NCBI RefSeq assembly: GCF_036417845.1
Contig: NC_090012.1
Span: forward strand, 186,001-250,000
DNA from: Apteryx mantelli
Lineage: Eukaryota; Chordata; Aves; Apterygiformes; Apterygidae
Direction: 5' to 3'
Length of the DNA stretch: 64,000 nucleotides
How positions within the stretch are numbered: position 1 is the stretch's first letter; the number at the start of each line of letters is the position of its first letter. The position numbers were made by a program, and so were the translations under genes. The notes beneath the pieces were generated by a model. The model saw only the letters and a list, made by a program, of their open reading frames with translations, had not been told where the DNA came from and did no database searches. Below, piece after piece: positions 1 through 64,000 of this stretch.

Positions 1-3000
1 TGGGCAAGGGTGAGCGAGAGCCGCCCGGACGCCTGGGTCCCTGCCGCGGCGGGGGGGGGGGGGGGGGGGCATCCGGATGCCTGGGTCCCCTTTTGGGGGG
101 GAGTCAGGGACTCCTGGGTCCCTTATTGAGGGATTGGGGGGGGTCCAGGGACTCCTGGGTCCCTTAATGGGGGATTGGGGGGGTCCCGGGACTCCTGGGT
201 CCCATATTGGGGGGGGGGTCTTGGGACTCCTGAGTCCCTAAAGGGGGGATTGGGGGGGTCCCAGGGCTCCTGGGCTCCCTAAGGGGGGGCTGGGGGGAGG
301 TTTGGGACTCCTGGGTCCTTTAATGGGGGATTGGGGGGGTCCCGGGCCTCCTGGGCTCCCTAAAGGGGGCTGGGGGGGGGTCTGGGACTCCTGGGTCCCA
401 TATTGGGGGGGGTCCAGGGACTCCTGGGTCCCTTAATGGGGGATTGGGGGGGGTCCCAGGACTCCTGGGCTCCCTAATGGGGGGCTGGGGGGGTCCCAGG
501 ACTCCTGGGTCCCATATTGGGGGGGGTCCTGGGACTCCTGAGTCCCTAAAGGGGGGATTGGGGGGGTCCCAGGACTCCTGGGCTCCCTAATGAGGGCCTG
601 GGGGGGGTCCCAGGACTCCTGGGTCCCACATTGGGGGGGGTCTTGGGACTCCTGGGTCTCTTACTGGGGAATTGGGGGGGGGTCCCAGGACTCCTAGGTC
701 CCTTATTGGGGGATTGAGGGGGGTCCCGGGACTCCTGGGCTCCCTAATAGGGGTCTGGGGGGGGTCTGGGACTCCTAGGTCCTTTATTGAGGGATTGGGG
801 GGAGTCCCAGGACTCCTGGGCTCCCTAATGAGGGGCTGGGGGGAGTCCCAGGACTCCTGGATCCCTTATTGAGGGATTGGGGGGGGTCCCAGGACTCCTG
901 GGTCCCATATTGGGGGGGGTCTTGGGACTCCTGGGTCCCTTATAGGGGGATTGGGGGGGTCCCAGGGCTCCTGGGCTCCCTAATGGGGGGCTGGGGGGGG
1001 TCTGGGACTCCTGGGTCCCTTAATGGGGGATTGGGGGGAGTCCCAGGACTCCTGGGCTCCCTAATGGGGGGCTGGGGGGGTCCCAGGACTCCTGGGTCCC
1101 ATATTGGGGGGGGTCTTGGGACTCCTGGGTCCTTTAATGGGGGATTGGGGGGATCCCAGGACTCCAGGGCTCCCTAATGGGGGATTGGGTGGGATCCCGG
1201 GGCTCCTGGGTCCCTTTATGGGGAGATTGGGGGTCCCAGGACTCCTGGACTCCCTAAAGGGGGGCAGGGGGGGTCCCAGGACACCTGGGTCCCCTCCTCA
1301 CCCCCCCCCCGTCCCCCCCGTTTCCCCCCCCCCCCCCAGTGTGCACCCAGCTGCTGGTGTCGCGGCCGGACGAGGAGAACATCACCGGTTACCTCCAGCT
1401 CCTCGAGAAGTGCCTGACGCACGAGGTAGGGGGGCCGGGGCGGGCTCCCGGATGCCTGGGCCCCCGCGGGGGGGTGCGGGGGGGTGCAGGGGGGTCCCGG
1501 CCCCCCCCCCTGACGCCCCCCCCCCCCCACCCCCGGCGCAGGCGTTCACGGAGACGCAGAAGAAGAGGCTCCTCTCCTGGAAGCAGCAAGTGCTGAAGCT
1601 GCTCCGGGCTTTCCCCAAGAAGGTGCCGCTCGACGTCCCCGGCTACCGGCCCCCCAAGGGGTAAGTGGGGGCCCGGGGGGGTCCCTATGTCCTTCCCCCC
1701 CCCGCCAGGGGGGTCTGGGGGTCCCCGGGGTGCCTCAGTTTCCCCCTAGGACCCTTCATGTGCCCTGCTTCCCCCCGTTCCAGGAGGTCTGGGGGGGGTG
1801 TTTCCCCCCCGGGGGGTCTTGGGCACCCCTGGGTGCCTCCTTATCCCCCGTGGGTGCCCCAGTGTCCCCCCCCCAAGTGTGTTGGGGGGGCCCTGGGTGC
1901 CTCAGTTTCCCCCCTGGAGGGGGTCTCAGGCCCCTTGGGTGCCCCAGTGCCCCCCTAAGAGTGTCAGGTTTCCCCCCGGGTGCCTCAGTTTCTCTCCTGG
2001 GGGGGTCTAGGGCCCCCCCGGGTGCTTCCTTATCCGCCTTGGGATCCCCCGGGTGCCTCAGTTTCCCCCTTGGGTGCCCCAGTGCCCCCTAAGAGTGTTT
2101 GGGGCCCCCCCAGGTGCCTCAGTTTCCCCCCCTGGGGGGTCTAGGGCCCCCCTGGGTGCCTCCTTATCCCCCTTGGGACCCCCTGGGTGCCTCACTTTCC
2201 CCCCGGGGGGGTTTGGGAGCCCCCCAGGTGCCTCCTTATCCCCCTTGGGACCCCCCGGTGCCTCACTTTCCCCCCGGGGGGGTTTGGGAGCCCCCCAGGT
2301 GCCTCCTTATCCCCCTTGGGACCCCCCGGGTGCCTCAGTTTCCCCCCGGGGGGGGTTGGGAGCCCCCCAGGTGCCTCCTTATCCCCCTTGGGACCCCCCG
2401 GGTGCCTCAGTTTCCCCCTGGGGGGGGGTTGGGGGCCCCCAGGTGCCCCTGGGGCTGGGTGGGGGGGCGTCTGGGGGTGCTGGCGCCGCCCTGACACCCC
2501 CCCCCCCGCTGTGTCCCCCCCCCAGCTGGGCCTTCGGCTCCAACTCGCTCCCCATAGCTGGCTCTGTGGGGGGGGCGGGGGGGCGGCGGGGGCAGCGCCC
2601 CTTCGCCCTGCCCCCCCGGGCGCTGCCCCCCGCCCGCCTGGGGCTCCTGGGCCCCGCCGCCATGGGGGGGGGGCCCGGACCTGCCCCCCGGCACCCGCTG
2701 GGTGGCCCCGCTGCCGCCCAGGGCCGGCAGGTGAGTGCGGGGGGGGGGGTGGTCCCGGACGCCTGGGCCCTTGGGGGTGTGTGGGGGGGTCCCAGATATT
2801 AGGGATCTGTTTGGGGGGGGGGGTCTTGGATGGTGGGGTCCATGGGGGGGTGGGGCTCCCGGACGCCTGGGTCCTTGGGGGTGTGTGTGGGGGTCCCACT
2901 TAGGGGGGGTCCTGGACACCTGGGACCTTGGGGGTGATGGGGGGGTACCGGACACCTGGGTCCTTTTGGGGGGGGGTCCCGGATGCCTGGGTCCTTGGGG

Positions 3001-5034
3001 GTGTGTGTGGGGGGGGTCCCAGATGCCTGGGTCCTTGGGGGGGGGGGGGTCCTGGATGCCTGGGTCCTTTTGGGGGGGGGTCCCAGATGCCTGGGTCCTT
3101 GGGGGGGGATTCTGGATGCCTGGGTCCTTGGGAGGCAATGGGGGGGGTCCCGGACACCTGGGTCCTTGGGGGTGTGTGGGGGGGTCCCATGCACCTGGGT
3201 CCTTGAGGGGGGGGTGTCCCGGATGCCTGGGTCCTTGGGGGGGGGTCCCAGCCACCTGGGTCCTCCCGGGGGGGGGGATCCCGGATGCCTGGGCCCTTCC
3301 CCACCCGCATGCAGGGGGGACACCCCATTCCTGGTGCCATTTTGGGGACCCCCCCCCGGCTGTTCCCGTGGGGCCCAGCCGCGGTGGTGGGGGGGGGGTC
3401 CCGCCAGCCCCCCTGACCCCCCCCACCCCGTGCAGAGCCTGTGGTTCGCCAACCCCGGGGGCAGTAACAGCGTGCCGGGGCAGAGCCGCAGCGCGGTGCA
3501 GCGCACCCACTCGCTGCCCGTGCACACCTCGCCGCAGGCCGTCCTCATGTTCCCCCAGGGTAGGCCGCGCCCGGACGCCTGGGCCCCTGCTGCCCGCGGG
3601 GCGGGGGGGGGAAGGGGGGGGAAGGGGGGGGCGCCCCCCGCACTCCTGCATCCCTGTGGGGGGGGGTGGAACGGCGCCCCGGACACCTGGGTCCTTGCTG
3701 GAAGGGGGGTTGTGGGGTGGCCTGGATGCCTGGGTCCCTCCTGGGGGGTTTTGGGGTGCCCCAGATGCCGGGGTCCCTCTTGAGGGGGGGGTTTGGGGTG
3801 TCCTGGACGCCTGGGCCCCTGCTGAGTAGGGTGACAGGGGGCCCGGACACTGGTGTCCCTCTTGGGGGGGGGTTGTGGGGTGTCCCGGACGCCTGGGCCC
3901 CTGCTGAGTGGGGTGACAGGCGCCCCGGACACTGGGGTCCTTCTTTGGGGGGGGGTTTGGGGTGTCCCGGACGCCTGGGTCCCTGCTGAGTGGGGTGACA
4001 GGGTGCTCTGGACACTGGGGTCCCTCTTGGGGGGGGGTTTGGGGTGCCCCGGGCACCGGGGTCCCATGGGGGCATGGGGGGGGGGGCCTGGGCACAGAGC
4101 TGTGCCCTTTGGGGGGCTTGGGGGGGTGCAGGACTCCTGGGTCCTTATTGGGGGGTTGGGGGGGTCCCAGGACTCCTGGGCTCCCTAAAGGGGGCTGGGG
4201 GGGGTGCAGGACGCCTGGGCCCCCTCTCACCGTGTCCCTTCCCCCCCCCCCGCAGAGTGCCAGCTCCCCGGCACCGACCTGGAGATCAACCCGACGCTGG
4301 AGTCGCTGTGCCTGAGCATGACAGAGCACGCGCTGGGCGGTGCGTGGGGACACGGGGGGGGGGGACACCGTGGGGACACCACGGGGACGGGGGGGACACC
4401 GTGGGGGACGGGGACACCTCGGGGACCCACAGCAGCATCGGGGAACGCGGCGGGGCGCGAGGATGGGAGGGGACACGAGGGCGCGTAGGGGGACATGGTA
4501 CGCAGGGGGACGTGGCTGGGCAGGAGGAGACACGGTGGGGGGACACGGGGGCACACGGTGCATGGGGGGACGTGGCTGGGCAGGAGGGGACACGGGGTGG
4601 CACAAGGGGACATGGGGACACAGGATGGGGGACATGAGGGCACATGGGGAGATGTGGCTCGACAGGAGGGGACACAGGGTGGCACGAGGGGACACGGGAC
4701 ACGAGAGGATGGGGGGGCACGTGAGGGTGCACGGGGGACACGAGGGTGCACGAGGGGACACCAGGGGACACGAGGGTGCGCGGGGGGATGTGGCTCGACA
4801 GGAGGGGATAACGGGGAGGCACGAGGGGACACGGTGCGTGAGGGGGACACGATGGCATGTAGGGGGGACATGGGAGGCACCAGGGGACACGAGGGGACAC
4901 GGTGGCACGCGGGGGGACACGGGGGAGCACCAGGGGACACGAGGGCGCACAGGGGGGTGACACGCGTCCCCCCCGCCACCCTGACGCGTCCCCGTCCCCC
5001 CCAGACGGCACAGACAAGACCCTCGACCATCTGA
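1..5034 (+). CDS. SAMD4B: SAMD4B (Smaug2), C-terminal half, partial at the left edge
   Basis: Sterile-alpha-motif RNA-binding translational repressor (Smaug family); the SAM domain itself lies to the left of the window. Exons with good splice sites: 1340-1425, 1542-1660, 2526-2730, 3436-3559, 4256-4339 and 5005 onward. Bases 1-9, followed by GTGAGC, probably end the preceding exon and supply the first base of the joined codon. The peptide runs [17 protein letters not shown], then [62 protein letters not shown] and [21 protein letters not shown], matching the Smaug2 C-terminus as I remember it. Phases agree at every junction. Oddity: the last exon reads DGTDKT, then leaves the conserved ending. 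One extra C in 5020-5022 pushes the TSTI-stop (TGA 5032-5034) out of frame, and as written the frame stays open to 5150. Confidence 0.93.
60..1320. repeat. SAMD4B intronic minisatellite, GGACTCCTGGGTCCC family
   Basis: About thirty units of 38-44 bp: GGGTCCCAGGACTCCTGGGT, then CCCTAATGGGGGATTGGGG or CCCATATTGGGG. The frames at 672-1664 and their antisense partners are shadows. Confidence 0.9.
1661..2525. repeat. SAMD4B intronic minisatellite, GGTGCCTCAGTTTCCCCC family
   Basis: Units of about 65-70 bp with TGCCTCAGTTTCCCCC and TGCCTCCTTATCCCCCTTGG, most regular at 2090-2430. Confidence 0.85.
2731..3435. repeat. SAMD4B intronic minisatellite, GGATGCCTGGGTCCTTGGGG family
   Basis: About eighteen units of 27-45 bp on the plus strand, carrying the dispersed core motif. 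The 900-codon minus-strand frame across 2407-5109 is a translation of this and neighbouring arrays. Confidence 0.85.
3560..4255. repeat. SAMD4B intronic minisatellite, GACACTGGGGTCCCTCTTGG family
   Basis: Units of about 70 bp pairing GGACGCCTGGGCCCCTGCTG with GACACTGGGGTCC and GGTTTGGGGTG. Confidence 0.8.
4340..5004. repeat. SAMD4B last intron, GGGGACACGAGG minisatellite
   Basis: Units of 12-25 bp (GGGGACACGAGGG, GGTGGCACGAGGGGAC, GACGTGGCTGGGCAGGAGG). No coding support. Confidence 0.85.
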
Positions 5035-5869
5035 CGGCGCCGCCGCCGCCTCCCTCCTCGCCGCTGCCCCGCCGTTATTGCCCCCCCTCTCCCCCCCCCG
5101 GGGTGTCACGGGGCAAACGGGGGCGCCATCACCCCCCCCCCCCGGCGTGACACCCCCCCCCCAGCCCAGAGCCCCCTCCCCGCCCCGGGGGGGGCATCAA
5201 GGACCCCCGAAATGGGGGCTAAGGGGGGGGGGGAATTTGCCCCCTCACGGGGGGGGATTTACCCCCTCGGGGGGGGGATTTGCCCCCCCCGGGGAGGGGG
5301 AACCAGGGGCAAATTCCCCCCCCAGGCTGGGGGGTGCGTTAGGGGCCCCCCCCAAAATCCCTGGCGACTGAGGGGCTCCCGGGGGGGGGGGGGAGGCTGA
5401 TGAATTTGCCCGGGGGGGGGGCCAGTTGCAAGGTGGGGGGGGGGGGTGCGAGGTGCGCGCACACGCGTGTGCGACGCGTGCAAACACTACAGGGGGCGGG
5501 GCTTGCACGGGGAGGGGCGTGGCGGGGGCGGGGCTCTCCCGGGCCCTTTTTTGTTGTTGGTTTTTTTTTTGGTGTTTAACCTTTTTTTTTGTTGTTTTTT
5601 TTTTTAAAACCCCCCCTTTTTTTTCGGCCTTTTCTCTTTATTATTATTATTATTATTATATTAATATTATTTGCCCCGGCGGGAGCAGCTCCCCCGTGTT
5701 TTTTTTTTTGTTTTTGTTTTTTTGGGGGGAGGGGGCCCCGGTTTTAGGTACACGTCGCCGCCCCCCCCCTCAGCCCCCCCCCAGCTTCGGTACAGCCCCG
5801 CCGCCCCCCCCCCCCCTTTGTACACGTAGCGCCGCGGCCCTCGAGATAGAAACGTTATTTTAGATACAT

Positions 5870-5875
5870 TTTATT
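5870..5875 (-). terminator. Polyadenylation signal AATAAA, PAF1
   Basis: Plus-strand TTTATT, read as AATAAA on the minus strand, about 145 bases beyond the PAF1 stop codon. It lies inside the SAMD4B 3'UTR, so the two transcripts overlap tail to tail. Confidence 0.55.
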
Positions 5876-5920
5876 ATGAATAACTTTTGTTATGACTATG
5901 GCTGTAACCATGACTACGTT

Positions 5921-5926
5921 ATTAAA
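5921..5926 (+). terminator. Polyadenylation signal ATTAAA, SAMD4B
   Basis: ATTAAA in an AT-rich island directly after the T-rich SAMD4B 3'UTR. It is the only good plus-strand signal before PAF1 coding sequence starts on the other strand. Confidence 0.5.
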
Positions 5927-6018
5927 GAGAAACACAACAAACCGCCGCTGCCCCGAAACGGCCTCTTTTCGCCCCGAATCGGGGCTGCGAGCCGCCGGAG
6001 CCTCCCCGGCGCCCGGCC

Positions 6019-12555
<6,537 letters not shown>

Positions 12556-12763
12556 GCGCGCCGGGCCGGGGCCGGGGCCGGGGCCGGGGCCGGGACCGCG
12601 GCGAGGCGGCGGCGACCCTGAGCAGGCGCCGCGGGGGGCACCCGCGGCCGGAAGAGCGCCGCCGCTTCCGGGAGCCGCGAGGGCCCCCGCGGCGCTGCGT
12701 CACTTCCCGGCGGGAAAGCGCGCTTAGGCGGCCGGGAGCGGAAGTGGGGCGGGGCGCGACAAG

Positions 12764-15700
12764 ATGGCGGCGCCCCCTCAGCCGCAGCCGGGCCCGGGAC
12801 CGGCAGCCGCGTCGGGGCCGCCGCCGCCGCCGATGCCCGCGGGGCCGGGGCAGGCGCCGGGACCGGGGCAGGCGCCGGGGCCGCCGCTCCCGGCCCAGGT
12901 GGCGGCTGCGGCGGCGGCCGCGCAGGCGCAGGACTTCGACCCGGTGCAGCGCTTCAAGCTGCTCATCCCGCAGCTGAAGGAGAGCCTGCAGGTGGGCGGG
13001 GACTGCCGCGGGAAAGGGGCGGGGACTGCCGCCGGGGTGAGGCTGTGCTCGCAGCTGTTTCGGGGCGGGGCCTGCCGCCGGGATTCGGCGGCACTGGCAG
13101 CTGTTTGTGGGCGGGGCTTGCCGCCGGGGTGAGGCTGTGCTCGCAGCTGTTTCGGGGCGGGGCCTGCCGCCGGATTCGGCGGCGCTCACAGCTGTTTGCG
13201 GGCGGGGCTTGCCGCCGGGGTTTCGGCGCGGCGGAGGGCGGGGCCCGCCGCCGGATTTGGGAGGGGCTGCCGCCGGAATGGGGTGGGACCGGCGGGCGGG
13301 AAGGGGTGGTGTTGGAGGGCTGCTGGGAAGGGGCGTGGCCTGCCCGGGAGGGGCGGGGTCGAGCCCTTACTTGGCCGGGGGCGGAGGGGGGGGAGGGGTC
13401 CCTGTCCCCAGGTGTCCTGGGGGCGGGGGGGGGGAAGTCCCCAGGGGTCCCTTCCTGGGGGGTCCCTGTCCCCAAGGGACCTGGGGGGGGGGTGTCCCAG
13501 TCCCCAGGAGTCCCGGGGGGCGTGTCCCAGCCCCCATGTCCCTGCCTGGGTGTCCTGGGGGGTCCCTATCCCCAAGGGACCTGGGGGGGTTCCCTGCCCC
13601 CATGTCCCAGCCTGGGGGTCCCAGTCCCCAGGGGTCCTGGGGGCGGGGGGGGTCCCCAGGGGTCCCTGCCTGGGGGTCCAGGGGGGTCCCTGCCCCCATG
13701 CAGGGTGTCTGGGGGGGGGCGAAGCCCCTGTCCTGGGGGGCCCGAGGTGACACATGGGGCTGCAGGGGGCAGCGGGCAGAGCCAGGCCTCGGTCGTCGGT
13801 GTCCCCCCCCCCCCCGGGTGGCCGTGTCCCCCCTGGGTCCCTGTCTGTCACCCCCTGTCACCCCCCTGTCCCCCCCCCCAGACGCTGATGAAAGTGGCTG
13901 CCCAGAACCTGATGCAGAACTCGAACATCGACAACGGGCAGTGAGTGACGTCCCCGTCCCTGTCCCCCCCCCCGCACCCCCCCAGTTCCCTCTCCATGTC
14001 ACCAAGAGCCCCCCAGTGTCCCCCAATTCCCCCCCCAGCGACCTCCCAGTCCTACCCCAGTGCCCTAAATTCCCCCTCAAGTCCTCCCAGTCCCCCCACC
14101 CCCAGTCCATCCCAGTCTCGTCCCAGTGCTTCCCAGTCCCCTCCATTTCCCCTCCCAGTGCCCCCCAATCCCCCCCACGTCTCTCTAGTGTCTCCCAGAG
14201 CCCCCCAGTCCCCCAATTCCCCCCAGAGCCCCCAGTTTGTCCCAGTCTCGTCCCAGTGCTCCCCAGTCCTCTCTAATTCCCCCCAGTGTCTCTCAGGGCC
14301 CCCCCCAGAGCCCCCCAGTCTGTCCCAGTCTCCTCCCAGTCCCCCCCCAGCCCCCGCGAGCCCCCCCGTGGTCACGGTGGCGGCGGTGGCAGGCGTGTCC
14401 CCCGTCCCCCCCCCAGGAAAAGCGCCGACGGGGCCCTGCAGCGCTTCGACAAGAGCCTCGAGGAGTTTTATGCCCTCTGCGACCAGCTGGAGCTCTGCCT
14501 GGTGAGCCGCCGCGTCCCCGCGTCCCCCCTGGGGCGTCCCTGTGTCCCCCAGGTGTCCTCGTGTCCCCCGGGGTGTCCTCGTGTCCCCCCAGGGTGTCCT
14601 CGTGTCCCCCCGGGTGTCCTCGTGTCCCCCGGGGCATCCTCGTGTCCCCCCGGGGCGTCCTCGTGTCCCCCCGGGGCGTCCTCGTGTCCCCCCGGGCATC
14701 CTCGTGTCCCCCCGGGGCATCCTCGTGTCCCCCGGGGCGTCCTCGTGTCCCCCAGGGTGTCCTCAAGTCCCCCCGGGTGTCCTCGTGTACCCCGGGGCAT
14801 CCTCAAGTCCCCCAGGGTGTCCTCGTGTCCCCCCAGGGTGTCCTCGTGTCCCCCGGGGCATCCTTGTGTCCCCCAGGGTGTCCTCGTGTCCCCCCGGGCG
14901 TCCTCAAGTCCCCCCAGGGTGTCCTCGTGTACCCCGGGGCATCCTCATGTCCCCCAGGGCGTCCTCAAGTCCTCCCGGGTGTCCTCGTGTCCTCCCGGGT
15001 GTCCTCGTGTCCCCCGGGGCATCCTCAAGTCCCCCAGGGTGTCCTCGTGTCCCCCAGGGCGTCCTCAAGTCCCCCCGGGTGTCCTCATGTACCCCGGGGC
15101 ATCCTCATGTCCCCCCAGGGCGTCCTCGTGTCCCCCGGGGCGTCCTCGTGTCCCCCGGGGCATCCTCAAGTCCCCCAGGGTGTCCTCGTGTCCCCCCAGG
15201 GTGTCCTCGTGTCCCCCAGGGCGTTCTCAAGTCCCCCCGGGCGTCCTCGTGTCCCCCCGGGGCGTCCTCGTGTCCCCCCGGGCATCCTCGTGTCCCCCAG
15301 GGCGTCCTCGTGTCCCCCCGGGTGTCCTCGTGTCCCCCGGGGCGTCCTCGTGTCCCCCCGGGTGTCCTCAAGTCCCCCCGGGTGTCCTCGTGTCCCCCGG
15401 GGCATCCTCATGTCCCCCCAGGGTGTCCTCATGTCCCCCCAGGGCGTCCTCGTGTCCCCCGGGGCGTCCTCAAGGTCCCTGGGGTGCCCCTGTGTCTGCA
15501 TCAGGGTTTTCCCACATCCTTTGGGGTGTCCCCACGTCCCCTGCGGTGTCCCCGTGTCCCCCAGGGCATCCCTGCAGCCCCCGGGACGTCCCTCTGTCCC
15601 CCAGGGCATCCCCACGGCCCCCAGGGGTGTCTCTGCGTCCCCACCAGTGTGTGCCCACCTCCTTCGGGGCGTCCCCGCATCCCCCAGGGCGTCCTCATGT

Positions 15701-16667
15701 CCCCCGGGGCATCCCTGTGGTCCCCAGGGGTGTCCCTGTGTCCCCGCCTCCTTTGGGGTGTCCCCACGTCCCCCTGGCACGTCACCGTGGTCCCTGGTAC
15801 ATACCTGCGTCCCCCCCCGTGCGTCCCCGCATCCCCTAAGGCATCTTTGCATCCCCCGGGGGTGTCCCGTGTCCCCCTGGGGGTGTCATCACAGCCCTCT
15901 GGCCATTCCTGCGTCCCCTGAGGTGTCCCCATGTCCCCCCCAGGCCGTCCCCATGTCCCTGGGGTGTCCTGTGTCCCCCCACACGATCCCCACGGCCCCC
16001 AGGGTGTTCCCATGTCCCCCCCAGGCCATCCCCTTGTCCCCTGGGGTGTCCTCGTGTCCCCCTGGGCCGTCCCCATGTCCCCCAGGGTGTCCCCATGTCC
16101 CCCAGGGTGTTCCCACGGCCCCCGGGGTGTCCCCATGTCTCCCCCAGGCCATTCCCTTGTCCCCTGGGCCATCCCCGTGTCCCCCCTGAGCCGTCCCCAT
16201 GTCCCCCAGGCCATCCCCATGTCCCCCAGGGTGTTCCCACGGCCCCTGGGGTGTCCCCATGTCTCCCCAGGCCATCCCCATGTCCCCTGGGGTGTCCCCG
16301 TGTCCCCTGAGGTGTCCCCACAGCCTCCCCAGCCATCCCCACGTCCCCCCGGCCGTCCCTGCGTCCCCCCAGTGCCTCCCCCCGGCCGTCGCCGTCCCCC
16401 CGGGGCGGGCGGTGACGCCGCCGTCTCCGTCGCCGGCAGCGGCTGGCGCACGAGTGCCTCTCGCAGAGCTTCGACAGCGCCAAGCACTCGCCCACGCTGG
16501 TGCCCACGGCCACGAAGCCGGAGGCGGCGGCGGGCGAGAGCCTGCCCTACACGCAGTACCTGCCGCTCATCAAGGCGCAGATCGCCGGCGCCAAGGACAT
16601 CCACAACGCCCTGCTCGAGGGCGCCAACAAGATCACCGGCAAGCTGCCCCCCCCCGGTGCCCCCTAG
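12764..16667 (+). CDS. MED29: MED29, Mediator tail subunit 29, complete
   Basis: Small subunit of the Mediator coactivator (Drosophila Intersex homologue). Exons 12764-12991, 13882-13940, 14417-14501 and 16440-16667; all phases join and give 199 residues (human 200). A low-complexity Pro/Gly/Ala start is followed by AQDFDPVQRFKLLIPQLKES, then TLMKVAAQNLMQNSNIDNGQ, SADGALQRFDKSLEEFYALC, RLAHECLSQSFDSAKHSPTL and AKDIHNALLEGANKITGKL, which is the whole conserved core. Start: first ATG after the promoter, context AAGATGGCGG. Intron 3 is 1.9 kb of minisatellite. The last exon's end has been copied downstream (16673-17130). Confidence 0.96.
12992..13881. repeat. MED29 intron 1 repeats
   Basis: Two families. 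At 13000-13260, units of about 60 bp contain GGGGCCTGCCGCCGG, CGGCGGCGCT and CAGCTGTTT. At 13385-13740, units carry GTCCCCAGGGGTCCTGGGGG. Coding-looking frames here are repeat products. Confidence 0.7.
14540..16420. repeat. MED29 intron 3 minisatellite
   Basis: From 14540 to about 15475 a near-perfect 18-20 bp unit (GTCCTCGTGTCCCCCGGGGC and variants with AAGTCC or CATGTCC) repeats about fifty times. It then decays into 20-30 bp units with GTGTCCCCATGTCCCCC to 16420. Plus- and minus-strand frames of 400-650 codons here are artefacts of a unit length close to a multiple of three. Confidence 0.9.
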
Positions 16668-17260
16668 CCCCCCCCCCCCCCCCGCCAGGGTGCACGAGGG
16701 GCTGGGGGTGCTCGTCACCCCCGGGATGCCCCATGCAGGACACCGGGAGTGTCCCCAGCACCCTGTTTTGGGACGCTAACAGGATCAGCGGCAAGCTGTC
16801 GCGCCCCTGGTGCACCCTGACCGCGCACGAGGGTGCACGAGGGGCCGTGGGGTGCTCGTCACCCCGGGGACGCCCTGCGCGGGGCACCGGGGGTGTCCCC
16901 AGCACCCTGTTTTGGGACACTGACGGGATCAGCAGCAAGCTGTCCTGCCCCTGGTGCACCCTGACCGCGCACGAGGGTGCACGAGGGGCCGTGGGGTGCT
17001 CGTCCCCCCCGGGACACCCCATGTGGGGCACTGGGAGTGTCCCCAGCACCCTGTTTTGGGGCACTGATGGGATCAGCAGCAAGCTGTCACACCCCTGGTG
17101 CACCCTGACCGCGCACGAGGGTGCATGGGGGGGGGGTCTGTCACCCTGGGGGGGGCTCTGGGTGCCTCGCGCGTGCGGGGGTGTCTCTCCCCCCGGGGGG
17201 GGTTCTAGGTGCCTCGCACGAGGGTACCCGGGCCCCCGCCGCCGTGCAAATAAAGCTTTC
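16668..17260 (+). repeat. MED29: MED29 3'UTR with a 144-bp triplication derived from the coding end
   Basis: Three copies of a 144-bp unit share the landmark GGGATCAGC(A/G)GCAAGCTGTC at about 16782, 16926 and 17070. The landmark matches the MED29 coding end at 16630 (AAGATCACCGGCAAGCTG) with a few changes, so the array appears to have grown from the last exon. It ends before the AATAAA at 17249. Confidence 0.8.
17249..17254 (+). terminator. Polyadenylation signal AATAAA, MED29
   Basis: GCAAATAAAGC, the first canonical plus-strand signal after the MED29 stop codon, giving a 3'UTR of about 600 bases. Confidence 0.7.
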
Positions 17261-17394
17261 GGTGCGCGGGTGGCGCGTGCGAGAGTCCTTCCCTCCGTGG
17301 GGGCGGCGGGCGGGGGCTCGCACGAGACCGGGGGGGGGGGTTTCCCCCCCCTTGCACGGGCAGGCTGTCCTCGCACGAGGGAGTTTCCCCGTCG

Positions 17395-18050
17395 CACGGG
17401 GGGGGGAGGTTTCGCCTTCGCACGGGGGTTTTGCCTTCACGTGGGGGGGTTTTGCCCTCGCACGGGGGGGTTTTGCCCTCGCACGAGGGGGTTTTGCATT
17501 CACGTGGGGGGGTTTTGCCCTCGCACGGGGGGGTTTTGCATTCACGTGGGGGGGGGTTGCTCTTGCACGGGGGGGTTTTGCCCTCGCACGGGGGTTTTGC
17601 CCTCGCACGAGGGGGTTTTGCATTCATGTGGGGGGGTTTTGCCCTCGCACGGGGGGGTTTTGCATTCATGTGGGGGGGTTTTGCCCTCGCACGGGGGGGT
17701 TTTGCCCTCGCACAGGGGTTTTGCATTCACGTGGGGGGGGTGTTGCCCTTGCACGTGGGGGGGTTTTGCCCTCGCACGGGGATTTTGCATTCACGTGGGG
17801 GGTTTTGCCCTCGCACGGGGATTTTGCATTCACGTGGGGGCGTTTTGCCCTTGCACGGGGGGGTTTTGCCCTCGCACGGGGGTTTTGCATTCACGTGGGG
17901 GGGGTGTTGCCCTTGCACGTGGGGGGGTTTTGCCCTCGCACGGGGATTTTGCATTCACGTGGGGGGTTTTGCCCTCGCACGGGGATTTTGCATTCACGTG
18001 GGGGCGTTTTGCCCTTGCACGGGGGGGTTTTGCCCTCGCACGGGGGCCGC
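17395..18050. repeat. Intergenic minisatellite downstream of MED29
   Basis: Units of about 37-40 bp combine GGTTTTGCCCTCGCAC and GGTTTTGCATTCACGTG. A higher-order copy of about 164 bp is visible (landmark TGTTGCCCTTGCACGTG at 17741 and 17905). Each unit carries CACGTG or GCACG-type motifs. Frames of more than 400 codons in it are shadows. Confidence 0.85.
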
Positions 18051-19160
18051 AGCTTCCCTTTCCCAACCCTGCTGCCGTCAGCAAAAGCAGAAGTGGGGCC
18101 AGGGTGGGGGGGGAAGTGCCCCCCTCCCACCCCCGCCCCTGGTGCATTGTGGGAGCCGGGGACTTCCCCGAGGGGGGGGGCACTGGGAGGTCTGGGGAGG
18201 GGGCGGCGGGGGCTCCCGCTGCCGCCTGGGCCGGGCCCCGTGCGTTGCACAAGCAGTGTGTGTGTGGGGGGGCGGGAATTGTGCCGGGGGGGGGGCACGA
18301 GCGTGCCCAGGCGTCGTGCGGGGGGGGGGGGGAGTCGCGGGAGGGCGCGTGCCGGCGGGGAGCCCTCGTGCGAGGCCGTGCGACCTGGCTGCGGTGCCGG
18401 CGCTCTCGCACGAGGGCCCCTCCCAGGCCGTGACGCCAGCGCCTGGCTCGCGGCAGCGCCGTGCGAACGCCGCCCCGGGCCCACCGTCAATTCCCAGCAG
18501 GGTGAGTCACCGGGGCCGAGCCCGGCGTCACGGGGCCGGCCGGGCGCGCGTGCGAGGCTCAGCTTCCTCTCGCTCCGGCCCCGGCACGTTTCTGGGAACC
18601 CCCCCGCGGCCGGGCCAGACCGGGCCACCCCCCCTTCCCCGTGCCCCCAGCTTGACCCTGCCGCAGCACGTGGCCTCTCACGAAGGCCTGAGCCTCCCCC
18701 TTTCCCCCCTCCCGCACTAGGTGGGCTGAGGCTGGACACAGCTCGTGTCACCTAAGCCCCACCCTGCTCCCTTCCCCCATGCTAGGCGGGCTGAGGCTGG
18801 GCACAACTTGTGTCACCCAAGGCCCCCCCCCACACACACACCCCCTGTGCTAGGCAGGCTGAGGCCGGACACAACTTGTGTCATGTCAGGGCTGTGCCCC
18901 CCCCCCCCCCCCGCCGCGCTCCTCCGCGGAGGGCCCGGCCACGCCCCCGCCGCGCTCGGCCACGCCCCGTGAGCTCAGCCACGCCCTTCCGTGACCGGCC
19001 GCGCGACCCTTGAGCTCATGGTCACGCCCCCCTCCGTCGGGAGAGACCACGCCCCCCGAGCTCTCGGCCCCGCCGGGAGCGGACCCGCCCCGCCCCGCCC
19101 CACCCTGGTGAGCTCATGGCCCCGCCCCCGGTGAGGTCATGCCGTGGGCGGGGCCGAGCG
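18051..19160. other. Intergenic spacer between MED29 and ZFP36
   Basis: Unique-looking GC-rich DNA with scattered GCACGAG motifs. Three units of about 65-70 bp at 18717-18890 share GCTAGGCGGGCTGAGGC and ACAACTTGTGTCA. At 18920-19135 short CCACGCCCC (GC-box-like) units lead into the ZFP36 promoter. I see no gene. Confidence 0.5.
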
Positions 19161-19163
19161 GCC

Positions 19164-19172
19164 TGATAAAGG
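19164..19172 (+). promoter_or_regulatory. TATA-like element of ZFP36
   Basis: TGATAAAGG after a GGGCGGGGCC box, about 88 bases upstream of the ATG at 19253. The spacing fits a short 5'UTR. Confidence 0.5.
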
Positions 19173-19252
19173 CGCCGCTCGGCGTCGGGGGAGTCGCTGT
19201 CGCCGCCGCCCCGCACCGGCCCGAACTGGCCCGAACCGGCCCGGCCGCCGCC

Positions 19253-21152
19253 ATGACCGCCGCCGCTGCACTCGACCCCGCCCCGGCTCCCGGCCTCCAG
19301 GTACCGGTGCCCGCCCGTTCCCGGCCTCTTCGCCCCGGTGTCTTCCCCGCGGCCGGGCCCTCCGGTGGCCCCGGGACCCCCCTGGACCCCTGCGGGACCC
19401 CCCTGTCCCTTGGGGCTTCCGCCGAATCCCGGCCCGCGCCCGTCCCTGGGATCCCTTCCCGCCTCGGGGGCTCTTGTTTTCCCCCCTTAAATCCCGGGAG
19501 CCCCCAAATCTTGAGGATCTCCCTCCTTTGAGCCCCCCCCCTTGTCCCTTTCGTCACCCCCGCGACCCCCAGATCCCTCTTAGGGGTCCCTCAGCCCCCC
19601 TGGGAGCCTCCGTTTTCCCTTGGTCCCCCTCAAATCCCACCCCGGGGACCTGGTGCTTCCGCTTGGGGTCCCTTGGCCACCCTGGGACCTTCCGTTTTCC
19701 CTCGGTCCCCCCCCAAATCCCACTCCAGGGACCTGCTGGCTCCCTTCGGGGTCCCTCGGCTGCCTTGGGACCTTCCGTTTTCCCTCGGTCCCCCCCCAAA
19801 TTCCACTCCAGGGACCTGCTGGCTCCCTTCGGCGTCCCTCGGCTGCCCTAGGACCTTCCGTTTTCCCTTGGTCCCCCCCCAAATCCCACTCCAGGGACCT
19901 GCTGGCTCCCTTCGGGGTCCCTCGGCTGCCTTGGGACCTTCCGTTTTCCCTCGGTCCCCCCCAAATTCCACTCCAGGGACTTGCTGGCTCCCTTCGGCGT
20001 CCCTCGGCTGCCCTAGGACCTTCCGTTTTCCCTTGGTCCCCCCCCAAATCCCACTCCAGGGACTTGCTGGCTCCCTTCGGGGTCCCTCGGCTGCCCTAGG
20101 ACCTTCCGTTTTCCCTCGGTCCCCCCCTGGATCCCACTCTGGGCACCTGCTGGTTCCCCTCGGGGTTCCTCAGTCCCCCCCCCCCCCCCAAGGACCCACT
20201 TTGTCCCTTTTTTTCCCTCTCTCAAATACAACCCAGGTCCTTTAGGGTCCTTAGGGACCCTGTTCCCGCTGCCCCAAGGCGGGTGTCACCCCGCTCCCTC
20301 CGTCCCTCTCCTGACCTGCGTCCCCTCCCTGTCCCTCCGCAGAGCCTCTTCAGCCGGCAGCCGAGCCCGGAGCCGCCGTCGTCGGAGCCCGCCTGGCCGC
20401 CGCGCTCGCCCTGGAGCCCGGAGCCGCCACCGCAGCAGCCGCCAGACCTGGGTCGCCTGCTGCGCTCGGTGAGCGCCCCCGAGGGCCGGGCCGTGCCCCC
20501 GCCGCCCGGCTTCGCCCCGCTGCCCCCGCGCTCCCCGCCGGGGCTGCCGCCGGCGCTGGCCGCTTCCGTCTCGGCCCTGTCGTCGTCCATCTCGGCGCTG
20601 TCGTCCCTGGGCTCGCCGCTGGCACCCTCGCAGGTGCCGCCGGCGCCCCGCGCCTCGGCGCTGCCGCTGCTGGGCCGAGCGCTGTCGTCGCCGGCGCCCG
20701 GTGCCCCCCCGCTGTCGCCCCCCGGCCCGGCGCTGTCGCCCCGCTACAAGACGGAGCTGTGCCGCACTTTCAGCGAGACGGGCCGCTGCCGCTACGGCGC
20801 CAAGTGCCAGTTCGCCCACGGGGCCGGCGAGCTGCGGGGGCTCAGCCGGCACCCCAAATACAAGACGGAGCTGTGCCTCAAGTACCTGCAGTTCGGCAGC
20901 TGCCCCTACGGCTCCCGCTGCCACTTCATCCACGGCCCCGAGGAGCGGGAGCCGGGGGGGACCGGCCCCCCGCGCGAGGCCCGCGCTGCTGCCACCGCGG
21001 TGGTGCCACCGCCGCCGCCGGGGGCCGTGTGCCGGGGGGCCACGCTGGGCGAGCCGGCGGGTTGCCGCTGCTGCTGCTGCTGGGGGGCCGCGGCCCCCCC
21101 CGCCGGCCCCCGCCGCCTCCCCATCTTCGACCGCATCTCCGTGTCCGACTGA
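19253..21152 (+). CDS. ZFP36: ZFP36 (tristetraprolin), CCCH tandem zinc-finger mRNA-decay factor
   Basis: Binds UUAUUUAUU elements in cytokine mRNAs and recruits the CCR4-NOT deadenylase. Exon 1 is 19253-19300 ([16 protein letters not shown]) and exon 2 is 20343-21152, giving 285 residues (human 326). Residues about 175-245 hold two CCCH fingers with exact C-x8-C-x5-C-x3-H spacing, each led by the family signature YKTELC ([32 protein letters not shown]). PPPPGFAPL upstream and the end [13 protein letters not shown] match tristetraprolin; the latter is the CNOT1-binding tail. Position after PAF1-MED29 is the ZFP36 locus, not that of ZFP36L1 or ZFP36L2. Two exons, as in mammals. The middle is Ala/Pro/Ser rich, with a CRCCCCW run near residue 264. 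The 3'UTR carries two perfect target nonamers, implying self-regulation. Confidence 0.94.
19600..20160. repeat. ZFP36 intron 1, 83-bp tandem repeat
   Basis: About six copies of an 83-bp unit with landmark GGGACCTTCCGTTTTCCCT at about 19684, 19767, 19850 and 19933 onward. Frames on both strands are shadows. Confidence 0.85.
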
Positions 21153-22200
21153 GGAAGGGGGCGCGGGGACCCGCTTTGGGCGCTCCTGAGGGGGTGGAAG
21201 GGACCTTCTTTTGGGTGCCCCCCCATGGGGCAATGGGGACCCCCCCCCAGATGCTCCATGGGCCATGAGGACCCTCTTTGGGTGCTCTCTTAGGGCAGTG
21301 GGGACCCCCTTTTTGGTCCCTGGGTGATGGGGGACCCTCTTTGGGTGCCCCCCACCCCCCCAAGGGGGCAGTGGGGACCCCCCCCAGATGATCCATGGGT
21401 GATGGGGACCCTCTTTGGGTGCCCCCTGGCAATGGGGTTCCCCCCCCCATGGCCGAGGGACACCCTTCCTGCACCTGTTTTTTGGGTGCCCTATGGGTGA
21501 AGCGGGAAGGGGATCCCTTTTTTGCCCCCCCCCGGGGTATTTGGGGGGGCAATTATGTAGCAGATGCCCAGGGTGGGGGACACCCCTGGGTGCTCCCAAC
21601 CTTGTTATAAAAGCTTTAATTAGGGGAGGGGGGATGGGCAGGCCCTGCCCTCCTTCCCCAGCCCCCGGGGGGGGGGGGGCAAAACTGTGACCGGGGTGGG
21701 GTGGGGGGGAGGGTGGTGGTATTTATGGCTTTATTTATTGCCCCGCTCCGGCTTGGGGATGGGCCCAGGCGTCCGGGGTCCCTCTGTGGGTGGGGGGGGC
21801 TCCCAGGTCCCCCCCCCCCCCCCAGTGTCCACAGTTTGGGGGCTGCCTCCCCCCCCCCAACCCCCCCAGCGGGGGTAAATCTGCCCCCCTCCCCGGGGCA
21901 ATCGGTGCCTTGCATTAATCTGACGCTGAGGGAAGCTGCGGCCCCCCCCCCCCCCCCCCCGGACGCCTGGGCCCCCCCCTGCTGCCCCCAGCCTGGTGCT
22001 AACTCCCCCCCCCCCAAACACACACACACACTATTTATGGACTTATTTATTGGTGAAAATTTTGTACCGTATTTATCTTTTTTGTAATTTTGGGGAGAGT
22101 TGCTCTATTTTCCGCCTCTCGGTTCCTTCGCCGCCTCCCTCGGCGGGGGGGGGGGGGGGAAACGCCCTGTTTTGGTGAATAAACCATCTCCCGCCCTCGC
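21153..22200 (+). other. ZFP36: ZFP36 3'UTR with AU-rich elements
   Basis: In otherwise GC-rich DNA two AT islands stand out. They hold TTATTTATT nonamers at 21731-21739 and 22043-22051 and TATTTAT cores at 21720-21726, 22032-22038 and 22070-22076. These are the optimal tristetraprolin-binding sites. Mammalian ZFP36 mRNA carries the same kind of element and is autoregulated. The UTR ends at AATAAA, 22178-22183. Confidence 0.8.
22178..22183 (+). terminator. Polyadenylation signal AATAAA, ZFP36
   Basis: GTGAATAAACC about 1 kb after the stop codon, just downstream of the AU-rich elements. Confidence 0.75.
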
Positions 22201-22439
22201 CCCTCGGCTCCTCTCTGCGGCCGCCCCCCCCCCCCCCCCCCGAGACAGCGGGGAGTCTCTGCCGGGCCGGGGGGGGGGGGAGGAGGGGGCCCAGGCGTCC
22301 GGGTGGGGCCCAGGCGTCCTGGCGTGTCCCGTTCCCCCCTCGGCTTCCGGTGCGGTTTCCTGTGGAAAGAGGAAGCGCCGCGGCGGGGCCGGGGGGGACC
22401 GTGACGTGTCCCCGGCCGGGGGGGGGGGGTGGGTTGCGC

Positions 22440-22880
22440 ACGTGTTAGGTGGCTCTGGGCGGCTGGCACACGCCACCGCGCACGTGTCCCCGGGCCGTGA
22501 CCGCCCGCCCGCGGTGGCGTGTGCGTAACGGGGCTGCGCACACGCGTGTGCGGCTGGGACCGAGCTGCGCCTGGGTCTCCGCACACGCGTGTGCGGACAG
22601 GCCGTGGCGTGAGCGTGTAACCGCACACGCGTGTGCGACTGCGGCGCTGAGCCGCGTGTGTTTGCGCTTGCGCGTAGCCGCACGCGTGTGCTGGCACATA
22701 CGTGTGCAGACGGGCCGCGGCGGGAGCGTGTAACCGCACACGCGTGTGCGGCCGCCCGGCGTTGAGCCCGTGGCCGAGCCGCGTCCGTCTGCGCTCGCGC
22801 GGGTGCCGACACACGCGTGTGCGGACGGGCTGCGGCGGGAGCGTGTAACCGCACACGCGTGTGAGCGCGCCTGCGCGTGT
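22440..22880. repeat. CACACGCGTGTG palindrome array
   Basis: About seven copies of the self-complementary, alternating purine-pyrimidine core CACACGCGTGTG (near 22547, 22580, 22623, 22680, 22736, 22811 and 22851), joined by GTGTAACCG and GGGCCGCGGCGGGAGC spacers. This is candidate Z-DNA or cruciform sequence. Confidence 0.8.
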
Positions 22881-23440
22881 CACGGGGCCCCGGCGCGTGT
22901 GCCGGGACACGCCGTTCCTCCCCGCCCCCGCTTCCCCCCCCTCTAACCACGGGGGCCGGGGCCCAGGCGTCCGGGCGGGCGGGGGCGGGGGGGGCCCAGG
23001 CGTCCGGGGACGAGCCATAAAAGGCAGCGTGCGAACGCGGCGCCCGCTGACGTGTGCAGCGGGGGGGGAACACGCGGGGGCGGCCGCCGCTCCCCGCCCG
23101 GACGCCTGGGCCCCTGGCCGCCGGCCCGCAGGCGTGACGAGGCGTGACGGGAGGTGACGCGGCTTCGCCCTCCCCCGCGCCGGGATGCGCGGGGGCAAGC
23201 GTGGGGCAGGGACCCAGGCGTCCGGGCGCCCCCCCCACCCCACCCCAAGGGGCCCAGGCGTCCGGGCCCCCAGGCCTGCGCCTTTCCTGTTAACCCCTTC
23301 CTGCTCTTGGGATGGGGGGGGGCCCGGATGCCTGGGCCCCTCCTGGGGAGTGGGGGGGGGGGGGTCTGGGCAGCCCCGGACGGGCCCCTCCCCGGTGCCC
23401 ACGGCGCCACGGAAGCTGCACGCGGAGCCGAGGCCGGGGA
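22881..23440. other. Spacer with dispersed CCCAGGCGTCCGGG core motifs and a TATA-like site
   Basis: Contains core motifs near 22957, 22994, 23099, 23212, 23252 and 23322, and CATAAAAG at 23016-23023 with GCAG-rich sequence after it. I find no coding frame that would use this as a promoter. Confidence 0.4.
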
Positions 23441-23449
23441 TGACGGTGG

Positions 23450-23455
23450 TTTATT
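23450..23455 (-). terminator. Polyadenylation signal AATAAA for the minus-strand gene at 24673-25224
   Basis: Plus-strand TTTATT, the first minus-strand AATAAA after the stop at 24673. If used, the 3'UTR of that gene contains the whole 97-bp repeat array. Confidence 0.4.
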
Positions 23456-23559
23456 CCCTCCCGTGACCGGACCCCCCCCCATTCCTGTGTGTCCCCCCCC
23501 CAAACATGCGTGTCCCCCCCCAAAACATGTGTGTCCCCCCCCCCCGGAACCCAATCCAA

Positions 23560-24640
23560 GGTCCTGTCCCAGCTCCGTCGTCCCCCTGGAGCCAAATCCT
23601 CCCCGTGGAGGGGGTCCCATGGGGTGGCGGATCCCATCCCGGCAGCTCCGTCATCCCACGAAGGTCCCCATCATCCTCGACCTGGGAGTGATGTGACGTC
23701 CCCATGGGGAGGTCCCGTGGGGTTGGAGGTCCCATGCCAGCAGCTCCGTCATCCCATGAAGGTCCCTGTCATCCTCGATCCCAGGGGATGTGACATCCCC
23801 ATGGGGAGGTGACAAGGGGTGATGGATTCCCTCCTGGTAGCTCCATCGTCCCATGAAGGTCCCCATCATCCTCAACCCGGGGGGGACACGATATCCCCAT
23901 GGGGGGGGGGTCCCATCCCAGTGGCTCCACCATCCAATGAAGGTCCTCATCATCCTGGAGCCGGGGGGATGTGATGTCCCCACGGGGAGGTCCCACAGGC
24001 TGGGGGGTCCCATCCCGGTGGCTCCATTGCCCCACAAAGGTCCCCATCATCCTCGACCTGGGGGGATGTGATGTCCCCATGGGGGGGTCCCATGGGCTGG
24101 AGGGACCCATTCCAGTGGCTCCATCAACCCACGAAGGTCCCCATCATCCTTGACCCGGGCGGGGATGTGACGTCCCCACGGGAGATCCCACAGGGTGGTG
24201 GATCCCATTCCAGCAGCTCCATCATCCCACGAAGGTCCCCATCATCCTCAAGCCGGGGGTGATGTGATATCCCCATGGGGGGGGGGGGGGTCCATCCCAT
24301 CCCGGTGGCTCCATCATCCCACAAAGGTCCCCGTCATCCTCAACCCAGCGAGGGGGCGATGTGACATCCCCATGGAGGGGGGGTCCATCCCCTCCCGGGT
24401 GGCTCCATCATCCCATGAAGGTCCCCATCGTCCTTGATTCCGGGGGGGGGGGGGGATGTGACGTCCCCATGGGGAGATCCCACGGGGTGGTGGATCCCAT
24501 CCCAGTTGCTCCATCATCCCACGAAGGTCCCCGTCATCCTCAACCCAGCGAGGGGAGCGATGTGACATCCCCATGGAGGAAGGGGTGGGGGGTCCATCCC
24601 ATCCCAGGTGGCTCCGTCATCCCCCGCAGGTCTCCGCGGT
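23560..24640. repeat. 97-bp tandem repeat, about 11 copies
   Basis: Unit of about 95-100 bp with landmark CATCATCCCACGAAGGTCCCC, near 23655, 23752, 23850, 23935, 24030, 24126, 24224, 24320, 24414 and 24515. A second landmark is GATGTGACATCCCCATGGGG. It abuts the end of the unassigned minus-strand gene. Confidence 0.85.
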
Positions 24641-24672
24641 CGGGGGGGCCGGGAAGAGGGGGGGGAATCCCC

Positions 24673-25224
24673 TCACTCCTCCTTGCCGGGGGGCTCCGTG
24701 CTGCCGTCGTCCCTGTCGTCTCCGTTGTCCCTGTTGTCCCCGTTGTCCCTGTTGTCCCTGTGGTCTCCATCGTCCCCGTGGTCCCCGGGGGCACCGGGGG
24801 GCCGAGCTGGCAGCAGCCGCAGCCGCAGCACCGGCCCCACGAGGAAGCGCTCGGCGGCCAGGGCGACGGCGGCGGCAGCCAACGCGTGCCGGGGCGCCGG
24901 CAGGGCGGCGACGACGTCGGCGACGGCTTCGGCCACCGCGGAGCCCGGAGGGGGGGGGACAACGGCGACGACGGCGGCGGCCACGGCGCGCAGCAGCAGC
25001 CCCGGCGCCAGGGCGGCCAGCGCGTAGAGCAGCGCCCGGAGCGGGCGGCAGAAGCGGCCCCGCAAGCGGCCCCGCAGCCCCTCCAGCGCCAGCCCCCCGG
25101 CGCCCCACAGCGGCAGCGCCCAGGCCCGGCCCCCCGGCGCCCCCAGCGCCGCCGCCGCCCCCCAACCCTGCAGCCCGTAGATGTAGGCTCGCGCCAGGGG
25201 TCCCAGCGCCCGCCCGGCCCCCAT
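24673..25224 (-). CDS. Unassigned small Ala/Leu-rich hydrophobic protein, single coding exon
   Basis: A 183-residue frame starting at ATG 25224 (context GCGGCCATGGGG) and ending at 24673. It starts MGAGRALGPLARAYIYGLQG and has hydrophobic stretches at about 18-50, 65-92 and 105-130, suggesting two or three membrane or amphipathic segments. The tail is a short repeat of Gly, Asp, Asn and Arg (GDNRDNGDDRDDG) ending GKEE. A C-tract plus AG lies 15 bases upstream of the ATG, so a non-coding first exon is likely; good minus-strand donors sit near 26023 and 26055. I do not recognise the family. For it: Kozak context, acceptor, downstream AATAAA, promoter-like upstream DNA. Against it: composition this biased can produce open frames by chance. 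It occupies the place held by PLEKHG2 and RPS16 in human. Confidence 0.5.
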   Translation of the reverse strand: MGAGRALGPLARAYIYGLQGWGAAAALGAPGGRAWALPLWGAGGLALEGLRGRLRGRFCRPLRALLYALAALAPGLLLRAVAAAVVAVVPPPPGSAVAEAVADVVAALPAPRHALAAAAVALAAERFLVGPVLRLRLLPARPPGAPGDHGDDGDHRDNRDNGDNRDNGDDRDDGSTEPPGKEE

Positions 25225-25259
25225 GGCCGCTCCTCGAGGCTGCGGGGGGGGGGGGAGGT

Positions 25260-26010
25260 GCTCAGTGGGGGGGTGGGGGGGGGCCCAGGCGTCCGACTTG
25301 AGCGGCCGGGTGACCCCCACCCCCCCCCATAGGGACCCCCCCCATCTGGGGCCCAGGCGTCTGGGTCGAACCACTGGGTGACCCCCACCACCCCCCCCAT
25401 CTGGGGCCCAGGTGTCCGGGTCAAACTACTGGGTGACCCCCACCCCCCCCATAGGGACCTCCTCCATCTGGGGCCCAGGTGTCCAGCTCAAAACACTGGG
25501 TGACCCCCGCTACCCCTCTAGGGACCCCCCACCCTGGGCTCCCCCCCTTGCCTCAGGGGCCCAGGCGTCCGGCCGGATGCCCCAGGTGACTCCAACCTCG
25601 TGGGGGACCCGGGTGTTTGGCTGCAACCGCTGGGTGCCACCACCCTTGGGAGGGACCCAGGCGCCCGACTGGAAATACTGGGTGCCCCCACCCTTGGGAG
25701 GGACCCAGGTGTCCGGCTCAATCCGCTGGCTGCCACCCACCACCCTGCGCTAGAGATCGCCCACCCTGGGGACCCAGGCGTCCGGATGACCACATCGGGT
25801 GCCCCCACCCTCAGGAGGGGCCCAGGCGTCCGGCTGGAAACACTGGGTGCCACCAACCCCCTCCACCACTCTGGGGGACTCCACCACCACCCCAAGGTCC
25901 CAGGCGTCCGAGTGACCGCATCGGGTGCCCCCCACCCACGGGGGTCATCCCCCTCCCACAGCCCGGGCAGGGGGGCCCAGGCATCCAAGCCCCCCCCCCA
26001 AACACCCCCC
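25260..26010. repeat. Minisatellite upstream of the minus-strand gene
   Basis: Units of about 55-65 bp: GGGGCCCAGGCGTCCGG, then about 10 variable bases, then ACTGGGTGCCCCCACCC. The repeat carries the core motif seen elsewhere in the window, here in a tandem setting. Confidence 0.75.
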
Positions 26011-26219
26011 AGCACCCCTCACCTGTCACCGAGGTCCAGAGAGCTCAGCCCTCACCTGGGCGCGCTGGCCCTTTAAGGAGCCCCAGACAGGGCCCCGCCC
26101 ACACCGACATTGGCCACGCCCCATCAGTGCCAAGGGGTGGGACTACAGCTTTGGCCACACCCCCACTTGGCCACACCCCCTCCCCCAGACCAAGGTGAGG
26201 GCCCAGCTTGTCTATGGGG

Positions 26220-26510
26220 GCACCTGTGCAGCCAGCCAATCAGCACAGCCAGCCAATCAGCACAGCTGGCAGGGTGGCCAATCAGTGCAGCCAGTCAAGC
26301 TGCAAGGCCCTGCAGCCAGCCAATCAGAAGAGCCAGCCAGCTGGCCAATCAGTGAATCGGGACAGCCGGCCAGGTGACTTGCCCACACACACAGGTACCG
26401 CTGGCCAATCAGCAATCAGCACAGCTGGGCAGCCGGCCAATCAGCATGGCCTGCCTGGCCGGTCCATCAGCATTGCTGCCGGGCCGGCCAATCAGCTGTG
26501 GGGGCGGAGG
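26220..26510. promoter_or_regulatory. Tandem CCAAT-box array
   Basis: Eight CCAATCA motifs in one orientation within about 270 bp, in GCCAGCCAATCAGCACA-type units, plus a further CCAATCG at 26912. They lie between the unassigned minus-strand gene and SUPT5H. CCAATCA is the NF-Y consensus, and repeated correctly spaced boxes are typical of promoters; here tandem duplication has multiplied them. Confidence 0.65.
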
Positions 26511-26800
26511 GCCTGACCCCAATATCTGCCCCCCACCCCCAAATCTGCCCTTCTGACCCCAATATTTCCTTCAGACCCCAAAACCTGCTTTTCTGACTCC
26601 AATATTTCTATTCCAGGCCTCAATATCTGCCCTTCTGACCTCAATATTCCCCCCAGATCCCCAAATCTGCCCATCTGACCCCAATATTTCTACTCCAGAC
26701 CCCAATATCTACCCTTCTGACCCCAATATCTGCCCTTCTGACCCTAATATTCCCCCAGACCCCAATATCTGCTCTTCTGACCCCAATATCTGCTCCTCCC
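26511..26800. repeat. Tandem repeat with CTGACCCCAATATCTGCCCTT units
   Basis: About 12 units of 20-24 bp, AT-richer than the surroundings, just upstream of the SUPT5H CpG island. No coding evidence. Confidence 0.8.
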
Positions 26801-27207
26801 GAAATGGCTCCTGTCCCTTTAATTCGCCCTCGCCACCGTGCTCCCCCTTCCACCCCCCACCGCGGCTGTTTTGTCCCCTCCGCGCCACCGTCGCGCCCGG
26901 CGCCCCGCCAGCCAATCGCGGCCGCGCGACCTGCCCACGTGACGGCGCCCCGCTGGCTGGCCCCGCCCCGCCGCTTCCGGCGTCACGTGAGGCGCGGGGG
27001 CGGCTCTCGCGAGAGTTGGCGGCGGGCGCGGCGGGGCCGGGAGCGGGCCGGGAGCAGGCCGGGACCGAGACCGGGACCAGGGTCGGGACCGGGGTCAGGA
27101 CCAGGCCCGAGGCGGCGGCCGGGGCCGGGAAGGGGGCTGGGTCCGGGGCCGGGGCCGGGGCCGGGAGGGACCCGGGGGCGCGGAGCCGCAGCGGGAGCCC
27201 GCGACCG
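26800..27207 (+). promoter_or_regulatory. SUPT5H: SUPT5H CpG-island promoter and non-coding exon 1
   Basis: Dense CpG DNA with CCAATCG, a CGTGAC site, the palindrome CTCTCGCGAGAG at 27005-27016 and GGGGCCGGGGCC repeats near 27140. It ends in a consensus donor (G then GTAAGG) at 27207/27208. The first coding exon starts at acceptor 28033, so this exon must be 5'UTR. CTCTCGCGAGA is the motif known from many CpG-island promoters, often of housekeeping genes. Confidence 0.65.
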
Positions 27208-27289
27208 GTAAGGGGGGCGGTGGCGGCGCGGCCTGGCCAGGCCAGGCCAGCGGGCCCGGGGGGAGCGGGCCGCGGCGTTGACCTCTGAC

Positions 27290-27850
27290 CCCCGCCCTCT
27301 GACCCCTGGGCCGGCCTCCCCCACTCCGCCCTTAACCCTGCTAGTATCCCTGCACGGGGTTGCTGACCTCTGCTCTTTGACCCCAGCCCCCCCCGGGGCA
27401 CAACCTCTGACCCCCGGCGCGGGGGATGCTGCCCCCTAACCCCCCCACTGCGCTGTCCCGTGGGTGACCTCTGACCCCCGACCCCTGCTGCCACCTTGGA
27501 CCCCTGATCCACCCCCTCAGTCACCCCGACCCCTGTCACCTCTGACCTCTGACCCTCCCCAGCCATCCCCGGCCCCCCCGACCCCTGACCCCCTGCCAGC
27601 TCCAGCACTCTGTGACCCCTGATCCCTCATCCCCCACTTATCTCTGACCCCTGACCCTCAGCCAGCCCCAAATCTGTGTCACCCATGACCCCTGACCCCC
27701 CAGTCATCTCTGACCCCCGGTCACCCAGTCACCTCTGACCCCTGATCCTCCCCATCACCCCTGGCCCCCATGACCCCTGACCCTTGACCCTTCCATCACC
27801 CCCGACCCCTGCTTCCCCTGTCACCCCTGACCCCCCCCCAGTCACCCCAA
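27290..27850. repeat. SUPT5H intron 1, CTCTGACCCCTGACC repeat
   Basis: Some forty TGACC half-sites in direct-repeat arrangement with variable spacers (CTGACCCCTGACC, TCACCTCTGACC). Resembles a nuclear-receptor half-site array but is a simple degenerate minisatellite. Confidence 0.75.
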
Positions 27851-28045
27851 CCCTAGGGCAGCCCCTGATTAGCGCCAATGAGCCCCGAAGCTTCGTTTGC
27901 GCCTCTCCCCCGCCCCCAGCAGCAGCCCCGGGGTCCCTGTGGGGTGGGGGTTGGGGTGGGGGTCAGGGTGGGGGTCGGGGCGGCCCCCGGCGCCGCCTGA
28001 TCGGTGCTGTCACCGGCCGCCCCGGCTCCGCAGGCGGCAGCCGCC

Positions 28046-38717
<10,672 letters not shown>

Positions 38718-38839
38718 GGGGGGGCCGCCGGTGCCCCCCCAGCCCCCCCCCGCCCCCTCTCTTCCCTCTTCCTCCTTCTCTCTTCCCCCCCCCCTTTTTT
38801 GACCCCCCCCCAACCTGCTGTAGTCCCTTTTCCCCATTC

Positions 38840-38845
38840 AATAAA
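38840..38845 (+). terminator. Polyadenylation signal AATAAA, SUPT5H
   Basis: TTCAATAAAGCCC 123 bases after the stop, giving a short 3'UTR. Confidence 0.85.
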
Positions 38846-38889
38846 GCCCTGGAGTGCCGTGCTGCTGCCCCGCCTCATGCTTGGGGGGG

Positions 38890-39260
38890 GGGCCCTAACG
38901 GGGGGGGGCGTCAACCGGGGCGTCCTGCACGGTCCTGGGGGACCCCAGGGGTCTGGGGTCCCCTTAACTGGGGTCCTACCCGGTCACAGGGGTCCCGTTA
39001 ACCCCCGGGTCCCGTTAACAGGGGCAGCTATTAACTGGGGGGTCCTGCACGGTCCTGGGGGTCCTGTTAACGCAGGGGCTCCCACGGTCATGGGGGTCCT
39101 GTTAAACCGGGTCCCGTTAATGGGGGGCACCCGTTAACCGGGGGATCCTGGGGGTCCCGTTAACCCCAGGGTCCTGTTAACGGGGGCGGCCCAGTGGGCC
39201 TGGGGGTCCCGTTGACCCAGGTCCCCATGGGGCTGGGGCTGCCGTTAACCCGGGGGTCCC
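38890..39260. repeat. GTTAAC minisatellite between SUPT5H and TIMM50
   Basis: About ten units of 25-50 bp containing CCCGTTAAC or GTTAACGGGGG with GGGGTCCTG. The GTTAAC palindrome recurs in TIMM50 intron 10. Confidence 0.75.
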
Positions 39261-39429
39261 GTTGACCGGGGGCCCCCGCGGGGCTGGCGGCCCCGGCAGC
39301 TCCCGGTAGCCCCGAGTCTCCCCGGTCGCCGGTGCCGCGGCCCCGCGGTCCCGCCCCCTCTGGCCCATGCGCCGCGCACGTGTTGGCGCCCTTTCTCGCC
39401 CTTCCCCTGCTTCCGCCTCCGCCCCCTCC

Positions 39430-39698
39430 TTCCATTGGCTCGGCGCGCCGCGGCACCGCCTCCCCTCCCGCCGCACCGAGCCGCCATTGGCTCACCCTTT
39501 CGGAGCGCGGCGATTGGCCCGCTCCCCTAAAACCCCGCCCCTCCCGCTTTCTCCCGCCTCTCCCTACCCGTCCGCCACCGTTCATTGGGCGGCCGGCCCG
39601 GCGGGGGCGGGCCCGCGCTCCCTCCGGCCCGCCCCCTCCCCGCGCGGCGATTGGCCGCGGCGACCGCGCCTGCGCCCTGGGCCCGGCGGTGCGGGAAG
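39430..39698 (+). promoter_or_regulatory. TIMM50: TIMM50 CpG promoter with five inverted CCAAT boxes
   Basis: ATTGG occurs at 39434, 39486, 39513, 39584 and 39650 in GGC-rich DNA directly upstream of the ATG at 39699. No TATA box. Inverted CCAAT boxes are NF-Y sites, common in housekeeping promoters. Confidence 0.7.
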
Positions 39699-42600
39699 AT
39701 GGCGGCGGCGGTGGCGGCAGCGGCGGCGGCGGCGGTGGGGCGGGTGCTGGCGGGCGGCGGGGCCCGCGCCGCGCTCGGCGGCTGCCGCGGCTGCCGGGGC
39801 CGCCCCGCGCTGGCCCGCGCCGCCCGCGCCAACGGCACCGCCAGCGGCACCGCCACCGCCACCGAAGCGGTGCTGCAGGAGCGGCTGCGGCGGCACCAGG
39901 TGGGCGGGGCCGGGGGCGGGGCCGCCGGGGCGGATTTGGGCCTGGGGGATTGGGGGGGGGGCGAGTGGGGGGGTCAAGGGGGGGCAAGAGGGGCCTGAGG
40001 GGGGGCAGGTGGGGGCGAGGTGGGGCTGGGGGGTATTTCGGGGGGTCCTGGAGGGGCAGGTGGGGTCAAGGGGGGTCTGGGGGTATTTGGGGGGGCTGGC
40101 AGGGCCAAGGGGGGCCCTGAGGGGACCTGGGGGGGTAGGAGGGGCAAAGGGGGGGGCTGGGGGCAGTTGGGGGGGGAGCAGGGGGCAAGTGTGGCCAAGA
40201 AGGTGCCCGGGGGGGCAGGTGGGGTGGCCTTGGGGGCAGACAGGGTTGGGGGGGGGACAAGTTTGCACCAGGGGGACATGGGGGGCAGGTGGGGTCCCTG
40301 GGGGGGGCAGGTGGGGTAAATGGGGGGGGCTGGGGGGCAGTTGAGGGACACAGGAGGCAGGGAGAGGTGAAGAGGAGATTTGGGGGGGGGGCAGGTGACA
40401 GAAGGGGAGGGGTGACAAATTTGGGCCGGGGGGGGTAGTTTGGGGGATATTAGGACAAATTTGGGGCCGGGAGAGGGGGGGCGGCCAGTGGAGCCCTCCC
40501 CGGGGCTCCTTCGATGTCCCCAGATGTCCCCAGGGCTCCCAGGTGGTGCCTAACCCTCCCGGGGGCTCCCTCGATGTCCCTGGGGTTCACGGCTTGTCCC
40601 CAGATGTCCCCCGGGCTCCCAAGGTGTCCCTTAATGTCCCCAGCCCTCCCCTGGCCATCCCCAGGGCTCTCTGGGTCTCCCCTGGTGTCCCTGGGGCTCC
40701 CTGGGCGTCCCCTGATGTCCCCAACCCTCCCTGGCCATCCCTGGGGCTTCCTGGGTATCCCCCGATGTCCCCAACTCTCCTTGGCTGTCCCTGGGTGTCC
40801 CCTAGTGTCCCCAACTCTCCCTGGCTGTCACTGGGGCTCTCTGGGCCTCCCCTGATGTCCCCAACCCTCCCTGGGTGTCCCCAGGGCCCCTTGGATGTCC
40901 CTGGGGCTTCCTAGGCATTCCCTCATGTCCCTGGGGTTCCTTGGCTGTCCCCAACCCTTCCTGGCTGTTCCTGGGGCTCCCTGAGGTCCCCAGGACTCCC
41001 AGGTCATCTCCAGCCGTTCCTGGATGTCCTGGGGTTTCCCTGGGTGTCCTCCAACGTCCCCGAGGCTCCTTGGGCGTCCCTTAAAGTCCCCAACCCTCCC
41101 TGTCCGTCCCTGGGGCTCCCTTGGACGTCCCCCGACATCCCCAGGGCTCCTTGGATGTCCCTGTGGCTCCCTGGGCCTCCTCTGATGTCCCCATCCCTCC
41201 CTGGCCATCCCTGGGGCTTCCTGGGCATCCCTTAATGTCCCCAATCCTCCTTTGGATGTCCTTGTGGCTCCCTGGGCCCCCCCTGATGTCCCCAACTGTC
41301 CCTGGGTGTCCCCTAGTGTCCCCAACCCTCCCCGGCCATCTCTTGGGCTCCCTTGGACATCCCCAGGGCTCCCTGGGCATCCTCGAGGCTCCCTGGGTGT
41401 CCCCAGGGCCACTTGAACATCCCCGGTGCTCACGGGTGCCCTGTCCCTGTCCCCATGTCCCCCCCTCCTGGCAGGCAGCGGCAGGGGGGGGCGCCCCGGG
41501 CTCCGACGAGGGGCAGGAGCGGGAGCGGAAGCGGGAGCAGGCGGCCTACGCCCGGCGGGTGCTGCTGCGCCTGGCGGGGCTGCTGGGCGCCGGCGCCGGC
41601 GCCACCGTCCTCTACGTCTTCGGTGAGTCCCCGAGCGCCGTCCCCGTCCCCAAGCTGTCCCCGAGCCCCCGTCCCCCCCGCCCTGCTCACCGCCCCGCTC
41701 TCCCCTCCCGCAGGCAGCAACGCCCTGGACGAGCACGGCGCCAAGGTGAGGCCTCGCTAACGAAGCCGGGGGGGGGGGGGGGATTAATTAGGGCGGCAGC
41801 CCCCCGACGCGGCGGGGACGGGGAGGTGCTGCGTCCCCCTGTGTCCCCCCCCCCCCATCCCCACATCCGTGGGCAGGGCCGGAAAAAGCCCCGTTGCGGA
41901 GGTGTCGGAGGTGGTTTGATGTGCGGATCCCCGCTGGGACGAGCCGAGGTGCCAACGACCCCCCCGACCCCCCCCCCCCCCCGGCCGCGGCCCCCGCGAC
42001 ATCAAACGAGCCGCGGCGGAAACGAGGAGGCCAAATTGCCGCCGCGCCGGAGCCCCCCGCGGGCGCCGAAACGCCCCGAAACTGGGGGGGGAAGGGGGGG
42101 CTACCCTTTTTTTCCCCTTTTTCTCCCCCATTTCTCGCCTCCCCCCCGCAGATCCCCGACGAGTTCGACAGCGGTGAGTCCTCGCGGCCGGCGCGGAGCC
42201 CCGGGGGGGGCAAAGGGGGGGCGCGAGCCCGGAGCGGCGGCTTTTCGGCCCCCGTTTGGCCGCTGCCGCCCCCAAAAGCAGCTTTTTTTTCCCATAGCCG
42301 CTTTGTACGGAGAGCGGAGGAACCCGCTGGCGGGGGGGAACTTCCCTGCGGCCCCCCCGGGGGGTAAAACGCGGGGGAACCGGCCGGAAAATCGAGACCT
42401 TTTGGGGGAAAAAAGGTTTTTTTATGATGCAAATGGAGAGGGGAAGCTGGAGGGGGGTGGGGAGGGTCTTGCAGGGAGGAAGAGGAGGAGGAGGAGGCCC
42501 GCAGGGGGGTTAAATGTCACCTTGGTGCCACCCTGGGGGGGGTCCCGGGGCCGCGGTGGGGAGGGGAGGGGAGGGGACCCGGCCCGTCCTCACCGCCGCT

Positions 42601-44894
42601 TCGCAGACCCCGTGGTGATCCAGCAGCTCCGGAGGACCTACAAGTACTTCAAGGACTATCGGCAGGTAGGGGACGGGGGTGTCCCCACCGCGGGGGCTTC
42701 GTCCCACCACGAGGGTTTGGCCCCACCTTGGGGTTTTGCCCCATGGGAGCTTTGTCCCCATGATGGGGGGGTTTGTCCCCACCACGGGGGTTTGTCCCCA
42801 CCGTGGGGCTTCGTCCCATGGTGGGAGTTGTGTCCCCGTGATGAAGGTTTTGTCCCCACCATGGGCATTTTTCCCCACCATGGGGTTTCGTCCCAGTGGG
42901 ATCTGTGTCCCCACGATGGGAGTTGTGTCCCCACCTGGGGGGTTTCGTCCCCATGGGATCTTTGCCCCCACGATGGGGGTTGTGTCCCCACCATGAAGGT
43001 TCGTCCCAAACGCGGGGCTTCGTCCCATGGTGGGAGTTGCGTCCCCACGATGAACGTTTTGTCCCCGCCACGGGCGTTTCTCCCCACCTTGGGGCTTCAT
43101 CCCCATGGGATCTTCGTCCCCATGATGGGGGGGGGGGTTGTCCCCACCATGGGTCACCGTCCCCTCACCCCCGCGTGCCCTGCAGATGATCATCGAGCCC
43201 ACCAGCCCCAAGCTGCTGCCGGACCCGCTGCGCGAGCCCTACTACCAGCCGCCCTACACCCTCGTCATCGAGCTCACCGACGTCCTGCTGCACCCCGAGT
43301 GGTCGGTGAGTCCCGCCGCCGCGTCCCCTTCTGCCCGGGGGCAGGACGGGACACGTGGGTGGCCCCCCCCCTTACCTGTCCTCGTCCCCAGCTCGTCACC
43401 GGCTGGCGCTTCAAGAAGCGCCCGGGCATCGAGAGCCTCTTCCAGCAGCTGGCCCCGCTCTACGAGATCGTCGTCTTCACCTCCGAGACCGGCATGGTGA
43501 GGGGCACGCGGTGGTGGCAGCTGGGTGGGGGGGGGACGCGGCTCGGTGACACCCGCTGACACCCCACTTTCCCTCGTTTACCCCCCCCCCCCCCCCAAGA
43601 CCGCCTTCCCCCTCATCGACAGCGTCGACCCCCACGGCTTCGTCTCCTACCGCCTCTTCCGCGACGCCACCCGCTACATGGACGGGCACCACGTGAAGGT
43701 ACCGGGGGCCGCGGGGAGGGGACGCCCGCGGCGGCGGCGGCGGTGCCAGCTCCCTGCCAACCCTTCCTTGTCCCCCCCGTCCCCTTCCTCCAGGACATCT
43801 CCTGCCTCAACAGAGACCCCGCCAAGGTGGTGGTGGTGGATTGCCGCAAGGAGGCCTTCTGCCTGCAGCCCTACAACGGGCTGGCGCTGGCCCGCTGGGA
43901 CGGCAACTCCGACGACCGGACCCTCTACGACCTCGCCGCCTTCCTCAAGAGTGAGAAACGGGGGGGTGTGTGTGGGGGGGTCCCTGGGGGGGTTTGGCCC
44001 CCGCGCTGACGCTGTCCCCGTCCCCATCCCCGCAGCCATCGCCCTGAGCGGCGTCGAGGACGTGCGCACGGTGCTGGAGAACTACTCGCTGGAGGACGAC
44101 CCGCTGGCCGCCTTCAAGCGGCGCCAGTCGCAGCTGGAGCAGGTGGGGACGGAGCCGGCGGCGTCCCACGTCCCCCTGCCGTTAACGGTGTCCCCCTGCC
44201 ACCACCATCAACGGTGTTTTCCCCCGCCACCGCCGCCGTTAATGGCATCCCGGTCCCCCTGCCGTTAACGGTGTCCCCCTCCTCGCTGCCACCATCAACG
44301 GTGTTTTCCCCCGCCACCGCCACCGTTAATGGCATCCCGGTCCCCCTGCCCTTAACGGTGTCCCAGTGTCCCCCCTGCCACCACTGTTAACAGCATCCTG
44401 GTGTCCCCCCCGCCACCACCGTTAATGGCATCCGGGTGTCCCCTGGCTGCTGTCGTTAATGGCATCCCGGCATCCCCCCACCCCCGCCACCATTAACGAC
44501 ATCCCCCTGCCGTTAACGGCATCCCGGTGTCCCCGCCACTGCCACCGTTAACAACGTCCCCCTGCCGCCACTGTTAACGACATCCCCCTGCCATTAATGG
44601 CATCCCAGTGTCCCCCCGCTGCTGCCGTTAACGACGTCCCCCCGCCGTTAACGGCATCCCGGTGTCCCTACCACTGCCACCGTTAACAACGTCCCCCCAC
44701 CGCCACCGTTAATGACATCCCGGCATGTCCCGCCACCGCCGCCGTTAATGGCGCGCCGGCACGGGCTCTTTCTTTCCCGCCGCGGGCAGGAGGAGCAGCA
44801 GCGGCTCGCCGACCTCTCGCAGGGCAAACAGGGGCCCCAGCTCTTCCTGGGCTCCCTCGCCGGCCGCCTCTGGCCCCGCTCCAAGCAGCAGTGA
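39699..44894 (+). CDS. TIMM50: TIMM50, mitochondrial TIM23-complex receptor, complete
   Basis: Inner-membrane subunit that receives preproteins from TOM and passes them to TIM23. Exons: 39699-39899, 41475-41622, 41714-41745, 42152-42173, 42607-42665, 43186-43305, 43392-43496, 43600-43698, 43794-43950, 44036-44142, 44790-44894; all phases join, giving 384 residues (human 353). An Ala/Arg-rich targeting N-terminus (about 1-60) is followed by one transmembrane helix at about 97-116 ([20 protein letters not shown]) and the FCP1-like intermembrane-space domain ([60 protein letters not shown]). The phosphatase DxDx motif is replaced (IELTDVLL), as in other TIMM50 proteins. It ends LWPRSKQQ. No defects. 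Confidence 0.97.
39900..41474. repeat. TIMM50 intron 1 repeats
   Basis: First half: G-rich units (GGGGGCAGGTGGGG). From 40500 to 41450: units of about 50-60 bp of GATGTCCCCAACCCTCCCTGG and CCTGGGGCTCCCTGGG. Frames on both strands are shadows. Confidence 0.8.
42666..43185. repeat. TIMM50 intron 5 minisatellite
   Basis: About twenty units of 20-27 bp: TTTGTCCCCACCATGGGGG, TTCGTCCCATGGGAG. A long plus-strand frame joining exons through it is not a transcript. Confidence 0.8.
44143..44789. repeat. TIMM50 intron 10, GTTAACGG minisatellite
   Basis: Units of about 25-45 bp with CCGTTAACGGTGTCCCCC, CCGTTAATGGCATCCCGG and GCCACCACC. Shares the GTTAAC core with 38890-39260. Confidence 0.8.
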
Positions 44895-45091
44895 CGGCCG
44901 GTGACACGCCGATGACACGCCACCGACACGCCGACGGCGCCGACACGCCACCGACACGCCGCTGCCGGAGCCCCGGGCCCCGCGCCCGGAGGGGGGGCGT
45001 CTGCTTTCGCCCTCTTGTTTATATATATATATATTTTTGTGGGGGTGGGGGGGCGGGGAGGGGGGGTCGGCGCTCGACCCCGGCGGGGGGC

Positions 45092-45097
45092 AATAAA
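45092..45097 (+). terminator. Polyadenylation signal AATAAA, TIMM50
   Basis: GGCAATAAAGGG about 200 bases after the stop, following a TATATATATAT tract in the 3'UTR. Confidence 0.8.
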
Positions 45098-45294
45098 GGG
45101 TCGTGCGGAGCCGTCTCTGCCCTGGTTTTCTCCCCCTGGGGGGGGCAGGTTTGGGCCCCCCCCACGCAGGGTGTCGCTGCTGCTGCTGTTGCCCCCTGCG
45201 AGGGGCCCAGGCGTCCGGGTTGTTCCCTTCTTCCCCCCCTCTTCCCCATTTGATGGGGGGGGGGGGGTTGTGCTGGGGCTGGATGTGGGGGGTT

Positions 45295-45375
45295 GGGGGC
45301 GTGGCCAGGGGCGTGGCCAGATGTGAGGGGCGTGGCCAGCCCCCTATAAAAGGGGCCCGTGGGGGGGGGGGGGGG
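45295..45375 (+). promoter_or_regulatory. DLL3 TATA promoter with GGGCGTGGCC boxes
   Basis: TATAAAA at 45345-45351 follows three GGGCGTGGCCAG repeats (KLF/GC-box type) at about 45298-45338. The DLL3 ATG is at 45578, which leaves a 5'UTR of about 200 bases. Confidence 0.7.
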
Positions 45376-45577
45376 GGGGAGCAGGGACCAGACGCTGCTG
45401 AGCACCGGGACGGCACCAGACCCCTGGGACCCCCGTGGCATCTACTGCCCCCCCCCCCCGGGTCCCAGCACCCTTCCCAGGGCCGGGACCCCTCTCCTGG
45501 GGCTGAGACCCCCCCTAGGACCCCGGGACCGGGACCCCCCCCGGGACCCCCCCTCCCTGGTGCCGGTGCACGGGGCC

Positions 45578-48500
45578 ATGGCTCCGCTGCTCCTCGCCGG
45601 GCTCCTCGCCCTGCTCAGCATCTCCCCGGTGAGTCCGGCCCCGGCGAGGGGGGGGGGGGGGGGGGGGGGGTCCTGGGGGGGGGGGCTTTAGGGGTCCCCG
45701 GGTGATATTGGGGGGGCTCTAGGGGGGGTCTTTGGGGATCTGAGAGGGTCCACAGGGGCCTTAGGGGTACCTGGGGGGTGCTGGGGGGGGTCCTTAGGGA
45801 ACCCTGCAGGGATCTGGGGGGGTCCCTGGGGGATATTGGGGGGCTCTTGGGGGGGTCTGGGAAGATCCACGGGAGCCTTAGGGGTCCCTAAGGGGTGTTG
45901 GGGGGCTCTGGGGGATCCTTAGGGGACCCCGAAGGGATCTGGGGAGGGATCTCTGGGGTCCTTAGGCACCCCTGGGGGGGTGTTGGGGGGCTCTGAGGGG
46001 TCCTTAGGGGGTCCCCGGGGTCGTTAGGGGTCCCTGGAGCGTGGGGGGGGGGTCTGGGGCATCCTTAGGGGACCCTGGAGGGATCCGGGGGGGTCCCTAG
46101 GCTTGTTAGGGGTCCCCAGGGAGCCCTTAGAGGACCCTGGATGGATCTGGGGGGGTCCCTAGGCTTGTTAGGGGTCCCTGGGGAGCCCTTAGAGGACCCT
46201 GGATGGATCTGGGGGTGCCTAGGGGGGTATTGGGGGGCCCTGGGGGTCCTTAAGGGACCCTGGAGGGGTCCGTGCTGGGTACTGGGGAGCTCTGAGGGGT
46301 CCTTGGGGTCCCCGGAAGGGTCCCTGGTGGCCTCGGGGGGCCCTGGGGGGTGTTGGGGGGCTCTGAGGGGGCCCTTAGGGGTCTCTGGGTGTCCCTGGGG
46401 GGGGCCTTAAGAGCCCCTGGGGGAACTGGGGGGCTCTGAGGGCTCCTTAGGGGTCTTGGGGGGCTTTAGGGGGTCCCGGGGGGGTGTTATAGGGCTCTGG
46501 GGTGTCCCCAGGGGTCTGTAGGGACCCCTGGGGGGGGACCTTAGGGGTCCCCGGGGATATTGGGGCACTTTGGGGGGTCCCTGGGGTGTTTAGAAGGTAG
46601 CGGGTGGCTCTAGAGGGTCCTTGAGGATCCCTGGGGGGCTTTAGGGGGGGTCCCGGGGCTCCTTAAATGATCCTAGGGGGCCCTGGGGGGGTCCCCGGGG
46701 GTCTTTGCGTTGGAGTAGGGGGTCCCCGGGGTTATTTAGGGTGGGGGGGGGTCCCTGGGGGTATCTGGATGTGTGTGTGGGGGGGGGTGCCCCAGGGGGT
46801 ATTTAGGGGGTCCCTGGGGTTATTTGGGGTGGGGGGTGGTTTCTGGGGGTATTTGGGGGGGGTCCCTGAGGATGTTTGGGGGTTCCCCGGGGGGAGGGTT
46901 TGGGGGGGCCCCCGGGGGGGTTTCGGGGTGCCGGGGCGCGTGTCCAGCCCTGCCGCCCGCCGCAGGCGCAGCCGGCCGGGGTGCTGGAGCTGCGGGTGCT
47001 GGGGGCGCGGGGGGGCGCGGGGGGGGCGTGCGGGGGCCCCCCCTCCTGCCGCCTCGCCTTCCGCCTCTGCCTGCGCCCGCCGGGGCCCGGGGGGGCCCCC
47101 TGCAGCCTGGGCGCCGCCCGCAGCCCCCCCGGGCCCCCCCCGGCCCCCGGCGCCCCCCGCACCCTCCGCCTGCCCTTCGCCTTCCCCTGGCCGGTGAGAA
47201 CCTCTCCCCCCCCCGCGCGCTGGGACCCCCCCCTTGCACCTGGGCCCCCCCGCCGGGATGGGACCCCCTTGCACCCAGCACCCTCTCCGGGATGGGACCC
47301 CCCCCCTTGCAATGGGGACCCCCCCCCCCTGCACCCAGCATCCCCCCCGGAATGGGATCCCCTCCCCTGCAGCTGGGACCCCCCCTAGGGTGGGTCCCCC
47401 CCCATCCCTGGGCCCCCCCATGGCCCTTTGACCCCCCCCCAGGGAACCCCCCCAATCCTGGAACCCCCTCAACCAGCCCCAGAACCCCCCCCCATGGCCC
47501 TGACACCCCCCCCAGGGACCCCCCCCGGGTTGGGCCCCCCCCAAAACAGCCCCCCCCATCCCTGGGACCCCCCCACAGCCCCCCCCCCCCCCGCAGGGCA
47601 CCGTCTCCCTCCTCATCGAGACCTGGCGGCTGGAGGAGGCCGAAGGCCCCACGGGTGAGTGGGGGTGGGGGGCACCCGGGGGGGGGCTAATGGGGGGGTC
47701 CCCGGCGGCGCTGGGGGCCGGGGGGGGTGTGTGTGAGGGTGCTGGGGGGCTGTCGGGGGCTGAGTGGGGGTTGCGGGGGGTGTCGAGGGGGTGTTGGTGG
47801 GTGTTGGCGACTGTTGGGGTGCCAAGTGGGTGTTGGGGTGTCGGGTGGGTGTGGGAGAGTGTCAGGGTGTCGGGTGGGTGTTGGGGAGTGCCCAGGTGTC
47901 AGGTGGGTGTTGGCGGGTGTTGGGGAGTGTCGGGGTGTTGGGTGTGTGCAGGTGGGTGTTGGGGGGGTGTTGAGTGGGTGTTGCTGGGTGTCAGGTGGGT
48001 GTTGGGGTGTTGGGTGGGCATTGCTGGGTGTCGGGGTGTCGGGTGGGCGTTGTTGGGTGTTGGGGTGTCGGGTGGGTGTTGGGGAGTGTTGGGTGCATGC
48101 AGGTGGGTGTTGTTGGGTGCCAGGATGCCGGGTGGGTGTTGCTGGGTGCCAGGTGGGTGTCAGGGTGTCGGGTGGGTGTTCCTGGGTGTCAGGGTGTCGG
48201 GTGGGCATTGCTGGGTGCCGGGTGGGTGTTGGGTGGGTGTTGCTGGGTATTGGGGTGCCGGGTGGGCATTGCTGGGTGCTGGGTGGGCGTTGCTGGATGC
48301 CGGGTGGGTGTCGGGGTGTCGGGGTGCCGGCTGGGTGTCGGGCGGGCGTTGGGGCGCGCTGACGCGGGGCGGGCGCAGGCCGGGGGCGGCTGCTGGGCCG
48401 GGCGCGCTGGCGGCAGCGCTTGGCGCCGGGACCCCGCTGGCGCCGGGGGGCCGGGGGGGGGCGGCTGCGCCTGGGCCTGCGCCTGCGCCCCCGGCCCCCC

Positions 48501-50735
48501 CCCGCCGCCCCCCGCAGCACCCCGGCGCCCCCCCGCCGGGACCCGCCGCGCGGCAGCACCCCGGGCACCCCCGGCAGCACCCGCTGCGCCCCCCGTGAGT
48601 ACCGGCGCCCTGGGTGGCCCCTCGCCTGTCCCCACCATTCCTGCACCCCTGGGTGTCCCCTGTCATGTCCCCACGTCCCCAGCACCCCAGATGTCCCCTG
48701 GCCTGTCCCCACGTCCCCAGCACCCCTGGGCACCCCCTGGCCTGTCCCCACATCCCCAGCACCCCTGGGTGTCCCCAGCACCCCTGGGCACCCCCTGGCC
48801 TGTCCCCACATCCCCAGCACCCCTGGGCGTCCCCAGCATCCCTGGGTGTCCCCTGTCATGTCCCCACCATTCCTGCACCCCCAGATGTCCCCTGTCCTGT
48901 CCCCACGTCCCCAGCACCCCTGGGCACCCCCTGGCCTGTCCCCATATCCCCAGCACCCCTGGGTGTCCCCAGCACCCCTGGGCACCCCCTGGCCTGTCCC
49001 CACATCCCCAGCACCCCTGGGCGTCCCCAGCATCCCTGGGTGTCCCCTGTCATGTCCCCACCATTCCTGCACCCCTGGGTGTCCCCTGGCCTGTCCCCAT
49101 CGTCCCCAGCACCCCTGGGTGTCCCCTGGCCTGTCCCCACGTCCCCAGCATCCCTAGGTGTCCCGTCATGTCCCCATCATCCCAAGCACCCCTGGATGTC
49201 CCCTGGGCTGTCCCCATCATCCCCATCATCCCTAGGTGTCCCCTGTCATGTCCCCATCATCCCAAGCACCCCTGGGTGTCTCCTGGGCTGTCCCTATCGT
49301 CCCTGGCACCCCTGGGTGTCCCCAACACCCCTGGGCACCTTCTGTCCTGTCCCCATCGTCCCCATCACCCCTGGGTGTCCCCTGGCCTGTCCCCATCATC
49401 CCCAGCACCCCTGGGTGTCCCCTGGCCTGTCCCCACTGTCCCTGCACCCCCGGGTGTCCCCCGTGTCCCCCACCCCCCGGTGCTGATGGGATTCTCCGGC
49501 AGGTGGGTGCCGCGGGCATGGGGAGCCCCAGCAGAGCCCCCCCACCGGGGCCGACGGTCACCTCTGCCGCCACGGGGCCACCCACAGCGTGAGTGTCCCC
49601 CCCCCCGACACCCCTGCGACCCCCCCATGGCACCCCCGAACCCCCTGATCCCTGCGGGACCCCCCCCAGCACTCCCGGGACCCCCCAGGGCACCCGCCTG
49701 AGCACCCCTGGGACCCCCTGAGCCCCTCGGGACCCCTGGGACCCCCCCGGGCACCCTGGGGACACCCCGTGTCACCCCCGGGACCTCCCTGCACCCCCCC
49801 CGGTGACCGCGCCCCCCGCGCAGGCCGGCGGGAGCGGCGCGGGGCCGCGGGGCCCCCCCGGGCCGCGCTGCCGGGAGGTGGCGGCGGCGGCGGCAGCCGC
49901 GGACCCGGGAGCGGCGCCGCCGCCGGAAGTCGCCACAGCGGCGCTGCCGGAAGTCGCCTCCACGGCGCCGCCGGATGTGGGCCGAGCGCCGCCGGAAGTC
50001 GTCGCGGCGCTGCCGGAAGTTCCGACCACAGCGCCGGAAGCCGCCTTGGCGGCGGAAGCGGAGCTGTCGCCCTGCGCCCTCGGCCCCTGCTTTAACGGCG
50101 GCGCCTGCGCCCCCGCGCCGCCGCCCGGCGCCGGTTACAGCTGCCGCTGCCCGCCCGGTTTCCGCGGCTTCAATTGCGAGCGCCGCGCCGACCGCTGCGC
50201 CGACCGCGTCTGCCTCCACGGTGAGCGGCGGCGGCGCCTCCCGGGGCTCCCGGGCCCGCCTGCGGTGCCGTAATGCGCCGAGTAGCGGGGCCGCACCGGG
50301 GCCGCCGACTGGAACGGCGGCCGCAGGGCGGTACCGTAATGCACCCTGTAGAGGCGCCACCTGAGGGGCCATACCGTAATGTCCGCACTAGCGAGGCCAC
50401 GCACGGGGGCGATACCGTAATACACAAACCAGAGGAGCTACGCACGGGTTAGCTACCGTAATGCCCGCACTAGAGGGACTACACAGGGATTAGCTACCGT
50501 AATATATGTACTAGAGGGCCAGGCAGGTGGTGGTACTGTAATACATGCACTAGAGGGGTCATGCAGGGGGCGACACCGTAATATATGGAGTAGAGGGGCC
50601 ATGCAGCAGTTAGCTGTTGTAATACACGCACTAGAAGGGCCCCACCGTGGCCGGGTACTGTAATGCCCCCAATAGCACACTGGCTCCATACCCAATGGGG
50701 TCCCAGCGGCCCTTAGTGCTCCCATAATGTGCCTA

Positions 50736-50769
<34 letters not shown>

Positions 50770-52245
50770 CGCTGCTGGGCAGGGAGCAGTAATGTCCCTA
50801 ATAGTTGCCCACCCTGGGCCGTAATGTTCCTCATAGCTATTACCCTGGGCCATAATGCCCCTAATAGCTGCAACGCTGGACCATGATGTCCCTAATTTCA
50901 CCCACTCTGGGCCATAATGCTCCTAATAGCAGCCTCTCTGGTCCATAATGTCCCTAATTCTGCCCACCCCGGACCATATTGTCCCTAACAGCTGCACCAT
51001 GAGCCATAATGGTACTAATACCTGCCACCATGAGCCATAATGTCTCTAATAGGTGCCCAAACCGGGCCATAATGTCCCTGACAGCGCCCATTCTCAGTTG
51101 TCCATAACAATGCCCATCCTTGACCATAATGTCTTTAATAGCTGCCCACCGTCTGTTGTAATGTCCCTAATAGCTGTGCAGCTGCCATTGTAATGTCCCT
51201 AATAGCTGCAACTCTGAACTGTAATGTCCCTAATAGCTGCCCACACTCTATCATAATGTCCCTAATAGCTGCTCACCCTTGGTCATAATATCCCTACTAG
51301 CTGCTCACCATGAGCCGTAATGTCCCAAATAGCTGCCCACGCTCTGTTATAATATCCCTAATAGCTGCCCACCCTCCATCATAATGTCCCTACTAGCTTG
51401 GCCCCCAGGCTGGGGCCAGCACGCAGGGGGGCTACGACCCCGGTGCTGACCCAGACCGTCCCACTCAGGCGGCCACTGCCTGGACCTGGGCCGGAGCGTG
51501 ATCTGCAAGTGCCGGGCGGGCTTCTCAGGGCCGCGGTGCGAGCACAATGTGGACGACTGCAGCCCCAACCCCTGCGCCAACGGGGGCACCTGCGTGGACG
51601 GGGCCAACAGCTACAGCTGCTCCTGCACCCTGGGCTACAGCGGGGCCGACTGCCGCCTGCGGGCCGACGCCTGCGCCTCGGGGCCCTGCCTCCACGGCGC
51701 CACCTGCTACACCCACTTCTCGGGCCACGTCTGCGCGTGCGCCCCCGGCTTCATGGGCCCCCGCTGCGAGTTCGAGGTGGGGGGGCCACCGGCGGCACCG
51801 CGCCGGCCCCCGTCGGCCCCACTGGCCCTGGCGGCCGCCCTCCCGCTGGCCCTGCTGGGCCCCGGCCTGGGGCTGGCCCTGGCCGCCCGCCGCCACCGCC
51901 GCCGCCACCCGCCGGCCCCGCGCAGGTGAGGCCCGGCGGGGCCCAGGCGTCTGGACCTGCACCGGAGGGGGGGCTTTTTTTGGGGGGGGCGGGGGGGGTC
52001 TCCAGAGGCCCTTGACGAGCCCCTTCCTCTCCCGCCGCAGCCCCACGCCGCAGCCGGGGGAGCCCCCCGTTGCTGCTGCCCCCGACCGGCGGCCGCCCCG
52101 CGTCTCCGCCACCCAGGTAACCCGCGCCCCCCCCCCCCCCCCCAAAATATCTGTGTCACGAGCTGGGGAGGGGCCGGGCTGAGCCCTGTGTGGGGCCGGG
52201 CCTGACCCCCCCCCCAAAAAAATCTCCCCCTGCTTCCAGGTCTGA
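45578..52245 (+). CDS. DLL3: DLL3-type Notch ligand, single-pass membrane protein
   Basis: Divergent Delta-like protein that inhibits Notch in mammals. Exons: 45578-45628 (signal peptide, MAPLLLAGLLALLSISP), 46966-47193 and 47597-47654 (MNNL region, GVLELRVLG and LIETWRLEE), 48379-48594, 49503-49588, 49824-50220, 51469-51925, 52041-52116, and a last exon reading Val-stop at 52240. About 524 residues (human 618). Four EGF repeats follow (ALGPCFNGGACAPAPP, HCLDLGRSVICKC, DDCSPNPCANGGTC, ASGPCLHGATCYTHF), the cysteine pattern and wording closest to DLL3 EGF3-6. Then a Leu/Ala transmembrane segment with RRHRRRH and a tail of about 40 residues. Position after TIMM50 is the DLL3 locus. Odd: the DSL region has almost no cysteines, EGF1-2 are not recognisable, and exon 6 contains a PEV repeat. 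Exons 4, 5 and 9 are the least certain. Confidence 0.88.
45629..46965. repeat. DLL3 intron 1 minisatellite
   Basis: GGGGTCCTTAGGGGACCCT, GGGGGGCTCTGAGGGG and GATCTGGGGGGGTCCCT units of about 30-60 bp fill the intron. Confidence 0.75.
47655..48378. repeat. DLL3 intron 3 minisatellite
   Basis: Units of about 20-27 bp with GGTGGGTGTTGCTGGGTGTC and GGGGTGTCGGGTGGGTGTT, about thirty copies. G-rich on the plus strand. Confidence 0.85.
48595..49502. repeat. DLL3 intron 4 minisatellite
   Basis: Units of about 40 bp: CCTGGCCTGTCCCCACGTCC, then CCAGCACCCCTGGGTGTCC. About twenty copies. Confidence 0.85.
50221..51468. repeat. DLL3 intron 6 repeats including a CA microsatellite
   Basis: 50270-50700: units of about 55-60 bp with TACCGTAATGC and ACTAGAGG. 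50739-50767: (CA)n. 50780-51400: units of about 30-45 bp with CATAATGTCCCTAATAGCTGCC. AT-richer than the rest of the window. Confidence 0.85.
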
Positions 52246-52790
52246 CCCCCCGGCGACGATGGACTCACTCTGGGGGGGGGGGGGGGGGGGGCTGGACCCT
52301 CCCCTGGACCTCCTTGGCCACGCCCCCCTCCACAAGCCACACCCTTTCAGCAAGACCCACCTCTTCCACAGGCCACTCCCCCTTTACAAGCCCATGCAAG
52401 CCACTCCCTTTGTAAGCCCCTCCCACTTTCTAAGCCCCTCCTACCTACCCCCTTGTCAGGAAGAGGACACACCCCTTCCCTAGCTCCTCCTCTTCTACAC
52501 AAGCCCCTCCCTTTAATAGGTCCCGCCCCTTCCAAGCCCCTCCCACCCAAACACCATGAAGCCCCACCCTTCTCAGCAAGCCCCTCCCCTTCCCCTCCCC
52601 CAGCACCGAACCAATCAGCAAGGAGCAGCCTTGGGCTGGGGGTGTGTGGCAAAGAGGAAAGCCCGCCCCCTCACACCTGCATCAGCCAATGGGGAAAGAG
52701 GTGTGGCAGGGATAAGCCCCGCCCCCTCATGTGGCACAACAACACCCCCCCCCCAATCCGGGGGGCAGCCGGGGGCGTGGGCTGTGAATA
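52246..52790. other. DLL3 downstream region, pyrimidine-rich
   Basis: 52310-52610 consists of short AAGCCCCTCCC and CCACACCC-type units. A CCAATCAG (52610) and a CCAATGGGG (52686) follow. I see no gene; DLL3's poly(A) site was not identified with confidence. Confidence 0.5.
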
Positions 52791-52792
52791 GG

Positions 52793-52822
52793 ATGCAAAT
52801 TAAATGCAAATCATATGCAAAT
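52793..52822. promoter_or_regulatory. Three ATGCAAAT octamers spaced 11 bp
   Basis: ATGCAAAT at 52793-52800, 52804-52811 and 52815-52822, all in the same orientation. ATGCAAAT is the POU/Oct-factor octamer. The cluster lies about 250 bp upstream of the CHP2-like ATG and 550 bp after the DLL3 stop. Confidence 0.65.
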
Positions 52823-53072
52823 GAGAAGGCGGAGCCTCCTGTTGTTCTGGGGGGGGGATGTGTGTGTGGGGGGGAGACAAGGCCAGGCCGAGGGGGCCCA
52901 GGCGTCCGAGGCCCCCCTCCAGGCCCAGATTGGACCCAGGCGTCCGGGGCCGGGCAGAGGGACCCAGGCGTCCGGGCTCCTGCCCAGGCCTGGCAGGGAC
53001 CCAGGCGTCCGGGGCTTGGCGAGGGCCCAGGCGTCCGGGCGGCTGCGCTGCCGGTTCCCCTCCCCCGCCGCC

Positions 53073-55590
53073 ATGGGTGCTGCCGCCGCCCGGCCCCCCC
53101 CCGGCCTGGGGGCGCTCTCCGATGAGACCGGCCGTGAGCCCCCCCCCCCCCCATTCCCCAAAACCCCCGGACACCTGGGCCCCTGGGAGGGGAGGGGGTG
53201 GGGGAGGGGATCCTGGACGCCTGGGCCCCTGGGGAGGGGGAGGGGAGGGCCCCCCGGACGCCTGGGCCCCTCCAGGGAGAGGGGGAGGGTGCCCCGAGGG
53301 TGAGGGGGACGCCTGGGTCCCTTTGGGGGATTTGGGAGAGGCCCTGGACGCCTGGGCCCCTTCCGTGGGTGGGGGAGGGGCAGCCCGGACACCTGGGCCC
53401 TTCCTGGCTCTGCCCTCCCCCCCCCCCCAAAAACAGTGTCACCGGCGGCCCTGATGCGACTCCACGAGCGCTTCCAGGCCCTCGACCGGGATGACAAGGG
53501 GCATCTCAGGTGGGGGACCCCCCCCCCCCCAAAAACCCTCGTGCCAGGTGTCACCCATGCGAGGTGTCACCCATGCGAGGTGTCACCCGTGCGAGGTGTC
53601 CCCGTGCTGTCCCCAGCCCCGCCGACCTGCAGGCGCTCGAGGGCCTGGCGCTGAACCCGCTGTGCGAGAGGATCGTGGGCGCCTTCTTCCCCGCCGGGTG
53701 GGTGCCAGCGCCGCCGCGTCCCCCCCCCCGCCGTGTCCCCCCCCGGCCACCGCGGCGTCCCCTGACCGTCCCCTCCGCAGGGCGCAGCGGGCCGATTTCC
53801 CGACCTTCGCGCGAGTCCTCGCCCACTTCCGGCCGGCCGAGGGGGCCCCGTGCGAGCCGGGGGGGCCCAGCAGCCCCGGCAGCAAGCTGCGCTGTGAGTG
53901 GCCCCGGGCGGCGGCGCGTCCTCGTGCGGCGTGTGTCCTCGTGCATGGCGTCCTTGTGCATCACGTGTCCTCGTGCATCACGTGTCCTTGTGCATCATGT
54001 GTCCTCATGTGTCATGTTCTCATGCATCATGTGTCCTCGTGCGGCGTGTGTCCTTGTGCATGGCGGCCTCGTGCATCACGTGTCCTCGTGCATCACGTGT
54101 CCTCGTGCATGGTGTCCTTGTGCATCATGTCCTTGTGCATCGCGTGTCCTTGTGCATCATGTGTCCTTGTGCATCATGTGTCCTTGTGCATCATGTCCTC
54201 GTGCATCGCGTCCTCGTGCATGGTGTCCTTGTGCATCGTGTCCTTGTGCATCATGTTCTCATGCGTCATGTCCTCGTGCATCACGTCCTTGTGCATCGTG
54301 TCCTCATGCATCATGTGTCCTCATGTGTCCTTGTGCATCACGTGTCCTTGTGCATCGTGTCGTGTGTCATGTCCTCGTGCATCATGTGTCCTTGTGCATC
54401 ACGTGTCCTCATGCATCATGTTCTCATGCATCATGTCCTCGTGCATCATGTGTCCTTGTGCATCGTTTCCTCGTGCACACACATGTCCTGGTGCATCTTG
54501 TGTCCCATGCCCGCATGCACCCCCTTGTGTCCCTTTGCATCATGTGTCCTTCCATGTCCCCATGCATGTGCATGTGTCCTCGTGTGCCATGTCCTCGTGA
54601 ATCATGTGTCCTTGTGCATCACGTGTCCTCGTGCATTGTGTGTCCCATGCCCACATGCACCCCCTTGTGTCCCCATGTGTCCTTGTGTACGTGCACGCAT
54701 GTCTTTATGCATCGTGTCCTCATGCATGCACACGTGTCCTGGTGCACCGTGGCCCATGTCCCTGTGCACCCTGATGTCCCCCTGCATCGTGCGTCACCCA
54801 CGTGTCCTTCCACGTCCCTGCATGTCCTCACGCATGTGCACATGTGTCCTTGTGCATGCACACGTGTCCCAGTGCCTCGTGTCCCCCCACACTGGCACTA
54901 ACACGACCCCGCAGTCGTCTTCGAGCTCTACGACCTGGACGGGGACGGGCAGATCTCCTACCGCGAGCTGCTGCAGGTAACGTGCCTGCCACGTGGCCGG
55001 GGGGGGGGGGGGACACACGTGTGTGCCATGTGCAAGGTCCCCCCATGTCCCCCCCCGTGTCCCCCCACCCCGCACAGGTGCTGCGGCTCATGGTGGGGCT
55101 GGAGGTGCCGGACGAGGCGCTGGCGGCCGTCGCCGCCCGGGCGCTGCGCGAGGCCGATCGGAGCGGCCGCGGCACCCTCTGCTTCGAGGACTTCGCCAAG
55201 GTGGGGGCCCAGGCGTCCGGGGGGGGCCAGGTATCCGGGGGGGGACCCAGGTGTCTGGGGGCTGGATGAGGGGACCCAGGCGTGGGGGGGGAGACGCAGA
55301 CATTTGGGGACTGGGTGAGAGGACCCAGGTGTCCAGGGGGACCAGGCGGGGGGGGGGGCCCAGGTGTCCGGGGCACCCAGACATCCAGGGGCTGGATGAG
55401 GGGACTCGGGAGTCCAGGGGACCCAGGTGTCCAGGGGACCCAGGCGTCCGGGGTGGCCAAGCATGGGGGGACACAGGCGTTGGGGGGACGCAGGCGTCCG
55501 GGGGACCCAGGCGTCCGGGGCCGGCCTCTCGTGCAGGCGGTGGAGCGTCTCGACGTCGATCGCCGCATGAGCATCTGGATGCTGAAGTGA
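53073..55590 (+). CDS. CHP2-like calcineurin B homologous EF-hand protein
   Basis: CHP proteins are calcium-binding cofactors of Na+/H+ exchangers. Exons: 53073-53133, 53437-53509, 53617-53697, 53781-53893, 54915-54976, 55078-55200, 55537-55590; all phases join, giving 188 residues (CHP1 195, CHP2 196). Landmarks: LMRLHERFQALDRDDKGHL, LALNPLCERIVGAFFP, DFPTFARVLAHFRP, then EF-hand 3 with an intact loop DLDGDGQISYRE, LLQVLRLMVGLEVPDE, EF-hand 4 DRSGRGTLCFED, and RMSIWMLK at the end. The wording is closer to CHP2 than CHP1. Odd: the EF4 loop has Arg at position 5 and Asp at 12, so calcium binding there is doubtful. The N-terminus MGAAAARP keeps Gly2 but lacks the Ser/Thr favoured at position 6 for myristoylation. 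Could be CHP2 itself or a further paralogue. Confidence 0.87.
53894..54914. repeat. CHP2-like intron 4 minisatellite
   Basis: About fifty units of 15-19 bp: TCCTCGTGCATCATG and TGTCCTTGTGCATC. Frames of more than 300 codons on the plus strand are shadows. Confidence 0.85.
55201..55536. repeat. Core-motif repeat in the last CHP2-like intron
   Basis: GGGGACCCAGGCGTCCGGGG and variants (GTGTCC, ACATCC) repeated about every 15-35 bp through the intron. Confidence 0.8.
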
Positions 55591-55960
55591 TCCCTGGTGG
55601 GATCCGGTGGGAGCAGCGCTTCGGCCAATCAGGGCCTGGCTCCACCCCCCTGCACCGCTGCCCCCGGCTCCAGCCAATCCGGTCTGCCTCCCCGCCGCAC
55701 GCGGCCAATCAGCTTGCAGCTCTGCGCCTCCCCCGGGGGATCCCGTATAAAAAGAATCCAGTCTGAACCGCGCCTCGGCCAATCAGATTTGTCTGGGAGG
55801 GAGGGAGGGCGGCAGCTCCATCCAATCAGGGCCCTCGCCGCACCCCTTCCCGCTCCAACCCCCGGGGGCTCGTCCAATGGGGTTGCAGCGCTGCCTGGAT
55901 CCCAGGGGATCCCAGCACGCTATTGGATAGCGGCGAAGGAGGGGGCTGGGTGCAGGGGGG
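55591..55960. promoter_or_regulatory. CCAAT-rich segment with a TATA box between convergent genes
   Basis: Six CCAAT boxes on the plus strand (near 55626, 55674, 55705, 55780, 55822, 55874) and one inverted (ATTGG, 55922), with TATAAAAA at 55746-55753. Both flanking genes end here, so no recognised gene uses it. No convincing downstream coding frame. Confidence 0.5.
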
Positions 55961-55979
55961 GGGGGCCCGGACTCCTGGG

Positions 55980-56540
55980 TCCTTTGTGGGGGGGTCCCTG
56001 GGGTGTCCCCATCACAGCGGGGTGACACACAGGGTCCCTGGGGTGGCCCTGTCATGGGGGGGGGGGACACGGGGGCCTTCAGGGTGTTCCCATTGTGGGG
56101 GGGGGGCACGTAGGGTCCCCAAGGTGTCCCCAACACAGGTAGGGGGAGATGTGGGGTCGCTGGGGTGTCCCCACTGCAGGGGAGGGGACACACAGGGTCC
56201 CCAGAGTGTCTCCATCGCAGGGGGGGTGACACACAGGGTCCCCAGGGTGTCCCCGTCATGGGGGTGGGGGGAGACGTGGGGTCCCTGGGGTGTCCCCACT
56301 GCAGAGGAAGGGACACAGGGGGGCTCCAGGGTGTCCCCATCGCAGGGGGGGGTGACACACAGGGTCCCCAGGGTGTCCCCGTCATGGGGGTGGGGGGAGA
56401 CGTGGGGTCCCTGGGGTGTCCCCACTGCAGAGGAAGGGACACAGGGGGGCTCCAGGGTGACCCCATCGCAGGGGGGGTGACACACAGGGTCCCCAGGGTG
56501 TCCCTGTCATGGGGGGTGGGGGCACACGGGGTCCCCCCAC
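55980..56540. repeat. Tandem repeat at the 3' side of QPCTL
   Basis: Units of about 60 bp (GGGTGACACACAGGGTCCCC, GGGTGTCCCCATCGCAG), with a near-identical copy of about 120 bp (56220-56340 versus 56340-56460). Confidence 0.8.
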
Positions 56541-56583
56541 ACCGGTGCCGGACGACAGGACGCGGGGGCCGGGCGCGGATGAC

Positions 56584-56589
56584 TTTACT
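56584..56589 (-). terminator. Possible poly(A) signal AGTAAA, QPCTL
   Basis: Plus-strand TTTACT, read as AGTAAA on the minus strand, 104 bases after the QPCTL stop. A non-canonical variant; no AATAAA nearby. Confidence 0.3.
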
Positions 56590-56692
56590 GCCAGCTCCCG
56601 GCGCGGCGACACGCGTGACGGAGCCCACGCGTGACAGAGCCCACACGTGACGGGGCCCACGCGTGACGGGGACCCACACGCGCGCCGGGGGC

Positions 56693-60801
<4,109 letters not shown>

Positions 60802-61069
60802 GGCGCGCGGGGCGGGGCCACGCAAGGGAGAGGCGGGGCCACGCACGGGGGGAGGCGGGGTTTAGGCTCGGGGCGGGGCTTAGACCCGCTGCTCGGCCTG
60901 TGCCGGGGCGGGCGCGGGGCGGGGCTGTTCGGGGCCACGCCCCCCTCTGGGGGGCGGGGGCGGGCCCCGCGGGCGGAGGCGCATGCGCAGAGACCTCCAC
61001 GCGCGTGTGCGCGCACACAGGGCGCCGAGCGGGCACGCGCACACCGCGTCACTCGGGCGGGGGGCGTGA

Positions 61070-62455
61070 CCTCAGACAGGACGTCACCTGGAGAGTGACG
61101 TCACCCTGGCCCGCGCGGTTACCCCCGACGGGGACATCACCCTGGTTGGGATGTCACCCTGGGTGGGGGCATGACCTCAGACAGGACGTCACCTGGAGAG
61201 TGACGTCACCCTGGACCGCGTGGTTACCCCCGACAGGGACGTCACTCCGGTTGGGATGTCACCCCCGATGGGGACGTCACCCTGGACCAGGATGTCACCT
61301 TGCACAGGATGTCACCCTAGACCGGGATGTCACCTCGGGTCATCACCCTGGATGGGGATGTCGCTGGGGACAGGCTGTCACCCTGGATGGGGATGTCACC
61401 CTAGCCTGGAGGGTTACCCTGCGTGGGGATGTCATCCTGGACGGGGACATCACCCTGCCTGGGGATGTCACCGGGGACAGGTCAACAGGACCTTAACCTC
61501 GGACAGGATGTCACCCTGGATGGAGACATCCAGGATGGGGATGTCACCCTGGACTGGGCTGCTGCCTTGCACAGGACGGGATGGGAATGTCACTGGGGAC
61601 AGGTCATCACCCCAGTTGGGATGTCACCCAGGACAGGATGTCACCTTGGATGGGGATGTCACTGGGGACAGGGTGTCACCCTAGTTGGGATGTCACCCTG
61701 GACAGGATGCCACCCTGCATGGGACCTTATCCTGGATGGGGATGTCACTGGGGACAGGGTGTCACCCTAGCTGGGACGTCACCCTGGACAGGATGCCACT
61801 CTGCATGGGACCTCACCCTGGATGGAGACGTCACCCCAGCTGGGATGTTGCCCAGGACAGGATGTCACCCTGGCTGGGGACATCAGCCTGGATGGAGATG
61901 TCACCCTGGGCTGGGCTGCCACCTTGCACAGGACCTCACCCTGGATGGGGATGTCACCCTGGATGGGGATGTCACTGGGAACAGGTCATTGCTGCAGCTG
62001 GGAAGTCACCCAGGAGAGGATGTCACCCTGCATGGGACATCACCCTGGACAGTGACGTTGCTTGGGACAGGTCGTCACCCCAGCCGGAATGTCACCCAGG
62101 ACAGGACGTCACCCTGGATGGGGATGTCACCTCAGAAGGGACCTTAACCTTGGACAGGACATCACTCTGGATGGGACCTCACCCTGGACAGGGACGTCAC
62201 CCTGGATGGGGATGTCACCGGCAAGAGGTCATCACCCTAGTTGGGACGTCACCCAGGACAAGACCTCACCCTGCATGGGACCTCACCCTGGATGGAGATG
62301 TCACCCTGGATGGGGACGTTGCTTGGGACAGGTCGTCACCCCAGCTGGGATGTCACCCAGGACAGGACGTCACCCTGGATGGGGATGTCACCTCAGAAGG
62401 GACCTTAACCTTGGACAGGACGTCACTCTGGATGGGACCTCACCCTGGAGGGGGA
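61070..62455. repeat. GACGTCACC/GATGTCACC satellite between QPCTL and FBXO46
   Basis: About seventy units of about 18-22 bp (GATGTCACCCTGGATGGGGA, GACAGGATGTCACCC). Perfect TGACGTCA occurs at 61096-61103 and 61201-61208. A higher-order copy of about 264 bp is seen (62065-62165 versus 62329-62430). Long plus-strand frames are shadows. Confidence 0.9.
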
Positions 62456-62628
62456 CGTCCCCCCGTGGCGGCCGCCCCCCTCCGTCCCCACTCCGCAACA
62501 ACCCTCCGTGACAACCGGCCGCTCGTTTTTCCTTTCCTTTCTTTTCTCTTCCCGCCGCCGCGCTGCCACCGCGTCCCACCCCACCCCACCCCCCCAACGT
62601 CCCCCCGGAAGCGTCCCCCGCGGGCCTC

Positions 62629-64000
62629 TCAGGTGGCGTCGTGGCGGCGGGCGGCGGGCCGGGCGCCCGGCGGCACCCAGTTGTTGTCGTGCAGCCCCAC
62701 GCGGCAGCCGGGCGCCTCGCGCTCGCCCCGCCGGCAGCACATCCAGTAGGAGCGGCCGTAGGGCAGGTCGTGGTGGTAGGGCTTGGGGTGCCAGCGGCAC
62801 AGCGACACGTCGCCCCGCGCGTACAGCTTCTTGCACTGCTTGCAGGGGTCGTCGCGGTAGAGCGGGTCGCGGTTCCAGCGCGAGTCGGTCGCCTGCACCC
62901 CGAACGTCTCGATGATGGATTTGAAGTAGTGGCAGGAGCACTTGAGGGCGGCCAGCGCCTGCGTGGGCAGGTAGCTGAAGATCTTCACCATGACGTGCTC
63001 GGGCAGCAGCAGCATGTACTGCCGCGGCTCCAGCAGCCGCTGGATCTTGAAGCGGATCTCCAAGAAGTCGTGAGAGACGTGCCGGTACAGGCGGCACAGC
63101 GAGGAGTCCGGCGGTGGCGGCGGCGGCGGCGTGGTGGTGGTGGTGGGCATCACCTCGGGGCCTTCGGCCTCGTGTGCCTCCTCGGGCAGCCCGCCCGGAC
63201 CGGGCAGCAGGAAGAGCTGCCCCGGCGGCGGCGGCGGCAGCAGCGGCGGCTCGTCGCGGGACGCCCGCGGCCCCTCGGCCGGCGCCGCCGTGCCGCCGGC
63301 CAAACACACCGTCTCCTCCGTCACCGCCTTGCTGCTGTCCTTGCCCAGGAAGACGCACTCGTCCACCACCCCCGTCACCACCACGTCCACGTGGAAGCCG
63401 GCGCTGCATTCCCGCGCCGAGGCCACCGTTGCCGCCGCCGCTTTCTCCTCGCCGTCGGGGCGGTCGGGGCCGTCGGCGGCGGGCGAGGCGCCGGCCAGCA
63501 GCAGCTCCACGTCGGCGGGGAGGGCGTCGCGGGAAGGGCTGATGAGCTGGTAGAGGTCGCAGGTGATCTTGTCCTTGGCGCCGGCGAGGCCGGGGCCGGG
63601 CTGCGGGGCGGCGCGGGCCTCACTGGAGATGCGGAAGGCGATGCGCACCTCGCCGGGCCGCGGCTCGCCACCGCCACCGCCACCGGCACCGGCGGTGGTG
63701 GCACCGGCAGGCTGCTGGCGCGACTCGAAGCGAGCCACCGCCTCGGCCACGCGGCGGCACTCGGGGCCGCCGGGCGCCTTGCGCTCGCCGCCCGCCCCGT
63801 CGGCCGCCACGAAGACCACGGGCGAGCCGGGCCCGCCGCAGGGCCGGCCGTAGCTCTGCAACGCCAGCGCCGTCCTCTGCTCCACCAGCGCCACCATCTC
63901 GGCCACGGAGAGCAGGTCGGCGGCGGGCGGCTCGGCGGGGCGGCCCGGTTCGGCCGCCCGCCCGGCTCCCGCCTTGCCCTTGGCGGGGTCGTGCGAGCGC
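62629..64000 (-). CDS. FBXO46: FBXO46, F-box only protein 46, C-terminal part, cut by the window edge
   Basis: Substrate-recognition subunit of an SCF-type E3 ligase. The minus-strand frame is open from the right edge (64000) to TGA at 62631-62629 with no introns, as expected for the single coding exon I recall in mammals. Landmarks: DLLSVAEMVALVEQRTALAL, GEVRIAFRISSEA, KITCDLYQLISPSRDALP, GFHVDVVVTGVVDECVFLG, DTSLCRLYRHVSHDFLEIRF-like start of the C-terminal block, the F-box LLLPEHVMVKIFSYLPTQAL, then DPLYRDDPCKQCKKLY, CRWHPKPYHHDLPYGRSYWM and GLHDNNWVPPG. The N-terminal portion lies beyond the window. The middle is Pro/Gly/Ala rich. Confidence 0.95.
   Translation of the reverse strand, partial: RSHDPAKGKAGAGRAAEPGRPAEPPAADLLSVAEMVALVEQRTALALQSYGRPCGGPGSPVVFVAADGAGGERKAPGGPECRRVAEAVARFESRQQPAGATTAGAGGGGGGEPRPGEVRIAFRISSEARAAPQPGPGLAGAKDKITCDLYQLISPSRDALPADVELLLAGASPAADGPDRPDGEEKAAAATVASARECSAGFHVDVVVTGVVDECVFLGKDSSKAVTEETVCLAGGTAAPAEGPRASRDEPPLLPPPPPGQLFLLPGPGGLPEEAHEAEGPEVMPTTTTTPPPPPPPDSSLCRLYRHVSHDFLEIRFKIQRLLEPRQYMLLLPEHVMVKIFSYLPTQALAALKCSCHYFKSIIETFGVQATDSRWNRDPLYRDDPCKQCKKLYARGDVSLCRWHPKPYHHDLPYGRSYWMCCRRGEREAPGCRVGLHDNNWVPPGARPAARRHDAT

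Follow-up and report, generated by a model that had tools for sequence, protein, structure and literature searches.

An apparently intact tristetraprolin (ZFP36) gene on a dot-chromosome-like contig of what is most likely a bird genome

Do birds possess tristetraprolin (TTP, encoded by ZFP36), the protein which switches off inflammatory messages? Papers published from 2020 to 2024, among them PMC10616675 and PMC9168486, repeat that they do not, as a sequence-only reading of the present locus had also noted. The absence has been presented there as nature's own experiment on TTP (PMC10616675) and as a difference between bird and mammalian immunity, beside the severe immunopathology seen in virus-killed birds (PMC9168486). 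This analysis of a 64 kb stretch of DNA, hereafter the window, indicates that a bird genome apparently carries an intact tristetraprolin gene, contrary to the published loss. If the gene is intact and also expressed, arguments drawn from avian TTP absence would fall, and the TTP-TNF feedback loop would become testable in birds, with the sequence in hand.

The gene extends over positions 19253-22183 of the window, the latter being the last base of its AATAAA signal, and its two exons join in phase 0 into a complete product of 285 residues, in line with the structure proposed earlier (Table 1). The start codon lies within GCCGCCGCCATGA and is directly preceded by GCCGCCGCC, at the 3' end of a short leader which, with its TATA-like element, forms a putative promoter. 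The donor of exon 1 (CAG/GTACCG) is not optimal; a PAF1 exon of the same window, apparently ending at 9054, is followed by GTACCGGTG, as at the ZFP36 donor. The acceptor of exon 2 reads CCTCCGCAG/AG. The intron, which contains a tandem-repeat array at 19579-20171, is located immediately 5' of the SLFS codons, the human ZFP36 intron having the corresponding place before the SLLS codons. An antisense frame of 478 residues (20286-21722) overlaps the stretch of exon 2, so that open-frame length is no evidence for ZFP36; the case for the gene was built on homology, splice phase and synteny.

Table 1. Features of the ZFP36 locus and its neighbours (window coordinates).
Feature	Position	Strand	Evidence
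PAF1 exons, upstream neighbour	6124..11164	-	Pfam Paf1 4.5e-15 on 7661-7834
MED29 exons, immediate upstream neighbour	12923..16667	+	PDB Mediator subunit 29, 109.3 bits, and Pfam Med29, on 16416-16667
5' leader and TATA-like element	19160..19252	+	TGATAAAGG at 19164; sequence reading
ZFP36 exon 1, coding, 16 codons	19253..19300	+	translation and splice context; phase-0 donor
Sole ZFP36 intron, 1042 nt	19301..20342	+	57% tandem repeat, unit ~83 nt (TRF)
ZFP36 exon 2, coding, 269 codons and TGA	20343..21152	+	translation, Pfam, PDB match
RSVSAP, predicted S52-type MK2/14-3-3 site, residues 57-62	20463..20480	+	motif scan
PPPPGFAPL, first tetraproline motif, residues 68-76	20496..20522	+	motif scan
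Tandem CCCH domain (RYKTELC...CHFIHGPEE), residues 150-217	20742..20945	+	Pfam zf-CCCH x2, PDB 1m9o
Predicted CNOT1-binding-type C-terminal tail, 13 residues	21111..21149	+	alignment with human and mouse TTP; comparison with own ZFP36L1/L2
UUAUUUAUU nonamer 1, ZFP36 3'UTR	21731..21739	+	motif scan
UUAUUUAUU nonamer 2, ZFP36 3'UTR	22043..22051	+	motif scan
Poly(A) signal AATAAA of ZFP36	22178..22183	+	motif scan
SUPT5H/SPT5 exons, downstream neighbour	28046..38711	+	PDB SPT5 171.1 bits on 30003-30260; Pfam Spt5-NGN, KOW6_SPT5
TIMM50-like gene, NLI-interacting-factor phosphatase domain	42273..44154	+	Pfam NIF 2.1e-11 on 43785-43958

The translated product clearly displays the features of the family. 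Both fingers fit C-x8-C-x5-C-x3-H (residues 156-175 and 194-213) and are led by (R/K)YKTEL, all eight zinc ligands are present (8/8), and both were recognised by Pfam zf-CCCH on the exon 2 product (5.4e-23), which bears out the two fingers with YKTELC leads read from the letters. PPPPGFAPL, one of two PPPPG motifs, and the CNOT1-type tail were likewise found, so named before, and a predicted CNOT1-binding motif is indeed present at the C terminus. With mammalian TTP, the window gene shares the two-exon structure, the finger pair, the PPPPG motifs, the S52-type site, the RRLPIF-RISVS tail, the AU-rich 3'UTR, a location between MED29 and SUPT5H and, as in the human gene, a phase-0 intron shortly after the first codons. 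By contrast, the window protein is shorter (285 residues versus 326 in human), has two PPPPG motifs where the human protein presumably has three, carries about 45 extra residues before the fingers in the alignment, and has an N-terminal export-signal region that is hardly recognisable when set beside mammalian TTP. Viral contigs and prokaryote genomes were also searched for related proteins, as possible stray vertebrate sequences; they gave 58 and 595 pattern matches, respectively, none of which was confirmed.

Finger and tail motifs are common to the whole family, and the gene could in principle have arisen by divergence from ZFP36L1 or ZFP36L2, with which, as encoded in the same genome, it shares the finger domain architecture, the RRLPIF tail and 48 and 47 of 68 finger positions, respectively. 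Identity with human TTP reaches 55/68, and the best PDB match of the exon 2 product is 1m9o, the tristetraprolin finger domain (120.9 bits), versus 103.0 bits for 1rgo (butyrate response factor 2). At the 20 positions that differ between the TTP and TIS11D structures, the window protein agrees with TTP at nine, with TIS11D at two and with neither at nine. In a full-length tree of seven rows, it formed a group with TTP of human and mouse at 100/100, whereas placements with L1 and with L2 were rejected (p-AU 4e-6 and 6e-97, respectively). A weaker tree, built from the fingers only and rooted among distant outgroups, drew it towards the L1/L2 side, at a fork (81/51) between TTP and these paralogues; the clade with TTP was not recovered in this tree, where forcing it costs 1.5 log units (p-AU 0.08), but joining the vertebrate L1/L2 rows was rejected there too (p-AU 0.006).

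Both paralogues, moreover, reside at separate loci of the genome (ZFP36L1 at C4, ZFP36L2 at C3), with finger domains identical or nearly so to the human ones (68/68 for L1, 67/68 for L2); the window ZFP36 evolves faster than they do. Their finger leads P-F-E-E and tails RLSISDD are absent from the window protein. With the exon 2 product as query, to which the 16 residues encoded by exon 1 do not belong, Tis11B_N, the N-terminal domain of human L1, gave no match up to E = 10; as controls, human ZFP36L1 scored 3.1e-36 and human ZFP36 gave no match. An L1 or L2 identity is rejected on this absence from the exon 2 product and on both tree tests, TTP synteny at the locus also speaks against it, and we give the diverged-copy explanation virtually no credence. 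The identification as ZFP36, not L1 or L2, is upheld by the full-length tree and by the paralogues' own loci.

The gene order in the window is PAF1(-), MED29(+), ZFP36(+), SUPT5H(+), as single exons matched in Pfam show for each neighbour, PDB adding further matches for MED29 and SUPT5H; the PAF1-MED29-ZFP36 order reported before is therein confirmed. PAF1-MED29-ZFP36-SUPT5H is the mammalian order also. In human, PLEKHG2 and RPS16 presumably lie between ZFP36 and SUPT5H; neither was seen in the window. Further exons of PAF1, MED29 and SUPT5H were located by composition scan and putatively assigned to their genes, and TIMM50 is the name that position suggests for the last gene of Table 1. Poly(A) signals of MED29 and SUPT5H were found at 17249 and 38840, respectively, and the window had no Rfam match at the gathering threshold. 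A screen for exon copies with 43 exon pieces returned six rows of at least 42.1 bits, none being a copy in a neighbouring intron. The end of a PAF1 exon does occur in a second copy, acceptor included, which this automated screen had missed and which was spotted by eye and confirmed by alignment.

Is the genome that of a bird? Most likely so, as had been supposed, since its globin genes are closest to bird haemoglobins and the contig resembles an avian dot chromosome. With the beta-globin exon of this genome as query, the best 12 of the 60 PDB matches listed scored 149.2-140.1 bits and are birds, where the organism could be assigned; a gamma chain, presumably human, followed at 131.7 bits, and 1v75, presumably tortoise, scored 130.0 bits. 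The alphaA-globin exon gave 140.3 bits with the best single chain, versus 110.8 bits with 8wix, presumably crocodile. Three alpha-type globin matches were found on C16 and four beta-type ones clustered on C1, in an assembly of 1.50 Gb. These data, together with the dot-chromosome-like introns, argue against a non-avian contig (another sauropsid or contamination), in favour of which it may be noted that the PDB haemoglobins were assigned to organisms provisionally and that four exact patterns of CR1-type tail octamers found none in the window; such an origin seems very improbable. A search for cytochrome b gave a single match, which is interrupted by internal stops and probably of nuclear origin.

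The contig is GC-rich and measures 1.73 Mb, GC at the ZFP36 locus ranges from 0.65 to 0.81 in 400-base steps, and the median TRF coverage of window introns is 57% (15 chosen introns, with approximate borders). Tandem-repeat-filled introns on a very small GC-rich chromosome, as on avian dot chromosomes, were thus found here, the chicken values for comparison being those of PMC12954441. TNF, IRF3, IRF9, LAT and others are hidden avian genes of such chromosomes (PMC12954441), and the present gene resembles them in its high GC, G/C runs, repeat-filled introns and long reputation of being missing; it differs in that three papers on missing avian genes do not mention ZFP36 in their main texts. The earlier proposal that extreme GC content hid the gene fits both the GC values and this class of genes, and may explain the published absence.

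Does the gene make a functional protein? The nonamer UUAUUUAUU, an optimal TTP-binding sequence, occurs twice in the 64 kb on both strands together, both times within the ZFP36 3'UTR. UAUUUAU occurs five times on the forward strand, always in this 3'UTR, and never on the reverse strand; none of 2000 dinucleotide shuffles of the 3'UTR reached either motif count. A TNF gene of the same genome also has two nonamers after its stop codon. The DNA of a predicted TTP-TNF decay circuit is therefore present in this genome. From a mechanistic point of view, and by analogy with the TTP family, inflammatory stimulation would induce ZFP36, whose protein would bind UUAUUUAUU in TNF-like mRNAs and, through its tail, recruit CCR4-NOT, leading to their deadenylation; ZFP36 would also repress its own mRNA. 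We consider it highly probable that the window holds a single-copy bird orthologue of ZFP36, on a dot-type microchromosome, making a working mRNA-decay protein.

A decaying or unexpressed relic, inactivated recently enough for its frame to be still open and leaving the bird functionally without TTP as the literature has it, appears improbable. The branch of the window protein is long (0.62), its composition is odd and the serine-rich C-terminal half has been lost; the short serine-free region between finger 2 and tail and the faint export-signal region could reflect relaxed constraint. Nevertheless, the gene has kept its frame, its splice sites, all eight ligands and the tail, as well as its poly(A) signal and its AU-rich elements, and the nonamer count of the 3'UTR is far above chance. 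In simulated neutral decay, which ignored indels and is a rough guide only, frame and ligands persisted in 319/2000 copies at 0.05 changes per site, as a recent relic would allow, but in only 1/2000 at 0.2. As far as the DNA goes, in frame, splice sites, ligands and tail, the earlier claim of intact survival is borne out.

Regulation of such a working protein may differ from that of mammalian TTP. RSVSAP was matched against the 14-3-3 and MK2 consensus. Of the two serines of the mouse protein (S52 and S178), the S52-type one is present; no serine occurs between finger 2 and RISVSD, unlike in mammalian TTP, and the S178-type site is therefore gone. The equivalent serines are kept in the genome's own L1 and L2 (HSFSF, HSLSF). 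These paired serines are a regulatory feature and are not decisive for orthology. With no S178-type serine left, MK2 would have to work mainly via the S52-type site, further candidates being a tail serine and VCRGAT (residue 245), a threonine-ended pattern and the one after finger 2 among five loose MK2 patterns in the protein. Inhibiting the window protein may consequently be more difficult than inhibiting mammalian TTP. More tentatively, birds might have kept TTP in a re-wired, hard-to-inhibit form. Lacking the serine-rich C-terminal half as well as an S178-type serine, this form would partly resemble the hyperactive S52A/S178A mouse protein, and p38-MK2 signalling would extend the life of TNF mRNA to a smaller degree than it does in mammals. 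We hold this to be rather unlikely, slightly the more so because of the loose threonine-ended pattern after finger 2. If it were true, a TTP that is de-repressed by nature, and its action on TNF, would determine the inflammatory set-point of birds. Avian TNF, the target concerned, was itself long thought to be missing.

The sequence-only reading had claimed a complete two-exon ZFP36 gene with two CCCH fingers, and both claims are borne out by the frame, the phase-0 GT-AG intron and homology of the fingers to known domains. The start codon lies in a good context, a single frame stays open as far as a TGA, and the C-terminus carries a putative tail of the CNOT1-binding type (coordinates are collected in the table below). 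A 478-residue open frame runs antisense to the gene; long open frames are frequent in this DNA, and the case was therefore built on homology. Indeed, the exon 2 product matched zf-CCCH in Pfam (5.4e-23), and its best solved structure was the finger domain of tristetraprolin (TTP, the ZFP36 product; 1m9o, 120.9 bits), followed by butyrate response factor 2 (103.0 bits). A ZFP36 gene intact at the DNA level in a bird is thus well supported. The gene adds a member to an established family and, judged from its parts, its product probably works as TTP.

ZFP36 features in the window (nt) or in the protein (residues)
Feature	Position	Strand	Remark
Coding exons	19253-19300 + 20343-21152	+	joined, 285-residue protein
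CCCH fingers, C-x8-C-x5-C-x3-H	residues 156-175, 194-213		8/8 ligands present
PPPPG motifs	residues 68 and 239
RSVSAP site	residues 57-62
Poly(A) signal	22178		downstream of AU-rich elements

The interest of this gene is that it contradicts a cited gene loss. The conclusion that birds lack TTP reportedly comes from Lai et al. As the sequence-only reading had it, this is indeed stated or repeated in the literature, in five papers (PMC7352335, PMC8484758, PMC9168486, PMC10616675, PMC10949775). The open literature covered contained no recognisable report of ZFP36 in birds, phrases such as 'chicken ZFP36' or 'avian tristetraprolin' retrieved no paper, and ZFP36 is absent from the main texts of PMC12954441, PMC4290089 and PMC11745021. 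This search covered main texts and passages of open papers, and automatic annotation may therefore already name ZFP36 in some bird.

At E <= 0.001, the exon 2 protein matched three places in the genome: the window, contig C3, which holds ZFP36L2 (MSTTLLSAFYDIDFLCKV..., RRLPIFSRLSISDD), and contig C4, which holds ZFP36L1 (NKMLNYSPPGVGGCLLDRKAVGTP..., RRLPIFSRLSISDD), both named by comparison with what we take to be the human sequences. A full-length tree (7 rows, 301/605 columns) joined the window protein to the TTP of human and mouse (support 100/100); forcing it with L1 or L2 was rejected (p-AU 4e-6 and 6e-97, respectively); the human and mouse rows are presumed sequences, and the window row shows a long branch and an odd composition. 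A finger-only tree (12 rows, distant outgroups) sided less clearly with ZFP36: it rejected placement with vertebrate L1/L2 (p-AU 0.006) and gave the window protein an intermediate position, with TTP on one side and L1/L2 on the other (81/51), without a clade of window and TTP, which when forced gave p-AU 0.08. The TTP and TIS11D structures differ at 20 finger positions; in the window protein, 9 of these match TTP, 2 match TIS11D and 9 match neither. Tis11B_N, a domain of L1/L2, had no match in the exon 2 product at E <= 10, and the presumed human L1 sequence matched it at 3.1e-36. A reading of the gene as L1 or L2 is rejected on the tree tests, the lack of Tis11B_N in the exon 2 product and the separate L1 and L2 loci.

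The sequence-only reading had taken the DNA to be avian, in line with the globins of this assembly (1,504,198,195 bases, 408 contigs; the window lies on C35, of 1,728,699 bases). Ten globin matches were found; three of them lie on C16, and a further four are clustered on C1. The beta and alphaA exons are closest to haemoglobins that we take to be those of birds. Beta exon 2 matched 239 PDB sequences; among the best 60, the top 12 (149.2-140.1 bits) were, with presumed organisms in brackets, 3eok (duck), 3a59 (ostrich), 1hbr (chicken), 1faw (goose), 2qmb (row of 12rh; turkey), 1a4f (bar-headed goose), 3mjp (quail), 3wr1 (cormorant), 3wtg (emu), 2zfb (parakeet) and 2r80 (pigeon), together with 9h0m. 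Gamma chains, presumably human, came next at 131.7 bits, and 1v75, presumably tortoise, scored 130.0; in the two beta alignments shown, the query differs at 5/74 positions in each, so the source species is neither of these two. For the alphaA exon, the best single chain was 3a59 (140.3 bits), 8wix, presumably crocodile, reached 110.8, and the top six rows, which matched twice each, are presumably engineered human double chains. The sole cytochrome b match reported for the assembly (C5:76869236-76869688) contains four TGA and one TAA, and hence could be mitochondrial DNA copied into the nucleus; no intact mitochondrial gene for cytochrome b was detected.

The claimed order PAF1-MED29-ZFP36 also held: PAF1 (minus), MED29, ZFP36 and SUPT5H (all plus) succeed one another, followed by a TIMM50-like gene. 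Pfam matches to one or two exons per gene identified PAF1, MED29 and SUPT5H, with additional PDB matches for MED29 and SUPT5H; the remaining exons of these genes came from a composition scan and were assigned on our assumption. This is the mammalian order except for PLEKHG2 and RPS16, located in human between ZFP36 and SUPT5H. Neither was seen by composition scan in window 22.2-28.0 kb, and the ribosomal S9 family has three matches genome-wide, all on C1. A possible gene convergent with ZFP36 (23450-25206, minus) shows an open frame that contains MGAGRALGPLARAYIYGLQGW..., together with an AATAAA on the minus strand at 23450; its 24673-25206 part had no Pfam match at E <= 1. An EF-hand exon lies at 54914-54988 (+), and an F-box exon at 62746-63108 (-) presumably resembles FBXO46; human FBXO46 is megabases away from SUPT5H, so the order differs beyond TIMM50.

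Tandem repeats covered a median of 57% of 15 introns of PAF1, MED29, ZFP36 and SUPT5H (hand-chosen, borders approximate), 57% of the ZFP36 intron and 46% of the whole window. One MED29 intron is filled by a 1.8-kb array of ~20-nt units (14513-16359, 97% coverage). In this respect the introns resemble those on the dot chromosomes of birds; for chicken dot chromosomes, Hron et al. (2026, PMC12954441) give medians of 7-93%, and near zero elsewhere. The 5' end of one PAF1 exon occurs, along with the AATAG acceptor, as a tandem duplicate (9287-9376, minus), similar to the 'exon stuttering' described in that paper; an automated exon-copy screen missed this copy and detected no other.

The window protein differs from mammalian TTP in its regulatory sites. 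Between finger 2 and RISVSD it has zero serines and three threonines, so that the S178-type serine (an MK2/14-3-3 site, mouse TTP numbering) is gone, whereas L1 and L2 of the same genome keep HSFSF and HSLSF there. Five loose MK2 patterns were found in the protein, of which RSVSAP alone fits 14-3-3 mode I; the one past finger 2, VCRGAT (residue 245), has threonine as its terminal residue. Losing the S178-type site alone would not be equivalent, in its predicted regulatory effect, to the double change of the hyperactive S52A/S178A mouse protein. The finger domain is identical to presumed human TTP at 55/68 positions, as against 68/68 for L1 and 67/68 for L2 with their presumed human counterparts; ZFP36 therefore evolves faster, possibly under relaxed constraint. 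In a rough neutral-decay simulation, with substitutions and without indels, 319, 57, 1 and 0 of 2000 copies kept frame and ligands at 0.05, 0.1, 0.2 and 0.3 changes/site, which makes an old pseudogene unlikely; a very recent one is possible, in line with the 319 copies surviving at the lowest divergence.

According to a review (PMC8484758), TTP mRNA itself carries AU-rich elements with which the TTP protein interacts. Both nonamers (UUAUUUAUU) found on either strand of the 64-kb window fall in the ZFP36 3'UTR, as do all five heptamers (UAUUUAU; all plus strand), and neither count was reached when 21153-22200 was shuffled 2000 times with its dinucleotides preserved. The TNF family was found at nine places in the genome, where the translation of C105:72078-72542, the last part of a gene and the only part read, was closest to TNF (90.5 bits; lymphotoxin-alpha next, 63). 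Two nonamers and five heptamers lie 638-895 nt past its stop codon (2500 nt scanned), with an AATAAA at 963 nt. In a single genome, the genes for the decay factor and for the mRNA that is its classical target thus both show the sequence elements one would expect. The C105 TNF gene is GC-rich, and its 9.9-kb stretch contains one further nonamer, on the opposite strand.
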